Assembly (NCBI RefSeq): GCF_037948395.1 | Contig: NZ_CP149940.1 | Span: 2,666,001 to 2,730,000, forward strand | DNA: 64,000 bases | DNA from: Serratia nevei | Lineage (GTDB): Bacteria; Pseudomonadota; Gammaproteobacteria; Enterobacterales; Enterobacteriaceae | Reading direction: 5' to 3' | Shown here: in pieces, positions 1 to 64,000 of the stretch | Layout of the letters: the number at the start of each line of letters is the position of its first letter | Position numbering within the stretch: position 1 is the stretch's first letter | Notes under the pieces: model-generated | Told to the model about the DNA's origin: nothing | Databases searched by the model: none | The model's input: only the letters and a program-made list of their open reading frames with translations | Translations under genes and position numbers: made by a program

Positions 1-237
1 GAAGCCAACCGCCTGCCGTACGGGCTGGCTGCCTACGCTTACAGCCGCAACATCGCCACCGTCAATGCGCTGGGGCGCGACGTGGAGAGCGGCATGCTGA
101 GCATCAACCACATCGGTTTCGGCCTGCCGGAAACGCCGTTTGGCGGCGTGAAAGACTCCGGTCACGGCACCGAAGGCGGCAGCGAAGCGATCGAGTCCTA
201 CCTGGAAACCCGCTTCGTCACCGTCGCCGGCCGTTAA
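1..237 (+). CDS. Aldehyde dehydrogenase, C-terminal fragment
   Basis: The window opens inside this gene, and the last 78 codons before the TAA are present. The translated end contains the [11 protein letters not shown] stretch and a short Glu/Gly-rich tail typical of the C-terminal oligomerisation arm of NAD(P)-dependent aldehyde dehydrogenases, including the succinate-semialdehyde type. The catalytic Cys and Glu lie upstream, outside the window, so the substrate cannot be assigned. A strong intrinsic terminator follows immediately, which closes whatever operon this gene belongs to. Confidence 0.85.
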
Positions 238-258
238 TCGCGCGTCGGATGAATAGCC

Positions 259-287
259 AAAAGCCCCGCATTGCGGGGCTTTTTTTA
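259..287 (+). terminator. Rho-independent terminator, shared by convergent genes
   Basis: An 8-bp GC-rich stem (AGCCCCGC pairing with GCGGGGCT, positions 262-280) is followed by a run of seven T (280-286). An A run precedes the stem, so it can also act leftward for the esterase gene, whose stop codon sits in the T run. Confidence 0.9.
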
Positions 288-1187
288 CTCGCGAGCCAGT
301 TCGAACAGCCGCCGCGCCGCCGGGGTCAGCCCCAGCATGTGAATGCAGGCATGCACCATGCCCGGCAACCGTTCGCAGCGCACCGGCACGCCCGCCTCGC
401 GCAGCCGCTGCGCATACTGCTCGGCCTCATCGCGCAGCGGATCATATTCGCAGCTCAGGATGGTGGCCGGCGGTAACCCGCGCAGCGTGGCGGCGTGCAG
501 CGGCTCGGCGCCGGGATCGCGCCGCTGAGCCAGATACTGCTGCCAACAAAATACCATCGCGTCGCGCGTCAGAAAGTGCCCCTCGGCAAACTCGCGATAG
601 CTCGTCGTCGCCATCTCGCGGCTGAGCGCCGGGTACAGCAGCAGCTGGCGCTCGATGTGCGGGCCGCCGCGATCCCGCGCCAACAGCGCGACGGCCGCCG
701 CCAGGTTGCCCCCGGCGCTGTCGCCGCCCACCGCCAGGCGCTGCGCGTCGATCCCCAACTGCGGCGCCTGTTGCGCCACCCAGCAGAGCGCCTGGTAGAC
801 ATCTTCCAGCGGCTGCGGAAACGGATATTCCGGCGCCAAACGGTAGTCGACCGACAGGATCACCCGGCCGGTGGCGTTGGCCAGCGCCTGACAGGGCCGA
901 TCGTACAGCGCCAGCGAACCGAGGCACCAGCCGCCGCCGTGGGCGAACAGCATCGCCGGCTGCGCGTTTGCGCGGTTTTCCCCTGCCGGTAAATAAGTAC
1001 GCAGCGCAATCCTGTGTCCATCGGCGGCGACCACCGTATAGTCCCTGACGCCGCCGCTCGGTTCCGCCTCGCCCTGCAGCCGGCGTAAACCGGTTTCCGT
1101 GGCCGCGCGCATTTCCGCCAGCGACGCGGGGGGCGGCGCATCGGCCGACGCCGTCAAAAAGGCGGCGATGCGTTCATCGAGCGGCAT
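285..1187 (-). CDS. Alpha/beta hydrolase, HSL-family esterase
   Basis: A 300-residue alpha/beta hydrolase of the hormone-sensitive-lipase (family IV) esterases, likely cytoplasmic and acting on short-chain esters. Visible are the HGGGW oxyanion motif (H83), the GDSAGG nucleophile elbow (S157), the acid in EYDPLRD (D249) and the catalytic His (H279), so the triad is complete. The start has an AGGAG site about 7 nt upstream. It overlaps the preceding epoxide-hydrolase-like gene by 14 bp and is the last gene of a leftward three-gene operon. The family resembles Aes, but the operon context suggests a different, unknown substrate. Confidence 0.85.
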   Translation of the reverse strand: MPLDERIAAFLTASADAPPPASLAEMRAATETGLRRLQGEAEPSGGVRDYTVVAADGHRIALRTYLPAGENRANAQPAMLFAHGGGWCLGSLALYDRPCQALANATGRVILSVDYRLAPEYPFPQPLEDVYQALCWVAQQAPQLGIDAQRLAVGGDSAGGNLAAAVALLARDRGGPHIERQLLLYPALSREMATTSYREFAEGHFLTRDAMVFCWQQYLAQRRDPGAEPLHAATLRGLPPATILSCEYDPLRDEAEQYAQRLREAGVPVRCERLPGMVHACIHMLGLTPAARRLFELARE

Positions 1188-2070
1188 GGGGTTCTCCTGC
1201 CAGGAACGGCGTAATCAGGGCAATAAATTCCTCATGGCACTCCTCGGTAATGAAATGCCCGCAGCCGGCGACCGTTTCGCCCCGCAGATCGTGCGCATTG
1301 CCCCGCAGCGTCGTCAGCGGCGCATCACCGGTGGCGTGCTCCGCCCCTACCGTCAACACCGGCATCATCAGGGGCGTGGCGGCGCGCAGCCGGTTCTGCC
1401 GCACGGTCTCCGGGATCGCCCGGTAATAGTCGAATCCGGCGCGCAGGCCGCCCGGCGCCGAATAGGCGGTGATATACACCTGCGCCGCCACCCGATCGCG
1501 CCGATAGGACCAACGGTTAAAGATATAGCCAAGATACTCCTGCTCACGCCCCTGGGTCAGGGCCTCCGGCAAATCAGCCAGTTGGTTGAACATGAAGTGC
1601 CACAGGAAGATGTTCTCCTCCGGCGCGACGAAGATCGGCGGCGGCGGCGCCAGCCCGGGTATCACCGCCTCCGTCAGCACCAGACGTTCCACCGCCTGCG
1701 GGAAATCGCTCGCCATGGCGTAACCGATCCACATGCCGATGTCGTGGCCAACCAGTTGGTAACGTTCATGGCCCAGCTGCGCCATCATCGCGTGCAACGC
1801 TGCTCCAATGCTGCCGGTGTCGTAGCCGCCAGCGGGCTTGTCAGAATCGCCGATGCCCGGCGGGTCGACGGCGATCGCCTGAAAACCGGCCGCCGCCAGC
1901 GCTTGCATCACATGGCGCCAGGTGTACCAGGTTTGCGGCCAGCCAGGGATCAGCAGCACCGGCCGCCCTTCACCGGCCACCACGCAGTGAAGGCGCCGGC
2001 CGTTGACTTGGAGATAGACGTGTTCCGCCGCGAGATCCGCCAACGTGACCTCGTTCTGTCGGTATTGCAT
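1174..2070 (-). CDS. Alpha/beta hydrolase, epoxide hydrolase-like
   Basis: A 298-residue alpha/beta hydrolase. The nucleophile elbow reads VGHDIG, giving Asp (D110) rather than Ser. Asp nucleophiles are characteristic of epoxide hydrolases and haloalkane dehalogenases. The catalytic His is in GCGHF (about residue 272). The usual HGxP motif reads IPGWP. I chose the ATG at 2070 because AGGGAG lies 8 nt upstream. A longer frame from 2118 would overlap the upstream gene and lacks a good ribosome binding site. It is the middle gene of a leftward operon with a sugar-isomerase-like protein and an esterase, suggesting breakdown of an esterified or epoxidised compound. Confidence 0.8.
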   Translation of the reverse strand: MQYRQNEVTLADLAAEHVYLQVNGRRLHCVVAGEGRPVLLIPGWPQTWYTWRHVMQALAAAGFQAIAVDPPGIGDSDKPAGGYDTGSIGAALHAMMAQLGHERYQLVGHDIGMWIGYAMASDFPQAVERLVLTEAVIPGLAPPPPIFVAPEENIFLWHFMFNQLADLPEALTQGREQEYLGYIFNRWSYRRDRVAAQVYITAYSAPGGLRAGFDYYRAIPETVRQNRLRAATPLMMPVLTVGAEHATGDAPLTTLRGNAHDLRGETVAGCGHFITEECHEEFIALITPFLAGEPHAAR

Positions 2071-2095
2071 GGGGTAACTCCCTGAAGGATTAGGC

Positions 2096-3151
2096 TCAGC
2101 GAATGCCGAGCAAGGCATTGATCTGCTGTGGGTTGACCGGCGCGCCGGCGAAATCGTCGAACACTTTGTCGGTGACGTGGATAATGCGATCGCGAATGAA
2201 GGCTGCGCCTTCGCGTGCGCCGTCCTGCGGGTTTTTCAGGCAACATTCCCACTCCAGCGCCGCCCAGCCCGAATAATCGTACTGCGTCAGGCGTGAAAAG
2301 ATGCCGTTGAAATCGACCTGGCCGTCGCCCAGCGAGCGGAAGCGGCCGGCGCGATCGATCCAGGATTGATAGCCGCCGTAAATACCCTGCCGACCGGTCG
2401 GATTGAACTCGGCGTCCTTGACGTGGAACATGCCGATAACCTCTTTATAGATATCGATAAACTCCAGATAGTTGAGCTGCTGCAGCACCATATGGCTCGG
2501 ATCGAACAGCACCCGGCAGCGCGGATGGTGGCCGACGCGCTCATGAAACATTTCGAATGTCACGCCGTCGTGCAGATCCTCGCTCGGGTGAATTTCGTAA
2601 CACAGGTTGATCCCCTGCTCGTCGCAGGCGTTAAGCACCGGCAGCCAGCGCCTGGCGAGTTCGTCGAACGCGGTATCGATCAGTCCTTCCGGACGCTGTG
2701 GGAACGGAAACAGATAGGGCCAGGCCAGCGAACCGGAAAAGGTGCCCAGTTCGCTGAGCCCGAGCCGCGCCGACGCCTTCACCGCCAACAGCATTTGCTG
2801 CCGCGCCCACTCGCCACGCGCCTGCGGATTGCCCTGTAGCGCCGGCGGCGCGAAGCTGTCAAACAGCGCATCGTAAGCCGGGTGTACCGCCATCAGCTGG
2901 CCGAAGATATGGCTGGTCAATTCGCTGACCACCAACCCCTGTTCCGCCAACATGCCGGTCAAATCATCGCAGTAGGTTTGGCTTTCCGCGGCGGTGGCCA
3001 CGTCGAATAAACGCCGATCCCAGGCCGGGATCTGCAGCGCACTAAAGCCGGTCTGCGCCGCCCATTCGGCGATGGCGGGCAGGCTATTGAACGGCGCTGT
3101 CTCATCGCTGAACTGCGCAAGATGCAGGCTTGGACCTTTGAGGGTTTTCAT
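2096..3151 (-). CDS. Sugar phosphate isomerase/epimerase-like TIM-barrel protein
   Basis: A 351-residue protein of the xylose isomerase-like TIM-barrel (AP endonuclease 2) family. Candidate divalent-metal ligands lie in YEIHPSED, FDPSHM, HVKDAEF and ALEWE, the places where this family binds metal. The substrate cannot be read from sequence; members include inosose dehydratase and other sugar isomerases. It is the first gene of the leftward operon and has an AGGAG site 7 nt before the ATG. That site overlaps one arm of a 32-bp palindrome, the probable operator of the divergent TetR gene. Confidence 0.8.
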   Translation of the reverse strand: MKTLKGPSLHLAQFSDETAPFNSLPAIAEWAAQTGFSALQIPAWDRRLFDVATAAESQTYCDDLTGMLAEQGLVVSELTSHIFGQLMAVHPAYDALFDSFAPPALQGNPQARGEWARQQMLLAVKASARLGLSELGTFSGSLAWPYLFPFPQRPEGLIDTAFDELARRWLPVLNACDEQGINLCYEIHPSEDLHDGVTFEMFHERVGHHPRCRVLFDPSHMVLQQLNYLEFIDIYKEVIGMFHVKDAEFNPTGRQGIYGGYQSWIDRAGRFRSLGDGQVDFNGIFSRLTQYDYSGWAALEWECCLKNPQDGAREGAAFIRDRIIHVTDKVFDDFAGAPVNPQQINALLGIR

Positions 3152-3158
3152 CGTAAAC

Positions 3159-3190
3159 TCCTATTGGTTGTCGATTGACAAACAATAGGA
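3159..3190. promoter_or_regulatory. 32-bp palindrome, probable TetR operator
   Basis: Two 14-nt arms (3159-3172 and 3177-3190) flank a 4-nt spacer and match at 13 of 14 positions. The site lies between the divergent TetR gene and the sugar-isomerase operon. One end overlaps the ribosome binding site of the isomerase gene, so binding would block the leftward transcript. A TTGACA hexamer (3175-3180) lies inside the palindrome, but no convincing -10 was found behind it. Confidence 0.7.
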
Positions 3191-3291
3191 GCAAAGCGCG
3201 ATGACCGCAAGAGAAATTTATAAAGACATTGGTATTCCCGCCGATTTAAGCGATCCTATGTTGCTGAATGACAGGTAAATTGGAGCAGCGA

Positions 3292-3882
3292 ATGGCAGGC
3301 AGACCGCGCGAGTTCGACCGCGAACAGGCGCTCTTGAAGGCGCGAAACTTATTCTGGCGACAGGGCTACGAAGGCACCTCGATGTCGGATCTGGTGGCGG
3401 AATTGGGCATTGCTTCCGCGCGCATCTACAAGGCGTTCGGCTCCAAAGAGCAGCTGTTCCGCGAGGCGATCGCCAGTTATGAAACCGAGGAAGGCGGCTT
3501 CGCCGATCGCGCCTTCGCGCAGGAAAGCGGCATTCGCCCGGCGATCCAACGTATGTTGGAAGATGCCGTGCGGCTCTACAGCCGGCCGGATCTGCCGCAG
3601 GGTTGCATGGTGGTCTCCTCCGCCGCCAGCGTCAGTGCGGAGAACGACGGGCTCAAAACCTGGCTGGCTGAGCATCGGTTGCAGCGCACCCAGCAGATCG
3701 TCGAACGGCTGCGGCAGGCGGTGCAAGCCGGCGAACTGCCGGCCGGCACCGACGCCGATAGCCTGGGGGACTTTTTCGCCGTCTTCCTGCACGGCCTGTC
3801 GATTCAGGCGCGTGACGGCGTCACTGAAGCGCGACTGTTGGCGGCGGTAAAGGTGGCGCTCACCGCCCTGGGCGACGCTTAA
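3292..3882 (+). CDS. TetR/AcrR family transcriptional regulator
   Basis: A 196-residue TetR-family repressor. The N-terminus AGRPREFD followed by a helix-turn-helix (about residues 28-55, including GTSMSDLVAELGIASARIYK) is typical of the AcrR/YxaF-like branch; the rest is a helical ligand-binding domain. I prefer the ATG at 3292 over one at 3268 because a TGGAG site lies about 6 nt before it and the family normally begins just ahead of GRPREFD. It is divergent from the esterase/epoxide-hydrolase operon across a palindrome, so it probably represses that operon and releases it when the substrate binds. It ends in a 4-bp convergent overlap with the cupin gene. Confidence 0.85.
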   Translation: MAGRPREFDREQALLKARNLFWRQGYEGTSMSDLVAELGIASARIYKAFGSKEQLFREAIASYETEEGGFADRAFAQESGIRPAIQRMLEDAVRLYSRPDLPQGCMVVSSAASVSAENDGLKTWLAEHRLQRTQQIVERLRQAVQAGELPAGTDADSLGDFFAVFLHGLSIQARDGVTEARLLAAVKVALTALGDA

Positions 3883-4181
3883 TCTTCGGGCAGATCGAAA
3901 ATCACCAGCGTGCCTTCGCTGCCCGGCAACACGCGGTGCGGCACGCCGGCCGCGGCCTGATACAGCTGGCCGGCCTGCACCACAATCGTTTCCCCCGCCA
4001 CCTGCAGCCGCAGCTGCCCGCGGATCACCAGCAGCCCTTCGCTGTAATCATGCACTTCATCCGCTATGCTGCGCTCATCCATGCGCAGCACTTTGATATT
4101 GGCCGCACCGACGCGGCCCAGCACGGTAGAACGCCAGGCCTCAGGCAGTTCGGCCGCCTGCAGGTTTAAATCGAACAGCAT
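3879..4181 (-). CDS. Small cupin-domain protein
   Basis: A 100-residue single-domain cupin with GQLRLQVAGE in the first cupin motif and AAGVPHRVLPG in the second. Only some of the usual metal-binding His/Glu positions are evident (EVHDYSEGLL, PHRV), so metal binding is uncertain. The function is unknown; stand-alone small cupins are often sugar-binding or regulatory. It overlaps the TetR stop by 4 bp tail to tail, with no terminator between them. Confidence 0.65.
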   Translation of the reverse strand: MLFDLNLQAAELPEAWRSTVLGRVGAANIKVLRMDERSIADEVHDYSEGLLVIRGQLRLQVAGETIVVQAGQLYQAAAGVPHRVLPGSEGTLVIFDLPED

Positions 4182-4275
4182 CGGTACCCCCTGTGGTTAT
4201 CGAACGTAGCGGCACTCTACGCCGACTGCGGCCGGCGTGGAAAGAATCCCGGGTTGTAGCTTATGCCCGCCCGGC

Positions 4276-6156
4276 CTATACCGGCACCCGGCGGCTGATC
4301 TCCACCACCTGATCGCTGGGCAGGTAATAATAATCCGTGACGTGCATGCCGTTGCGCACCATCAGCGCGAACAGGTTGCGCTGCCAGGACGGCATCCGGT
4401 CGCTCGCCTCGCGGCGCACCACGGTTTCATGGCCGAGATAGTAAGTCGCCTCGTCGAAGTTCAGGCCGCATTTTTGCGCTTCGACGTGCTGCAGCAACTG
4501 CGGGATGTTCGGCCGCTCCATAAAGCCGTAGCTGGCCACGCCGCACCAAAACCCCGGCACCAGTTCGCGCATCGCCAGGCGTTCGGCATTCGATACCCGC
4601 GGTTCATTGACGATGGCAATGGTCAGCGCCAGCACGTTGGCGTGCAGCGAGCCGTTGCGTTTGACGTGCCATTTCATTACCGGCGGCGTGCCCTGCAGGC
4701 TGCGGGTGAGAAAGACCGCGGTGCCCGGCACCCGCGGCACGGATTCACGCTGGATTTTCGCCAGGAAATCCGCGATCGGCACCGTCGTCTCGCCGAGGGT
4801 GCGCACGGCCGCCAGCACCCCGCGATGCCAGATCAGCATCACGGTATAGACCGCGGCGGCCAGCAGCAGCGGGATGTAACCGCCCTGCAACACCTTGGTC
4901 AGGTTGGCCGTCAGGAAGCTCAGATCGACCACGAAGAAGCACCCCGCCACCAATAGGCTGGCGGCCAGCCCCCAGCGCCACACCTCGCGCATCGCCACGA
5001 ACAGCAAGCCGGTGGTCATGATCATGGTCAACGAAACGGCGATGCCGTAGGCGGCGGCCAGATTGTCCGAGGATTTGAAGAACACCGTCAGGAACAGCGT
5101 CACCACCATCAGCAGCCAGTTGATGGCGCCGATGTAGATCTGCCCGTAGCTTTCCTCGGTGGTTTGTTTAACCCGCAGCCGCGGCAGCCAACCCAGCTGG
5201 ATTGCCTGGCGGGTCATCGAAAACGCGCCGCTGATGATCGCCTGGCTGGCGATGATCGTCGCCAGCGTGGCCAGGATCACCAGCGGGATCAGCAGCGCCG
5301 GCGGGCACAGGCGGAAGAAGATGTTCTGCGTGACGTCGGCGCCGGCCAAAATCAGCGCGGCCTGGCCGGCGTAGTTGAGCAACAGGCTGGGAAAAACGAT
5401 GCCGAACCAGGCCAGCCAAATCGGCCGTTTGCCGAAGTGCCCCATGTCGGCGTACAGCGCTTCGGCGCCGGTGACGCACAGAAACACGCCGCCCAGCACC
5501 AGGAAGCTGGTCAGCCCATTCGAGAACAGGAAATGAATGCCGTACATCGGGTTCAGCGCCAGCAGCACCGCCGGGTGCTGGATGATGCCCCACACGCCCA
5601 GCGCGGCGATCGACAGGAACCACAACGCCATGATCGGCCCGAACACGCGGCCGATACGTGCGGTGCCCAGCGGCTGAATGGCGAACAGGCTGAGCAAAAT
5701 CACCACCGCCGCCGGCAGAATGTAGGGCTGCGACGCCGGCAGCACGATATTCAGCCCCTCGAGGGCGGAGAGCACCGAGATGGCCGGCGTGATGGCGCCG
5801 TCGCCGTAGATCAACGCCGCGCCGAACAGGCCGGCGAACAGCACCAGCGGCCGGGATTTCCGCCTGCTGACCAGCAGCGACATCAGCGCCATGATGCCGC
5901 CCTCGCCGCGGTTGCCGATGCGCATGGCGAACATGGCGTATTTGAGCGAGGTGACGATCACCAGCGTCCAGAAAATCAGCGACAGCAGGCCAAGGATCAC
6001 CGGCGCCGACGGCGCATCGCCGGAGAGAAACAGCACGGTTTTCAGGGTGTACAACGGGCTGGTGCCGATATCGCCGAACACCACGCCCAAAGCGCCCAGC
6101 GCCAACGGCGCCAGGCCGGTCTTGTTCGAGGTTTCCGTATCATTGCCGACAGACAT
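4276..6156 (-). CDS. kup: Kup-family low-affinity potassium transporter
   Basis: A 626-residue inner-membrane K+ uptake protein, about the length of E. coli Kup (622). The N-terminus LAPLALGALGVVFGDIGTSPLYTLKTV is the family hallmark, followed by about twelve hydrophobic segments and a soluble C-terminal region. Kup proteins import K+ with H+ and matter at low pH or high osmolarity. I chose the ATG at 6156 because TAAGGAG lies 8 nt upstream; the reading frame extends 33 codons further but without support. It is flanked by unrelated genes rather than the rbs operon, so it could be a second Kup paralogue. The gene symbol denotes the family. Confidence 0.9.
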   Translation of the reverse strand: MSVGNDTETSNKTGLAPLALGALGVVFGDIGTSPLYTLKTVLFLSGDAPSAPVILGLLSLIFWTLVIVTSLKYAMFAMRIGNRGEGGIMALMSLLVSRRKSRPLVLFAGLFGAALIYGDGAITPAISVLSALEGLNIVLPASQPYILPAAVVILLSLFAIQPLGTARIGRVFGPIMALWFLSIAALGVWGIIQHPAVLLALNPMYGIHFLFSNGLTSFLVLGGVFLCVTGAEALYADMGHFGKRPIWLAWFGIVFPSLLLNYAGQAALILAGADVTQNIFFRLCPPALLIPLVILATLATIIASQAIISGAFSMTRQAIQLGWLPRLRVKQTTEESYGQIYIGAINWLLMVVTLFLTVFFKSSDNLAAAYGIAVSLTMIMTTGLLFVAMREVWRWGLAASLLVAGCFFVVDLSFLTANLTKVLQGGYIPLLLAAAVYTVMLIWHRGVLAAVRTLGETTVPIADFLAKIQRESVPRVPGTAVFLTRSLQGTPPVMKWHVKRNGSLHANVLALTIAIVNEPRVSNAERLAMRELVPGFWCGVASYGFMERPNIPQLLQHVEAQKCGLNFDEATYYLGHETVVRREASDRMPSWQRNLFALMVRNGMHVTDYYYLPSDQVVEISRRVPV

Positions 6157-6396
6157 CTGCTTGCTCCTTAGCCTTGCACAGTGAGTTGGAATTATTGTCA
6201 CTTTATTGCCGCCGCGCCACTCGCTCGGCAGCGATAAGCATAACTTAACCGCCATCTTCGCCAGTGACAGTATCGCCCGTTTGCGGCACAGAAACCGCCG
6301 CCGGTGAGCAACGGTTTAGAATCGGCCGAGCCGGATGGTCTATAGTCCTTATGCGATTGTCACTTTCTTGTTTGCGCCCGCCGTGGGAGAAGTGAA

Positions 6397-8136
6397 ATGA
6401 ACGTCCGGCTCAACACCCATGTTTCCGCCCGGCGCCTGCTGCCCAATGGCTGGGACGTCATCGCCTTTCCGCTGATCATCGGCCTGATCGCCATGATGGC
6501 CATCGGCCTGCATCAAACCCTGCAACCGATCGTCACGCTGAAAACGCAGGCGATATCGCTCGATCCCGCCAATCTGCCGGAATACGCCCTGCGCACCACG
6601 CTGCGCATGCTGGTGGCGATGGTGGCCGCGCTGGCGTTCTCGCTGGTCTACGGCACCCTGGCGGCCAAGAGCCGGCGCGCCGAAAAGGTGCTGGTGCCGA
6701 TCCTCGATATCCTGCAGTCGGTGCCGGTACTCGGCTACATCTCTTTCACCGTCACCTTTTTCATCGCGCTGTTCCCCGGCCGGGTGCTCGGGGTCGAGCT
6801 GGCGGCGATGTTCGCCATCTTCACCAGCCAGGCGTGGAATATGACCTTCAGCTTCTACCAGTCGCTGCGCACCGTGCCGCGCGATCTGCAAGAAGTGGCG
6901 CGCGGCTTCCATCTGAGTCCGTGGCAACGTTTCTGGAAGCTGGACGCGCCGTTCGCCATGCCGGGGCTGATCTGGAACATGATGATGTCGATGTCCGGCG
7001 GCTGGTTCTTTATCGTGGCGTCGGAAGCGATCACCGTCGGCAACAACACCTTTACGCTGCCGGGCATCGGCGCGTATCTCGCGCAGGCCATCCTCAGCAA
7101 GGATCTGCCCGCGATAGGTTGGGTGCTGCTCACCATGACGGTGGTGATCCTGGCCTACGATCAGCTGCTGTTCCGGCCATTGGTGGCATGGGCGGACAAA
7201 TTCCGCATGGAAACTACCCGCTCGGCGAGCGCCCCCACTTCCTGGCTGTTGAACCTGATGCGCCGCACGCGCCTGATCCACCTGCTGCTGACGCCGCTGG
7301 GCGCGCTGCTGGCCAAAACCGCGCGCCTGAAACTGAGCCTGCCCGCCCGGCCGTTGCGCCGCGGCAATAGCGCCCAACGGCAGCGGCGTTCGCGCACGAT
7401 CGATCGGTGTTGGAGCGCCATCGTCATCCTGCTGACGCTGGCGATCACCTGGCGCGTCATTCTCTATGTGCAGACCGGCGTGACGCTCAATGACGTGGGC
7501 CATGTGATGGTGCTGGGGCTGATCACGCTGCTGCGCGTGGCGGTGCTGATCGCCCTGTCGTCGCTGATCTGGGTGCCGCTCGGCGTGCTGATCGGCTTGC
7601 GCCCGACGCTGGCCGGAAAGATCCAGCCGATCGCCCAGTTTCTGGCCGCGTTTCCGGCTAACCTGCTGTTCCCGGTGTTCGTCATCACCATCGTCCACTT
7701 CCGGCTGAACCCCGATATCTGGCTGTCGCCGCTGATCGTGTTGGGCACCCAGTGGTACATTCTGTTCAACGTGGTGGCCGGCGCCACCGCGTTGCCCAAC
7801 GACTACCGCGAGGCCGCCGCCAATTTTCACATTCGCGGTTGGCAATGGTGGCGCCAGGTGATGCTGCCGGGCATCTTCCCCTATTACATCACCGGCGCCA
7901 TCACCGCGTCGGGCGGCGCCTGGAACGCCAGCATCGTGGCGGAGTTCGTGCAATGGGGCAGCACCCAGGTGAAGGCACATGGGCTGGGTGCCTACATCGC
8001 CGAAACCACCGCCGCCGGCGATTTCCCCAAGATCATTTTGGGCATCGCCGTGATGTCACTGTTCGTTACGCTGTTCAACCGTCTGCTGTGGCGGCCGCTT
8101 TACGCCTACGCCGAATCCCGCTTCCGCATCGATTAA
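6397..8136 (+). CDS. ABC transporter permease, two fused permease domains
   Basis: A 579-residue inner-membrane protein with two tandem binding-protein-dependent permease (BPD_transp_1) domains, roughly residues 60-265 and 350-570. Each carries an EAA-like loop (EVARGFHLSPWQRFWKLDAPFAMPGL and EAAANFHIRGWQWWRQVMLPGIFPYY). The type resembles NrtB/TauC/SsuC permeases, but duplicated and fused, so one polypeptide may supply both transmembrane halves. The ATP-binding subunit begins 12 nt downstream. No periplasmic binding protein lies nearby. The substrate is unknown; nitrate, sulfonate and taurine are known for relatives. Confidence 0.85.
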   Translation: MNVRLNTHVSARRLLPNGWDVIAFPLIIGLIAMMAIGLHQTLQPIVTLKTQAISLDPANLPEYALRTTLRMLVAMVAALAFSLVYGTLAAKSRRAEKVLVPILDILQSVPVLGYISFTVTFFIALFPGRVLGVELAAMFAIFTSQAWNMTFSFYQSLRTVPRDLQEVARGFHLSPWQRFWKLDAPFAMPGLIWNMMMSMSGGWFFIVASEAITVGNNTFTLPGIGAYLAQAILSKDLPAIGWVLLTMTVVILAYDQLLFRPLVAWADKFRMETTRSASAPTSWLLNLMRRTRLIHLLLTPLGALLAKTARLKLSLPARPLRRGNSAQRQRRSRTIDRCWSAIVILLTLAITWRVILYVQTGVTLNDVGHVMVLGLITLLRVAVLIALSSLIWVPLGVLIGLRPTLAGKIQPIAQFLAAFPANLLFPVFVITIVHFRLNPDIWLSPLIVLGTQWYILFNVVAGATALPNDYREAAANFHIRGWQWWRQVMLPGIFPYYITGAITASGGAWNASIVAEFVQWGSTQVKAHGLGAYIAETTAAGDFPKIILGIAVMSLFVTLFNRLLWRPLYAYAESRFRID

Positions 8137-8148
8137 GGAGCCGTTCAG

Positions 8149-9468
8149 ATGTCAGACCTTCACCCAACGCAGGCGACGCACTCGCCCGGCGAGGAAATTT
8201 TAGCGGTCAACGCGGTCAGCCATGGCTATGACAAGGCACATGGCGAGCTGCTGATCCTCGACGGGGTCAATCTGTCGCTGCGGGCGGGCGAGATCGTCGG
8301 GTTGCTGGGCCGCTCCGGCTCGGGCAAATCGACGCTGCTGCGCATCATCGCCGGCCTGGTTACCCCCACCGCCGGGACGGTGAACTACCTGGGGCAGCCG
8401 CTGAACGGCCCCGCCAAAGGCGTCGCCATGGTGTTTCAAACCTTCGCGCTGTTCCCCTGGCTGACGGTGCTGCAAAACGTTGAGGCCGGCCTCGAGGCGC
8501 TGGGCGTCGCCCCTGCCGAACGGCGCGAGCGGGCATTGGCGGCCATCGATCTTATCGGCCTGGACGGCTTCGAAAACGCCTACCCGCGCGAGCTTTCCGG
8601 CGGCATGCGCCAGCGCGTAGGCTTTGCGCGCGCGTTGGTGGTGGATCCGACGCTGCTGCTGATGGATGAACCGTTCTCGGCGCTGGATGTGTTGACCGCC
8701 GAAACGCTGCGTACCGACCTGCTGGATCTGTGGACCGAGGGGCGAATGCCGATCAAATCGGTGCTGATCGTCACGCACAACATCGAGGAAGCAGTCTTCA
8801 TGTGCGATCGCATTCTGCTGCTCTCTTCCAACCCCGGCCGGGTGATCGCCGAAATCAAGGTGCCGTTCAGCCACCCGCGCAACCGGCTGGATCCGCAGTT
8901 CCGCCGCCTGGTGGACGATGTGTACGCCAAGATGACCGCCCGCCCGACCGATGGCAACGTCAAGAAAGGGCTGAAGCTCGGCACCCGGCTGCCGCACGTG
9001 TCCACCAACCTGATCGCCGGCCTGATCGAAACCCTGGCCGCCGCGCCCTATTTCGGCCGTGCCGACATGCCGGAGATCGCCCTCTCGCTGCATCTGGAGG
9101 TCGATGAGCTGTTCCCCATCGCCGAAGTGCTGCAGTCGCTGGGCTTCGCCGACGTGCGCGAAGGCGACATCTTCCTGACGCCGCCGGCGCGCGCCTTCGC
9201 CGACGGCGACGTTCAGGCGCGCAAAGTGCTGTTCGCGGAGCATCTGCTGCGCTATGTGCCGCTGGCCGCGCTGATCAAAAACGTGTTGGACGAGCGGCCG
9301 GGGCACCGCGCGCCGCGCGTGCGTTTCGAGCAGGAGCTGGAGGATTCGCTGTCGGACAGCGCCGCCAAAGAGACGCTGGATACGGTGATCAACTGGGGCC
9401 GTTACGGCGAAATCTTCTCCTACAACGATCAAACGGCGTTTTTCAGCCTGGAGGACGTCGAGTTTTAA
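8149..9468 (+). CDS. ABC transporter ATP-binding protein with AAA-associated C-terminal domain
   Basis: A 439-residue ATPase, partner of the upstream fused permease. Residues about 20-270 form an NrtD/SsuB-type ABC domain with Walker A GRSGSGKST, signature LSGGMRQRVGFARAL and Walker B LLLMDEPFSALD. The remaining 160 residues are an extra C-terminal helical domain of the AAA-associated type (PF09821 by resemblance), found in a subset of these transporters and of unknown, perhaps regulatory, role. It ends in a 4-bp convergent overlap with the LysR gene. Confidence 0.85.
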   Translation: MSDLHPTQATHSPGEEILAVNAVSHGYDKAHGELLILDGVNLSLRAGEIVGLLGRSGSGKSTLLRIIAGLVTPTAGTVNYLGQPLNGPAKGVAMVFQTFALFPWLTVLQNVEAGLEALGVAPAERRERALAAIDLIGLDGFENAYPRELSGGMRQRVGFARALVVDPTLLLMDEPFSALDVLTAETLRTDLLDLWTEGRMPIKSVLIVTHNIEEAVFMCDRILLLSSNPGRVIAEIKVPFSHPRNRLDPQFRRLVDDVYAKMTARPTDGNVKKGLKLGTRLPHVSTNLIAGLIETLAAAPYFGRADMPEIALSLHLEVDELFPIAEVLQSLGFADVREGDIFLTPPARAFADGDVQARKVLFAEHLLRYVPLAALIKNVLDERPGHRAPRVRFEQELEDSLSDSAAKETLDTVINWGRYGEIFSYNDQTAFFSLEDVEF

Positions 9469-10394
9469 GCGAGCCGGCGCTCATCGGCTTCGCGGCGCAG
9501 CCACTGTCGCAGGTTTTCACCCTCCTGCGACAGTTCGCTATCCAGGCGAGCGCACAGGTAATAATCCCGGCCGTCGTCGATCGGCAGATCGAACATTTTG
9601 ATCAACTCGCCGCTTTCAAGGTACTGGGCGATTAACGGCTCGCGCATCAATGCACACCCCAATCCCGCCTGCACCGCCGCCAGCGTCAGCAACCCGTCTT
9701 CGAACATCGGCCCGATGCTGCGCAGCGGGCGTTTAACGCCGGCCAGCTGAAACCATTGCATCCAGGTATTACGCTCCTCGTCATGCAGCAGCGGCAGCGC
9801 CGCCAGCTGATCCGGCGTATCGAGCAAACCGTGCAGTTTACTGAATGCCCGGCTGCACACCGGCACCATTTGGCCGGACATCAGCTTTTCGCTGCGATAG
9901 CCGGTCCACTGCCCAACCCCGAAGCGGATCGACAGATCGGCGGCGTCGCTCAGGTAATTGCGGTGGTTGGCGTAAACCACATTGATGTCGATATCCGGAT
10001 TTTCCCGCAGAAAGCCGCGCAGCCGCGGAATGAACCAGCCCATGCCGAACAGCGGGATCAGGCTGATGGTGACCTGCCGCGACGCGGACTGCTCGCGAAC
10101 GTGTTCGGTCGCCTGGCGCAGCACGTTAAACGCCGAGCGGATCGAGCGGTAATATTCCCGCCCCTCGCCGCGCAGCACCAGATGGCGCCCCTGCCTTTCG
10201 GTCAACGGCATCTGCAAGAATGCCTCCAGCGTTTTCAGCTGATGGCTGACCGCCGAAGGCGAAATCATCAGCTCCTTCGCCGCCGCGCTGATGCTGCCCA
10301 GGCGCGCGATGGCCTCGAACGCCCGCACGGCGCGCAGCGGCGGATCGTTCGGCAATATCGGCAACGGCTCATCGTACTGTTCTGTTTTTTTCAT
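9465..10394 (-). CDS. LysR-family transcriptional regulator, GcvA-like
   Basis: A 309-residue LysR-type regulator. The winged helix-turn-helix spans about residues 20-80 (LRAVRAFEAIARLGSISAAAKEL and SPSAVSHQLKTLE), followed by a periplasmic-binding-protein-like effector domain. It resembles the GcvA/AmpR branch. It is divergent from the Liv-type ABC operon across 169 bp of very AT-rich DNA, so it most likely controls that operon. No clear Shine-Dalgarno precedes the ATG at 10394, suggesting weak translation, as is usual for such regulators. Confidence 0.85.
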   Translation of the reverse strand: MKKTEQYDEPLPILPNDPPLRAVRAFEAIARLGSISAAAKELMISPSAVSHQLKTLEAFLQMPLTERQGRHLVLRGEGREYYRSIRSAFNVLRQATEHVREQSASRQVTISLIPLFGMGWFIPRLRGFLRENPDIDINVVYANHRNYLSDAADLSIRFGVGQWTGYRSEKLMSGQMVPVCSRAFSKLHGLLDTPDQLAALPLLHDEERNTWMQWFQLAGVKRPLRSIGPMFEDGLLTLAAVQAGLGCALMREPLIAQYLESGELIKMFDLPIDDGRDYYLCARLDSELSQEGENLRQWLRREADERRLA

Positions 10395-10563
10395 ATATCG
10401 ATTGTTTTATGGAAAGTCCGGGAGAAGTATTTATTTAATATACATAAAAATCAAAGCATTAAAATCACTCGTTTTTTGTATAAGAAAGTATTTTTCCGTA
10501 TTTTACAATTTTTTTAAATTCTCTACTGTGAGCCTCCTGACTCATTATCTCCGGACTCTCCCT

Positions 10564-11514
10564 ATGGATACGCTGGTACAGCAGACCGTCAACGGTTTGA
10601 TGCTCGGCAGCATCTATGCGCTGATCGCGCTCGGCTACACCATGGTGTACGGCATCCTTCGCATCATCAACTTCGCGCATGGCGACGTGCTGATGGTCGG
10701 GGCGCTCAGCGCGCTGTCGGCGATCGGCGTGTTGCAGCATCATTTTCCCGCGTTACCGCCCTACGCCACGCTGCTGCTGGCGGCCCTGTTCGCCATGGCC
10801 GTCTGCGCCATCACCTCGATGGCGATCGAACGTCTGGCCTATCGCCGGTTGCGCAATGCACCGCGCCTGGCCCCGCTGATCAGCGGCATCGGCGTCTCGC
10901 TGCTGTTGCAAACCCTGGCGATGCTGATCTGGTCACGCAATCCCCTGATGTTTCCGCAGCTGTTGCCGATGACGCCCATCGCCCTGACCGCAGGCAGCGC
11001 CGAACATGCGCCGGCGGTGATCACCGGCACCGCGATCGTCACGCTGGCGGTGGCCGTGACGGTCATGGCCGGCCTCTGGCTGCTGGTCGAACACAGCCGT
11101 TTCGGCCGCGCCATGCGCGCCACGGCGGAAAACCCGCAGGTCGCCGGCCTGATGGGCATCAGTCCTGACCGCATCATCGTTCTGACCTTCGCGCTCGGCG
11201 GCGCGCTGGCGGCGGTAGCCGGCATCATGATGGCCAGCAACTACGGCAACGCCGGTTTCTCGATGGGCTTTTTACCCGGCATCAAAGCCTTTACCGCCGC
11301 CGTGCTCGGCGGCATCGGCAACCTGCGCGGCGCAATGCTCGGCGGTTTACTGCTGGGGCTGTTCGAATCGCTGGGTACCGGCTATCTCGGCGAGCTGACC
11401 GGCGGCGTATTCGGCAGCAACTACCAGGACGTATTCGCGTTTCTGGTGCTGATCGCCGTGCTGGTCTTCCGCCCCTCCGGGCTGTTGGGCGAACGCATCG
11501 CCACGCGCGCATAA
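10564..11514 (+). CDS. Branched-chain amino acid-type ABC permease, LivH-like
   Basis: A 316-residue inner-membrane permease of the LivH family, with start TVNGLMLGSIYALIALGYTMVYGILRIINFAHGD as in LivH/UrtB and about eight hydrophobic segments. I chose the ATG at 10564; the open frame runs further upstream through AT-rich intergenic sequence that is unlikely to be coding. It is first in a rightward operon (permease, permease, ATPase, ATPase, binding protein, two hydrolases) under a divergent LysR regulator. Liv-type systems also carry urea, amides and modified amino acids, and the linked hydrolases suggest a non-standard substrate. Confidence 0.88.
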   Translation: MDTLVQQTVNGLMLGSIYALIALGYTMVYGILRIINFAHGDVLMVGALSALSAIGVLQHHFPALPPYATLLLAALFAMAVCAITSMAIERLAYRRLRNAPRLAPLISGIGVSLLLQTLAMLIWSRNPLMFPQLLPMTPIALTAGSAEHAPAVITGTAIVTLAVAVTVMAGLWLLVEHSRFGRAMRATAENPQVAGLMGISPDRIIVLTFALGGALAAVAGIMMASNYGNAGFSMGFLPGIKAFTAAVLGGIGNLRGAMLGGLLLGLFESLGTGYLGELTGGVFGSNYQDVFAFLVLIAVLVFRPSGLLGERIATRA

Positions 11515-11524
11515 GGACATTACG

Positions 11525-12637
11525 ATGACCGTTTTAACTTCCTCGCTTCCTCTGGCCACGCCTCGGCGCACCAGGCTGGGGCTGACGCTGTTCATTCTCG
11601 CCCTGCTGCTGGCGCCCTGGGTCGCGGGCGCCGCCGGCGGCAACTACTGGGTGCGCGTCGTCGACTTCGCGCTGCTGTACCTGATGCTGGCGCTCGGGCT
11701 GAACATCGTGGTGGGCATGACCGGATTGCTGGACATGGGCTTTATCGCTTTTTACGCCGTTGGCGCCTATCTGGCCGCGCTGCTGTCGTCACCGCATCTG
11801 ACGCAGCAGTTCCCGCTGCTGCTGCAGTGGTTCCCCGATGGGCTGCACCTGTCGATGCTGTGGCTGATCCCGCTGGCGGCGCTGCTGGCGGCGGCGTGCG
11901 GCATTCTGCTCGGCGCGCCGACGCTGCGGCTGCGCGGCGACTACCTGGCGATCGTCACGCTCGGTTTCGGCGAGATCGTGCGTATTTTGATGCGCAACCT
12001 CGACCGCCCGGTCAACCTCACCAACGGCCCCAAAGGCATTTCCGGCATCGACCCGGTCAGCCTGTTCGGCCTGAAGTTTTCCGGCATGCATGAGTGGTTC
12101 GGCGTGCGTTTCTCCGGCCTGTACCTCTATTACTACCTGTTCGCCGCGCTGCTGCTGGCGATCCTGTTTATCAGCCTGCGGCTGCAAAACTCGCGCATTG
12201 GCCGCGCGTGGACGGCGATCCGCGAAGACGAGGACGCCGCGCGGGCGATGGGCATCAACACCCGCAACTTCAAGCTGCTGGCCTTTGCCATCGGCGCCAC
12301 CTTCGGCGGCGTGGCCGGCGCGCTGTTCGCCGCGTTTCAGGGCTTCGTGTCGCCGGAATCGTTCACCCTGCAAGAGTCGATCGCCGTACTGGCGATGGTG
12401 GTGCTCGGCGGCATGGGGCACATCCCCGGCGTGATCCTGGGTGCGCTACTGCTGGCCGCTCTGCCGGAGCTGCTGCGCAGCAGCATGGGGCCGCTGCAGC
12501 AGGCGCTGTTCGGCCAGGTGCTGATCGATCCGGAAATTATCCGTCAACTGTTTTACGGCCTGGCGCTGATCCTGGTGATGCTGTATCGCCCGGCGGGCCT
12601 GTGGCCGGCCCGCCACCTAAGAGGGAATGCCGCATGA
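11525..12637 (+). CDS. Branched-chain amino acid-type ABC permease, LivM-like
   Basis: A 370-residue second permease of the Liv-type importer. The ALGLNIVVGMTGLLDMGFIAFYAVGAY segment and the later RAWTAIREDEDAARAMGIN loop are LivM signatures. It starts 10 nt after the LivH-like gene, and its stop overlaps the start of the LivG-like gene (ATGA), indicating translational coupling. Confidence 0.88.
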   Translation: MTVLTSSLPLATPRRTRLGLTLFILALLLAPWVAGAAGGNYWVRVVDFALLYLMLALGLNIVVGMTGLLDMGFIAFYAVGAYLAALLSSPHLTQQFPLLLQWFPDGLHLSMLWLIPLAALLAAACGILLGAPTLRLRGDYLAIVTLGFGEIVRILMRNLDRPVNLTNGPKGISGIDPVSLFGLKFSGMHEWFGVRFSGLYLYYYLFAALLLAILFISLRLQNSRIGRAWTAIREDEDAARAMGINTRNFKLLAFAIGATFGGVAGALFAAFQGFVSPESFTLQESIAVLAMVVLGGMGHIPGVILGALLLAALPELLRSSMGPLQQALFGQVLIDPEIIRQLFYGLALILVMLYRPAGLWPARHLRGNAA

Positions 12638-13425
12638 CGCCTTTGCTCGCTTTACACCACGTCAGCAAACGCTTCGGCGGCCTGACGGCGGTGGATGACG
12701 TCAGCATGAGCATCCGCCAGGGGGAGATCTACGGCCTGATCGGGCCGAACGGCGCCGGTAAAACCACCTGCTTCAATCTGATCACCGGCCTGTACCGTGC
12801 CGACGAGGGCGAATTTCGCCTGCAGGGCCAGCGCTATAAGCCCCAGGCGATCGATAAAGTGGCGCAGGCCGGCATCGCCCGCACCTTCCAGAACCTGCGG
12901 CTGTTCAACGAAATGAGCGTGCTGGAAAACGTGATGGTCGGCTGCCACGTACGCACCCGCAACGGCCTGTGGGCGGCGATCGCCCGCCACCGCCGCGCCA
13001 GGGAGGAAGAACAGGCGGTGCGCGACAAGGCCCATGCGCTGCTGGAGTATGTCGGCATCGGCCAATTCGCCCATTATCGCGCCGGGGATCTCGCCTACGG
13101 CCACCAGCGCCGTCTGGAGATCGCCCGCGCGCTGGCGACCGAGCCCCGGCTGCTGGCGCTGGACGAACCGGCGGCCGGCATGAACGCCGGAGAAAAAGTG
13201 GCGCTGCGCGAGCTGCTGCTGCGCATTCGCGACAGCGGCAAAACGCTGCTGTTGATCGAACACGACGTCAAGCTGGTGATGGGTTTGTGCGATCGCCTGA
13301 CGGTGCTGGATTACGGCAAAGCGATTGCCGAAGGCGAACCGGCGCAGGTTCGGCGTGAACCGGCGCAGGTTCGGCGTGAACCGGCGGTCATTCAGGCCTA
13401 TCTGGGAGGCGGCGCGCATGTCTGA
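12634..13425 (+). CDS. ABC ATP-binding protein, LivG-like
   Basis: A 263-residue ATPase of the LivG type: Walker A GPNGAGKTT, signature LAYGHQRRLEIARAL (usually LSYGQQ), Walker B LLALDEPAAGMN. It starts at the ATGA overlap with the LivM-like gene. Near the C-terminus a 21-bp in-frame tandem duplication gives EPAQVRR twice followed by EPA, so this protein is seven residues longer than it would be with one copy. The duplication lies in the usual EGxPxEVxxxPxVIxAYLG region, just outside the ATPase core, and is unlikely to abolish activity. Confidence 0.88.
   Translation: MTPLLALHHVSKRFGGLTAVDDVSMSIRQGEIYGLIGPNGAGKTTCFNLITGLYRADEGEFRLQGQRYKPQAIDKVAQAGIARTFQNLRLFNEMSVLENVMVGCHVRTRNGLWAAIARHRRAREEEQAVRDKAHALLEYVGIGQFAHYRAGDLAYGHQRRLEIARALATEPRLLALDEPAAGMNAGEKVALRELLLRIRDSGKTLLLIEHDVKLVMGLCDRLTVLDYGKAIAEGEPAQVRREPAQVRREPAVIQAYLGGGAHV
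13336..13386 (+). repeat. 21-bp tandem duplication inside the LivG-like gene
   Basis: Two identical 21-nt units (13336-13356 and 13357-13377) are followed by the first 9 nt of a third (13378-13386). The unit length is a multiple of three, so the frame is kept and the protein gains one extra EPAQVRR. The identity of the copies suggests recent slippage or an unstable locus. Confidence 0.95.
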
Positions 13426-14131
13426 AGCCCTGCTGAGCGTTAAACGACTCAAAGTGTCTTATGGCGGCATTCACGCGGTCAAAGGCATCGATTTTATGGT
13501 CAACGCCGGCGAACAGGTCACGCTGATCGGCGCCAATGGCGCGGGCAAGACCTCCAGCCTGCGGGCGCTGACCGGGCTGCAGCCGTTCGAGGGCGACATC
13601 CTGTTCGACGGCCGTTCGATTCGCGGCGTGCCGCCGCACCGCTTGCTGCAACAGGGGCTGGTGATGGTGCCGGAAGGTCGTGGCATTTTCACCCGCCTGA
13701 CGGTGCGAGAAAACCTGCAGCTGGGCGCCTATGCGCGCCGTGACAAACCGGCGGTGCGGCACGATTTCGAACGGGTATGCGCCACCTTCCCACGCCTGAA
13801 CGAACGCCTGCATCAACCGGCCGGGCTGCTTTCGGGCGGCGAGCAGCAGATGGTGGCGATGGGCCGCGCGCTGCTCAGCCGCCCGCGCCTGTTGATATTG
13901 GACGAACCGTCGATGGGGCTGGCGCCGATTGTGGTGGAGGCCATTTTTTCGGTCATCAAACAGTTGGCTCGTGACGGCGTCACGCTATTGCTGGTCGAGC
14001 AAAACGCCCGCCTGGCGCTGGAGTCTACCGATCGCGCCTATGTGTTGGACAGCGGCAGCCTGAGCCACAGCGGCCGCTCCGCCGACATGCTGGACGATGA
14101 AAAAATCAAACAGATCTATTTGGGTGAATAA
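13418..14131 (+). CDS. ABC ATP-binding protein, LivF-like
   Basis: A 237-residue second ATPase: Walker A GANGAGKTS, signature LSGGEQQMVAMGRAL, Walker B LLILDEPSMGL, and a C-terminus EKIKQIYLGE typical of LivF. It overlaps the end of the LivG-like gene by 8 bp. I chose the ATG at 13418 because the frame upstream simply reads through the previous gene. It completes the heterodimeric ATPase of the importer. Confidence 0.88.
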   Translation: MSEALLSVKRLKVSYGGIHAVKGIDFMVNAGEQVTLIGANGAGKTSSLRALTGLQPFEGDILFDGRSIRGVPPHRLLQQGLVMVPEGRGIFTRLTVRENLQLGAYARRDKPAVRHDFERVCATFPRLNERLHQPAGLLSGGEQQMVAMGRALLSRPRLLILDEPSMGLAPIVVEAIFSVIKQLARDGVTLLLVEQNARLALESTDRAYVLDSGSLSHSGRSADMLDDEKIKQIYLGE

Positions 14132-14165
14132 CCGTTGCTACCTTTAACCGCACCAGGAGTATGAC

Positions 14166-15317
14166 ATGCAGCAGAACTTTCGCATCAAGCCGTTGGCGCT
14201 GGCCGCCGTGACGATGATCCTGAGCCTCCCGGCGCTGGCGGACGACACCGTGTTGATCGGCCTGGCCGGGCCGCTGACCGGCCCTTCCGCGCGCATCGGC
14301 AAAGATCTCGAAAACGGCGCGCGCCTGGCGATCGCCGACGCCAACGCGCAAAAGCCGACGCTGAACGGCAAACCGGTCACCTTCAAATTGCTGTCCGAGG
14401 ACGATCAGTCCGATCCGCGCACCGCCGTGGCCGTCGCGCAGCGTTTGGTCGACGAAGGCGTGGCCGGCGTGGTCGGCCACTGGAATACCGGCACCAGCAT
14501 CCCGGCGGCGCGCATCTACCACGACGCCGGCATCGCCCAGGTGGCACCGGTCGCCACCGGCCACGGCTACACGCAACAAGGCTTTGACACCAGCTTCCGC
14601 GTGATGGGCCACGACGACGACGGCGGCAACTATGCCGGGCAGTATGCGGTGAAAACGCTGAAAGCCCAGCGCATCGCGGTGATCGACGATCGCACCGCCT
14701 TCGGTCAGGGTCTGGCGGACGAGTTCATCAAATCGCTGCAGGCCCAGGGCGTGCAGCCGGTCACCCGCGAGTACGTCGACGACAAGACCGTCGATTTCAG
14801 CGCCGTGCTGACCACCGTGCGCAGCAAAAACGCCGATCTGATCTTCTTCGGCGGCGTGGACTCCCAGGCGGCGCCGCTGGCGCGCAAACTGAAACAGCTG
14901 GGCATGAACGCGCAGCTGATGGGCGCCGGCGGCTTTGTCAGCCAGACCTTCCTGACGCTGGCGCAGCGGGAAGGTGAAGGCGTGGTGGCACTGGAGCCCG
15001 GGCTGCCGCTGGAACAGATGCCGGGCGGCAAGGCGTTTGAACAAGCCTACCGCGATCGTTACCACACCCACATCGAACTGCATGCGCCCTTCGCCTACGA
15101 CGCCACCCGGGTGCTGATCGCCGCCATCGAACAGGCCGGCTCGGCCAATCCGGCCGATTACCTGCCGAAACTGCGCACCATACATTACCAGGGCGTGACC
15201 GGCGCCATTGCCTTCGATGCGCAGGGCAACCTGCAACAGCCGAGCTTCACCCTGTACCGGGTAGTGGACGGCAAATGGCAGCCGCAAACCGTGTTGGGCG
15301 GCGCCAAACCACAATAA
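14166..15317 (+). CDS. Periplasmic binding protein, Leu/Ile/Val-type
   Basis: A 383-residue type I periplasmic binding protein. The N-terminus has a Lys/Arg start, a hydrophobic core and an ALADD cleavage region around residues 22-24, so it should be exported by Sec. The mature part begins DTVLIGLAGPLTGPSARIGKD, as in LivJ/LivK. It is the fifth gene of the Liv-type operon and precedes the two hydrolase genes, so it defines the imported ligand, which cannot be read from sequence. Confidence 0.88.
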   Translation: MQQNFRIKPLALAAVTMILSLPALADDTVLIGLAGPLTGPSARIGKDLENGARLAIADANAQKPTLNGKPVTFKLLSEDDQSDPRTAVAVAQRLVDEGVAGVVGHWNTGTSIPAARIYHDAGIAQVAPVATGHGYTQQGFDTSFRVMGHDDDGGNYAGQYAVKTLKAQRIAVIDDRTAFGQGLADEFIKSLQAQGVQPVTREYVDDKTVDFSAVLTTVRSKNADLIFFGGVDSQAAPLARKLKQLGMNAQLMGAGGFVSQTFLTLAQREGEGVVALEPGLPLEQMPGGKAFEQAYRDRYHTHIELHAPFAYDATRVLIAAIEQAGSANPADYLPKLRTIHYQGVTGAIAFDAQGNLQQPSFTLYRVVDGKWQPQTVLGGAKPQ

Positions 15318-15335
15318 ATCAAGAGGAGCAAGGCG

Positions 15336-15827
15336 ATGAGCTGTGCAAACAACGAATTGGGCATTTTGGCCCGCAGAAAGATCGAAGCGGAGATCATCAA
15401 ACCGATCTACCAGATTCTGGTGCGTGAAATCGGCAAGGTGCGCGCTCAGGCGGTGATCGGCGAAGCCATCGAGAATGCCGCCATTGCGGCAGGCAAGCAG
15501 TTCGCCGCACAGGAGCCGAACGGCGCGGATCTGCGCAGCTTCGCCGCCTTGCAGTACCTGTGGGAAAAAGACGATGCGCTGCGCGTCGAGGTGATCAACC
15601 AGGACGAACAGCACTTCGACTATAACGTCACCCGCTGCCGCTATGCCGAGATGTATCACGAGATGGGGCTGGGGGAAATCGGCCACCTGCTCTCCTGCGC
15701 GCGCGACAGCCAGTTTATCGTCGGCTATGCCCCGGAGGTCGAGCTGCAGCGCAGCCAAACCATCATGTCCGGCGCCCCCTGCTGCGATTTCCGCTACACC
15801 GCCAAAACACCGGGAGAAGAACAATGA
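15336..15827 (+). CDS. L-2-amino-thiazoline-4-carboxylate hydrolase-like protein
   Basis: A 163-residue protein with the conserved C-terminal block of the L-2-amino-thiazoline-4-carboxylic acid (ATC) hydrolase family (PF14196 by resemblance): TRCRYAEMYHEMGLGEIGHLLSC, then QRSQTIMSGAPCCDFRY. In Pseudomonas the family member (atcB/tsB) opens the thiazoline ring to give N-carbamoyl-L-cysteine. Its stop overlaps the start of an M20-family carbamoylase, the same two-step pairing as in the ATC to cysteine pathway. The pathway role is inferred; other cyclic or thiol substrates are possible. Confidence 0.72.
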   Translation: MSCANNELGILARRKIEAEIIKPIYQILVREIGKVRAQAVIGEAIENAAIAAGKQFAAQEPNGADLRSFAALQYLWEKDDALRVEVINQDEQHFDYNVTRCRYAEMYHEMGLGEIGHLLSCARDSQFIVGYAPEVELQRSQTIMSGAPCCDFRYTAKTPGEEQ

Positions 15828-17050
15828 CGTATCGGGTCAACGGCGAGCGCCTGTGGCAAAGCCTGCACGCGATGGCGCAGTTCGGCGCCATCGCCGACAA
15901 CGGCGTCACCCGCCTGGCGCTCAGCGAAGAGGACCGGCAGGCGCGCGATCAGCTGCGTCTCTGGGCGCTGGAGGCCGGTTGCAGCGTGCGCGTCGATCGA
16001 ATGGGCAACATGTTCCTGCGCCGTGAAGGTTCGCGGCCCGAGCTGGCGCCGGTGGTCACCGGTTCTCACGGCGACTCGCAGCCCCAGGGTGGCCGTTTCG
16101 ACGGCATCTACGGCGTGCTGGCCGGGTTGGAGGTTATTCGCAGCCTTAACGATCGGCAGATCGTCACCGAACGCGCGATTGAAGTGATCAACTGGACCAA
16201 CGAAGAAGGCGCGCGCTTCGCGCCGGCGATGATCGCCTCCGGGGTGTTCGCCGGGGTATTCGATCTCGAGTACGGCCTGTCGCGCCGCGACGAGCATGGC
16301 ATCAGCCTCGGCGAGGCGCTGGAACGCATCGGCTACGCCGGCGAACACCCGGTGGGCGGCATGCCGATCCACGCCGCCTTCGAGCTGCACATCGAACAGG
16401 GGCCGATTCTGGAAGCGGAACACCTCGACATCGGCGTCGTGACCGCCGCACAAGGGCAGTGCTGGTACGAACTGGAAGTCGTCGGCTTCAGCGCCCATGC
16501 CGGCACCACGCCGATGGATCGCCGCCGCGACGCCCTGCTGGGCTTCACCGAGCTGGTGACGGCGGTCAACGGTATCGGCTGGGATTTCGCACCCGATGCG
16601 CGCGCCACGGTGGGCATGGCGCAAATCACCCCCAATTCACGCAACGTGGTGCCGGGCCGGGTCTTTTTCAGCGTCGAATTCCGTCATCCAGAGGAGGCAA
16701 CCCTGGAGCAGATGGAGCAGCGCCTGCTGGCGGCGGTAAACCACGTCAACGGCGGCGGCCTGACCGCTCGCGCCGAGCGCATCTTTCAGTATCCTCCGAT
16801 CGCTTTCGATCGGGGCTGCATCGACAGCGTACGCCACGCCGCACAAGCCTTGGGCTATCGCCATCGCGACATGATTTCCGGCGCCGGCCACGATGCCTGT
16901 TACCTTAATCGCGTCGCGCCGACCGCCATGATTTTCATCCCCTGCGTGGATGGCATCAGCCACAACGAACGGGAAGATATCACTCCCGCCTGGGCCGCCG
17001 CCGGTGCCGACGTCTTGCTGAACGCGCTGCTGGCGCACGCCGACGCCTGA
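15824..17050 (+). CDS. N-carbamoyl-L-amino acid amidohydrolase (M20 family)
   Basis: A 408-residue M20-family hydantoinase/carbamoylase. Metal-binding regions are visible: GSHGDSQPQGGRFDG (His/Asp), NWTNEEGARF (Glu-Glu), FELHIEQGP (His) and the late GHDACYL (His). It starts within the stop of the ATC-hydrolase-like gene (4-bp overlap). Homologues cleave carbamoyl groups from amino acids or allantoate intermediates. Beside an ATC hydrolase the expected reaction is N-carbamoyl-L-cysteine to L-cysteine, CO2 and ammonia (AtcC/TsC type). It is the last gene of the operon and is followed by a GC hairpin. Confidence 0.85.
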   Translation: MTYRVNGERLWQSLHAMAQFGAIADNGVTRLALSEEDRQARDQLRLWALEAGCSVRVDRMGNMFLRREGSRPELAPVVTGSHGDSQPQGGRFDGIYGVLAGLEVIRSLNDRQIVTERAIEVINWTNEEGARFAPAMIASGVFAGVFDLEYGLSRRDEHGISLGEALERIGYAGEHPVGGMPIHAAFELHIEQGPILEAEHLDIGVVTAAQGQCWYELEVVGFSAHAGTTPMDRRRDALLGFTELVTAVNGIGWDFAPDARATVGMAQITPNSRNVVPGRVFFSVEFRHPEEATLEQMEQRLLAAVNHVNGGGLTARAERIFQYPPIAFDRGCIDSVRHAAQALGYRHRDMISGAGHDACYLNRVAPTAMIFIPCVDGISHNEREDITPAWAAAGADVLLNALLAHADA

Positions 17051-17055
17051 ACCTC

Positions 17056-17076
17056 GCCCCGGTTTTTCGCCGGGGC
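17056..17076 (+). terminator. GC hairpin after the carbamoylase gene
   Basis: A 7-bp stem (GCCCCGG with CCGGGGC) encloses a TTTTTCG loop just after the operon stop. No T run follows, so it is an atypical terminator or an mRNA 3'-end stabiliser. Confidence 0.45.
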
Positions 17077-17080
17077 AAAA

Positions 17081-17106
17081 AATATTCAACAAAACGGTTG
17101 AATATT
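17081..17106. promoter_or_regulatory. Inverted repeat O1, upstream of the ArsR gene
   Basis: Perfect 10-bp arms (AATATTCAAC and GTTGAATATT) flank 6 nt. The site covers the predicted -35 of the ArsR promoter. It shares the ATTCAAC/GTTGAAT arms with O2, whose centre is 39 bp downstream. Confidence 0.75.
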
Positions 17107-17125
17107 AGCCTGCCTGTTCTATATT
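17098..17125 (+). promoter_or_regulatory. Predicted promoter of the ArsR/SRPBCC operon
   Basis: A -35 TTGAAT (17098-17103) and -10 TATATT (17120-17125) are separated by 16 nt. Start of transcription is expected about 7 nt after the -10, at 17132-17133, which is the ATG itself, so the mRNA would be leaderless. Both promoter hexamers lie within palindromes. Confidence 0.6.
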
Positions 17126-17142
17126 CAACCATATGGTTGAAT
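17123..17142. promoter_or_regulatory. Perfect 20-bp palindrome O2 over -10 and start codon
   Basis: ATTCAACCAT followed by its exact reverse complement ATGGTTGAAT. It covers part of the -10 and the ATG of the ArsR gene, which sits at the dyad centre. It is a probable autoregulatory operator. Confidence 0.8.
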
Positions 17143-17480
17143 TATCTTCCTCACAGCTGGACGCCATTTTTCATGCGCTGGCCGATCCGACCCGCCGCTC
17201 GATGTTACGCGCGCTGGCCGGCGGTGAGCGCAGCATCGGCGAACTGGCCGCGCCGCTGCAGATGTCGTTTGCCGGCGCCTCCAAGCACGTGAAAGCACTG
17301 GAACATGCGGGCCTGGTGCAACGCACCGTGCAAGGAAGAAACCATATCTGCCGGCTCGAACCCGAGCCTATGGCGCAGGCCATGCAATGGCTGCAAACCT
17401 ATGAACATTTCTGGACTGAACGGCTGGATGCGCTCGAACAGGCGCTGCTGCAGCCCGAACAGCTTCCTCCCAAGGAGTGA
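17133..17480 (+). CDS. ArsR-family winged-helix regulator
   Basis: A 115-residue ArsR/SmtB-type repressor. SSSQLDAIFHALADPTRRSMLRALAGGERSIGEL followed by FAGASKHVKALEHAGLV is the characteristic dimerisation helix and recognition helix. The usual Cys metal site (ELCVCDL) is absent (here ERSIGELAAPL), so it is probably not a metal sensor. No Shine-Dalgarno precedes the ATG, which lies at the predicted transcription start and inside a perfect palindrome, suggesting a leaderless, autorepressed transcript. The SRPBCC gene starts 3 nt after its stop, a common regulator/START-domain pair. Confidence 0.88.
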   Translation: MVELSSSQLDAIFHALADPTRRSMLRALAGGERSIGELAAPLQMSFAGASKHVKALEHAGLVQRTVQGRNHICRLEPEPMAQAMQWLQTYEHFWTERLDALEQALLQPEQLPPKE

Positions 17481-17483
17481 ACC

Positions 17484-18017
17484 ATGAATGATTACGGCAT
17501 GATTATCGAACCCGGCACGCTGCGCATCCAGCGGCTGCTGCCCGGCCCCATCGAGCGGGTGTGGGCTTACCTGACCGAATCCGACAAGCGCGCCACCTGG
17601 CTGGCGGCCGGCGCCATGAAGTTGGAAAACGGCGCACCGCTGGAGCTGGAGTTTCGCAACTCCGATTTGGCGGGCGAGCACGAACCACCGCCGGCCAAGT
17701 ACAAACAGCACGGCGGCTGCGTCAGCAACCGCGGCCACATCACCTGCCTGTTTCCGCCGCGCCTGCTGAGCTTTACCTGGGCCGAACAGGATCAGGGCCG
17801 TCCTTCCGAGGTGACTTTCGAACTGACGGAACAGGGAAGCGCCGTGCTGCTGACGGTCACCCACCGGCGCTTGGCCAACCGCGACGAAATGCTCAGCGTC
17901 GCCGGCGGCTGGCACACCCATCTGGATATCCTGTTAGATCGCCTGCACGATCGGGCGCCGCAGCCGTTCTGGAGCACCCATGCCCGGCTGGAAGAAGAGT
18001 ACCGCGCCCGCCTGTAA
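17484..18017 (+). CDS. SRPBCC (AHSA1-like) domain protein
   Basis: A 177-residue single SRPBCC/START-fold protein of the activator of Hsp90 ATPase homologue 1 type. It begins with RIQRLLPGPIERVWAYLTESDKRATWLAAG and contains LLSFTWAEQ and VTFELTEQGSAVLLTVTHR, as in the family. These proteins bind small hydrophobic ligands; a catalytic role is not established. An AAGGAG site precedes the start, and the gene is cotranscribed with the ArsR regulator. It meets the leftward CorA-family gene tail to tail with no gap. Confidence 0.82.
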   Translation: MNDYGMIIEPGTLRIQRLLPGPIERVWAYLTESDKRATWLAAGAMKLENGAPLELEFRNSDLAGEHEPPPAKYKQHGGCVSNRGHITCLFPPRLLSFTWAEQDQGRPSEVTFELTEQGSAVLLTVTHRRLANRDEMLSVAGGWHTHLDILLDRLHDRAPQPFWSTHARLEEEYRARL

Positions 18018-19046
18018 TTACGTCTCGTCCCTGCGCCTGAACGCCAGATAACCGGCGATCAGCGTAAAACTGCCGACCAGCAACACCAGTAGGATAAAAC
18101 CGTGGTGATTGCTGGCCAGCGGGATACCCCCCACGTTCATGCCGAAGAAACCGGCGACGATATTGATCGGCAATGCCAGCACGGTAATCACCGTCAGCGT
18201 GTAGAGCGTGCGGTTGTTCTGCTCCATCAGCTTGGCGCCCAGCTCCTCCTGCAGCAGCCGGATGCGTTCGGTCAGGCTGGCGAGATCGTTCAATACCACG
18301 GTGAACTCTTCGGTAAACTGCCGCAGATCCTGTACCACCTCGCGACTGAGCCAGGTCGGCGGCCGGTTCAACAGGCGAAACAGCGCGGCCGGCTCCGGCG
18401 CCAGCAGGCGCTGAAAGCGCAATAACATGCGACGCATGCGCCCCAGCTCGGCGCGGTTGCGTTTGACGCGGCGGGTCAACAAGCGGTCCTCAATGGTATC
18501 GACATACTGGTTGGCCTGCCGCACCACCTGTTCCAGCACGTCCTCCTGCTCTTCCAGCAGGTGCGCCAGCAGTTCAGTGGACGAGGCCAGCTGCAGCGCC
18601 GTCAGGCGGCCGAGCAGCCGTTCAATGAGTCGCACCGGTTTGTGGCGTACGGTGACCACCAGCCCACGGCAGCAATAGAGCCACAGCGTCGCCGTCTCCG
18701 GGTTACTGTCCTCGGGGTGGAAAATCACGTCGTTGAGCACCGCGAACAGATCGTCGCCCTGGCGCTCGATGCGCGTGGTGTGGGAGCCGTGGCGAATCTC
18801 GTGAAAGAAAAAATCGGAAATGGCGAAATGATTTTTCAGCCACTTCTCCGCCGCCGCGTGGTTGAGATTGAGGTGCAGCCAGATAAAACCGTCGCCGGGG
18901 GGCAACGCCTGGTAGGCCTGGCAAACCTGCTGTGAGTTCAGGCGCATCGGCGGTTCACCGGAACGAAACGCATGGCCGTAGATCAGCCCGGTCACTTCAT
19001 CATCGAAATCAAGCTTGTGCATCTTTTCCGCCAACCGTTGCACCAT
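18018..19046 (-). CDS. CorA-family transporter, ZntB-like
   Basis: A 342-residue CorA-superfamily ion transporter. It has a long soluble N-terminal domain with a stalk helix and two transmembrane helices near the C-terminus. The signature GMN motif is present in FFGMNVGGIP. The overall pattern (WLHLNLNH, RMRRMLLRFQRLLAPEP, GGIP after GMN) resembles ZntB, which imports zinc with protons, more than CorA itself. The start at 19046 has only a weak AAGG site. MHKLDF at 19022 is an alternative, preceded by GGAAAAG. Confidence 0.78.
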   Translation of the reverse strand: MVQRLAEKMHKLDFDDEVTGLIYGHAFRSGEPPMRLNSQQVCQAYQALPPGDGFIWLHLNLNHAAAEKWLKNHFAISDFFFHEIRHGSHTTRIERQGDDLFAVLNDVIFHPEDSNPETATLWLYCCRGLVVTVRHKPVRLIERLLGRLTALQLASSTELLAHLLEEQEDVLEQVVRQANQYVDTIEDRLLTRRVKRNRAELGRMRRMLLRFQRLLAPEPAALFRLLNRPPTWLSREVVQDLRQFTEEFTVVLNDLASLTERIRLLQEELGAKLMEQNNRTLYTLTVITVLALPINIVAGFFGMNVGGIPLASNHHGFILLVLLVGSFTLIAGYLAFRRRDET

Positions 19047-19303
19047 AACGCCTTATCCTGCCTTTCGCCGTTAACCCAGATCGTCCCCGCTGTTATAGCA
19101 ATCTTTATCTATCGGCGTTAATGATTTTCAGCGTTCCCGATGATTAATATTTTCGTCATAAAAACGTCATCGCCATTCAACATCGTTTTCATCCCTTGCC
19201 CGCTCAGCGACCGCACAATGGCAACATGAATATAGAGACTGGTACCCTCCATCACGCAAGACATATTTATTTAAGGAACACGACCAATAAGGAGATAACG
19301 ACA

Positions 19304-20056
19304 ATGAATACGTTTATTACAGGCGGATGGAGCCAGTCTCTGACTGGCCAACCTCTCAAAGAGTTCGATGTCATGATGTATGGCATGGTCACCAACCTTG
19401 ATGGATTGACCACGGGCACATCAGCGCATCCAGGATGGAGCCCGGAAAAGCAAAACAAACCCGATACTCTCCCCGGTTTTAAAGGAAAGACGCTCTGGGT
19501 TTATGGCGGCGGCGGATGCTCCCCACAGCAAAAGCCGGCAAATGAGGATGAAGTGTTGAGGATCGTCGAAGCCACGGTAGACCGGGGCTGGGACGGCGTC
19601 GATTTTGATGACGAATGCAATATGAACACCGAACGGGTCATCGAAGCCATGAAACGGCTAAAAGAGGCCCGAAAAGAGACCAGCCTGGGTTTTATTGCCG
19701 GCTATTCCTACAATCATCCCAATACGGAAAATGGTAAAAAGCTCAACGAGAAAGTCAGAAAAATCATCCTGTCAGGCCAGTGCGATCGCTTTATTCATTA
19801 CTGCTATGCCGCAGCGATGTGGAGCGATGACGATATTCTCGCCAATGTCATCCCGGCATTAAAACAATCGTTGGTCAACGGCGCCGAGAATAAAAAATGC
19901 ATTCTGGCCCTGACGACCCGGGGATTGACCGACTGGAATTTAAATTACTTTATCGATCAGGTTCTGGATTTTAATCTTGGCGGATTGTTTATTTGGAATT
20001 ACGCCAACCTGACGGATGAACATAATAAAATCATCAAAAACCGGCTAGGCAATTAA
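19304..20056 (+). CDS. Small glycoside hydrolase family 18-like protein
   Basis: A 250-residue protein with DGVDFDDE at residues 97-104, an exact match to the GH18 catalytic motif DxxDxDxE (acid Glu E104). A late conserved-type Trp sits in GLFIWNYAN. It is much shorter than the ChiA/ChiB/ChiC chitinases known from Serratia, lacks a signal peptide and has no chitin-binding module. It may therefore be an intracellular or otherwise exported chitinase/endoglycosidase, or a lectin-like relative. TAAGGAG lies about 9 nt before the ATG. Its codon use is more AT-rich than the neighbours, hinting at transfer. Confidence 0.72.
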   Translation: MNTFITGGWSQSLTGQPLKEFDVMMYGMVTNLDGLTTGTSAHPGWSPEKQNKPDTLPGFKGKTLWVYGGGGCSPQQKPANEDEVLRIVEATVDRGWDGVDFDDECNMNTERVIEAMKRLKEARKETSLGFIAGYSYNHPNTENGKKLNEKVRKIILSGQCDRFIHYCYAAAMWSDDDILANVIPALKQSLVNGAENKKCILALTTRGLTDWNLNYFIDQVLDFNLGGLFIWNYANLTDEHNKIIKNRLGN

Positions 20057-20074
20057 CACGCCCCGCTTGCCCTC

Positions 20075-20112
20075 GCCTATCAAGAGACCGTCAAGGCGGC
20101 CACTTGATAGGC
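20075..20112. repeat. Inverted repeat between convergent genes
   Basis: GCCTATCAAG (20075-20084) and its exact reverse complement CTTGATAGGC (20103-20112) are separated by 18 nt. It sits between the tail-to-tail GH18-like and NlpC/P60 genes and could be a bidirectional terminator, though no T run follows the stem. Confidence 0.6.
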
Positions 20113-20121
20113 ATTCAGACG

Positions 20122-21552
20122 TTACTCAATAAAACCCAGTTTGAACTGCGCCTTGCCCGCCAGCGAGGTCAGCTCAGGATCCTCCGGGTAGGTAGCCAGA
20201 AGCGGGAAAAAGACTGCGCCGCCGATAATGCTGCGGCTTTTTGAATCTGCCGGGCGCAGGCCCCAGATATTTTGGTACGTCATCGGGACACTCCGGCCGT
20301 TAATCGCCGCATTGCCGATATACAGCATGATATGGCCCGGAATGTAGACCAGCGTGGTGAACGGCTTGCCATGCTCCTTGAGATAGCGCAGCCGCTCATC
20401 CGTGTTCGCCTGACTGAGATCGACCACTCGGCTTGCCGCCTCTATCTGCGCGGCGGAATTCCTGGGAAGAAACACCCCGAAAGGCATCAACAGGCTGCGC
20501 AGTTCGGAAGAGCAGTCATTATTGAAGTTATCATTCCCCCAGCCGTAGGGCCTGCCGCTCATCGAACGCATCAGCGTGGCAAGATGGTCTGGCGTCATTC
20601 GCCACGGCATGGCGGCAAACTCCCCCTCCTTTAAATCGATCCGGCGAATTTGCGCGCGACCATCCTCCCGGCGTACCGGCACGGCAACCTTAAAAACACC
20701 CTGCCGGTGACGGTAAAATGGCAGAACCGTGCCATGACGCGCCGTAAAATAAAACAGCTCCCCCTCTTGTACCGACACCGGCTGCTGAATGAATGCCCCC
20801 AAATTTTTCCCTGCCAGCGCCAGCCATTCGCTGACAAACCGCCGATCCGCCGCCGCGATATCTTCGCTATGCACCCAGCCGATCACCGTAGGCGATATGA
20901 CGTATTTCCAGCGTTTATCGCGACTTTCCGTCACAACGTATACCGGTGTACCGGGGCGGATAGAAGAGTCCTGCAAATTATCAAAGGGGTAACCTTGCCC
21001 TGCCAGACGCGGATCGTCATAAGCCGGATCGTCTGTCGGCAACATCCTGACCAGCGTTTCCCTAATCGCAATACCTCTGGCCGAAGAATGATAAGCCTTG
21101 TCAATGCCGACAGACGCATTATTCCTGACCTGCTGTTTCCAGCGCTCAGCGTGAGTCCTGAAGTTTTCCCCCCAGGAAACGCTGTCATTTCCAAGATATT
21201 TATCCATTGCGGCATCACGGTGGCTTTCCGCTTCACGGCTCAAGACGGAAGCGATGTAATGCGGATTCCAGGAGGACTCCTCATTCGGCCCCATGCCAAA
21301 ATAGTGGGATTTGAGGGCAGAGAAATGACGTTGCTGCGCAGCGTCATCCAGCACGGCGACCTGCCGCTGCGGGCCGGGAGGCAGCCATTTATCGACAGAC
21401 TGCGAATAATTGTCCAACGGAAAAAGCGACTTGGTTGGATCGATAGGGGCAGACGCCGTAGCGTCGTGAGGTGGCGGTCTGACCGACGCGCTGTGGCAGG
21501 CCGACAGCAACAGCAAGAGAGTCAGGCACAGCGGTTTTATTCCATTAAGCAT
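20122..21552 (-). CDS. NlpC/P60 lipoprotein with SH3 domains
   Basis: A 476-residue predicted lipoprotein. The signal peptide ends in a lipobox LLSAC with Cys19 as lipidation site. The middle (about residues 190-310) holds bacterial SH3-like segments (GTPVYVVTESRDKRWKYVI, GWVHSEDI). The C-terminal NlpC/P60 peptidase has Cys347 in NNDCSSELRSLL and His in GHIMLYIG. The layout matches YkfC-type gamma-D-glutamyl/diaminopimelate endopeptidases that trim or recycle peptidoglycan peptides. No linked peptide transporter or epimerase is present. Confidence 0.85.
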   Translation of the reverse strand: MLNGIKPLCLTLLLLLSACHSASVRPPPHDATASAPIDPTKSLFPLDNYSQSVDKWLPPGPQRQVAVLDDAAQQRHFSALKSHYFGMGPNEESSWNPHYIASVLSREAESHRDAAMDKYLGNDSVSWGENFRTHAERWKQQVRNNASVGIDKAYHSSARGIAIRETLVRMLPTDDPAYDDPRLAGQGYPFDNLQDSSIRPGTPVYVVTESRDKRWKYVISPTVIGWVHSEDIAAADRRFVSEWLALAGKNLGAFIQQPVSVQEGELFYFTARHGTVLPFYRHRQGVFKVAVPVRREDGRAQIRRIDLKEGEFAAMPWRMTPDHLATLMRSMSGRPYGWGNDNFNNDCSSELRSLLMPFGVFLPRNSAAQIEAASRVVDLSQANTDERLRYLKEHGKPFTTLVYIPGHIMLYIGNAAINGRSVPMTYQNIWGLRPADSKSRSIIGGAVFFPLLATYPEDPELTSLAGKAQFKLGFIE

Positions 21553-21781
21553 GCGTTATCCACTCCGTGACAGGTTAAAAAGCCCTCTTTATCCTGAAGA
21601 GAAATCATACTAATTGATACTTATTAACATCGGCGATTGATTTCCCGTTGAAGAAGACAAAGCCGGTGGTATAGCAAGCGCCAATCGGATTTCCCGCCGC
21701 CGCGTAGAACGCGACCAGTCTCGCTGCCCCGCGCCGCCAAACCTGCTACCCTGCGGGTTTGTTTTTTGACAGGAGTCTTCC

Positions 21782-22207
21782 ATGCGCCAACGCATCATTG
21801 TCTGCCCGCTGATTGAAAACGATAACGCCTTCCTGCTGTGCAAGATGGCCGCCCACAAGGGCGTATTCCCCGGCCAGTGGGCGCTGTCCGGCGGCGGCGT
21901 CGAGCCGGGTGAGCAAATAGAACAGGCGCTGCGACGCGAAGTGCGCGAAGAGCTGGGCGCCGCGCTGATCCTCGACAGCATCACGCCCTGGACCTTCCGC
22001 GACGACGTGCGCATCAAAACCTACGCCGACGGCAGCCGCGAGCAAATCTACATGATTTACCTGATTTTCGACTGCCATGCCGCCAACCGCGACGTGACGA
22101 TCAACGACGAGTTTGACGACTACGCCTGGGTGCCGCGCGAGCGCTTGGCGGAGTACGATCTGAACGAGGCCACCCGCTTCACGCTGCGGCAACGCGGGCT
22201 GCTGTAA
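21782..22207 (+). CDS. nudI: Nucleoside triphosphatase NudI
   Basis: A 141-residue Nudix hydrolase, the same length as E. coli NudI and visibly similar along its whole length ([44 protein letters not shown]). The Nudix box is intact: [23 protein letters not shown]. NudI hydrolyses pyrimidine deoxynucleoside triphosphates to monophosphates in the cytoplasm. An AGGAG site lies shortly before the ATG. Confidence 0.93.
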
Positions 22208-22300
22208 CAGTTTGAGCGAATATCACCCTATTTCCTTCACATTTGCCGGGCAGACTCTTTTGATATTTTTTAATCACTTAGGGTCATTATTGCCGTCGTT

Positions 22301-23137
22301 ATGCTTTTATCTCTCGCTTTTCTCCGTCTGCCCGTCCGGCGCTTCGGCGCCGCCCTCCTGTTCAGCCTGCTGTTCGTTTTGGCGCCCGTGCATGCCGCCA
22401 CGCCGCCGCGGGTACTGAATGCCAAGTCGGTGCTGGTCGTCAATCAACGCACCGGAAAGACGCTCTATCAAAAGCAGCCGAACCGCGTGCTGCCGATCGC
22501 CTCGCTCACCAAACTGATGACAGCCATGGTCGCCCTGGACAGCAAACGCCCGATGAGCAGCCCGCTCAAGGTCACCGCCGCCGATCGCGATCTGCTGAAG
22601 AAAACCCACTCGCGCCTGACCATCGGCTCGGTGCTCAGCCGCCGAGACATGCTGCACATCGCCCTGATGTCTTCGGAGAACCGCGCCGCTGCGGCGCTGA
22701 GCCGCAGCTATCCCGGCGGGCGCAAAGCCTTCGTGGCGAAAATGAACCAGAAAGCGCGCGCCATCGGCATGAAACGCGCCCGCTTCTACGATCCGACCGG
22801 GCTGACGCCGCGCAATGTAGCGACCGCCAACGATCTGCTGAAGATGGTCAATCACGCCTATCGCTATCAGTCGATTCGCCGCTTCAGCACCGACAAGCAG
22901 CAGATCGTGCGCCCTGGCCGCGGCCAACTGGTCTACCGCAGCTCCAACGGCATGATCAATAACCCGGCCTGGCAGATTCAGCTGCAGAAAACCGGCTTTA
23001 CCGACGAGGCCGGCCACTGCCTGGTGATGCGCACCACCATCAAAGGACAACCGGTGGTGATGATCCTGCTCGGCGCGCAGCCGCGCTACGGCCACTACCG
23101 TGACGCCATTCGTCTGAAGGCCTGGCTCGAGGGATAA
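22301..23137 (+). CDS. pbpG: D-alanyl-D-alanine endopeptidase PbpG (PBP7)
   Basis: A 278-residue low-molecular-weight penicillin-binding protein of the S11 family. The N-terminal signal peptide ends near APVHA (residues 28-32). All active-site motifs are visible: SxxK (S68-K71 in IASLTK), SxN (S125-N127 in SSEN) and KTG (K230-G232). PBP7 cleaves D-Ala-mDAP crosslinks in peptidoglycan in the periplasm. It is slightly shorter than E. coli PBP7 (about 310). The ribosome binding site is weak. Confidence 0.88.
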   Translation: MLLSLAFLRLPVRRFGAALLFSLLFVLAPVHAATPPRVLNAKSVLVVNQRTGKTLYQKQPNRVLPIASLTKLMTAMVALDSKRPMSSPLKVTAADRDLLKKTHSRLTIGSVLSRRDMLHIALMSSENRAAAALSRSYPGGRKAFVAKMNQKARAIGMKRARFYDPTGLTPRNVATANDLLKMVNHAYRYQSIRRFSTDKQQIVRPGRGQLVYRSSNGMINNPAWQIQLQKTGFTDEAGHCLVMRTTIKGQPVVMILLGAQPRYGHYRDAIRLKAWLEG

Positions 23138-23275
23138 CATCGCGGCGCTTTACCGTTCTGCGCATATCCAAATCCGTTTTGGATCAATGGAATATCCTAT
23201 CGCCAATCAGTATTAAGGCGCGCGCCGCCCGCATGGTATTTGTCAGGCATATCTGATGAGGAAAGGAGCGGGAAA

Positions 23276-24262
23276 ATGGCTTATGCCTTGAGCATATTGG
23301 AAAAGAGTCCGATCGCCGACGGGGAAAGCGCCGCTCAGGCGCTGGCGCGCACGCTGCATCTGGCGCAACAGGCGGAACGCTGGGGCTATCGGCGTTTCTG
23401 GCTGGCGGAGCACCACAACACGCCGCAGCTCGCCTGCCCGTCGCCGGAAGTGCTGATCGGCTACCTGCTCGGCCAGACGTCGCGCATTCGCATCGGCTCC
23501 GGCGGCGTAATGCTGCAACACTACAGCGCCTACAAGGTGGCCGAAAACTTTAACCTGCTGGCGGCGCTGGCACCGGGGCGCGTCGATCTCGGGGTGGGCA
23601 AAGCGCCCGGCGGGCTGCCGCTCGCCACCCAGGCGCTGCAGGCCGCTCATGACCGCCAAAACAAACCGGCTTTCCCGCAGCAGCTGTCGCAGCTGACCGC
23701 CTATCTGAACGACGACGCCGAGCCGGGACTGAGCGCCACACCGCTGCCGCCGCACGCCGCCCAGCGCTTTCTGCTCGGCGCCAGCAAAGAGAGCGCGACG
23801 CTGGCGGCCGAATCCGGCTGGGCCTTCGTGTTCGCCGCGCATCTGAACGGCAATCCGCAGGATATCCGCGAGGCGCTGGCGCACTACACCGCACTGAGCG
23901 GTGGCCGCAAGGCGCTGCTGGCGGTGGCGGCGATCGCGGCGCCAAACGCGGAACAGGCCGCGGCGCTGGCGGCGGATATTCAGCAATACCGCGTGCACGT
24001 CGCCGGTGAGCAGAGCGTGACCGTCGGCAGCCTGGCCCAGGCGGAGAGTTTCGTGCAGCAGGCCGGCGCCACCGACTACCGCATCGAACCCCGAGAAAGC
24101 CATATCCTGCTCGGCACTGCGCCGCAGGTGCATCAGCAACTGGCGCAGCTGCAGCAGCGCTACGGCGTGGACGAGTTCATCATCGACACGCCGATCGGCG
24201 AACCGAGCGCCCGGCTCACCTCACTGCAGTTGCTGGCGGAGGAGAGCCTGACACCGGCCTAG
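23276..24262 (+). CDS. Luciferase-like (LLM) flavin-dependent oxidoreductase
   Basis: A 328-residue bacterial luciferase-like monooxygenase of the MsnO8/YhbW type. LSILEKSPI at the start and RRFWLAEHHNTPQLACPSPEVLIG are characteristic, followed by IRIGSGGVMLQHYSAYKVAENF. It would use reduced flavin from a separate reductase; the substrate is unknown. I chose the ATG at 23276 because AAAGGAG lies 7 nt upstream. It ends in a 4-bp convergent overlap with the MocR-type regulator. Confidence 0.88.
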   Translation: MAYALSILEKSPIADGESAAQALARTLHLAQQAERWGYRRFWLAEHHNTPQLACPSPEVLIGYLLGQTSRIRIGSGGVMLQHYSAYKVAENFNLLAALAPGRVDLGVGKAPGGLPLATQALQAAHDRQNKPAFPQQLSQLTAYLNDDAEPGLSATPLPPHAAQRFLLGASKESATLAAESGWAFVFAAHLNGNPQDIREALAHYTALSGGRKALLAVAAIAAPNAEQAAALAADIQQYRVHVAGEQSVTVGSLAQAESFVQQAGATDYRIEPRESHILLGTAPQVHQQLAQLQQRYGVDEFIIDTPIGEPSARLTSLQLLAEESLTPA

Positions 24263-25563
24263 TTGATCGCCGCGCTGGCCCGCATGGCGTCGGCCAGATC
24301 CTGCGCCAGCGGCGCCAGCTGCGCCGGCACGACGTTGGCCAGGCTGACGCGGATCGCAGAGTCGCCCTTCAGGCGGAAAGGTTCACCGCCCTGCACCAGC
24401 CACCCCCGTTGCGCCATCAGCTGCGCGGCGGCGGTTTCCGACCGCACCGGCAACCACAGATGCAGCCCTTCACCCACCGCCAGCGCCGTGTGATTCAGCG
24501 CGTTGAGCCGTCGCACCAGCTCATCCCTTCTGGCTTGATACGCCTGTTGCGCCCGCTGCAGCTGCCCCTCCTGCAAGGCCTGCCCCCACAGTCTGGCGGC
24601 AATCTGCTGCAAGATATGGCTGACCCAGCGTTCGCTGATGTACTGATCGGCGCGCATCGCCTGCAGCAACATCGGGTTGCCGCAGGCCAGCGCGATGCGC
24701 AGATCCGGGCTGAGAAACTTGCTCAGCGACAGCACGTACAGGCCGCGATCGCCGTCGAACGGCAGATGCAGCGGCTGCTGCGACAGCGGCCCCCAGAAAT
24801 CGTCGACGATCGCCAGACACTGCGGATTTTCGCTGAGAAAATGCCGCCACTGCTGCGCGCGTTGCGCAGAGAGCGAGGCGCCGGTCGGATTGTGGGCGCG
24901 CGGCGTCAGGATCACCGCGCCCGCCGCTCCGCTTTCCGGCAACCGGCACCCCTGTTCATCCATCGCCAGCGGCAGCGGCCGCAAACGCAGGTGGCGCAGC
25001 AGCGTCAATAGCGGCGGCCAGCAGGGATCTTCCACCCACACCGCCGCGCCCGGCTGCATATGGCAGCGCAGCGCCTTTTCCATCGCGTCCAGCGCGCCGG
25101 AGAATACCGCAGGCTCCCCCAGGCTAACGCCCTGGCGGCCGAGCCACTCGCGCCCCAGGCCGGTCAGCACCGGGAGATCGCCGCTGATGTCATAGCCGTT
25201 TTGTTGCGGGAATCCCTCCGCCGCGCCCAGCGCCAACGCCGGCAACAGGGCGGCATCCAGATTGCCGCTGGCCAGATCGCACATTCCCGCCGGCACCTGG
25301 CGCGGCGTATAGGCCGCACTCACCGCCGCCAGCGGCGGTTCCAGCACCACCGTTCCCGCCCGCCCACGCGTCGCCACCAGACCGGCATCGCGCAATCGGG
25401 CGTATGCGCTGGCGACGGTATTCGCATTGACCTCCAGCTCAGCCGCCAGCTGGCGTACCGGTGGCAGCAGCTCACCCGGCCGCAGCGTGCCGCCTTTGAT
25501 GCGTGCGGCGATCTGCTCGGCAATCTGGACAGCGCCGCCGCCTTTTGCATACAATGAAGTCAT
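24259..25563 (-). CDS. ptsJ: MocR-family regulator, PtsJ-like
   Basis: A 434-residue fusion of a GntR winged helix (about residues 10-75: GTLRPGELLPPVRQLAAELEVNANTVASAY) to a fold-type I aminotransferase domain. The PLP-binding Lys is in LSLSKFLSPDLRIA. MocR proteins use PLP as an effector rather than as catalysts. Divergent placement beside a PdxK-like kinase matches PtsJ, which represses pdxK in Salmonella. I chose the start at 25563 because AAGGA lies 8 nt upstream; the open frame continues upstream without support. The symbol is given on context and is moderately certain. Confidence 0.78.
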   Translation of the reverse strand: MTSLYAKGGGAVQIAEQIAARIKGGTLRPGELLPPVRQLAAELEVNANTVASAYARLRDAGLVATRGRAGTVVLEPPLAAVSAAYTPRQVPAGMCDLASGNLDAALLPALALGAAEGFPQQNGYDISGDLPVLTGLGREWLGRQGVSLGEPAVFSGALDAMEKALRCHMQPGAAVWVEDPCWPPLLTLLRHLRLRPLPLAMDEQGCRLPESGAAGAVILTPRAHNPTGASLSAQRAQQWRHFLSENPQCLAIVDDFWGPLSQQPLHLPFDGDRGLYVLSLSKFLSPDLRIALACGNPMLLQAMRADQYISERWVSHILQQIAARLWGQALQEGQLQRAQQAYQARRDELVRRLNALNHTALAVGEGLHLWLPVRSETAAAQLMAQRGWLVQGGEPFRLKGDSAIRVSLANVVPAQLAPLAQDLADAMRASAAIN

Positions 25564-25629
25564 ACATAAATCCTTTTGCACTAGTTCAAACAAGGTTAGC
25601 AGCTTCCGCGGCCAAAAGTAAGGGGTTCC

Positions 25630-25884
25630 ATGGATAAACATTACGTGCTCGACATTCAGTATGCAGGAAAAGCCTTTGCCCGCCTGGAGATGTTCACCCC
25701 CTGGGCCGCCGATCAGCTGGAGCAGGCCTGCGCGCTGTTCCCGGCTGCGCAGGGTTATCAGGTGCAGCTCAGCCAGGTCAGCGAACGCCGTATCGTCTAC
25801 CAGAGCGGCGCGCAAGGCATCACCGTGCTGGGCGAGTCGCTGGCGCTGACGCCGTTCACCCACGCTCACGAGGTTAAACAATGA
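25630..25884 (+). CDS. Small protein of unknown function
   Basis: An 84-residue soluble protein starting MDKHYVLDIQYAGKAFARLEM. No signal peptide, membrane helix or recognised motif was seen. Its stop overlaps the start of the glutamine amidotransferase gene by 4 bp (ATGA), so it is very likely translated and coupled. It leads a three-gene rightward operon ending in a PdxK-like kinase, divergent from the PtsJ-like regulator. A role in vitamin B6 salvage is suggested by context only. Confidence 0.65.
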   Translation: MDKHYVLDIQYAGKAFARLEMFTPWAADQLEQACALFPAAQGYQVQLSQVSERRIVYQSGAQGITVLGESLALTPFTHAHEVKQ

Positions 25885-26597
25885 AAAAAGCCGTCGCCAT
25901 TCGACACGTCAATTTTGAAAACCTGGGCATCCTCGGTTCCCTGCTCTCGCTGCGTGGCTATCAGATCGACTATTACGATGCCGGCCGCGATGATATTCGT
26001 GCTATCAATAATGAAGAGACCGATCTGTTGGTGGTGCTCGGCGGGCCGATCAGCGCTGCCCAGCACTTTTCCGGCGCGCTGCGCTATGATTTTCTCGACC
26101 ATGAATTGGCGCTGGTCAAACAGCGCCTGGCGCAGCGGCGGCCGACCCTCGGGGTGTGTCTCGGCGCTCAGGTGATCGCCCAGGCGCTGGGCGCCGACGT
26201 GATCTCGCTCGGCGTCAAAGAGATCGGCTTCGCCCCGCTGACCACGCTAGCGGCGGAAGACGACTCGCCGCTGGCGCCGCTGGCCGATACGCCGGTGCTG
26301 CATTGGCACGGCGATATGTTCACGATCCCGGAGGGCGCCCGCTGCCTGGCCGGCACGGCGGTTTGTCCGCATCAGGCCTTCGACTATCAGGGGTTTGCGC
26401 TCGGCCTGCAGTTCCATCTGGAGGCGGATCATCGCGATATCGAACGCTGGCTGATTGGCCATGCCTGCGAGCTGGAACTGGCCGGCGTCGCGCCCCAAAA
26501 CCTGCGCGAACAGGCGGCGCGCCACGGCACACAGCTGGAACAGCGTGCGCGGCAGGTGTTCGCCCGCTGGCTGGATAATAACGAACCAAGGATGTAA
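25881..26597 (+). CDS. Class I glutamine amidotransferase-like protein
   Basis: A 238-residue protein with a complete class I glutamine amidotransferase triad: Cys93 in LGVCLGAQVIAQ and His179/Glu181 in LQFHLEA. LVVLGGPISA forms the oxyanion region. It resembles stand-alone GMP-synthase-like glutaminases (YfeJ type). No partner synthase lies beside it; PdxT-like action would need a PdxS, which is absent here. It sits between a small unknown gene and the PdxK-like gene in one operon. The ammonia acceptor is unknown. Confidence 0.82.
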   Translation: MKKAVAIRHVNFENLGILGSLLSLRGYQIDYYDAGRDDIRAINNEETDLLVVLGGPISAAQHFSGALRYDFLDHELALVKQRLAQRRPTLGVCLGAQVIAQALGADVISLGVKEIGFAPLTTLAAEDDSPLAPLADTPVLHWHGDMFTIPEGARCLAGTAVCPHQAFDYQGFALGLQFHLEADHRDIERWLIGHACELELAGVAPQNLREQAARHGTQLEQRARQVFARWLDNNEPRM

Positions 26598-26600
26598 CTC

Positions 26601-27440
26601 ATGCAACAGACTTCACCCTTACGGTCACCGTCCATCGACGTGATCAGCATTCAATCTCAGGTGGTCTACGGCAGCGTCGGCAACGGTATCGCCTACCGCG
26701 CCCTGCTGAAAAAGGGGCTGGAAGCGCTGCAGGTGCCCAGCGTGCTGTTCGGCTGCCCACCCTATTACGGCAAACCGCACGGTGGCGTCATCTCCGGCGA
26801 GTGGTTCGGCGGCTTTCTCGACGATCTGATCGCCCGCGGCGTGATGAAACGCACCCGGGCGGTGATCGTCGGGTATCTGGGCGACGTGATGCAATGCCAT
26901 ATTCTGGCCAACTGGCTGCAGCGGGTGCGCGCCCTCAATCCGCAGATAAAGATCTATATCGATCCGGTGATGGGCGATTACGGCGAAGGGATCTACGTAG
27001 ATGAGCGCATCGTCAACTGCTATCGCTCGCCGTTCCTGCGGCTGGCCAACGGCCTGACGCCGAACGGTTTCGAACTGGAGCAGCTGTGCGGCCGCTCTTT
27101 GAGCAGCCGGGAGCAGACGCAACACGCCGCGCAGGCGCTGTTGAACGACACCACCGAATGGGTGCTGGTCACCAGCGCGCCGGGCGTGGCACAGCACGAA
27201 GACGAAGTGGGTTTAATGCTGGTCACCCGGCAGGAAGCGCAGTGCTTTACCCATCCGAAGGTCAAATCGGCGGTCAAAGGCACCGGCGATCTGTTCACCG
27301 CACTGCTGGTGAGCCATCTGCTGCACGGCACCGCGCTCGACGCAGCAGTGGTTGCCGCCGGCGGCGAAGTGTGCGACGTGCTGGCCGAAGCGGCGCATTT
27401 CGGTTGGGAAGAGATCGGCAGCCTGCGGGCGTTAACCTAA
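26601..27440 (+). CDS. pdxK: Pyridoxine/pyridoxal/pyridoxamine kinase, PdxK-like
   Basis: A 279-residue ribokinase-fold kinase that phosphorylates B6 vitamers in the cytoplasm. DVISIQSQVVYGSVGNGIA, the EWFGGFL region and the GTGDLF motif (catalytic Asp230) match E. coli PdxK better than PdxY, whose start reads differently (HVVYGHAGN). It begins 3 nt after the amidotransferase gene, with the ribosome binding site inside it. It is probably repressed by the divergent PtsJ-like regulator. Confidence 0.82.
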   Translation: MQQTSPLRSPSIDVISIQSQVVYGSVGNGIAYRALLKKGLEALQVPSVLFGCPPYYGKPHGGVISGEWFGGFLDDLIARGVMKRTRAVIVGYLGDVMQCHILANWLQRVRALNPQIKIYIDPVMGDYGEGIYVDERIVNCYRSPFLRLANGLTPNGFELEQLCGRSLSSREQTQHAAQALLNDTTEWVLVTSAPGVAQHEDEVGLMLVTRQEAQCFTHPKVKSAVKGTGDLFTALLVSHLLHGTALDAAVVAAGGEVCDVLAEAAHFGWEEIGSLRALT

Positions 27441-27892
27441 ACCCTGACCTGGGGCAGCCTGCTGCCCCGCCTCATCCGTCTTGATTGCTCACCGTGGCAA
27501 TCATTCCGCTGCGAATTTTATTTATTACTCCGTCAATGATGCGCACAGTAATGATAAATTAATTCACTATATATAAAAGATTAAACAACTAATGATTAGA
27601 ACCATTTAAAATCATAACCACACTCAACACATTGATTTATTAAAATTAAAGCCAATAAGAAAATAAAAACCGCAAAAAACATTCTGTTTTTTTGATTTCT
27701 TAAACTATTCCTCCTCTTTTACAACGCCGTGATTTTATTGATTATCTGTTATGCAAGAATAAACACTTAATTTATTTTTATGTATGTGTTGCTTTTTCAA
27801 GCGCCATTGCTATTGTTGAATGTGAGTAAAACGCGGCGACAAAGCGATTCACCACCTCCTTTTTATACCATCCTGCGTATAAGGATCTGACT
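27441..27892. other. 452-bp AT-rich intergenic region upstream of the nine-gene island
   Basis: No convincing gene. It begins with a GC hairpin (GGGGCAG/CTGCCCC, 27451-27468) that may end the pdxK transcript. About 300 bp of strongly AT-rich DNA follows, in sharp contrast to both flanks. Such composition is typical of H-NS-bound promoters ahead of acquired genes. AAGGA before the ATG at 27893 is the first ribosome binding site of the island. No clear single promoter could be chosen. Confidence 0.6.
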
Positions 27893-28417
27893 ATGCCTAT
27901 TAAAAAGTATGTCATTCTTGATAGCGCGCCCAAAGCTGTCGGCAATTCCGATTTTATTCTATTAGGGTTAAAGAACGAAGGTTTTGCCAGAGGTTGCCCG
28001 ATGTTATTTGGCGGCACCGCCGATGCTAAAGATGGCCCGGTCGATGGAAAAAACTTTGCGTTGAATGTAATAAAAAGAGAAACCTGGGAAGAAACCAATC
28101 AAAATATCGGCGTGGAACAGGTGGTAAGATATCAGGTTTACCCCAATGACATCAGCGTTTATACCAGTAAAGACTTCACTTTCACCGGGAAAGTGGCCAT
28201 TGGCGGTGAGTTTGCCTGGATTCGGAAAGTGAGCAAAGGCAAAATAAAAACCTATTTTAAAAACAAACCCGCTGCCACTAAAGACATGTTTGCTCAAGAG
28301 CTTTATGCAATGACGCTGGATGTCGATATTGAACCCACCGATGCGGAATTCGAACAGTATTTATCTTCAGATTGCCTGAGCGCCATTTACGCTTACTGTA
28401 AAGAAACCTGCAAATAA
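27893..28417 (+). CDS. Degenerate Nudix-domain protein, first gene of the island
   Basis: A 174-residue protein with a partial Nudix box: Gly48, then Asn54 in place of the usual Glu, RETWEET (Arg62, Glu63, Glu66, Glu67) and Asn69 where Gly is usual. The metal-binding Glu residues are kept, so it could still hydrolyse a nucleoside diphosphate-linked or prenyl diphosphate substrate, but two consensus positions are altered. AAGGA precedes the ATG. The gene is more AT-rich than the rest of the island. Its function in the cluster is unknown. Confidence 0.68.
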   Translation: MPIKKYVILDSAPKAVGNSDFILLGLKNEGFARGCPMLFGGTADAKDGPVDGKNFALNVIKRETWEETNQNIGVEQVVRYQVYPNDISVYTSKDFTFTGKVAIGGEFAWIRKVSKGKIKTYFKNKPAATKDMFAQELYAMTLDVDIEPTDAEFEQYLSSDCLSAIYAYCKETCK

Positions 28418-28436
28418 CGCCTGTTAAAAACGATGG

Positions 28437-28458
28437 GCACGCCATGATGATGGCGTGC
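28437..28458 (+). repeat. Strong hairpin between the Nudix and Hint genes
   Basis: A perfect 9-bp stem (GCACGCCAT/ATGGCGTGC) closes a GATG tetraloop, with an extra GAT/ATC pairing outside. No T run follows. It may be a partial terminator or an mRNA processing site that sets the expression of the first gene apart from the next eight. Confidence 0.7.
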
Positions 28459-28496
28459 ATCTCTGGCAATGCCATTAATTTATTGGTGCCGATATT

Positions 28497-30104
28497 ATGC
28501 TCGCAAAAGATTATACGTCAGATGAGAAACGCATCGTAAAAAACGTTATCGACCAATACGAGAACAGCGGCGTATTTCTTATCGAGCCAGGCGATCCGGT
28601 TTTAACCGAATTTTATGATATTCAATTAAAACTGGCCGGCGTCACCGCCGCCGCCGCACCGCAATTCACCCAGCTCTGGCAGCAGACGAAACGCGTCAAA
28701 CGGGTCGCAGGCCGGATGAGCGAGGCCAACACCAGCGGCGCTCAGCCGGTGTACAGCATCGTCAGGCTGGATTCCACCGACGGTAAACGTTATCAAACCG
28801 ACGCCATCGGCTCTCTGCCGGTTCAGGCGACCAATGTGACGCAAACCCTCGGCCTGTTCGACGGCGGCGCCGATAACGTCGGCAAGGTGGAATACAAAAG
28901 CGACTACGTTTACACGGCGGACTGCACCATCGGTGCCAGCGGTGACTATCCGCAAAGCCAGACCGGCGGCAGCTTTCCGGTTACGGTGATCTATACCTTC
29001 GCGCAAACGGTCGGCCAGCAAACCGTTTACGGCGCCGAAATCGTCACGACGCAAAGCTACCCGAAAGAAATGATCAACGATTCCCCGAGGAATCTGTATA
29101 ACCAGCGCATGATCAAGATTTGCCTGACGCGTGACGATGGCGACTGTGATTATCGCACCGGCTACGATCAGGACGGCACGGTTAAAGTGCCGATAAAAGG
29201 CAACATCACCTATTTTGGCAATATTGATCTCAGCAATGGCAAGCCGGTCAACGCCAGCAATACCATTTATCTTATCCGCACCCGTGCCGGCGGCGATCCG
29301 ATCACCCCTTACGGCGGCTATAATATTTTTAATTCTGCCGCAACCCGAATCAGCGGAAATAACATCACCTGGGATCTTGACTGGCTGAAATTCAACCGCG
29401 TCGATTTTGAATCCGGTGAGATGGTTTATTACGTTTTTAAAATTACGCTTGATGTCGAAGGCCGCAGCATCGCCGCCTTTATTACTAACGCGCCCAAAGA
29501 AAGCGATCCGGATCGCCGCCTGCTCAATACCGTACAAATCAAACCGATGCAGATTATTTATGGCTGCCTGGCAGAGGATACGTTGATTTTAATGCAGGAT
29601 GGGACAGAAAAGCCGATAAATGCCCTCACGGCAGATGAATTCGTTATTTGCGGCAATAACTACCCCAGACGCATTGAGAATATCACCACGGGGCAGGAGC
29701 AGCATTACATTGACATTACCGCCCGCGACCAGGCGGCACGTGAATATCGCATAAAAGCCAGCCTGGGGCACCCTTTCGTCACCGCAAACGGTATTTGTCT
29801 CGCCCGTGAATTGACCTCAGGCATGCGTCTTAAAACTCGGCACGGTGAGTGCGAAATTACCGCCCTCTCTCTCCAGTCCGGTGAGTTAACCGTCTATAAC
29901 CTGCAACTCAGCGCTGACTCTCCGCTGCAAAAAACGCAATGCGCCCTCAGTACTTTTTATGCTAACGGCGTGCTGGTCGGTGACGCGCTGGTTCAACACC
30001 TCTATGAAGACGAATATCACCAACGCCCTAAAAACGTGCTGAAAACGCTGCCTGCCGAGTGGCACCAGGATTACCACAATATGATCAATGCAGCGGAAGA
30101 ATAA
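28497..30104 (+). CDS. Hint-domain (hedgehog/intein-type) protein
   Basis: A 535-residue protein. The first 355 residues are beta-rich and of unknown family, with no signal peptide. The last 180 form a Hint domain: Cys357 in GCLAEDTLILMQDG (block A), SLGHPF with His425 (block B, S in place of T), GICLARELTSGMRL, and VYNLQLS...FYANGVLVGD at the end. In inteins the last motif ends His-Asn; here it is Gly-Asp, so protein splicing is unlikely. Cleavage or ester/thioester transfer at Cys357, as in hedgehog and bacterial intein-like domains, is plausible. The ribosome binding site is weak (GGTG). Confidence 0.75.
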   Translation: MLAKDYTSDEKRIVKNVIDQYENSGVFLIEPGDPVLTEFYDIQLKLAGVTAAAAPQFTQLWQQTKRVKRVAGRMSEANTSGAQPVYSIVRLDSTDGKRYQTDAIGSLPVQATNVTQTLGLFDGGADNVGKVEYKSDYVYTADCTIGASGDYPQSQTGGSFPVTVIYTFAQTVGQQTVYGAEIVTTQSYPKEMINDSPRNLYNQRMIKICLTRDDGDCDYRTGYDQDGTVKVPIKGNITYFGNIDLSNGKPVNASNTIYLIRTRAGGDPITPYGGYNIFNSAATRISGNNITWDLDWLKFNRVDFESGEMVYYVFKITLDVEGRSIAAFITNAPKESDPDRRLLNTVQIKPMQIIYGCLAEDTLILMQDGTEKPINALTADEFVICGNNYPRRIENITTGQEQHYIDITARDQAAREYRIKASLGHPFVTANGICLARELTSGMRLKTRHGECEITALSLQSGELTVYNLQLSADSPLQKTQCALSTFYANGVLVGDALVQHLYEDEYHQRPKNVLKTLPAEWHQDYHNMINAAEE

Positions 30105-30108
30105 TATC

Positions 30109-31863
30109 ATGTATGAAGGCTACCCCGACTTCCAGCGCATTATTATCTGCGATGCTCAACGTTTCGTCGCCGCGTATCGGCAAAACGACGCCTATTATTT
30201 ATATCCTCAGGCGCTCAGCATTCTGGCGGCCGACCCGTTGGCTTTCTCGCTGGATATCGTGCGCAGCTACAGTACCGAAAGCCTCTACGGCTGGCTGAAT
30301 TTCACCACGCAATTGCAGTTCGCCGGTGAACAAAGCCTGCAGGTATTCAAGCAACAGTATCCGGATTGTGCGGTGAAGGCGCTGCCGGTCTTGCCTGGCA
30401 GCCTGGGATTCGACGTGCCTATCGACTACCACAGCGAACTGTACGGCCGGCACTACGACACCACCTGGTATTCGGCACAGTGCAGTCAATTCATCATTCT
30501 GCTCAATGCGGCAAGCACTCAGTTGATCGAGCGCACCCTGCTCGATGAGACGATAGGCTTCAACGCGCGTCTGGACGGTTTCGTCGAAGGCGTATCGCCG
30601 CGTCTGGCCTACCGGGTGGAATTTGATGCCCGTGCGCTGATCCTGGCCCTGGCCGCCGGCGTGGAAGGTGCCCATGCCGTGGGCGATACCGGGATTGTCT
30701 TTCCCTATGACGGGCTGACCCTCTACCTCAGCCGCAACCTCACCCGCTTGCCGCTCGACATCGACCCACCGCCACCGGCTAACGATCCGGCCGGGGATCT
30801 GTTGCTCAGCCAGGCTTTGCTCGATCGGCTATACAACCTGTACGGTGCGCCGTCTGCCGGCCCCGCCGCCGGCAATGTGGCGCAGATCCTTCTGACGCCG
30901 CCCCCGCATACCGGCCGGACCCGGTGCGATCTGGCCAATGTCGCGCTGACTCAGCGGCCACTTTGCTTCACGTTGGATCCGTTCGCCGCCGCGCAGCAGA
31001 TCGCCAAAGTTTCGCCCGATACCATTATTCATCGTACCACCGCACCGCCGCTGCCGGCGGGAGAGCGAGAGATCAACGTCTTTTACGCCTACCCGCTGGG
31101 GCTGCAATCCGGCGTTACGATCGATATTCAGCTGACCGTACCGCCCGGCAATATCTACCCGATCGAGCAAACGCAAACGCTGGCGCTGCGCCCCGACCGC
31201 ACCTGGTTAACCTTCAAGTTTCACAACAGCGCGCTGGATGCACAGCCGTTTTTCTACCAGATCCGCGTGAATTACCCGCAAGACGGCGTTTACCGCACGT
31301 TGCCCGGCGAACAACGTCGCTGCGACGAGGATAACCTGGTACTGGATTACGCCGCGCTGCCTTGCCGCTTCCTGACCCTTTATCTCGACCCAACGTTCGC
31401 CCAGCAAAGCCGACTTGGCGGCCCCTATTACTCCGCCGACTGGCGCCAAACGTGGGCGCTCAGCGCATCGGCGCCCTATTTCAGCGCACCGATCCTGGGC
31501 GACCCGACTTTTGCCGAGGCGACCGCCTATTCGCTTTCCGGCGACGGCGCCGTCCCGTTACCCGCCCCGATCGTGCAAAACGCCACCATCGGCGCCTACA
31601 GTTTTCCGCAGTTCGGCGCACAGCAGGCGACGATCACCGTTCGGCTGCCGCCGCAGTCGCTCAGCGCCGTACTGAGTTTTCAGCCGCAGGACAGCGAGCG
31701 CACCAGCGACCGCACTTTTACGCATTCGCAGCCGAGCTTCGTCTACAAATGGAACGTCACCTCCATTTTCGCCGCCGGCTTCCGCTACAAGACTCCCACT
31801 GGCCCCTGGTCGCCTTATGTCACCGGCGACCAAACGATCGATATCAAGGGTGATACACCATGA
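30109..31863 (+). CDS. Island paralogue 1, beta-rich protein of unknown function
   Basis: A 584-residue protein without signal peptide or membrane helix. Two blocks appear in the other large island proteins. Block A (about 28-70) is AYYLYPQALSIL... ending NFTTQL. Block B (about 122-175) has FIILLNAASTQLIERTLLDE followed by PRLAYRVEFDA. The rest is a series of predicted beta strands (VNVFYAYPLGL-like segments, RTWLTFKFHN, FYQIRVNYPQDG), suggesting tandem beta-sandwich modules. A Pro-rich linker (DIDPPPPANDP) divides it near residue 220. I chose the ATG at 30109 because of GGAAG upstream. The gap to the Hint gene is 4 nt. Confidence 0.62.
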   Translation: MYEGYPDFQRIIICDAQRFVAAYRQNDAYYLYPQALSILAADPLAFSLDIVRSYSTESLYGWLNFTTQLQFAGEQSLQVFKQQYPDCAVKALPVLPGSLGFDVPIDYHSELYGRHYDTTWYSAQCSQFIILLNAASTQLIERTLLDETIGFNARLDGFVEGVSPRLAYRVEFDARALILALAAGVEGAHAVGDTGIVFPYDGLTLYLSRNLTRLPLDIDPPPPANDPAGDLLLSQALLDRLYNLYGAPSAGPAAGNVAQILLTPPPHTGRTRCDLANVALTQRPLCFTLDPFAAAQQIAKVSPDTIIHRTTAPPLPAGEREINVFYAYPLGLQSGVTIDIQLTVPPGNIYPIEQTQTLALRPDRTWLTFKFHNSALDAQPFFYQIRVNYPQDGVYRTLPGEQRRCDEDNLVLDYAALPCRFLTLYLDPTFAQQSRLGGPYYSADWRQTWALSASAPYFSAPILGDPTFAEATAYSLSGDGAVPLPAPIVQNATIGAYSFPQFGAQQATITVRLPPQSLSAVLSFQPQDSERTSDRTFTHSQPSFVYKWNVTSIFAAGFRYKTPTGPWSPYVTGDQTIDIKGDTP

Positions 31864-33290
31864 CCGACGAATTGGATCCGCAACGTACGTTGCAAAACTT
31901 CTTTCTTCTTGACCGCGCGCTGGCGTTTCACGACCAAACGCGCCCCAGCGGCTGTTACACCTACGGCAGCTATACGCCGCAGGTGGTGCAGGAAACGCCG
32001 GCCGGCAAGATCAGCTCGCTGCATTTGCTGACCAGCCCCGGCGGCGGCCTGGCGACCTTCATTGCACCGAAGCTGCCGGTCGACAGGGCTGCGATCGAGG
32101 ACTATATCCGCCGCCATTTCGTCCCCGCTCCGGAAACCATCACCCTGGAGCAGGAGGAGATCCAGCAATCGCTGTGGCTGCACTTCGCGCAGCGGCCGGC
32201 TGCTGCCGCCTACAGCGTCGAATTTGAACAGTCCAAAATGGCGTTGACCCATGAGGAGTCTGGCCGGCTGGCGGGCGCGATCCAGGGAACAAAAGACCAG
32301 GTCTATTTTCTCACCCGCAGCCGATTCAGCGTCGACAGCCGCGTCAATGCCCGTTTGCAGGCCGATTGGGTCGCGTTTGTTACCCTGGCCTTCAACGAGC
32401 AGGCGCGGCAACCGGAAGCGATCGCCAGGCTGTTGAACCAACAAATCGACGCCGGCGTCGTCATTGTGCAAGCGCAGTTCGACAATGCGCCTTCAGAGCA
32501 GACGCAAGCTCGCGTTCGCCAGGCGTTGGTAAACACCGCCTCACTGCTGATCGCCAACACGCTACGCAATATCTCGTCGCCAGAACAAATCCCCAACAAG
32601 CTGAATTACCAGATCGAATACGACGACACCGTGCCCCAGCGCTATCTGCTGGAGCAGCAACGCGACATTGCCGAACTGCTGAATCGGCTGCCGGCCGACG
32701 GCATCATCTCCTTTACCGCTACGCCCCTGCCGGAACCCAGCAGGCCGGATAAGCCGATCGAGCCTCAACGCTGCACCGTCAGCCTGGGATTTGATCCGAA
32801 AGGCTTCAATATCATGGCGATAGAGTTGCGCTGGGCAGATCAACAGGCGCCGATGGCGTGGCCCAGCTTCCCGCCAGTGACGCTGGAAACGACAGCGGCG
32901 GTGAGCGATATCGCACTCAAGGTGACCTTCGCCGATTACACCAGTTTCGAGAGCCGGCTGGCGTGGCAGAACGCCATCGCGCTGACGCCGCAGGATGTGG
33001 GTTTCTATAGCCTGCTGTTCGACGCCGAGTCTCTGAAGTCCGAATTCAAAACGATCTCCGGCAGCGCCAGCTATCTCCCGGCGGGCCAGGGCAAGAAACA
33101 AAACTTCACCTTCGCCTTTTCCGCCGCGCAGTGGCAGGCCATCTGGTGGATCAACGCCCATGCCGCCGGCCTCAACGGCCGGGTGGACTATCGCTGGCAA
33201 GGGAAAACGGCGGCGCTATTCCCCAAAAACTACGACTCCGGCCCCCTGCAGGCCACCACCGGCCCCATCAAACTGCAATACCACAAGTGA
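31860..33290 (+). CDS. Island paralogue 2, beta-rich protein of unknown function
   Basis: A 476-residue soluble protein that overlaps paralogue 1 by 4 bp, so translation is coupled. Block A-like sequence lies at about 33-72 (CYTYGSYTPQVVQETPAGKI) and block B-like at about 118-180 (YSVEFEQSKMALTHEESGRLAGAI, then RVNARLQADWVAF). The C-terminal half is again beta-rich (RCTVSLGFDPKGFNIMAIELRW). No catalytic motif was recognised. It looks like the most diverged member of the set. Confidence 0.6.
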   Translation: MTDELDPQRTLQNFFLLDRALAFHDQTRPSGCYTYGSYTPQVVQETPAGKISSLHLLTSPGGGLATFIAPKLPVDRAAIEDYIRRHFVPAPETITLEQEEIQQSLWLHFAQRPAAAAYSVEFEQSKMALTHEESGRLAGAIQGTKDQVYFLTRSRFSVDSRVNARLQADWVAFVTLAFNEQARQPEAIARLLNQQIDAGVVIVQAQFDNAPSEQTQARVRQALVNTASLLIANTLRNISSPEQIPNKLNYQIEYDDTVPQRYLLEQQRDIAELLNRLPADGIISFTATPLPEPSRPDKPIEPQRCTVSLGFDPKGFNIMAIELRWADQQAPMAWPSFPPVTLETTAAVSDIALKVTFADYTSFESRLAWQNAIALTPQDVGFYSLLFDAESLKSEFKTISGSASYLPAGQGKKQNFTFAFSAAQWQAIWWINAHAAGLNGRVDYRWQGKTAALFPKNYDSGPLQATTGPIKLQYHK

Positions 33291-33311
33291 CATAAACAAG
33301 AGGACCGCCCT

Positions 33312-35468
33312 ATGTTAACCACCGCTTTGCAGCAATCGATAAAAATCGACGTCACCGAGTATTTGGGCGTCAAGGAATACGCGTATACCTGCTACGGCGA
33401 CAGCGACAGCAAGGATATCTTCTATGTGGTGCCGGAGATCCCGGTGTTTGCCAAACGGGATACCAATACGCCGAGCTTCATGTTTTACAAATACCGCAGC
33501 GAAGATACGCAAGGCGGCTACGCGCAATTCACCGTGCAGCTGCCGCAGCCGAATGCGGAAATGAAAGACCGCATCCGCCTGCAGCTGTATAACGGCCTTG
33601 GCAGAAAAGACGGCCCGCTGGATAAAAAATCCAAGCTCATTGTCGACTACATCAAGGCAAAACAGGCCTATGAAGCGGACCCGGAAAACAACACCAAGAA
33701 GACCGCGATGGACCAGGCGCAGAAGAATACCGGCCTGAGCGATGAACAGCTCAACCGGTTTGTCGCGCTCTACGACGGCAACAAGGGCGACGATCAATTC
33801 CTCAGCGAACTGATGCCGGCGGACGCTGCAAAAATCGAACTGATGCAGCCGCGCTACACCTCGGCGCAGGCCATGCTGATCCTCGACGGCAACGATAAGT
33901 TCTATCGCCAGATCCCAACGCCGCTGTCCCCCTCCGGCCTCGGCGACAACAATACCGTGTTCAGCCTGTCGCTGACCGGGGAAGGCGCCACGCTGTTTGA
34001 ACAGGTGCTGAAAGGCACCGATAAAAACGCCAGCGTCGGCGTGCGCTTCGACCTCTCCCTGGATGCCTCCATGTCGGCGGCCAAAGTGATCGTCACCTAC
34101 AACAGCGAGCAGGCCAAGTCCGTAGCGCAAACCATCAACTACCACACCTGGTCGGCCGACGAGAAAAAGATCGAGCAGGAGTTTTACGCCAAGGAAGCGA
34201 TCAAGGTGGACGTGCGGATCGGGTTGACGGCGCAAGAAATGGGCATGGAACCCGCCGCCTATGATAAATGGAAGGAAAGTCTGCGGAACTGGGGGCAACA
34301 GCAGGTCGAGCAGATCCTGAGCAGCCAAACCGGCATCGACATGAGTCTCAATTTGCTGAACGACGCCGGCAGCTTCGAAAAATTCCAGTCCAAAATCTCG
34401 CAAACCCAGAGCTTCAGCCGCGAATATGAAGAGAACGCCGTGGTGTCCTCCACCATTTATCCGCAAACTCAGCTGCCGTCGATACGCTCAATCGTCGGCG
34501 AAGCCGATTTGGATCAGTACTTCAAAGAGTACGATCTCCACGACCCGTTCTATCAGTACATCCAGCCGGAGTTCTTCGTCACCGAAGACATGGCCAAGTA
34601 TGACATCGCCAATATCGTGGTCACCGCGATATACGACGACGATCTCAAGAGCACGCTGACCTTTACGCCGAAGGATCCGGGGCCGAAGAAAACCGACAAA
34701 TGGTTTATCAAACCCGAGCTCGGCCGCGCCTACCGTTATCATTACACCGTCAACTTCACCGGCATGCAGGCCAGACCTTACCTGTCTGGGGACATCCAGG
34801 TCAAAGACGATCTGGTGGTCACCATCAACGCGGCGCAAAGCGGCATCGTCTACGCAGATATCTCCACCCTGCTCAACCCGCTGGGCTGGGAGGTCTTCAG
34901 CCAGGTCGTGGTCAAGACCCAGTACGAAGACAAAGAGCACAGCGTGCCGCTCAAGCAATACACCCAGGTGATCAGCGACAAGAACCCGCCGGTGCCGTTT
35001 ATTTATCCGATCGGCACCAACGTGGAAAAGCCGCTTTATTATTCGGCCGACTACTATGCGCTGGACGGCGACAGCCTGACCTACCTCCCGCCGGGCGTGG
35101 AAAGCAACCCGCAGCTGCCCGGCTATGGCGAAACGCGCGGCAATCAGATCCTGATCGCCAACGCCCTGCCGAAGCAGCAGAAATACACCATCATCTTCAA
35201 ACCGTCGCAAAAAGACGTTTCGCTGATCACCTTCGAGATGACGGTGAACTACCCGAAATGGGACTTCTCGCAAACGCAGCCCATTGCGTTAACCGAGTTC
35301 GACACCAAGTCACTCACGCAGTACCTGACATTCAACCTGATGCAGCAAGAGAAAGGCAACGAGCCGCAGATCAGCTACACCGCCACGGTCTATTACGGCG
35401 ATAACCAGGAGAAAACCGTCACCAAGCCGATCACGGGCACCAGCACCATCGTGGTCGTGACCTTCTGA
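33312..35468 (+). CDS. Island paralogue 3, large beta-rich protein of unknown function
   Basis: A 718-residue protein, the largest of the island. Block A (36-76) reads IFYVVPEIPVFAKRD...FMFYKYRSEDTQGGYAQFTV and aligns well with paralogue 5. Block B (209-266) reads NNTVFSLSLTGEGATLFEQV followed by VRFDLSLDASMSAAKVIVTY. A long helical, charged insert (about 85-175 and 270-400) separates the strands. The C-terminus has two or three repeats of a W-(x)5-V-x-V-x-x-x-Y beta module (LGWEVFSQVVVKTQY, SLITFEMTVNYPKWDF). No signal peptide. AGAGGA precedes the ATG. Confidence 0.62.
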   Translation: MLTTALQQSIKIDVTEYLGVKEYAYTCYGDSDSKDIFYVVPEIPVFAKRDTNTPSFMFYKYRSEDTQGGYAQFTVQLPQPNAEMKDRIRLQLYNGLGRKDGPLDKKSKLIVDYIKAKQAYEADPENNTKKTAMDQAQKNTGLSDEQLNRFVALYDGNKGDDQFLSELMPADAAKIELMQPRYTSAQAMLILDGNDKFYRQIPTPLSPSGLGDNNTVFSLSLTGEGATLFEQVLKGTDKNASVGVRFDLSLDASMSAAKVIVTYNSEQAKSVAQTINYHTWSADEKKIEQEFYAKEAIKVDVRIGLTAQEMGMEPAAYDKWKESLRNWGQQQVEQILSSQTGIDMSLNLLNDAGSFEKFQSKISQTQSFSREYEENAVVSSTIYPQTQLPSIRSIVGEADLDQYFKEYDLHDPFYQYIQPEFFVTEDMAKYDIANIVVTAIYDDDLKSTLTFTPKDPGPKKTDKWFIKPELGRAYRYHYTVNFTGMQARPYLSGDIQVKDDLVVTINAAQSGIVYADISTLLNPLGWEVFSQVVVKTQYEDKEHSVPLKQYTQVISDKNPPVPFIYPIGTNVEKPLYYSADYYALDGDSLTYLPPGVESNPQLPGYGETRGNQILIANALPKQQKYTIIFKPSQKDVSLITFEMTVNYPKWDFSQTQPIALTEFDTKSLTQYLTFNLMQQEKGNEPQISYTATVYYGDNQEKTVTKPITGTSTIVVVTF

Positions 35469-35480
35469 CGGCCGGTCTCC

Positions 35481-35507
35481 GCCGGAGCAAGCACGCCTTG
35501 CTCCGGC
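35481..35507 (+). repeat. 11-bp perfect hairpin between paralogues 3 and 4
   Basis: GCCGGAGCAAG and its exact complement enclose a CACGC loop in the 68-nt gap, the widest gap among the six beta-rich genes. No T run follows. It may stabilise the 3' end of the upstream part of the message or partly terminate it. Confidence 0.8.
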
Positions 35508-35536
35508 TCCCTCTCCGATGACGTGAGGTTGCCGCT

Positions 35537-37363
35537 ATGCGCGATCAGGTAATCATGCAAGACATCTGTTTTATTCGAGCGGACCCGGATCGGCCCGTGT
35601 ATTACTACTGTGCCGCCGCGCCGAGCGTGCAGGTCACCGCAGGCAATCAACCCGATGTCCAACTGCAAATTTTCAGAAACCTCAACCAACCGGACGATCT
35701 TTACTACGCCACGCTGTCGTTGCAGACCCAGTTGGCCAGTTCGCCCGACGCGGCGCAACGCGCCGCCGACGCCAGCCCGGATATACCGCGCGATGCGATC
35801 TTATTGCCGCTGCAGGCGATCGCCTGCAGCGCGACGCTGAATATCCCCGATCTTATCCCCGGGCAGACCAGCAAAACCTCGCTGAGCGACCAGCAATATT
35901 GCTACCTGTCCGCCAAACTGGACGACGACGACGATATCCTGCTGCTGGCAAGCCTGATGCGCACGCCGGCCTCGACGCCGATCGCCGTCAGTTACAAAAT
36001 CGACTACCTGCAGCAACTGCCGCCGGCCACCTTCGAGCTGGAAGCCAACTGGGACCAGGTTTACCGTTACCTGCAGCGCTCGATAGGCTTTAACCTGCTG
36101 ATCTTTAGCGTCGGTATCGAGCAGACATCCGCCCAGTTGATCAGCGAGAAAATCGTCACCGTCAAAGTCAGGGACACCGATCCCGACGGCCATATGGCGC
36201 AGGCGGCCGCCGAACTGACGCAGATCCTCACCAGCCAGTTCTTCACGCCGGTTATCGCCAACGAACCGCAGCAGACAAGCCCCAAAGCCGGCTTTTATCT
36301 ACAACAGGTCTCGGTTGAAAACATCGATCAACGCCGCCTGAGCGGCAAGATCAGCGAAACCAACGTCGTGCAGCGTTCGCTCTATCCGCAGGCCCTGTTC
36401 GCCCAGTTGGTCAACGGCACGGACTATCAGGCCGATCGCGCGATCGTCAAACGCGATCTGCAGGATGACTTTTTCGCCTATCGCGAGGTGCGGGTCAGCC
36501 TACTGTCGGATGCGCTTGACGCCAATATCCTGCTGGTGACGGCCCGGTTGCGCTATGGCTCAAACAGCCGACAGCTGAAATTTACCCGCGACGACTTCGG
36601 GCCCAAACCGTTTAAGGAACCCAGCCTGATCGACCCGAAAACGGGAAAAATGCTGTGGCCGGTCGAGTATGACTTCACCGTGTACTTCAACCAGTCGATA
36701 GGCGGCGTGACTTCGGTCAGCTCCGGCAGCCTGCAAACGGAGATGAGCGAGGTCTTTCTGGACGTCGAGTCGCTCTACGGCCGCTATGATTTCGCGATCG
36801 AAGCGGCGCAACAGTTTGACTGGCAGCGCTATCAATCCGTGCTGGTCACGCTGCGCTATCGCCACCGGCAACAGCCGAACAGCAGCGTGTCGCGCAGCTT
36901 CCAACTTGACCAGACCAGCCCGCGAGCCCACTACCCGGTCATGCTGCCGGAGCCGGACGAATACCAATTCGACGTCGACAAAACCTACAGCGCCGCCGTC
37001 AACTCACCGCATATCTCCGCCGAGCTGCAAGAACCGACCGGTCAGGACGTCTACCTGTTCTCGACCCTGTATCGCCAGCGCGTGCTGACGCTGTCGGCCG
37101 ACATGGACTGGCGCCGGGTGGAAATGGTCATCGTTTCCGCCAGCTACGCCTGCACGCCGGCGGAAACGCTGCAGCAGGTGTTTCAATTTACCGAATCCGA
37201 TGCCGCCCCGCGCTGTTTCAGCGCCGATCAGCTTGATCCGGAGCAGATGAGCGTCGATCTGGATATCTGGTTTACCTATCAACCCGGCGAAGGCGGCGAT
37301 CGGCCCGAAAACGTGCAGTGCTCGACCGACGCCAACGCTCTCGATCTCGCCACCCTCAGTTAA
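35537..37363 (+). CDS. Island paralogue 4, beta-rich protein of unknown function
   Basis: A 608-residue protein. Block A (20-67) is PVYYYCAAAPSVQVTAGNQPDVQLQIFRNLN and block B (119-180) is YLSAKLDDDDDILLLASL, then TPIAVSYKIDYLQQLPPATFELEANWDQVYRYL. The latter aligns closely with block B of paralogue 5, sharing SAKL and the Pro/Ala...Tyr pattern. The C-terminal half repeats the beta module (FDWQRYQSVLVTLRYRH, MDWRRVEMVIVSASY). No signal peptide or catalytic motif. GAGG precedes the ATG; paralogue 5 follows after 13 nt. Confidence 0.62.
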   Translation: MRDQVIMQDICFIRADPDRPVYYYCAAAPSVQVTAGNQPDVQLQIFRNLNQPDDLYYATLSLQTQLASSPDAAQRAADASPDIPRDAILLPLQAIACSATLNIPDLIPGQTSKTSLSDQQYCYLSAKLDDDDDILLLASLMRTPASTPIAVSYKIDYLQQLPPATFELEANWDQVYRYLQRSIGFNLLIFSVGIEQTSAQLISEKIVTVKVRDTDPDGHMAQAAAELTQILTSQFFTPVIANEPQQTSPKAGFYLQQVSVENIDQRRLSGKISETNVVQRSLYPQALFAQLVNGTDYQADRAIVKRDLQDDFFAYREVRVSLLSDALDANILLVTARLRYGSNSRQLKFTRDDFGPKPFKEPSLIDPKTGKMLWPVEYDFTVYFNQSIGGVTSVSSGSLQTEMSEVFLDVESLYGRYDFAIEAAQQFDWQRYQSVLVTLRYRHRQQPNSSVSRSFQLDQTSPRAHYPVMLPEPDEYQFDVDKTYSAAVNSPHISAELQEPTGQDVYLFSTLYRQRVLTLSADMDWRRVEMVIVSASYACTPAETLQQVFQFTESDAAPRCFSADQLDPEQMSVDLDIWFTYQPGEGGDRPENVQCSTDANALDLATLS

Positions 37364-37376
37364 CTAAGGAAACGCC

Positions 37377-39035
37377 ATGTTATTACTCAGAGCCAAAACT
37401 GCCACCATCAACAACATCACCTTCTTCGCCGACGATTCAGACGATAACCAGTTCTGGTATCTGCCCGGTGATATCCACATTGCGCAGAAGTCGGGCGAAC
37501 CGGTGTTTTCGCTGATCAAATACACCGGCGACGCCAGTGATCCGCAAGGGGGATACATCAACTTCGAGGTCAATACGGCGATCGACGAAGCGGTGTTGAA
37601 CCGTGCCTTCAACGACTATCTGCGCAAACTGAACGTTGATCCCAAGAATGCCCGCAAGGCCCAGGTGCCGTATGATAAAGGCACGGTGAACTTCTTCGTG
37701 CTCGACGCGGGCGCCACCAACGGTGAGCTGATCAGCGCCCCTTGCCCCAGCCTGTTCGGCAACAACAGCGCCATTTTCAGTGCCAAGCTGACGCCGTCCC
37801 AGGCGGTGATCCTCGAAGCCGCGTTCACCCAGGCCAAGGCGCCGGCCGCCGTCGCCTATAACCTCAGCTTCACCGGCATCACGCCGGCGCTGAAGGTCGA
37901 AGTGACCGCACAGTTCGAAAGCATCTACAAAGAATTCGATCTGAAATTCGGCGCCAACATTCCCATTCCGGTTGAGACGCCGGCCAGCTTCTGGCTGGGC
38001 TTCGACAGCGTCATCAAAAAACTGCAGCAGGATCAGAAACTGGTGATCAAGGTCACCGAAAGCATGCCGGGCGACGAAGAGGCCAAAGAGAAAGAGTGGG
38101 CACTGCAGTTCGTCAAGGAAGAGATCTTGAAAAGCTTTTTCAGCGCCACGCTCAAACCTAACGACGACAGCAACCCGCAGGCGAAATCCGCCAGCGACGC
38201 CATTCTGGATTCGCTGATCGCCAGCGACAAGAAAGAAGGCGAAGAAGCCGGCAAAGGCGGCCTGTTCCCCAGCGCTTCGCTGGAGATCAAGCTGGTGCGG
38301 ATCGAGGAAACCAAAAGCCTGAACTTCAACTACACCTCGTCGAAAGCCCTCAGCCAGTCCGCCGTGCCGCAAAACTTCATCGGCAGCGATATCCTGCACG
38401 CCCAGAAAACCGCGCCCTACTTTATTCAGGTCAACGTCAACGATCCGTTCTTCCAACAGCTGGATTTGACCGTGCTCGGGCCGGACAGCTTCGAGGAGTA
38501 CGGTATCAAGGCCGCCACCTTCAACATCCGTTACAACAACCAGGTTTATACCGGCGCGCCTTTCACCAACGATGACGGGACATGGACCAAACGCATTGCC
38601 CGCAGCAGCGATAAGAACGAGCTGTTCCATATCACCAGCGAATTCGCGTTCAAATCCGCAGCCTCCTCGGGCTGGGAAGGCAGCAGCAGCTATCAGCCGC
38701 AGTCCAAATCGGCCTCGACCCTGCTGAACATGGATCCCGGCTCGGTGCTGTCTTTCAACGAGATCAGTATCTTCCTCGACCGCAAATTCTCGTGGGAAAA
38801 CTGTAACCAGGTCATGGTGGAGCTGAGCTATCAGGACGACAAAGGAAGCCGCAAGACCAAGAAATATACCTTTACGCAAGGCGCGCACGAGAGCCAAACG
38901 TTCAAATACCGCTGTCTGACGGAGAAGCCTTGGGCGGTCAATTACACACTGATCTACTTCCTGGTTGGCGGAGAAACCGTCGAACGCAGCGGCAGCGAAA
39001 ACCCGCCGGCGATCGTCATCCCCAACCTGGTTTAG
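37377..39035 (+). CDS. Island paralogue 5, beta-rich protein of unknown function
   Basis: A 552-residue protein. Block A (26-65) reads FWYLPGDIHIAQKSGEPVFSL, then SDPQGGYINFEV; block B (129-182) reads NNSAIFSAKLTPSQAVILEAAF, then AVAYNLSFTGITPALKVEVTAQF. A Lys/Glu-rich helical stretch (about 225-310) follows. The C-terminal module FSWENCNQVMVELSYQDDKGSRK matches the repeats in paralogues 3 and 4. AAGGAA lies 7 nt before the ATG. The next gene starts immediately. Confidence 0.62.
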   Translation: MLLLRAKTATINNITFFADDSDDNQFWYLPGDIHIAQKSGEPVFSLIKYTGDASDPQGGYINFEVNTAIDEAVLNRAFNDYLRKLNVDPKNARKAQVPYDKGTVNFFVLDAGATNGELISAPCPSLFGNNSAIFSAKLTPSQAVILEAAFTQAKAPAAVAYNLSFTGITPALKVEVTAQFESIYKEFDLKFGANIPIPVETPASFWLGFDSVIKKLQQDQKLVIKVTESMPGDEEAKEKEWALQFVKEEILKSFFSATLKPNDDSNPQAKSASDAILDSLIASDKKEGEEAGKGGLFPSASLEIKLVRIEETKSLNFNYTSSKALSQSAVPQNFIGSDILHAQKTAPYFIQVNVNDPFFQQLDLTVLGPDSFEEYGIKAATFNIRYNNQVYTGAPFTNDDGTWTKRIARSSDKNELFHITSEFAFKSAASSGWEGSSSYQPQSKSASTLLNMDPGSVLSFNEISIFLDRKFSWENCNQVMVELSYQDDKGSRKTKKYTFTQGAHESQTFKYRCLTEKPWAVNYTLIYFLVGGETVERSGSENPPAIVIPNLV

Positions 39036-39044
39036 GTGAGCACC

Positions 39045-40955
39045 ATGATCGATCGCAACGCAGTGTTACCCTCGGCATGGAACGCCCTGGTCAACGCCCT
39101 GTGCAAGGAAGCGACCTATTTGCAAAACACGCTGGCCCCGGACGTCGCCCGCTTCAGCCGGACGAAGGCGACGCCCGGCGGTTTGTCCGTCGCGTTTACC
39201 ACCAGCCTGCTCGGTTATAACGGCAGCCCGCTGGAGTTCACCGTGTCGTCGGCCAAACCGCAGGGGCTCGCCTGCACGCTGGATCCCTTTTTACCGCGCT
39301 ATGCGCAGCGCCGCAGCGCCGGCGCCTTTGCCCGACGCTGTGAGGCGATCACCGCGGCCCCGCTCGCCGATCCCGCCAACAGCCTGGAGGCGGTGCGACG
39401 TATGCAATGTGCAAGCGTTCAGCCGCTGCGCTTCGGCGCCTGGCTGGGGCGAAAATACGCCCCGGACGCGATCAAAACCAAGGTCTACGTTGAAACCCCC
39501 GCGGACATGGCGGCCGCGCCCGATGGCTTGCAGGGGCCGCTCACCGCCGAGGCCCGCCGCGCGGCGGGATTGACGCTGCTGATGGTGGGGTATTACCCGG
39601 AATCTGCCGACTCTCCGCGCGAATATTACTACCAGTGGCACAGTGCGCGGATCACGCGTGACGATATCCTCGCCGTCATGCGGCTGTTCGAGGGAGAAAG
39701 CCGTTTTTCCGCCCTGATGCCGCTGCTGGACCGCGCGCTGCGGCAGCAGGACAGGCGGGACTTCCCCCCGACCACCTACGGATTCAGTCTGGGATACGCG
39801 CCGGACGGCAATCTGGAGAGTTTTACGCTGTTCGCCATGGCGGCAAGTTTTTTCGGCGACAACCGCCGCGTTTTCGACGGCATCACCGCGCTGCTGGCGC
39901 CCGATGGCCAAGCCATGCCGCTGCTTAACCGCGCGGTGAGCGAACAGGTTCCGTTGCAGTACAACGTCGTCGGCTTTTCCTGCGATCGCCAGGGCAATCA
40001 CAGCGTCAGCTGCACGTTCAGCCCGCAAAACGCGCATTTCGAAATCCTGCCATGCAAAGCGCGCGAAACGGCACCGCTTGTGCCATTGCCGTTGGCGGAG
40101 CTGTTGGCGCAGCAGTGTGCCAGCGGCGCCTTTCCCTCTCATGTCAGAACGCCGGATGGCCGCTGGCACAAGGATGAAAATGCTTTTGTCACCGCCCAGG
40201 TGCTGCGCACGCTGGATTATACCGCCCAGACCGCGCCCCATATCGAGCTGGCGCTCGACTTTTTGCTCGGTTGCGAGAGCCGCCCGCACCACTTCCATTT
40301 TTGGCCTGCCGGCAAGCACCCCGCCTGGATGGCGGGCCAGCGGATCGACGCTGACATCGACGATACCGCCATTATCACTGAGCTCTTGTATCGATTTCAT
40401 CGGCGCTCGTTGGCGCAAGCCAGACAGACGCTGGCGCAGATGCAGGCTTATCAGGTACAGCGCGTCGAACGGCGGCTGAAGACGACGCCCTATCCCTGGG
40501 CCGAGTGTTACGCCTTTCACACCTGGATGAAAGACGACGGCGACATCACGCAACTGGACTGCTGCGTGAATACCAACGCGCTGATTTTAATCCATACGTT
40601 GACCGCCGCTCACGGCAGCCCGCCGCCGGCCTATCCGCGCATTATCCAAATGCTGAATCAGGCGGTGAGCTGGAGCGACGGCGATTACAACCGCCTCAAC
40701 GCGTTAACGCCCTATTATGCCCACCCGCATGAGTGGCTAAGTACGCTGGAATACGCCAGGCGGCAAGGGGTGCCGCAGCTTGCACCGGCGATCAATGCGC
40801 TGGCCGCCTGGCGCTTGCCGGCGACCAACGACGAAAGCCCGCTCTATCGCCGTCACGACGGTCATTTTCTTTGGACTTCCGCCTGCCTGAACCAGTTCAG
40901 ACATCTGGCACGCCTTTCTTCCCTGGAGGATCGCTATGAACATCTTTCTCAATGA
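39045..40955 (+). CDS. Putative terpene-cyclase/prenyltransferase-like protein
   Basis: A 636-residue protein unlike its neighbours. The C-terminal half (about 350-636) looks helical, with RWHKDENAFVTAQVLRTLDY and DIDDTAIITELL, where DIDDTA (residues 437-442, bases 40353-40370) is an exact DxDDTA motif as in class II diterpene cyclases and related alpha/alpha-toroid proteins. The N-terminal half has KVYVETP and TTYGFSLGYAPDGNLESFTLF, faintly reminiscent of ABBA-type aromatic prenyltransferases. Neither assignment is proven. I chose the ATG at 39045 because AGGTGAG lies just upstream; a GTG at 39036 is possible. It overlaps the next gene by 20 bp. Confidence 0.5.
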   Translation: MIDRNAVLPSAWNALVNALCKEATYLQNTLAPDVARFSRTKATPGGLSVAFTTSLLGYNGSPLEFTVSSAKPQGLACTLDPFLPRYAQRRSAGAFARRCEAITAAPLADPANSLEAVRRMQCASVQPLRFGAWLGRKYAPDAIKTKVYVETPADMAAAPDGLQGPLTAEARRAAGLTLLMVGYYPESADSPREYYYQWHSARITRDDILAVMRLFEGESRFSALMPLLDRALRQQDRRDFPPTTYGFSLGYAPDGNLESFTLFAMAASFFGDNRRVFDGITALLAPDGQAMPLLNRAVSEQVPLQYNVVGFSCDRQGNHSVSCTFSPQNAHFEILPCKARETAPLVPLPLAELLAQQCASGAFPSHVRTPDGRWHKDENAFVTAQVLRTLDYTAQTAPHIELALDFLLGCESRPHHFHFWPAGKHPAWMAGQRIDADIDDTAIITELLYRFHRRSLAQARQTLAQMQAYQVQRVERRLKTTPYPWAECYAFHTWMKDDGDITQLDCCVNTNALILIHTLTAAHGSPPPAYPRIIQMLNQAVSWSDGDYNRLNALTPYYAHPHEWLSTLEYARRQGVPQLAPAINALAAWRLPATNDESPLYRRHDGHFLWTSACLNQFRHLARLSSLEDRYEHLSQ

Positions 40956-42363
40956 TCTGGTGACGCTGAACAAGGTCATTTTGGACAACGCGCGCGAACA
41001 GTTTCCCGACGCCGAAGCCCCCCGTCTGCGCTACCGCGCCGCGCCCGCGCCGGTGGCCGACGAACTGCAGGCCGATGTTTGTACCGAAGTCGTCTCGGGA
41101 GAGACGCGCTATCGCATCGCCACCAGCAGTGACGGTACGCGCTGGCATATGACGGTGGATTTCGCGCTCAGCCGCGCCGTTCAGCAGGTGCCCTACGTGG
41201 TGCTGACCTTCAGCACTTTCGGCAAGGTTGAAGAAATGATCTTCGAACAGGTTTTGCTGGACGTCCCGCCGACCCGCTACCGCGCCCAGCTCGACCTGGA
41301 CCGCCTGGAACAGCGTGACGCGCTGCTGCGAGCGCTGTCGGATTATGACTCGCAAACCACGCTGGTGGTCGCCATCGTCACCGATAACGGGCTCCTCAAC
41401 ACCATCACCTCGCCGAAAGTCTTCTACTTCGCCGAGAACTACTATCCCTATATCTATCAGGGCATCCTGCCGCCGCCGCCGCGCCTGCAGCTGATCCTCA
41501 CGCCGCTGGCCTTCGGGCATCTGTGGTACAACTACTATCAGGACTATGTACGAAAAAACTATCTTTATTACCTGCCTGATACTTTCCTGCTGGCGACCAA
41601 CGCCGCCGACGACGACAAACCGATGCTGTCTATCTCGTTTTCTGCAGCGCCGCACGCAACCTCGCTCAACGATGTCGAGGTGACGTTCGACTATTTCCTG
41701 TCACCCAAGGTCAATCAGGCGCGCATCGGCGACGCCACCGCACAGTTCACGCAGATGCAACCGGACGGCAAGCTGGCACCGTTCGCCAACGCGGACACCC
41801 TGACGCTGCTGCTGGGGCTGCCGGACGGCAAAACGGAGGAAAAAAACGCGCTGATCAATCTGCAGAGCGGTATCGTGGATTCATTCACGCTGCCCGCCAG
41901 CCAATTTGGATTGATTTGGGATGCCTTCTTCGATCGGTCGCCGCAAAACCTGCTGCTCAAGGGATATCTGGCGGTGCAGTTCACCGGCTTCAACCCGGAT
42001 AATCTGCCCGTGGCGCTGGCGCTGGACGCCAAATACCAGAACAGGCTGCCGGATTTCATCAAGCAATCCGCACCGGCGGACATCAATAAGACCGTGGAAT
42101 TCCGCAGCGATGCCGGCGCCTACGATCCCGCCGGGCCGCGGCCGATCAAGCGCATGCTGGTCAGCATCGACAATCAGACCATTGAGCTGGACAAGGAGCA
42201 CCCCGTTCAATCGGTTAACGTGAAGATTTCCGTGCTGGAACTGATCCTGCATCCGGACAAGAAGCTGGTGTATCACTACGATTTGCAGATTATCTACGTC
42301 GACGGCGGCAAAAAGTCCTCCTACGACAATACGTCCAGCTTCGAGATTATTTACGTCCCCTGA
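40936..42363 (+). CDS. Last gene of the island, beta-rich protein of unknown function
   Basis: A 475-residue soluble protein with no signal peptide. It starts inside the end of the DIDDTA gene with a good GGAGG site, so the two are coupled. Predicted strands dominate (YVVLTFSTFGKVEEMIFEQVLL, LNDVEVTFDYFLSP), and one stretch (LPASQFGLIWDAFFDRS...LAVQFTGFNPDNLPVALALDA) has the same spacing as block B of the paralogues. It may be a distant sixth member. The final residues (YHYDLQIIYVDGGKKSS) again form a beta hairpin. It ends about 60 nt before ycgR, tail to tail. Confidence 0.58.
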   Translation: MNIFLNDLVTLNKVILDNAREQFPDAEAPRLRYRAAPAPVADELQADVCTEVVSGETRYRIATSSDGTRWHMTVDFALSRAVQQVPYVVLTFSTFGKVEEMIFEQVLLDVPPTRYRAQLDLDRLEQRDALLRALSDYDSQTTLVVAIVTDNGLLNTITSPKVFYFAENYYPYIYQGILPPPPRLQLILTPLAFGHLWYNYYQDYVRKNYLYYLPDTFLLATNAADDDKPMLSISFSAAPHATSLNDVEVTFDYFLSPKVNQARIGDATAQFTQMQPDGKLAPFANADTLTLLLGLPDGKTEEKNALINLQSGIVDSFTLPASQFGLIWDAFFDRSPQNLLLKGYLAVQFTGFNPDNLPVALALDAKYQNRLPDFIKQSAPADINKTVEFRSDAGAYDPAGPRPIKRMLVSIDNQTIELDKEHPVQSVNVKISVLELILHPDKKLVYHYDLQIIYVDGGKKSSYDNTSSFEIIYVP

Positions 42364-42423
42364 ACGGGGAGAGAATGGCGGCGCGGCCGGGCGGCATCCA
42401 GCCCGACGCGCCGGAACAGAGGA

Positions 42424-43137
42424 TCAGCGTTTTTTCTTTTTGTTGAAATCCAGCTCGAAGGCGAACACCGCGCTCTGGATTTTGCGCTCCATCGCCAGCC
42501 CCAGCTTGAGGAAGCGGCATGACAGGCGCGAGAAGTGTACCACCTGATCGTTGTCGTCAGTTTCCTGATCGTCGTTGACCACCACCAGCTCCATGTTGAC
42601 CTTGAAGCTGCCGTAGCTGCCCAGATCCAGCAGCGCTTTCTTGAACTGCAAACCCGGCTGGAAGAATTCCGGCAGCGGGCCGTCGAAGCGCAAACCGACG
42701 CCGCCGGCGGACAGATCGTGGATCCGCAGCTCATAAGGCGTACCGTCCGGGTATTCGCCGGTGCAGAAGAATTGACGCCAGTGCGGCGTGGTGATGCGGA
42801 ACTGGCGACGGCGCTGAATGTAAACCAGCTCCTGCGGCAGACGGGTCGAGCAGGCCTGGACGCCCTGATGTTCGGTCAGCTCCGCCTGGCCGACGGAAAA
42901 CTCGATTTTGGCGTCGTTGCTTTCAATCACGATGGTGCAGGCGCCGTCGATGGCGCTCGCGGCTTCCTCACCGCTAAACACGATATTGTCCGGCCCGACG
43001 CTCAATAACAGACTTTGAAACCGGTGCTGCTGATTTTCTACGCGCAGCGGCGTGCGTTGTTTGCAAATTTCACGCAGAATCGCCAGAACTTCAAAACGCT
43101 CCCGTTTGATAAACAGTCCGTTATCGCTGTGCTCCAC
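42424..43137 (-). CDS. ycgR: Flagellar brake protein YcgR
   Basis: A 237-residue protein (E. coli YcgR 244) with an N-terminal YcgR domain and a C-terminal PilZ domain. The c-di-GMP-binding motifs are present: the RxxxR region in QRRRQFR and the (D/N)xSxxG motif in DLSAGGVG. On binding c-di-GMP, YcgR acts on the flagellar motor and slows swimming. The start is a GTG at 43137, supported by AGGAG 6 nt upstream. A Lys-rich C-terminus (FNKKKKR) is present. No flagellar genes are nearby, as in E. coli. Confidence 0.88.
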   Translation of the reverse strand: MEHSDNGLFIKRERFEVLAILREICKQRTPLRVENQQHRFQSLLLSVGPDNIVFSGEEAASAIDGACTIVIESNDAKIEFSVGQAELTEHQGVQACSTRLPQELVYIQRRRQFRITTPHWRQFFCTGEYPDGTPYELRIHDLSAGGVGLRFDGPLPEFFQPGLQFKKALLDLGSYGSFKVNMELVVVNDDQETDDNDQVVHFSRLSCRFLKLGLAMERKIQSAVFAFELDFNKKKKR

Positions 43138-43213
43138 ACGTCTCTCCTGACTTTTTTTCTAATGACGTCTTACGTATTCCTTACGGTTATCATCTCTGGG
43201 AATATTCCTAAAG

Positions 43214-43996
43214 TCAAATTTGCCAGCGTTGCCAGGCCTGCGGCAACAGGCGCGCGAAACGTTTCGCCCACGCCTGCTGCCCGCGTTCGTCGGCGATCAG
43301 ATCCTGGCGAATTTCGATGCCGACATAAGGCAAACCGCGGCGTTCCGCATGAACCGGCAACGTATAGTCGGTGGCGTCCGTCATCGCATAAGGTTCGTTG
43401 ATGCCCACCTGCAAATCCCCCTCTTCACGCAGCAGCTCGGCCAGCAGATGGGCAAACTCCGGGTAGCGGTTAAACAACAGCCCCACCTGCCAGGGGCGCG
43501 ATTCCCCCTTGAACACCGGCGTAAAGCTGTGCATGGCGATCACCGCCGTCGGCAGTTCACGCAGTTGGCGTTGCCCCAAATGATCGTCAATGGCGTGGTG
43601 ATACGGCAAAAACACCTCGCGCTCGCGCGCCAGCGCGTGCTCGGCGTCGATACCGATATTGCCGGGGATCGGCGTCAGCTCGGACAAGTGCGGGATCGAG
43701 CTGGCGATGCCGGGCGCCCGGTTGCAGTCGATCACCAACCGCGAATAGCGCTGATGGATCAGCGTCGCGTCCAGCTGGCGGCTCAGATGGCGCGACACGC
43801 TCAGCGCGCCGATATCCCAGCCGATGTGGCGTTCGATCTCCCCGGGCGGTAAGCCGAGATCGCCGAGGGATTGCGGTATCGCCTTGCCGGCGTGATCGCA
43901 CAGCAGCAAAAATGGCGCTTTGCCATGCGGGATTTCAACGGCGGCGGCAGAGGGTTCATCGGCGGACAATAACGGCGGGATAAACGAGTGAGGCAT
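43214..43996 (-). CDS. N-formylglutamate amidohydrolase-family protein
   Basis: A 260-residue protein of the FGase/HutG-type family. FLLLCDHAGKAIP near the start, ERHIGWDIGAL, IHQRYSRLVIDCNR and AVIAMHSFTPVF carry the conserved His/Asp/Arg positions. The family hydrolyses N-formyl-L-glutamate to formate and glutamate, but no hut genes are nearby, so a different N-acylated substrate is possible. A GGAG site precedes the ATG. Confidence 0.8.
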   Translation of the reverse strand: MPHSFIPPLLSADEPSAAAVEIPHGKAPFLLLCDHAGKAIPQSLGDLGLPPGEIERHIGWDIGALSVSRHLSRQLDATLIHQRYSRLVIDCNRAPGIASSIPHLSELTPIPGNIGIDAEHALAREREVFLPYHHAIDDHLGQRQLRELPTAVIAMHSFTPVFKGESRPWQVGLLFNRYPEFAHLLAELLREEGDLQVGINEPYAMTDATDYTLPVHAERRGLPYVGIEIRQDLIADERGQQAWAKRFARLLPQAWQRWQI

Positions 43997-44097
43997 GCAA
44001 GGCTCCGGCGGTGGAAAGCAAAACGTTTATCGTAGCGCTATCCCGTCGCCGGCCCCAAGGTCGTGCTTAGATCAAAAAGGCATGAGTCAGACTACAA

Positions 44098-45819
44098 TCA
44101 TGCCGTCTCGGCTGGCTGTGGCTGGTGCACCGCGATATAACGCTGATAGCGCGACGGCTTGAGCCGCGTGGTGTCCACCAGCACCAGCCCATCGATGCAG
44201 TTGTTGAACGCCGGATCGGTGCCGAAGTCGATAAACTGCACCCCGCCCGGCTCGCACAGCTCGGTGTACTGTTTGTAGAGCGTCGGGATCGAACAGCCGA
44301 TGTTGCTGAGCAGGCTCTTCAGCCGCACCAGATCTTCCTGGTAGTTGTCCCCGGCAAACTGCGCCAGCACCTGCGGCAGCGACGCCGGATAAGGCCGGCG
44401 CGACTGCGCGAAGGCATGATCCGGCGAGAAGTAGAGCCGATAGAAGGCGATCAGCAGATCGCGCGCCGCCAGCGGCATGCCGCCGGAGATCGACACCGGG
44501 CCGAACAGATAACGGTACTGCGGGTATTTCGACAGGTAGGCGCCGATGCCCAGCCACAAATAGTCCAGCCCGCGTTTGCCCCAATAGGCGGGCTGAATGA
44601 AGCTGCGCCCCAGCTCGATGCCCTGCGCCAGGATCGGTTCCATATCGCGGTCGTAGTGGAACAGGCTATTGCTGTAGATGCTTTCCAGCCCTTTGCGTTC
44701 GATTTGTTCGGCGGTGGGGATAAAGCGATAGGCGCCGACGATCTCCAGCTCCTCCTCATCCCACAGCACCAGGTGATAATAGTCGTCGTCGTAGCTGTCC
44801 AGATCGCGGCGGCGGCCGGAGCCTTCCCCTACCGCACGGAAGGCGATCTCGCGCAGGCGCCCCAGCTCACGCAGGATCGGCGTGCGTGCTTCATCGTGGC
44901 GGCGGTAGAGGTAGATGGTTTTACCGTCCGGCGTCACCCCCAAGCGTTCGCAGTTCGCCAGCGCTTTTTTCAGCTCCAAACGCTCTTCCGGCAGCGCGAT
45001 CGGCGATTCGCTGGCGAACAGCCCCGGCTTGCCCTGGCCCAGGCGATACACATGGCGGCGAAAACGCTCCGCCAGATCCTTGGCGCTGGTGTGACCGTCA
45101 TGCCAGTTGGCGAACGGCACGCGGCCGCCGATGCGGATCTTGATGCGCCCGCCCCGCTGCTGGAACATTTCGCGCACCAGCAACAGCGTCGACAGCGGCC
45201 GGTAGACCAGCGAGGTAAAGTAGAACAGGTTGCTGTTGCGCGCGCTGATATGAATAGGCACGATCGGCGCGCGCGCCTTGGCGGCCAGACGCAGAAAGCC
45301 GGTATGCCAGTGGCCGTCGCGGATGCCCTTCGGGCTCATACGCGACACTTCGCCGGCCGGGAACAGGATCAGCGCGCCCTGATTGTCCAACTGCTGCTGC
45401 ATGCCTTCAATCTGCTTGCGGCTGGTTTTATAAGCGACGTTATCCACCGGCACGAACAGGTTGCGCAGCGGTTCGATGTAGGTCAGCAGCTGGCTGGCCA
45501 CCACTTTCACATCCGGGCGCACCGCCGCGACGGCGCGCAGCAGCACCAGGCCGTCGAGCGAACCGATCGGGTGATTGGCCACGAGCACCACCGGCCCCTG
45601 GCTCGGAATGTTTTCCAGATCGCCGTCCACCAGCTCGCAGCTGAGGTTGAAGTAGTCCACCACCTGCTCGATCAGATCAAGCCCTTTCAGGTGGGGATAG
45701 TCGGCGGCGAACTGTTTGAATTCTTTTTCGAAGAGAAGGGTTCTTAGCAGGCTGCGCTGCCAGGCAGGGGTATTGCGGTGTGGAAATGCATCTTGCAACA
45801 GAGAATCCAGGCTGAACAT
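44098..45819 (-). CDS. olsF: Bifunctional acyltransferase OlsF (ornithine lipid synthesis)
   Basis: A 573-residue two-domain protein. The N-terminal half is a PlsC-type O-acyltransferase with ANHPIGSLDG (82-90) and FPAGEVSRM motifs. The C-terminal half is a GNAT/hemolysin-like N-acyltransferase (LVLWDEEELEIVGAYRF, SIYSNSLFHYD, ELGRSFIQPAYWGKRGLDYLW). This order matches OlsF of Serratia proteamaculans, which makes ornithine lipids by itself: N-acylation of ornithine, then O-acylation. I chose the ATG at 45819 because AGGAG lies 8 nt upstream. It is likely membrane-associated. Confidence 0.8.
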   Translation of the reverse strand: MFSLDSLLQDAFPHRNTPAWQRSLLRTLLFEKEFKQFAADYPHLKGLDLIEQVVDYFNLSCELVDGDLENIPSQGPVVLVANHPIGSLDGLVLLRAVAAVRPDVKVVASQLLTYIEPLRNLFVPVDNVAYKTSRKQIEGMQQQLDNQGALILFPAGEVSRMSPKGIRDGHWHTGFLRLAAKARAPIVPIHISARNSNLFYFTSLVYRPLSTLLLVREMFQQRGGRIKIRIGGRVPFANWHDGHTSAKDLAERFRRHVYRLGQGKPGLFASESPIALPEERLELKKALANCERLGVTPDGKTIYLYRRHDEARTPILRELGRLREIAFRAVGEGSGRRRDLDSYDDDYYHLVLWDEEELEIVGAYRFIPTAEQIERKGLESIYSNSLFHYDRDMEPILAQGIELGRSFIQPAYWGKRGLDYLWLGIGAYLSKYPQYRYLFGPVSISGGMPLAARDLLIAFYRLYFSPDHAFAQSRRPYPASLPQVLAQFAGDNYQEDLVRLKSLLSNIGCSIPTLYKQYTELCEPGGVQFIDFGTDPAFNNCIDGLVLVDTTRLKPSRYQRYIAVHQPQPAETA

Positions 45820-45974
45820 CGCGTTATCTCCTGACGTAGTCGCTGCAAACTTAAGCCAGAGCCGTGACTCTGACGTGTCAGTTACATGACAATAAAATGA
45901 ATCCATCGACTATCAGGTATAGCAAAGTAATGGCGATTTGGGAGCGAAAGACGCATTTTCGCCCCCATTGCCCC

Positions 45975-47645
45975 TCACATCGGCGCCAGCAACGCTTCGA
46001 TGCGGCGGTTCACCGCTTCTCGCAGGCGCAGCAGCGGCCCGGCCTGGTGCGGATAACGCTTGAAGGTGATGCGCATGCCCAGCTCGCGTTCGATCAGCGT
46101 CTCCACCGTCGCCCGGTCGGTCAGACTCTCCAGCAGCTGCAGCGCACGCATGTCCTGCAGCCCCTGGTGCAGCACCCGCAGGCGCAGCGACTCCACCGGC
46201 TGCAGATCCTCGCCCGGATAGACCACGAACGGATCGCCGGAGGGAAACGCATGGCCGCTGTCGGTCACCGCGTACGGATTGATGCGCTCGCGCGAATGGG
46301 CGCTGTTATAGAAGTTGAATCCCCAATGCAGGAAGCCGGCAATGCGGTACAGATACAGCTGCACGCCCAATATGCGGTTGCGCGCCGAAGGCTGGGCGAA
46401 GAACCGATTGGCGACCTCGGTCTTCTGCACGCAGCAGTAATAGGCCCACAGGCCGGGCACCCGGTGTTCGATAAAGGGATCGATATGGTCGGTCGCGGCG
46501 ACCGGGGTTTCCACCAGGCCTTGCTGATAGAAAGCGAAATCCGACAGCGCGTCGAAGGTGCGGAAGCCGTCCAGCAGCGGCCGCAGCGCGGCGGCGGCGC
46601 GCCGGTAGGCCGCCAGGTTGTCCAGCGTCGGCTCATCGGAAACATGGAACCACACCTGCCGTTCCAGCCCCCGTTCGCGGAACCAGGCGGTCAATTCGGG
46701 CAGCAGCGCCTGCAGGAAACGCTGATACGGTTCGCCCTGCGCATCGGTGTGCCAGCCGAAAAGCGGTCGCGCCTCGCCCTGCTCCTCCACCACGATCTTC
46801 GGCGCGTGCGCCGCGCCCCATTGGGTAAACAGCGGCGCGATTTCGAAGTGCTCGATGCCCTCTTCCTGCGCCAGCGCCACCCACTGCGCCAGGCGGCTGA
46901 AATCGAAGCCATACCCCTGCGCCGAACGCGTCACCCTCACCAGCTGCACCGTGGTGCGTTCGCCGCCGACGACGGTATCCAGCGGCGGCGTAAACAGCGG
47001 CGTCAGCAGCATATTGACCCCGGCGCGCACCGCACAGCGCACAAAGTGGCGCACTGCGCGCCAGTAATCCGGGCTGAACACCGCCAGACGGTAGTAATCC
47101 GCCAGGCAGTCGGTGTGCAACCACTCGGTGTGCAACAGCGTTTGCGGCGGCAACGCCGCCGGCACCAGATGCAGCGTCAGCGTGGCCTCGGCCAGCGCCT
47201 CGCCGCTCTGGGCATCCAGCAGCCGCAGGGTCAACGGAAAGTCGCCGGCCAGTTGCACATCGGCCGGCGGCGTCAGGGTCAGCCACAGGCTGCCATAATA
47301 GCGGCAGGCGGCGAAAAAACGCCGTTGCGGCAGCGGCATCAGCGGATCGGGAAATAAGCCCGACTCGGTCGTCAGGTAATTCTCGTCGGTCTCGCGATAA
47401 CAGGGAAAACCGCTCGGCACCGATTGCACCTGGCGCACGCTGATATACTCCGCCAGCGGCCCGTCGAGTTGATAACACAGCTCATGGCGGGTTTCGTTGC
47501 CCGGCGTTTGCAAACAGTACACCGCCTGCCAGGAAAGCACCTCGTTATTTAACCCGCTCAGCCTTTCCTCCACGGAAATAGGCGGCACGCTGTGGCGATG
47601 AAATACTTTCTCCAGGCAATGAGTAAATACCAGAGACAGGCGCAT
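45975..47645 (-). CDS. DUF4091/GH123-like protein
   Basis: A 556-residue protein with no signal peptide. The central barrel-like region has WFHVSDEPTLDNLAAYR, where Asp337-Glu338 correspond to the Asp-Glu dyad of family GH123 beta-N-acetylgalactosaminidases. The C-terminal region (GDPFVVYPGEDLQPVESLRLRVLHQGLQDMRALQLLE) is the DUF4091 domain. AGAGGG lies 9 nt before the ATG. It is divergent from a sugar ABC importer, and the downstream genes there fit N-acetylgalactosamine use, so it may cleave an imported GalNAc glycoside in the cytoplasm. Confidence 0.72.
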   Translation of the reverse strand: MRLSLVFTHCLEKVFHRHSVPPISVEERLSGLNNEVLSWQAVYCLQTPGNETRHELCYQLDGPLAEYISVRQVQSVPSGFPCYRETDENYLTTESGLFPDPLMPLPQRRFFAACRYYGSLWLTLTPPADVQLAGDFPLTLRLLDAQSGEALAEATLTLHLVPAALPPQTLLHTEWLHTDCLADYYRLAVFSPDYWRAVRHFVRCAVRAGVNMLLTPLFTPPLDTVVGGERTTVQLVRVTRSAQGYGFDFSRLAQWVALAQEEGIEHFEIAPLFTQWGAAHAPKIVVEEQGEARPLFGWHTDAQGEPYQRFLQALLPELTAWFRERGLERQVWFHVSDEPTLDNLAAYRRAAAALRPLLDGFRTFDALSDFAFYQQGLVETPVAATDHIDPFIEHRVPGLWAYYCCVQKTEVANRFFAQPSARNRILGVQLYLYRIAGFLHWGFNFYNSAHSRERINPYAVTDSGHAFPSGDPFVVYPGEDLQPVESLRLRVLHQGLQDMRALQLLESLTDRATVETLIERELGMRITFKRYPHQAGPLLRLREAVNRRIEALLAPM

Positions 47646-47952
47646 GATGTTCGGCCCTCTTTATTTTTAATGAATAAACACGGTGAAATTCAGGCTAGCG
47701 CCTTTTATCGCCACAGACAATAGCCGGTAATAAAAATCGTTCCCATACCCTTCTTTGACTGCCGCGACCCGATTTTTTTGTTTATTTGCATCACAAAAAT
47801 GAAAGAAGCTGATGCTTGCACAATAAAAATGTTTTTAATCCCCATTATGGTGCAAGGGTTATCAGTTATTCCTATACCTGCGAGGGCCGCTAAATGCCGC
47901 AATAGCAGGGAGAAAACCCATCAACAGGTTAACGAAATGTGAACAAGCCTAC

Positions 47953-47972
47953 CTTTCACTTGGCCGTGAAAG
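47953..47972. promoter_or_regulatory. CTTTCAC/GTGAAAG inverted repeat, possible DeoR operator
   Basis: Perfect 7-bp arms (CTTTCAC at 47953-47959 and GTGAAAG at 47966-47972) flank 6 nt. A second CTTTC follows at 47974, with GAAAC at 47994. CTTTC half-sites are typical of DeoR/AgaR-type operators, and a similar repeat lies upstream of the island's own DeoR gene. Confidence 0.6.
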
Positions 47973-48032
47973 CCTTTCGATTTTAACAACAATGAAACAT
48001 TCATGCCCCATTTTTGGGCGTTCGGGGGTGTA

Positions 48033-48061
48033 TTGACACATTGAAAGTTAAGGGATAGAAA
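48033..48061 (+). promoter_or_regulatory. Predicted sigma70 promoter of the sugar ABC operon
   Basis: A consensus -35 TTGACA (48033-48038) is 17 nt from TAGAAA (48056-48061), a fair -10. It gives a leader of about 40 nt before the binding-protein gene. The CTTTC repeats lie just upstream of it. Confidence 0.55.
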
Positions 48062-48110
48062 GAATTTACGTTGCGAAAAACGTTATTCGTCGCTCACCGA
48101 GGGGAAAGCA

Positions 48111-49364
48111 ATGTCACCGATAAAAAATACCGGACGCCTGCTGGCGCACTCTATTCTTGCCAGCGCATTATTATTACCCACCCTGCTCCACGCCGCAGAT
48201 AAAATAACATTGCGCTATGCCGTTTGGGACAGAAACCAATTACCTGCCGAACAGGAGATCGCCAAACGTTTTGAACAGGCCAATCCGGATATAAAAATAG
48301 AAATAGAATTAACGCCCTCTGCGCAATATTTCGTTAAATTGGATTCCGCTGCCGCCGGCGGCGTGGCGCCGGATATATTCTGGATCAATATGCCTTATTT
48401 TGTGCAATATGCCAAAAACGGCATTATGGAACCGCTGGCGCCTTATATTAAGGACAGCGGCCTTCAGTTGGACGACGTGGTCGCCAGTTCGGTGAAAGCC
48501 TACCAGTACGACGGCCAACAGATGGCCATTCCGCGCGACGTCGACTCCATCGCCGTGTGGTACAACAAAAAACTGTTCGATCAGGCCGGCGTCAGCTACC
48601 CCACCAGCGACTGGAGCTGGGACGATCTGAAAAACAAAGCCACCGCCCTGAAAAGCGGGCTGAAAGGCGCCGCCTTCCCGCTGGTGATGGATCTCAGCAT
48701 CGACGGCCAGGACAGCTATATGAACCTGCTGTTCCAAAACGGCAATCACATCGTACCGAAAGACGGCCAACCCACCGACATCGCCAACGACAAATCCATC
48801 TGGGTCTACCAGCAGCTGCAGGGCATGATGAAAGACGGCCTGATGCCGAGCGCCCAGCAAATGAGCGAAGTCAAAACCGAGAACATCTTCCAGTCCAACC
48901 GCGCCGCGATGGTCTATGCCGGTTCCTGGCTGGCGGCGCCGTTCGCCAACAACCCGCTGATCAACGATCACATCGGCGTGGTAATGATGCCGAAAATTGA
49001 ACGCCAGTCCGGCGTAGCGCACAGCCTGGCCTTCGCCATGTCGGCCCAAAGCGCCCACAAACAGGCCGCCTGGAAATATATCGCCTTCATGAGCAGCGAA
49101 GCCTCGCAGGCGGAGCTGGCCAAGGTGGTGATCCCGGCCAACAAGACGGCGGCCAAGGTCTGGGCGCAGCAGATCCAGAAAGTCGACGTCTCGCCTTATA
49201 TCCAGACCCTTGAAGTGACCCAGGCTTACCCAACCGCCGGCACTAATACGCCGAAATGGCAGAACATGTGGATCGCCAGCCTGAAGAAAATCTTTATGGG
49301 CGCGGACGCCAAGCAGGAAATGGACAAGTCGGTCAAGAAGATCGCGCGCGTCATGGAGCAGTAA
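48111..49364 (+). CDS. Sugar ABC transporter periplasmic binding protein
   Basis: A 417-residue family 1 (UgpB/MalE-type) extracellular solute-binding protein. The signal peptide has a basic start and a hydrophobic core, with cleavage near LLHAADK (about residue 29). ITLRYAVWDRNQLPAEQEIAKRFEQANPDIKIEIE is typical of the family. GAGGGGA precedes the ATG. It is first in a rightward operon with two permeases and a MalK-type ATPase. The ligand is unknown; linked genes suggest an amino-sugar-containing oligosaccharide. Confidence 0.88.
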   Translation: MSPIKNTGRLLAHSILASALLLPTLLHAADKITLRYAVWDRNQLPAEQEIAKRFEQANPDIKIEIELTPSAQYFVKLDSAAAGGVAPDIFWINMPYFVQYAKNGIMEPLAPYIKDSGLQLDDVVASSVKAYQYDGQQMAIPRDVDSIAVWYNKKLFDQAGVSYPTSDWSWDDLKNKATALKSGLKGAAFPLVMDLSIDGQDSYMNLLFQNGNHIVPKDGQPTDIANDKSIWVYQQLQGMMKDGLMPSAQQMSEVKTENIFQSNRAAMVYAGSWLAAPFANNPLINDHIGVVMMPKIERQSGVAHSLAFAMSAQSAHKQAAWKYIAFMSSEASQAELAKVVIPANKTAAKVWAQQIQKVDVSPYIQTLEVTQAYPTAGTNTPKWQNMWIASLKKIFMGADAKQEMDKSVKKIARVMEQ

Positions 49365-49442
49365 TCGCCCCGCCGCGGCGCGCTACCCCGAGTGTGCGCC
49401 GCGGTGGACCCACGCTGAAAGTGATAGGTGAGGAATGGCAAC

Positions 49443-50384
49443 ATGTCGCTGGCAGAAACGGCTACGGTCACCCTGAAATCATCCCGGCGCACCGCCCGCC
49501 CCGCGCTCAATCGGCTCGAACGCGCCGAACGCTTCTGGGGCTGGGTGATGATCCTGCCGCTGCTGTTAGGGGTCACGGTGTTTTACCTGATCCCCTTTTT
49601 GCAGAACATTTTTTACAGCTTTACCGATCTGAACCAGTTCATGCGCTGGAGCAGCATCAGCGTCGATAACTATCTCAACCTGTTCGAAGACGACGACTTC
49701 TACACCGCCGCCGCCAACACCCTGTTCTACGTGGTGGTGTGCGTACCGATCAGCCTGAGCCTGTCGCTGCTGTTGGCGATCGGCCTCAACCAGAACATCC
49801 GTGGCAAAGGCCTGCTGCGCACCCTGCTGTTCCTGCCGGCGGTCACCATGCCCGCGGCGGTGGCCATGGTGTGGCAATGGCTGTTCAACAAGGATTTCGG
49901 CCTGATCAACCAGGCGCTGGGCCTGCTGCACATTGCGCCGGTCGCCTGGCTGTCCGATCCGGACGTGGTGCGCATCAGCGTGTCCATCATCATCATCTGG
50001 TCGTCGCTGGCGCTGAAGATCATCATTTTGCTGGCCGGGCTGCAGAGTATTCCGCGCCAGCTGTACGAGGCGGCGGATATCGACGGCATCGGCACCCTGC
50101 GGCGCTTCTTCTGCATCACGCTGCCGATGATGGTGCCGACGCTGTTCTTCGTGTCGGTGATGAGCTTTATCGAGATCCTGCAAATCTTCGACGTGGTGTT
50201 CCTGATGTTCGACCGCGCGCTGGTGGAAAACGACGTGATGACCGTCACCAACCTGTTCTACAAGTACGCGTTTTACCTGCAGGAAAAAGGCTACGCCTCC
50301 GCCATCACCGTGGTGCTGTTCGCCGTCACGCTGGTGATCACCCTGATTCAAATGGCGATCGGCAAGCGCCTGAAAGTCAGCTGA
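49443..50384 (+). CDS. Sugar ABC transporter permease, UgpA/MalF type
   Basis: A 313-residue inner-membrane permease with six predicted helices. RAERFWGWVMILPLLLGVTVFYLIPFLQNIFYSF is the usual first segment, and the EAA loop is LYEAADIDGIGTLRRFFCITLPMMVP. I chose the ATG at 49443 because a GTGAGGA site lies just upstream; an in-frame GTG 15 nt earlier is possible. It pairs with the next gene to form the translocation pore. Confidence 0.88.
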   Translation: MSLAETATVTLKSSRRTARPALNRLERAERFWGWVMILPLLLGVTVFYLIPFLQNIFYSFTDLNQFMRWSSISVDNYLNLFEDDDFYTAAANTLFYVVVCVPISLSLSLLLAIGLNQNIRGKGLLRTLLFLPAVTMPAAVAMVWQWLFNKDFGLINQALGLLHIAPVAWLSDPDVVRISVSIIIIWSSLALKIIILLAGLQSIPRQLYEAADIDGIGTLRRFFCITLPMMVPTLFFVSVMSFIEILQIFDVVFLMFDRALVENDVMTVTNLFYKYAFYLQEKGYASAITVVLFAVTLVITLIQMAIGKRLKVS

Positions 50385-50394
50385 GGAGCTGCAC

Positions 50395-51213
50395 ATGAAC
50401 GCAAGCAAGAAAACGCTGGTGTACCTGTTTATGGGGCTGGCGGCGCTGGCCTCGGTCGTGCCCTTTATCTGGATGCTGGTGACCTCGCTGAAAACCCAGG
50501 CCGAGAGCATCCAGATCCCGCTGACGCTGCTGCCGGCGCACCCCAGCCTGCAGGCCTACGGCCGGGTGATGCACGAAATCCCGTTCGCCGGTTTTTATCT
50601 CAACTCGCTGCTGGCGACCTTCTTCACCGTCACCCTGCAGATGGCGATCGCCACCCTGGCCGCCTATGGCTTCTCGCGCCTGCATTTTCGCGGCCGCGAC
50701 GCGGTGTTCCTGGTGTGCGTGTCGATCCTGATGGTGCCCGGCCAGGCGTTTCTGATCCCGCAATTTCTGGTGGTACAGAAGTTGGGGCTGGTCAACAGCA
50801 TCACCGGGCTGGTGCTGCCGGGCATTTTCAGCGTCTACGCCACCTTCCTGCTGCGCCAGTTCTTTCTGGCGGTGCCGAAGGAGATGGAAGAAGCGGCCTT
50901 GATCGACGGCTACAGCTACTTCGCCATCTTCTGGCGCATCATGCTGCCGCTGATCCGGCCGGGCATTATCGCCTGCGTCATCATCAACGGCCTGTGGAGC
51001 TGGAACAACCTGATGTGGCCGCTGATCGTCAATACCACCACCGAGAAGCTGACGCTGCCGGTTGGCCTCGCCTCGCTCTCCAGCCGCGCCGGGGTGGAAT
51101 ACCCGTTGCTGATGGCCGGGGCGCTGATGGCGGTGATCCCGATGCTGATGCTGTTCATTATTTTCCAACGCTATTTCATCCAGGGCATCGCCAGCGCCGG
51201 GGTGAAAGGCTAA
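50395..51213 (+). CDS. Sugar ABC transporter permease, UgpE/MalG type
   Basis: A 272-residue second permease. VPFIWMLVTSLKTQAESIQ is the MalG-type start, and the EAA loop is MEEAALIDGYSYFAIFWRIMLPLIRPG. It starts 10 nt after the first permease with GAGGAG upstream and completes the membrane core. Confidence 0.88.
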   Translation: MNASKKTLVYLFMGLAALASVVPFIWMLVTSLKTQAESIQIPLTLLPAHPSLQAYGRVMHEIPFAGFYLNSLLATFFTVTLQMAIATLAAYGFSRLHFRGRDAVFLVCVSILMVPGQAFLIPQFLVVQKLGLVNSITGLVLPGIFSVYATFLLRQFFLAVPKEMEEAALIDGYSYFAIFWRIMLPLIRPGIIACVIINGLWSWNNLMWPLIVNTTTEKLTLPVGLASLSSRAGVEYPLLMAGALMAVIPMLMLFIIFQRYFIQGIASAGVKG

Positions 51214-51234
51214 CGCGCAGACAAGGTAAATGAC

Positions 51235-52347
51235 ATGGCCGGAATTCAGTTAAACAGCGTTAAAAAAGTCTACCCCAACGGTTTCCACGCGCTGCACGGC
51301 GTCAATCTGGACATTGAGGACGGGGAATTTATGGTGTTCGTCGGCCCGTCCGGCTGCGCCAAATCCACCCTGCTGCGGATGATCGCCGGGCTGGAGAGCG
51401 TCAGCGAGGGGCAGATCCTGATCCACGATCGCTGCGTCAACGACAGCATGCCGAAGGATCGCGGCGTCGCCATGGTGTTCCAGAACTATGCGCTGTACCC
51501 GCACATGACGGTGTACAAGAACATGGCGTTCGGCCTGATCGGCAAAGAGAGCAAGGCCGAGATCGACCGCCGGGTGCGCGACGCGGCGGAAAAGCTGGAG
51601 ATCACCAACCTGCTGCAGCGCAAGCCGGGCCAGCTCTCGGGCGGCCAGTGCCAGCGGGTGGCGGTCGGCCGCGCCATCGTGCGCAAACCCAAAGTGTTCC
51701 TGTTCGATGAGCCGCTGTCCAACCTCGACGCCAAGCTGCGAGTGTCGATGCGCGTGCAGCTGATCGAACTGCACAATCAGCTGAAGCAGGAAGGCGCCGC
51801 CGCCACCATGGTGTACGTCACCCACGATCAGGTCGAAGCGATGACCATGGGCGATCGCATTTGCGTGATGAACCGCGGCGCCATCATGCAGGTGGATAAA
51901 CCGATCAACCTGTACCACCACCCCGCCAACCGTTTCGTCGCCGAGTTTATCGGCAGCCCGTCGATGAACCTGCACGATCTGGCGATCGTGCGCGACGGCC
52001 AAACGGTGCGGCTGCGCATCGGCCTGCAGCACCCGCTCGAGCTGCCGCCGGCGCTGCAGCGGCAGTTGACGGACTATCCGCATGCGCGGGTGTGCCTCGG
52101 TATCCGGCCGGAGTCCCTGCGGCTGTGCGCGCCCGGCAGCGCCAACTGCTTCCCGGCGCAGATCGTCACCATCGAGCGCATGGGCAACGAAGAGCTGCTG
52201 CACTGTGAACTGGCCGACCTGCGCTTCGTGCTGCGCATGGCGTCGCTGCCGGACTGGGAGCCGCGCCTCGGCGAAAGCGTTCATCTGGCATTCGATCTGA
52301 CGCGCGCACATTTGTTCGACGAGCTCAGCGGCCAAAACCTCAAATAA
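51235..52347 (+). CDS. Sugar ABC transporter ATPase, MalK/UgpC type, with variant Walker A
   Basis: A 370-residue ATPase with the MalK-type regulatory TOBE region at the C-terminus (about 240-370). The signature is LSGGQCQRVAVGRAI, Walker B is VFLFDEPLSNLDAKLR and the switch His is in VTHDQVEAM. Walker A reads GPSGCAKST, so the Gly usual before the Lys is Ala; the Lys and Ser/Thr that contact ATP are kept. It could energise this importer and perhaps serve others. Confidence 0.87.
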   Translation: MAGIQLNSVKKVYPNGFHALHGVNLDIEDGEFMVFVGPSGCAKSTLLRMIAGLESVSEGQILIHDRCVNDSMPKDRGVAMVFQNYALYPHMTVYKNMAFGLIGKESKAEIDRRVRDAAEKLEITNLLQRKPGQLSGGQCQRVAVGRAIVRKPKVFLFDEPLSNLDAKLRVSMRVQLIELHNQLKQEGAAATMVYVTHDQVEAMTMGDRICVMNRGAIMQVDKPINLYHHPANRFVAEFIGSPSMNLHDLAIVRDGQTVRLRIGLQHPLELPPALQRQLTDYPHARVCLGIRPESLRLCAPGSANCFPAQIVTIERMGNEELLHCELADLRFVLRMASLPDWEPRLGESVHLAFDLTRAHLFDELSGQNLK

Positions 52348-52366
52348 CAACAGCGGAGTATCAGCA

Positions 52367-53650
52367 ATGTCGTCAACACAACCCAACAACGTTGCCCAGC
52401 GCCCGGTGCAGGTACTGGTGGTCGGCGCCGGCGCGCGCGGTGAAATCTACTCGCGCTATGCGCTGGCGCACCCCGATTTGATGCAGGTGGTGGCGGTGGC
52501 GGAACCGCGCGACGCCTACCGCGAGCAGTTCGTGGCGCAGCACGCCATCGCACCGGAAAACGTCTTCACCGACTGGCGCCAGGCCGCCGATGCCGGCAAG
52601 CTGGCCGACGCGGTGCTGATCTGCACTCAGGATCAGATGCACCTGGAACCGGCGCTGGCCTTCGCCCGCCAGGGCTACGCCATGCTGCTGGAAAAGCCGC
52701 TGTCGCCGGACGCCGACGAGTGCCGCGCCATCGTCGCCGAGGTGGTGCGCCAAAAGCTGATCTTCTCGGTCGGCCACGTGCTGCGCTACACCCGCTATAC
52801 CCAAAAGCTCAAGCAGCTGCTGCGCGACGGCGCGATCGGCGACATCGTCAGCCTGCAACACCTGGAGCCGGTCGGCTACTGGCATCAGGCGCACTCCTTC
52901 GTGCGCGGCAACTGGCGCAACGATCGGCAGGCCGCCTTTATGCTGCTGCAGAAATCCTGCCACGACATCGATTGGATCCGCTACGTGATGGAGCAGCCCT
53001 GCGAACAGGTCAGCTCCTTCGGCAACCTGCGCCACTTCCGCCAGGACAACCAACCGGCCGGCGCGGCGGACAACTGCCTGGATTGCGCGGTGGAGGCGTC
53101 CTGCCCCTATTCCGCCAAACGCATCTATCTGGGCGACGACCACAAGGCCACGCCTGGCTTTCTGCGCGTGTTGACGCCAGAACCCGACCAGACGACGCTG
53201 CGGGCGGCGCTGCGCGACGGGCCCTACGGCCGCTGCGTTTACCGCTGCGACAATAACGTGGTCGATCATCAGGTGGTCAACATGCAGTTCGCCGGCGGCC
53301 GCACCGCGTCGTTCACCATGACGGCCTTTACCCGCCACGAAGATCGCCACACCCGCATCTTCGGCAGCCGCGGCTGCCTGGAAGGCGACGGCCGCCATAT
53401 CCGCATCACCTCGTTCCTCGACGACGGCGAAACGCATTACGACACCGACGCCGGCCAGGATCTGCACGCCATGGCCGGCCACGGCGGCGGCGACTACTAC
53501 CTGATGCAGCACTTTATCGCGGCCATTCGCACCAACGATCCGAGCCAGGTGTTGGCCGGCCCGGCGGAAGCGCTGGAGAGCCACCTGATGGTGTTCGCCG
53601 CCGAACGCGCGCGCCGCGAAGCGGCGGTGATCGCCCTGAACGGAGCCTGA
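52367..53650 (+). CDS. Gfo/Idh/MocA-family oxidoreductase
   Basis: A 427-residue protein with a Rossmann start (VLVVGAGARGEIYSRYA), the EKPLSPD motif and VGHVLRYTRYTQKLK, followed by a C-terminal Gfo/Idh/MocA domain. A Cys-rich insert (CLDCAVEASCPYSAKRIYL) lies near residues 240-260, possibly a metal site. Relatives oxidise sugars with NAD(P), and family GH109 uses the same fold to cleave alpha-N-acetylgalactosaminides by transient oxidation. In this island either role is possible. It lies between the transporter and the kinase genes. Confidence 0.83.
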   Translation: MSSTQPNNVAQRPVQVLVVGAGARGEIYSRYALAHPDLMQVVAVAEPRDAYREQFVAQHAIAPENVFTDWRQAADAGKLADAVLICTQDQMHLEPALAFARQGYAMLLEKPLSPDADECRAIVAEVVRQKLIFSVGHVLRYTRYTQKLKQLLRDGAIGDIVSLQHLEPVGYWHQAHSFVRGNWRNDRQAAFMLLQKSCHDIDWIRYVMEQPCEQVSSFGNLRHFRQDNQPAGAADNCLDCAVEASCPYSAKRIYLGDDHKATPGFLRVLTPEPDQTTLRAALRDGPYGRCVYRCDNNVVDHQVVNMQFAGGRTASFTMTAFTRHEDRHTRIFGSRGCLEGDGRHIRITSFLDDGETHYDTDAGQDLHAMAGHGGGDYYLMQHFIAAIRTNDPSQVLAGPAEALESHLMVFAAERARREAAVIALNGA

Positions 53651-53652
53651 CC

Positions 53653-54573
53653 ATGAGCACGAGAGAGATGCGTTACGGCTTCGACATCGGCGGCACCAAG
53701 ATCGAAATGGCCGCTTACGATCGCCGGCTCAATCAGGTGCTGCTTCAGCGCGTGCACACCCCAACCGGCGATTATGGCGAGTTCGTGGCCTGCATCGCCG
53801 GGCTGGTCAAGCAGGCGGACCGCGAGCTGCATACGCGCGGCAGCATCGGCATCGGCCTGCCGGGGATCACCGACCCCGTCAGCCGCCGCCAGCTGGCGGT
53901 CAACGTGCCCTGCCTGACCGGGCATTGCCTGGCGGATGATTTGACGCAGGCGCTGGCGCGGCCAATCGCCATCGAGAACGACTGCCGCTGTTTCGCGCTG
54001 TCGGAAGCCAGCACGCCGCAAACCGCCCATCTGCCGCTGGTGTTCGGCGCCATCATCGGCACCGGTGCCGGCGGTGGCCTGGTGGTGAACCGGCAATTGC
54101 ACAAGGGGCGCAACGGGCTGGCGGGCGAATGGGGCCATATGCCGATCTCCGCCCAGCTGGCGCAGCGCTACGATCTGCCGCTGTTCGGCTGCAACTGCGG
54201 GCTGACCGGCTGCTTTGAACGCTACGTCTCCGGCAGCGGGCTGCTGGCGCTGAGCCGCCACTTTGCCCATCCGGCCGCCGACGTGCCGGCGCTGGTCGCC
54301 AGCTATCGCGCGGGGGATCAGCTCGCACAGTGGCTGATGACCGTCTACGTCGACATTCTGGCCAGCGCGCTGGCCGGTTTGCAGCTGCTACTGGACGTCG
54401 ATGCCTTCGTGCTGGGCGGTGGGTTGTCGAACGTCGGCGAGCTGTATCGGCTGCTGCCGGCGGCGATGCGGCACTGGCTGCTGCCGGGCGTGGAACCGGC
54501 AGCGGTATTCCCGCCGGTGCACGGTGACAGCAGCGGCGTGCGTGGCGCGGCGCTATTACAGGCGGCGGCATAA
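53653..54573 (+). CDS. ROK-family sugar kinase, NagK-like
   Basis: A 306-residue kinase similar in length and sequence to E. coli NagK. It starts RYGFDIGGTKIEMAAYD with the ATP-binding DxGxT motif. The zinc-binding CxCGxxGC site is present (CNCGLTGCFERY), and the catalytic Asp is in IENDCRCFALSE. NagK phosphorylates N-acetylglucosamine at C6; here the substrate may be another N-acetylhexosamine such as GalNAc. It starts 2 nt after the oxidoreductase stop. Confidence 0.85.
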   Translation: MSTREMRYGFDIGGTKIEMAAYDRRLNQVLLQRVHTPTGDYGEFVACIAGLVKQADRELHTRGSIGIGLPGITDPVSRRQLAVNVPCLTGHCLADDLTQALARPIAIENDCRCFALSEASTPQTAHLPLVFGAIIGTGAGGGLVVNRQLHKGRNGLAGEWGHMPISAQLAQRYDLPLFGCNCGLTGCFERYVSGSGLLALSRHFAHPAADVPALVASYRAGDQLAQWLMTVYVDILASALAGLQLLLDVDAFVLGGGLSNVGELYRLLPAAMRHWLLPGVEPAAVFPPVHGDSSGVRGAALLQAAA

Positions 54574-54905
54574 AAAAACAGTGAAAGCCCGGCGGCTGTC
54601 GAATGATCGCTGCGGCTTTCGCCGCCGCAGGGCCGAATAAAGCCATCGCGAGAATTGTCGACTGAAAAATAACGAATTTGCCGTTTTCACTTTGTGTTAA
54701 TACCGCTTTCGGTTACCGCTAAACCGAAAGTAAAATTAAATATAACCAACTGATAGATATAGATATTTTAAAATTAATCGATTGCATTTCAGTGTTTCGT
54801 TTGCTGTAATTCGCCACGAACAACTGAAAGCGCTCCGGTCGGTATCGCTGCGGCTTATTAAGCCGCGGTCGGGCACGGCTACAGGTAAATCAGGAGTCTG
54901 CGTTA
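54574..54905. other. 332-bp intergenic region before the DeoR gene
   Basis: No gene seen. The first part is GC-rich without a clear terminator. From about 54660 it becomes AT-rich and carries a CTTTCGGTT/AACCGAAAG inverted repeat, which probably marks the promoter of the DeoR-aldolase operon. The break suggests this part is transcribed separately from the ABC operon. Confidence 0.6.
54706..54730. promoter_or_regulatory. CTTTCGGTT/AACCGAAAG inverted repeat, possible DeoR operator
   Basis: Perfect 9-bp arms (54706-54714 and 54722-54730) flank 7 nt. CTTTC...GAAAG half-sites recall the AgaR/DeoR family and match the repeat upstream of the binding-protein gene at 47953-47972. It lies 176 bp before the DeoR start. 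Confidence 0.62.
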
Positions 54906-55676
54906 ATGATCAATACCGCAAAACGCCGGGAATTAATTATCGACCAGCTGTGCCGCGAAGGCTCGGTGCGCGTGGAACAGCTCAGCCAGCAGTTTTCGGT
55001 GTCCAGCGTCACCATCCGCAGCGATCTGCACCAGCTGGAAAAACACGGCTGCGCGGTGCGCGCTTACGGCGGCGCCATGTTGAACAAACAGTTCGCCTTC
55101 GATCGCCCGCTGCAGGACAAGGGCCGCATCAACCGCGACGTAAAACACGCCATCGCCTGCGCGGCGGCGGCGCTGATTGAAGACGGCGACGCCGTCATCC
55201 TCGACTCCGGCTCCACCACCAGCCAGATGGCGCCGCAGCTGGCGGGGAAAAAGGATCTGGTGGTGATGACCAACGCGCTGAACATCGCCTTCGAGCTGGC
55301 CAACAACGAGCAGATCGATCTGATGGTGGTCGGCGGCAGCGTGCGCCGCAAGGCCTGGTCGCTGTACGGCCCCGCCGCCGAACAGCAGCTGCGCCAGTAC
55401 CGGTTCGACAAGCTGTTTCTCGGCGTCGACGGTTTCGATCTGGCGGGCGGCATCACCACGCCGGATCCGGGCGAAGCGCAGCTGAACCGCGTGATGTGCG
55501 AGGTGGCGCGCGAAGTGATCGCCATCGCCGACGCCAGCAAATTCGGCCGCACCAGCTTTTGCATGATCCGCGAAATCGGCCAGATCCACCGCCTGGTCAC
55601 CGACGGCCGCATTCCGGAACACTATCTGCAGGCGCTGCACCATTTAGGGATCGACGTGATTATCGCCGACCGTTAA
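54906..55676 (+). CDS. DeoR-family regulator, AgaR-like
   Basis: A 256-residue DeoR-type repressor. RRELIIDQLCREGSVRVEQLSQQFSVSSVTIRSDLHQLEK forms the winged helix-turn-helix and GGAML follows; the C-terminal sugar-phosphate sensor has ILDSGSTTSQMA and DKLFLGVDGFDLAGGITTPD. The family is released by phosphosugars. AGGAG lies about 10 nt before the ATG. As the only regulator in the island it likely controls both this operon and the ABC operon. Confidence 0.86.
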   Translation: MINTAKRRELIIDQLCREGSVRVEQLSQQFSVSSVTIRSDLHQLEKHGCAVRAYGGAMLNKQFAFDRPLQDKGRINRDVKHAIACAAAALIEDGDAVILDSGSTTSQMAPQLAGKKDLVVMTNALNIAFELANNEQIDLMVVGGSVRRKAWSLYGPAAEQQLRQYRFDKLFLGVDGFDLAGGITTPDPGEAQLNRVMCEVAREVIAIADASKFGRTSFCMIREIGQIHRLVTDGRIPEHYLQALHHLGIDVIIADR

Positions 55677-55701
55677 CCGAGGCTTTTAAGGAGTTGTCAT
55701 C

Positions 55702-56868
55702 ATGAACGCGTATTTCTCTTACGAGGCGGATTGGCTGAAGCAGCGCAACGCCTGGCACACCGCCGCAGAGATTTGGCAGCAGCCGGATCTGTGGGCGGCG
55801 CTGCACCGGCAACTGCAGGAGCAACAGGCGCAGTGGCAGCCGTTCCTGGCGCCGCTGTTGGCCAATCCTCGGCTGCAAATCGTGCTGTGCGGCGCCGGCA
55901 GCTCGGCGTTCGCCGGCCGCGCCCTGGCGCCCTGGCTGCGCGAACGCACCGGCCGCGACGTGGCGGCCTACGGCACCACCGATATCGTCGCCAACCCGCG
56001 GCAGTATCTCGATCCTGAGCGGCCGACGCTGCTGGTCTCCTTCGCCCGCTCGGGCAACAGCCCGGAGAGCGTGGCGACGGTGGAGCTGGCCGACCAGCTG
56101 CTGCCGGAAAGCTACCACCTGATGCTGGTCTGCAACCCGGACAGCAAGCTGGCGCAGTATGCGCATCGGCGCGACAACGTCTGTTCGCTGGTGATGCCGC
56201 AAGGCTCCAACGATCAGAGCTTCGCCATGACCTCCAGCTTCAGCTGCATGATGCTGAGCGCCGCGCTGCTGCTCGGCCCGCTTTCGCTCGAGGCCGCCCA
56301 GGCGCCGCTGAACGCCATGGTGCAGCGCTGCCGCGCACTGCGCGAAACGCTGCAGCCACAGGTAAAGGCGCTGGCCGCCAGCGGTTTCCGCCGTTATATC
56401 ACTCTCGGCGGCAGCTGCTTTACCGGCCTGGCGGAAGAGGCCTCGCTCAAGATGCTGGAGCTGACCGCCGGGCGCATCGTGACGCGCTACGACTCGCCGC
56501 TCGGCCTGCGCCACGGCCCGAAATTTATGGTCGACGGCCAAACCTTGGTGGTGGTGATGTTCTCCCACGACGACTACGCCCGCCAGTATGACCGCGATCT
56601 GTGGAACGAGCTGCAGCGCGACGGGTTGGCGATGCAATTGGTCGGTTTGACCGGCCAGCCCCGGACACCGTCCGATGCCCTGCTGCCTATGCACCAGGCC
56701 ACGGACGATATTTGGCTGCTGTTCCCGTATCTGCTGTTCACCCAGATGCTGGCCTTCGAGAGTTCGCTGGCGCTGGGGCTGACCCCAGACAACCCTTGCC
56801 CCACCGGCGAGGTTAACCGGGTGGTGAAAGGCGTGACGATTTACCGTTTCCCTTCCCCCGTGCAGTAA
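55702..56868 (+). CDS. SIS-domain sugar isomerase/deaminase, AgaS-like
   Basis: A 388-residue protein with two SIS domains: the first has LCGAGSSAFAGRAL and VSFARSGNSPESVA, the second LGGSCFTGLAEEASLKMLELTAGRI and SPLGLRHGPKFMV. This matches AgaS, the galactosamine-6-phosphate deaminase/isomerase that yields tagatose 6-phosphate. AAGGAG lies 8 nt upstream. The next gene is a class II aldolase of the tagatose-bisphosphate type, consistent with the pathway. Confidence 0.83.
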   Translation: MNAYFSYEADWLKQRNAWHTAAEIWQQPDLWAALHRQLQEQQAQWQPFLAPLLANPRLQIVLCGAGSSAFAGRALAPWLRERTGRDVAAYGTTDIVANPRQYLDPERPTLLVSFARSGNSPESVATVELADQLLPESYHLMLVCNPDSKLAQYAHRRDNVCSLVMPQGSNDQSFAMTSSFSCMMLSAALLLGPLSLEAAQAPLNAMVQRCRALRETLQPQVKALAASGFRRYITLGGSCFTGLAEEASLKMLELTAGRIVTRYDSPLGLRHGPKFMVDGQTLVVVMFSHDDYARQYDRDLWNELQRDGLAMQLVGLTGQPRTPSDALLPMHQATDDIWLLFPYLLFTQMLAFESSLALGLTPDNPCPTGEVNRVVKGVTIYRFPSPVQ

Positions 56869-57732
<864 letters not shown>

Positions 57733-57862
57733 CCCCGCGCTCGCCCCCGGTTTCGTGGCTGCACCACGGGGGCGAAAACATCCCGCCATTTCCCGCTTTC
57801 CTGAGAGAACGATCACAGCCTTTTACCCTGCCCGCGCCGGAAACCATTAACCGGTCTTCACT

Positions 57863-57876
57863 ATGATCCAAATCAT
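57863..57876. promoter_or_regulatory. FNR-like dyad
   Basis: ATGATCCAAATCAT keeps the TGAT-N4-ATCA core of the FNR consensus TTGAT-N4-ATCAA. The outer pair is A/T instead of T/A. It lies 162 bp before the fimbrin-like gene. Confidence 0.4.
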
Positions 57877-57980
57877 GGTTTTACTCACCCTACCTCCCTA
57901 TTATCAAATTCATTGGATGCAGGCAGTAGGATTTTTGCCCATTCGTTTTTATTTCGCCAGGCGAAATAGCTTATTTGATG

Positions 57981-58002
57981 AAAACAAGCGTGCTTGTTTT
58001 TT
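57981..58002 (+). terminator. T-tailed hairpin 36 nt before the fimbrin-like gene
   Basis: AAAACAAG/CTTGTTTT stem with a CGTG loop and six T (57997-58002). It has intrinsic-terminator form. Its position in the leader of the next gene means it could either end upstream transcripts or attenuate that gene. Confidence 0.55.
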
Positions 58003-58037
58003 AATTGGCAGCATTTTTACTCTGAGAGGAACAGCGT

Positions 58038-58349
58038 ATGAACCATTACTTAGCCGTATTAAGCGCATTGGTCATTCTGCCCTTCGCTCTGCAAGCAAAA
58101 CCGCTTTCCGGCAGCCCGGTCGCCTCCGGCGTCGTGCGCTTCACCGGCGCCATTACCACCCCGGCCTGCACCATCACACATCAGGATGAACAGCTTATCT
58201 CCAACTGCTTCGGTAAAGTGACGGAATATCAGAACGGGTATATTTCCTCTTCGTTAAAAGAAATGCCAAAAGAATTAGTCTCTGCCGTCACCAGCGAAAT
58301 GGTGAATAACGATCCCCATTTAAAGCGCGTGACCATCAGCTATAAGTAA
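58038..58349 (+). CDS. Small exported fimbrin-like protein
   Basis: A 103-residue protein with a signal peptide (MNHYLAVLSALVILPFALQAK, cleavage near residue 20). The mature part begins with SGVVRFTGAITTPACTITHQ, the start typical of type 1 pilus subunits (G-x-V-x-F-x-G-x-I...C), with a second Cys at SNCFGK that could form the usual disulfide. Pilins are normally 150-180 residues, so it is either a truncated pilin or a small relative of unknown role. No chaperone or usher genes are nearby. GAGAGGA precedes the ATG. Confidence 0.7.
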   Translation: MNHYLAVLSALVILPFALQAKPLSGSPVASGVVRFTGAITTPACTITHQDEQLISNCFGKVTEYQNGYISSSLKEMPKELVSAVTSEMVNNDPHLKRVTISYK

Positions 58350-58444
58350 CGCCAACGCGTTAATGTCTGATGAAATAATAAACAAGACACGACTTGTCTT
58401 GGTTACTTATAAATTTATTTTATAAATTTAACGTACAATGACTC

Positions 58445-58490
58445 GCCGGCTTACCCTGAGCCGGCTATTTGGGCAACCCTGCGGTTGCCC
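58445..58490. repeat. Two tandem hairpins upstream of ogt
   Basis: GCCGGCT/AGCCGGC (58445-58465) and GGGCAACC/GGTTGCCC (58471-58490, loop CTGC) are perfect stems 5 nt apart, with only TATTT between. They lie behind an AT-rich stretch and before ogt and may form a composite terminator or a folded ogt leader. Confidence 0.65.
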
Positions 58491-58568
58491 ATCAGCATGT
58501 CCGAAATCCGCCATCGCTTCCCCCGCTTTCATGCGATAATCGCCATACCAACCCGAGGAGTGATCCAG

Positions 58569-59099
58569 ATGCAGACTTTTTTGATTGATCGTACCGCCAC
58601 GCCGGTGGGAGAACTGGTGCTGATTGCCGATGAACAGGGGCGCCTGCGGGCGATTGACTGGACCGATCACGAAGCGCGCCTGATGAAGCTGCTGAATACC
58701 CACTACCGCGCCGATCGCTTCACCCTGCGCGAGCAGCGCGATCCCAGCGGGCTGACCGACGCGATGCAACGCTATTTCGCCGGGGAACTGGGCATTATCG
58801 ATCGGCTGCCGGTGATGACCGCCGGCACCGAGTTCCAACGCACCGTGTGGCAACAGCTGCGCCAAATCCCGTGCGGCGAGATCCTGACCTACGGCCAGCT
58901 GGCGCAACGTATCGGCCGCCCGACCGCCTCACGCGCGGTCGGCATGGCCAACGGTTCGAATCCGATCAGCATCGTGGTGCCCTGCCACCGGGTGATCGGT
59001 TCGCAGGGCGCGCTGACCGGCTATGCCGGCGGCGTGCAGCGCAAGCAGTGGCTGCTGCAGCACGAAGGTTACCTGCCGCAGGATCTGCTCTCGCGCTAG
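58569..59099 (+). CDS. ogt: Methylated-DNA-protein-cysteine S-methyltransferase Ogt
   Basis: A 176-residue DNA repair protein (E. coli Ogt 171). The active site PCHRVIG is preceded by NGSNPISIVV, and the C-terminus GYAGGVQRKQWLLQHEGYL matches Ogt. It transfers alkyl groups from O6-guanine or O4-thymine to its Cys and is used once. I chose the ATG at 58569; an in-frame ATG lies 28 codons upstream but in leader sequence. ogt-fnr-uspE is the usual enteric order; here two small genes lie between ogt and fnr. Confidence 0.92.
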   Translation: MQTFLIDRTATPVGELVLIADEQGRLRAIDWTDHEARLMKLLNTHYRADRFTLREQRDPSGLTDAMQRYFAGELGIIDRLPVMTAGTEFQRTVWQQLRQIPCGEILTYGQLAQRIGRPTASRAVGMANGSNPISIVVPCHRVIGSQGALTGYAGGVQRKQWLLQHEGYLPQDLLSR

Positions 59100-59623
59100 C
59101 GCGGCACATAGTCCGGCGGGACGCCCTCCGCCGGGGCGGCGGGATAGTAGTCCGGCGGCACCGGCGATGAGGTGGCCTCACCATAACCGTAGGCCACCGG
59201 CACCTTGTTACCTTTGGCGTACATGCACTGCGTATACACGGTATCATAGCGGTCTTGCAGGTCATCGCTGCTGCGCCAGGCCGAGTTATTGGCCATCGCG
59301 CTGCCGACCAGCAACCCGCCGCCCGCGCCGATCAGCGCGCCGGGGCCGGCATGACCGGATGCGGCGCCAATCAACGCCCCTGCCGTCGCGCCGACGGCCG
59401 TTCCCGCCACCGCCGTTCCCGTCGCCGAATTGGCCGCCGTTTGTGCGCCGCTGCCAAGGCTGTTTTGCGCATAGCTGCGGCACATGGCCTCATCGCGATT
59501 GAATTGTTCGTAACTTTTCCCCGTGCCGGGCAGCGCGGTGACCCCGGGCCCGGAAGGCGCAGAGACGCAGCCGGCCAACAGCCCGGCCAGCGCCACTATC
59601 GGGAAAGCAAAAGAGTGTCTCAT
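59096..59623 (-). CDS. Glycine-zipper lipoprotein
   Basis: A 175-residue predicted lipoprotein with lipobox LLAGC near residue 19. The central region (about 65-110) is a glycine zipper rich in Gly/Ala (GTAVGATAGALIGAASGHAGPGALIGAGGG), which can insert in or pack against the outer membrane. Two Cys (CRSYAQNS, TQCMYAKG) flank it. The role is unknown; related YMGG-like proteins affect envelope integrity. It ends in a 4-bp convergent overlap with ogt. The ATG at 59623 is preferred over an adjacent GTG. Confidence 0.75.
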   Translation of the reverse strand: MRHSFAFPIVALAGLLAGCVSAPSGPGVTALPGTGKSYEQFNRDEAMCRSYAQNSLGSGAQTAANSATGTAVAGTAVGATAGALIGAASGHAGPGALIGAGGGLLVGSAMANNSAWRSSDDLQDRYDTVYTQCMYAKGNKVPVAYGYGEATSSPVPPDYYPAAPAEGVPPDYVPR

Positions 59624-59639
59624 CACGCACCGCCTTTAA

Positions 59640-59975
59640 TCACCGGGAGAACGGACCGTCTGGCACCACCTTCATCCAACCGTCAGGACAACGCGGCACC
59701 TGGGGGTAATAGCCCGCCGGGCGGCGGCAGTAGTAGGCATAGCTCGGCGGCTTTTCGATATAGGTCTGCGGCGGCGGCGGCGTGACATACACCACCGGCG
59801 GCGGCGGGTAATAGAGCGGCGGCGGCCCCCAGGGCACGCCGATCACCACGCGCGGCCCACCGTAATAATAGCCGTGCCGGTAGTAGCCGTGGCCGTAATA
59901 GCCGTGGGCGAAGGCGGCGGCGCTGGCCGTCATCAACACCGCGGCGGCCGCCATCAACAGTATGCGCTTTTTCAT
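59640..59975 (-). CDS. Small exported Tyr/Gly/Pro-rich protein
   Basis: A 111-residue protein with a clear signal peptide (MKKRILLMAAAAVLMTASAA, cleavage near AFA-HG). The mature part has HGYYGHGYYRHGYYYGG repeats, then PPPLYYPPPPVVYVTPPPPQ, and ends with two Cys (YYCRRPAG, PRCPDGW). No enzyme motif. It is probably an envelope protein; the repeats suggest a structural or metal-binding role through His/Tyr. Two ATG codons are adjacent; the second (59975) is 6 nt from GGGAG. It sits 16 nt upstream of the glycine-zipper gene and is likely cotranscribed with it. Confidence 0.75.
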   Translation of the reverse strand: MKKRILLMAAAAVLMTASAAAFAHGYYGHGYYRHGYYYGGPRVVIGVPWGPPPLYYPPPPVVYVTPPPPQTYIEKPPSYAYYCRRPAGYYPQVPRCPDGWMKVVPDGPFSR

Positions 59976-60368
59976 CATCCACTCCCGAACAGGATCGTTC
60001 ACCTGCCTTTCTGACCTTCAGCTTAACGCCGATGCGGCGCGGCTTTGCGGTGAGGATTCGGATGAATGCGACAAGCTTTCGCCAGTAAATGTGTCAAAGG
60101 ATGATTGATTCACGCCGCTAAAACCTGTCAATGCGAGCCGCGCAGACCACCCGCGCCGATTGCCCTGCCTTATGCCGCCGGAATGGCGACCGCACGTTGC
60201 GCATAAGTGCCAAATAAATCTAGCGACTTCAGCGCGATACAGAATAATCGGCGGCATGTGTGCGCAAAATTCGCACACAATACCCCTATTCATGCTAATG
60301 CCACCCTTATCAGCTGCAGCAAAAGATGTTAAAATTGACTCATATCAATTATTGAATGAGCGTAATCT
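59976..60368. other. 393-bp region between the small exported gene and fnr
   Basis: No gene supported. It is the divergent control region. The left part should carry the promoter of the two exported proteins and the right part the fnr promoter with its FNR box. A short leftward open frame across it has no supported ribosome binding site. Confidence 0.6.
60335..60348. promoter_or_regulatory. FNR box upstream of fnr
   Basis: TTGACTCATATCAA matches TTGAT-N4-ATCAA at 9 of 10 positions and lies 21 nt before the fnr ATG. E. coli fnr is known to be autorepressed through such a site at its promoter, and the same is inferred here. Confidence 0.85.
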
Positions 60369-61133
60369 ATGATCCCGGAAAAACGCGTGATTCGTCGTAT
60401 CCAGTCTGGTGGTTGTGCGATCCATTGCCAGGACTGCAGCATCAGCCAGCTGTGCATTCCTTTCACCCTTAATGCCCACGAGCTGGACCAGCTCGACAAC
60501 ATTATCGAGAGGAAAAAGCCCATCCAGAAAGGCCAGACCCTGTTCAAGGCCGGCGACGAGCTGAAATCGCTGTACGCGATCCGTTCCGGGACCATCAAAA
60601 GCTACACCATCACCGAGCAAGGCGACGAGCAGATCACCGGTTTCCACCTGGCGGGTGACCTGGTGGGCTTCGACGCCATCGGCGGTCTGAAGCACCCAAG
60701 CTTCGCTCAGGCGCTGGAAACCTCGATGGTGTGCGAGATCCCATTCGAAACCCTCGACGATCTGTCCGGCAAAATGCCTAATCTGCGTCAGCAGATCATG
60801 CGACTGATGAGCGGCGAGATCAAAGGCGACCAGGACATGATCCTGCTGCTGTCGAAGAAAAATGCCGAAGAGCGCCTGGCGGCGTTCGTTTACAACCTGT
60901 CGCGCCGCTTCGCGGAGCGTGGCTTCTCGCCGCGCGAGTTCCGGTTGACCATGACCCGCGGCGACATCGGCAACTACCTCGGCCTGACGGTGGAAACCAT
61001 CAGCCGCCTGCTGGGCCGCTTCCAGAAAAGCGAAATCCTCAGCGTGAAAGGCAAATACATCACCATCGAAAACGCCGACGCCCTGTCGGTGCTGGCCGGT
61101 ACGCCACGCATCAACGTGACCGTCAACGCCTGA
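60369..61133 (+). CDS. fnr: Fumarate/nitrate reduction regulator FNR
   Basis: A 254-residue global anaerobic regulator, nearly identical to E. coli FNR. The [4Fe-4S] ligands are Cys20, Cys23 and Cys29 near the N-terminus ([16 protein letters not shown]) and Cys122. The cyclic-nucleotide-binding-type domain is followed by a winged helix with the recognition helix [12 protein letters not shown]. Oxygen destroys the cluster and stops DNA binding. The C-terminus is a few residues longer than in E. coli. Confidence 0.97.
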
Positions 61134-61140
61134 TTCCCCT

Positions 61141-61176
61141 GCCGGATCAACATTTCACCGAAATTGTTGATCCGGC
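61141..61176 (+). terminator. Long hairpin after fnr
   Basis: A 16-bp stem with one bulged T (61141-61156 against 61160-61176) and a 3-nt loop (ACC). The following sequence is T-rich but without a clean T run, so it is a likely terminator or 3'-end stabiliser for fnr. Confidence 0.7.
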
Positions 61177-61259
61177 ACGCTTCTGTTGTTGTTCTGTTTT
61201 TCAATGTTGGGTTACTCTGTAAATTAACAGACTGTTGATTTCAGCTGTAAGGAGGCCCT

Positions 61260-62222
61260 ATGGCGAAGTATCAGAATCTTCTGGTGGCTATTGACCCCAA
61301 TCAGGACGATCAGCCGGCATTGCGCCGCGCCGTGTACCTGGTAAAACGGAACGGCGGGCGCATCAAAGCCTTCCTGCCCATTTATGACTTCTCTTACGAA
61401 ATGACGACCCTGCTCTCCCCGGACGAAAGAACGGCGATGCGGCAAGGTGTGATCAGCCAACGCGCCGCCTGGATCAACGAGCAGTGCCGCTTCTATCTCA
61501 ACGACGGCGTGCCGATCGAAATCAAAGTGGTCTGGCATAACCGCCCCTTCGAAGCCATCATTCAGGAAGTGCTTTCCGGCCAGCATGATCTGCTGCTGAA
61601 AATGGCGCACCAGCACGACCGGCTGGAGTCGGTGATCTTCACCCCCACCGACTGGCACCTGCTGCGCAAATGCCCTTGCCCGGTGTGGATGGTAAAAGAC
61701 CAACCCTGGCCAGAAGGCGGCAAAGCGCTGGTGGCGGTCAACCTGGCCAGCGAAGAACCCTATCACGACCCGCTCAATATCAAACTGGTGCAAGAAACCG
61801 TCGAACTGGCGCAGAACGTCAACCAGACCGAGGTTCACCTGGTCGGCGCCTATCCCGTTACCCCGATCAACATCGCCATCGAGCTGCCCGACTTCGATCC
61901 GAGCGTCTACAACGACGCCATCCGCGGCCAGCATCTGATCGCCATGAAGGCGCTGCGGCAGAAATTCTGCATTAAGGAAGAGTTCACCCACGTGGAAAAA
62001 GGCCTGCCGGAAGAGGTGATCCCCGATCTGGCCGAACACCTGCAGGCCGGCGTGGTGGTTCTGGGCACCCTGGGCCGCACCGGCATTTCGGCGGCCTTTA
62101 TCGGCAACACCGCGGAACATGTGATCGACCATCTGAAATGCGATCTGCTGGTGATTAAGCCGGAGAACTTCAACTGCCCGATCGAGGCGGATGAAGACGA
62201 TGAGCACGACGACGAAGATTAG
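61260..62222 (+). CDS. uspE: Universal stress protein E
   Basis: A 320-residue tandem universal stress protein (E. coli UspE 316): [27 protein letters not shown] opens the first Usp domain, and the second ends with [37 protein letters not shown]. UspE is cytoplasmic, induced in stationary phase and stress, and linked to oxidative stress resistance and motility in E. coli. TAAGGAGG precedes the ATG. Its place after fnr is the enteric norm. Confidence 0.95.
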
Positions 62223-62233
62223 CCTTCACGCAT

Positions 62234-62269
62234 AAAAAAATGGGCCGCTAATAAGCGGCCCGTTTTTTT
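62234..62269. terminator. Bidirectional Rho-independent terminator between uspE and pntB
   Basis: An 8-bp stem GGGCCGCT/AGCGGCCC with an AATA loop (62242-62261), flanked by seven A (62234-62240) and seven T (62263-62269), serves both convergent genes. Confidence 0.95.
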
Positions 62270-62279
62270 GGTTGCTCAA

Positions 62280-63674
62280 CTACTTCTGCAATGCCCGCAG
62301 AATCGCTTCCACGCTGTCTTTGGCATCGCCGAACAGCATCTGGGTGTTCTCCTTGAAGAACAGCGGGTTCTGCACGCCGGCGTAACCGGTGTTCATTGAG
62401 CGTTTAAACGCGATCACGTTCTGCGCTTTCCACACTTCCAATACCGGCATGCCGGCGATCGGGCTGCGCGGATCTTCCAATGCCGCCGGGTTCACCGTGT
62501 CGTTAGCGCCAATCACCAGCACGGTGTCGGTATCCGGGAAATCTTCGTTGATTTCATCCATCTCCAGCACCACGTCGTACGGCACCTTCGCCTCCGCCAG
62601 CAGCACGTTCATGTGGCCCGGCAAACGCCCCGCGACCGGGTGAATGCCGAAGCGCACCTTCACGCCGCGCGCCCGCAGTTTCTCGGTGATTTCTGCCACC
62701 GGATATTGCGCCTGCGCCACCGCCATGCCGTAACCCGGCGTGATGATCACCGAGGTGGAGTTCTTCAGCTGCTCGGCCACCTCTTCCGCCGTGGTTTCAC
62801 GGTATTCGCCCATCTCTTCGGCATCGCCGGTAGACGAACCGTCACTGCCGAAACCGCCGGCGATCACGCTGATAAACGAGCGGTTCATTGCCTTACACAT
62901 AATGTAAGACAGGATCGCCCCCGAAGAGCCCACCAGCGCGCCGGTGACGATCAGCAGATCGTTGCTCAGCATGAAGCCCGCCGCGGCCGCCGCCCACCCC
63001 GAGTAGGAGTTGAGCATCGACACCACCACCGGCATGTCGGCGCCGCCGATCGAGGCCACCAGATGCCAGCCGAACGCCAGTGCGATCGCCGTCATCAGCA
63101 GCAGCGTCACCACCTGCCAGCCCACGCTGTCGGTACGCACGAACGCCACCAGCAGCAGGAACGAGAGCACCAACGCCGCCAGATTCAGCTTGTGGCGGTT
63201 CGGCAGCATCAGCGGTTTGGAAGAGATGATGCCGCGCAGCTTGCCGAAGGCGACAATCGAACCGGTGAAGGTTACCGCGCCGATAAAGATACCGAGGAAC
63301 ACTTCGGTCAGATGGATATTCGCCATCACCGGCTCCATCGGCGCGCCGTGATCCAGGTAGCTGTTGAAACCGACCAGCACCGCTGCCAGGCCAACGAAGC
63401 TATGCAACACCGCCACCAGCTCCGGCATTTCGGTCATCTCGACCTTCTTGGCCAGATAGACGCCGATCGAGCCGCCGATGATCATGGCGATGATGATCCA
63501 GCCGACGTTGCCGGAATCCGGCCCCAGAATGGTGGCGATCAGCGCGATCGCCATACCGGCGACGCCGAACAGGTTGCCCTGCTTCGACGTTTCATGGCGC
63601 GACAGGCCCGCCAGGCTGAAAATAAACAAAATAGCGGCAACAATGTATGCAGCTGTAACCAATCCTCCAGACAT
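62280..63674 (-). CDS. pntB: NAD(P) transhydrogenase subunit beta
   Basis: A 464-residue inner-membrane subunit (E. coli PntB 462). The N-terminal two-thirds has about nine hydrophobic segments ([24 protein letters not shown] first). The C-terminal domain III binds NADP(H): [13 protein letters not shown] and [14 protein letters not shown] are the known motifs. With PntA it moves hydride from NADH to NADP+ driven by the proton gradient. It follows pntA by 10 nt in a leftward operon. Confidence 0.96.
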
Positions 63675-63684
63675 TTGTTACCCC

Positions 63685-64000
<316 letters not shown>

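Follow-up and report, generated by a model that had tools for sequence, protein, structure and literature searches.

The closest described relative of the system considered here is NctPC, a fusion of an ABBA-fold prenyltransferase with a terpene cyclase (Hubrich et al. 2024, doi 10.1016/j.chempr.2024.07.026, as cited in the review PMC13290415). As summarised in that review, NctPC moves a C20 unit to Trp, with cyclisation next, and a title cited there names ribosomal peptides as its substrates. Protein H, encoded in a gene island of Serratia nevei, likewise carries a prenyltransferase (P) domain and a cyclase domain in one chain, although the two proteins are set side by side by description, not by sequence. 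H differs in its setting: its operon encodes proteins of 475-718 aa, and no small precursor is in view there. Maturases of ribosomal peptides are expected to have a small precursor peptide gene nearby; none was seen within the island, whose gaps do not exceed 79 nt, and six leaders contain no conserved small ORF.

Each half of H has described counterparts of its own. The structural neighbours of the P domain include PriB, IptA, CymD, FunA and DMATS1, to which it is about 6-17% identical; H departs from these DMATS/ABBA enzymes in a diphosphate-binding set that looks only partly conserved and in being fused to a cyclase. Its C-terminal half resembles the class II cyclases drimenol synthase, MstE and ent-copalyl diphosphate synthase, and differs from them in being partnered with an ABBA prenyltransferase. 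A second island protein, B, resembles the bacterial Hint-like group as outlined by Buerglin 2008 (PMC2362128), with a Hint domain near the C-terminus and conserved upstream Cys residues (C143, C209 and C217 in B), whereas signal peptides are recorded there for some members and B shows no sign of one. Serratia proteamaculans 568 is named in that group (PMC2362128), and its protein may be B or another.

Our analysis suggests a lipid-modified protein system that is so far undescribed. A described counterpart of the whole island was not found within the searches made, and none of its nine proteins reaches a curated cut-off in Pfam or NCBIfam. The original prediction had called all of them unrecognised; within the libraries searched this stands for C-G and I but fails for H, in view of its prenyltransferase half and its relative NctPC.

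Layout and conservation of the island

The window is a 64,000-nt stretch of S. nevei (NZ_CP149940.1, assembly GCF_037948395.1, positions 2,666,001-2,730,000, forward strand). According to its ORF list, nine ORFs, A to I, occupy positions 27893-42363, all on the plus strand (Table 1), with successive spacings of 79, -17, -4, 21, 68, 13, 0 and -20 nt, just as tight as first described (-20 to 79 nt). The AT-rich region of 452 bp noted in front of A is equally real, at 35% GC vs 60.6% for the window. A DNA alignment of six Serratia leaders reveals an 18-bp invariant stretch, and a single conserved promoter-like block appears to precede the island. Membrane spans are disfavoured in the nine proteins because their highest 19-residue Kyte-Doolittle mean is 1.33.

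Table 1. Features of the island, in window coordinates
Feature	Position	Strand	Remarks
Promoter-like block TTGCTT-16 nt-TATTGT (putative)	27789..27816	+	DNA alignment of 6 Serratia leaders, position, spacing
A, 174 aa, accessory, Nudix-like by motif only	27893..28417	+	ORF, REXXEE core
B, 535 aa, accessory, Hint protein	28497..30104	+	Sub-threshold Hint match, orthologue alignment
Hint domain of B	29565..29984	+	8/8 orthologues; ends VGD without intein His-Asn pair
Conserved 39-residue tail after B Hint domain	29985..30101	+	Invariant Trp522
C, 591 aa, core	30088..31863	+	Orthologues; distant matches in G481, G683
D, 476 aa	31860..33290	+	Orthologues
E, 718 aa, E/F/G paralogue family	33312..35468	+	62 homologues
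F, 608 aa, E/F/G paralogue family	35537..37363	+	Profile match
G, 552 aa, E/F/G paralogue family	37377..39035	+	Immediately 5' of prenyltransferase gene
H, 639 aa, fused aromatic prenyltransferase and class II terpene cyclase	39036..40955	+	
H residues 9-334, ABBA/DMATS-type prenyltransferase domain (P)	39060..40037	+	
H residues 351-631, class II terpene cyclase domain (C domain)	40086..40928	+	
DxDD motif of H	40353-40364	+	Inside cyclase domain
I, 475 aa, core	40936..42363	+	Counterparts in distant islands

Nine loci, all from one genome scan with G as the query, were compared. Seven contain B-I complete and in identical order and strand, one is truncated by its contig with C-I present, and one, in a frameshift-rich assembly, retains fragments of all eight genes in order. 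This order is common to Serratia, Pantoea and Enterobacter, and the eight genes show dN/dS values of 0.17-0.55 in comparison with S. nevei; order and constraint together argue that the island is not a chance assembly. Identical sets of 11 out of 30 Serratia-genus genomes carry E and H. The original prediction proposed one coordinated function, with synteny and co-occurrence in other genomes as a check, and is borne out by the kept order, the joint occurrence of E and H and the promoter-like block. Its nine-gene unit is nevertheless too wide, because ORF extraction from six distant islands yielded neither A nor B and Pantoea has no A in front of B. We regard A and B as lineage-specific accessories.

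The two halves of protein H

The predicted structure of H resolves into two established folds, a P domain formed by a ten-strand barrel of five alpha-beta-beta-alpha units, as in the ABBA/DMATS enzymes, and an alpha-barrel cyclase domain; prenyl transfer to an aromatic acceptor would be the activity of the P domain. Neither H nor the full-length H profile has a sequence match among solved structures. The catalytic set of DMATS/ABBA enzymes includes a strand-1 Glu and a strand-4 Lys-x-Tyr; E67, K149 and Y151 of H are kept in 37/37 rows, and the same letters are aligned in 6zrx. DMATS enzymes have a further diphosphate shield of Arg, Lys and Tyr, with a basic residue at the strand-6 site corresponding to position 196 of H. 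Y198 is kept in all 37 rows, Glu occupies position 196 in 36 of them, and no conserved tyrosines were seen at the usual places in strands 8 and 10. To judge from these residues, the diphosphate-binding set looks incomplete in H. A reading of the island as an effector, toxin-like or adhesin complex, in which H retains both folds in a mainly structural or regulatory role, strikes us as unlikely.

In the cyclase domain, D440, D442 and D443 of the DxDDTA motif are invariant (33/33 rows), and the DxDD acid motif is present in 6/6 fused and split forms. The class II terpene cyclase-type motif claimed at the outset is thus confirmed. What that reading of H overlooked is the aromatic-prenyltransferase half, from which both the island's most likely chemistry and its described relative, NctPC, follow. 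Distant islands, the G481 type among them, encode the P and cyclase domains in separate genes. By profile, an ABBA domain is found in neither the Paracoccus nor the Pararhizobium island. No cyclase was detected in G117, and the P domain of G117 is matched only within a 65-protein set (E 6.6e-6), with no match in a six-frame search of that genome.

The large proteins and a candidate acceptor

E, F and G are paralogues. E matches the E-G profile (E 3.3e-10) and has a counterpart in G481 (E 4.6e-38), and F matches a wide G-family profile (E 1.7e-22), its counterpart there scoring E 6.4e-43. For G, a family profile gathers 85 homologues, and named members of the E/F/G-like family range from Streptomyces and Hydrogenophaga to Serratia. 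C has distant matches in G481 (E 3.2e-16) and G683 (E 4e-13), both E values being for small ORF sets, and I has counterparts in G481 (E 6.3e-20), G683 (E 2e-18) and Pararhizobium (E 9.3e-7), again for a small ORF set; no counterpart of D was found in the distant islands. The large proteins had been described as beta-rich. In G, the one modelled, strands dominate the predicted structure, which ends in two C-terminal Ig-like sandwiches. A row of such proteins would suit the remnant of a phage tail or other secretion apparatus, an origin that is scarcely credible here: G and a distant relative are without phage matches, the best PHROG match is no better than E 0.028, and viral structure matches to G are partial only, with a best TM of 0.30 among the 50 matches listed.

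We favour, with a probability of roughly 0.4, a reading in which a co-encoded protein receives a prenyl chain from H on an aromatic residue, most likely a Trp, and H then cyclises that chain. The island would yield the large soluble proteins C-G and I, which may form a complex and at least one of which would be modified by H, a single polypeptide with two active sites. The N-terminal ABBA domain would use a prenyl diphosphate of the host to prenylate the aromatic side chain, and the class II cyclase domain would protonate the chain via a DxDD aspartate, giving fused rings. The first candidate acceptor is G, because an E/F/G-family gene lies directly 5' of the prenyltransferase gene in every island with a profile-shown ABBA domain. 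No acceptor Trp stands out; Trp433 of G, kept in 46/48 rows, fits the ordinary repeat Trp of Ig-like sandwiches. The cyclised isoprenoid may render a protein that seems to lack a signal peptide membrane-active or membrane-anchored.

Alternatively, the product of H could be a free meroterpenoid built on a small aromatic (Trp, indole, quinone or diketopiperazine), with the large proteins as a carrier or storage particle, a minority possibility that deserves serious attention. PriB, CymD, IptA and FunA, neighbours of the P domain, have names that refer to free amino acids or small alkaloids, drimenol synthase structures contain farnesyl pyrophosphate, and multiple paralogous subunits are compatible with a particle; yet no further biosynthetic enzyme, transporter or prenyl-diphosphate synthase is recognised within the island.

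Returning to modification of a co-encoded protein by H, a wider version is rather doubtful: a new bacterial protein lipidation, in which a large folded protein, not a short peptide, receives a polycyclic isoprenoid from the fused prenyltransferase-cyclase, and partner subunits, including the three paralogues, form a membrane-acting complex. If true, a cyclised isoprenoid modification reported for ribosomal peptides (as reviewed in PMC13290415) would reach large proteins, and would do so in common bacteria open to genetic work, Serratia among them. The E/F/G-like family, whose examples here fall below every family cut-off in the libraries searched, would also gain a first testable function. With one promoter-like block and one enzyme the island lends itself to clean genetics, and the split-gene relatives allow each half-reaction to be studied separately.

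Accessory proteins A and B

A is present in 6/9 loci, in one as residues 1-55 only. Of the degenerate Nudix protein first proposed, the REXXEE core stands, with W65 inside it replaced by Leu in one of six orthologues. The full box, GX5EX7REUXEEXGU, is not matched outside that part, and none of the six orthologues matches a Pfam family even at E 10. The Nudix assignment is a motif-level guess, and A possibly acts on a diphosphate.

The Hint domain predicted in B is sustained by a Pfam match below the cut-off (E 2.2e-4, 21.7 bits vs 32.1) and by Cys357, which follows Gly356, and the block-B His425 in 8/8 orthologues, the first Cys and His of a self-cleaving Hint domain. B would cleave itself before Cys357. 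A Hedgehog-like scheme, in which H makes a cyclic terpenoid alcohol that the Hint domain esterifies onto the C-terminus (Gly356) of the N-terminal domain of B, draws on this Gly-Cys site, the block-B His, the missing C-terminal intein Asn and the conserved tail, which parallels in position the recognition region of Hog proteins as described in PMC2362128. It is very improbable: B was not found in the distant islands examined with P or cyclase genes, and the aromatic prenyltransferase half of H would be superfluous. Moreover, a relative of B in G878, with a secretion-type N-terminus and a similar LPxxWHxDY tail, stands alone: the surrounding 19.9 kb that was retrieved contains none of the island genes. 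Nor is B an intein, since the C-terminal His-Asn is replaced by VGD in 8/8 orthologues; the residue after VGD is A, I, N or L in seven of them and S in Pantoea.

Organisation and conservation of the island

The original prediction of nine tightly packed plus-strand genes (A to I) behind an AT-rich region holds: the ORFs are spaced by -20 to 79 nt, and the leader ahead of A measures 452 bp at 35% GC. A DNA alignment of six Serratia leaders contains an 18-bp invariant stretch within a TTGnTT-16 nt-TATTGT block. Window proteins find their closest named relatives in Serratia marcescens and other Serratia, and the genes flanking the island are ordinary. Upstream lie a luciferase-like monooxygenase, a MocR-like regulator, a glutamine amidotransferase and a pyridoxal-kinase-like gene, and downstream a YcgR-like gene, an N-formylglutamate-deformylase-like gene and the bifunctional ornithine lipid synthase OlsF, several of these assignments being matches under the curated cut-off. 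OlsF, the third gene downstream, scores 840 bits against a cut-off of 620.

Coordinates of the island, its surroundings and features of related loci
Feature	Coordinates	Strand
Window within the 5.46-Mb genome	G000:C1:2666001-2730000	
Island, genes A to I	27893-42363	+
Gene E	33312-35468	+
Gene G	37377-39035	+
OlsF	44098-45906	-
E/G-like gene of G683	L050:2369-4672	
Genes following the G117 array, and cysteine-peptidase-like gene inside it	L035:7132-11824 and 14442-16052	
Genes ahead of the Paracoccus array	L028:6433-11320	
Stand-alone B relative of G878	L069:9897-11879	

A single scan of genome contigs with G as query yielded nine loci out of 48 pattern matches, and in seven of these B to I are complete, in the same order and on one strand. 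Locus L022 is cut by a contig end and retains C to I, while Enterobacter sp. EA-1 (L027, CP025776.1) has fragments of all eight B-I genes in order with numerous frame breaks, probably an assembly error. Gene A is present in six of the nine loci, in one as residues 1-55 only. Pantoea (L025) lacks it ahead of B, and neither L027 nor the contig-cut L022 showed it. Among 60 genomes, the query's own included, E occurs in 11, all within the genus, and H occurs in the identical 11 of 30 genus genomes. Since the island flanks vary among Serratia species, its position has changed at least once. Compared with S. nevei, dN/dS for B to I is 0.17-0.55; compared with S. inhibens, where dS exceeds 1 and is rough, it is 0.06-0.21. 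Gene E is far more divergent than its neighbours, with 85% identity to S. nevei versus 93-96% for the seven other B-I genes.

Homologues and distant islands

On profile evidence, the large proteins E, F and G are paralogues, E matching G with an E-value of 3.3e-10 and F matching the wide G family at 1.7e-22; C, D and I gave no profile match to these three. The predicted model of G has two reliable C-terminal Ig-like sandwiches, ten-residue block means of 35-79 over residues 101-360, and no convincing match among solved or viral folds. Of the 48 sequences aligned for the family, 46 keep Trp433 of G, which lies in an SGWEG loop; it is probably the structural repeat Trp, though it might be an acceptor.

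Homologues number 62 for E, at least 42 for H and at least 85 for the G family, the last two being lower bounds as the best candidates alone were scored. Their named sources are Serratia, Rahnella, Erwinia, Pantoea, Dickeya, Pectobacterium, Prodigiosinella, Kosakonia, Klebsiella, Enterobacter, Chromobacterium, Colwelliaceae, one Bacteroidota MAG, Hydrogenophaga and Streptomyces. The majority of named homologues are called 'hypothetical protein', with exceptions such as 'prenyltransferase/squalene oxidase repeat-containing protein' for H in Dickeya. Four Serratia-like or enterobacterial island proteins (P0004, P0069, P0047 and P0093) are labelled Pseudomonas lundensis or Salmonella Choleraesuis, labels that may be wrong. 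The family is rare in even samples (3/398 genomes for the phylum, 2/295 for the order and 3/289 for the class of genome G371), counts that take in the genome of the query or the one at the centre of the sample.

Six further islands, from phylum, class and plasmid searches, were analysed with E-values that refer to small ORF sets (65 proteins in the G117 test for P, similar elsewhere), not to databases. Here P denotes the ABBA/DMATS-type aromatic prenyltransferase domain of the fused protein H, and C-domain its class II terpene cyclase domain with the DxDD motif. Genome G481 (L048, L049) has the order I (6.3e-20), C (3.2e-16), a short ORF with no match to island genes, E (4.6e-38), F (6.4e-43), G (1.6e-48), P (6.5e-4, or 6.5e-13 with a wider H profile) and C-domain (7.3e-37). 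G683 (L050) has I, C, a single E/G-like gene, P and C-domain, and its E/G-like gene matches both profiles strongly, as though paralogues had recombined. G371 (L037) has a single G-like gene, P and C-domain, together with a gene for a protein of 1197 aa. In G117 (L035, L036), a gene resembling the I-like one of Pararhizobium is accompanied by several E/F/G-like genes, then a G-like gene and P, with no cyclase found among the 34 kb fetched; inside the array sits a cysteine-peptidase-like gene (by eye) that is shared with Pararhizobium; P is a weak match there (6.6e-6 in the 65-protein set) and was not found by a six-frame genome search. After this array come a NAL1-like protein (Pfam E-value 2e-57), an Amidase_3 protein and two more proteins. 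Plasmids of Pararhizobium (L029) and Paracoccus (L028) carry arrays of E/F/G-like genes; ABBA domains assigned there by eye failed the profile test. Trypsin-like, EAD1 and STAND-type ATPase genes immediately precede the Paracoccus array, which also contains a PLD-like gene and has a tyrosinase-family gene at its end. P is thus shown by profile in four of the six islands, and in all four an E/F/G-family gene lies directly ahead of it. No counterpart of A, B or D was found in the ORF sets of these islands (for the two plasmids, the 20 island CDS tested).

Proposed activity of H

H is proposed to be bifunctional: its ABBA domain would transfer a prenyl chain to an aromatic ring, which the DxDD domain would then close into ring form. 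The closest described system, NctPC, is reviewed as a fusion of an ABBA-fold prenyltransferase with an MstE-like cyclase, in which Trp is geranylgeranylated and the chain then cyclised (PMC13290415). The P-C fusion, common to H and NctPC, is an architecture already described. NctPC acts on ribosomal peptides; no small precursor gene was seen in the island, the remaining genes coding for large proteins. The main rival is that H yields a free small-molecule product. Because no small precursor was seen, the other genes are large and an E/F/G-family gene adjoins P wherever P is shown, we favour a co-encoded protein as the acceptor, with G the first candidate. Strongly hydrophobic segments are absent from the island proteins, which would fit proteins needing such a lipid to reach the membrane. 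Among the literature matches listed, with NctPC represented by the review, no description was found of P-C associated with an operon of large proteins, of the split-gene relatives or of the lack of a peptide precursor.

Accessory genes A and B

The Nudix-like protein A has the REXXEE core only. In B, Cys357 and His425 of the Hint domain are present in 8/8 orthologues, and the domain ends in VGD, which makes splicing unlikely and cleavage ahead of Cys357 possible. One described subgroup of bacterial Hint proteins carries a pair of conserved cysteines upstream and counts Serratia proteamaculans 568 among its listed sources (Buerglin 2008, PMC2362128). The B profile matches six of 247 genomes of the order, the query's own counted, and the other five match the Hint part. 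One relative, a protein of 660 aa in genome G878, stands alone; by eye its N-terminus is of the secretion type, and it ends in a Hint domain plus LPxxWHxDY tail resembling that of B. It adjoins other exported-looking proteins.
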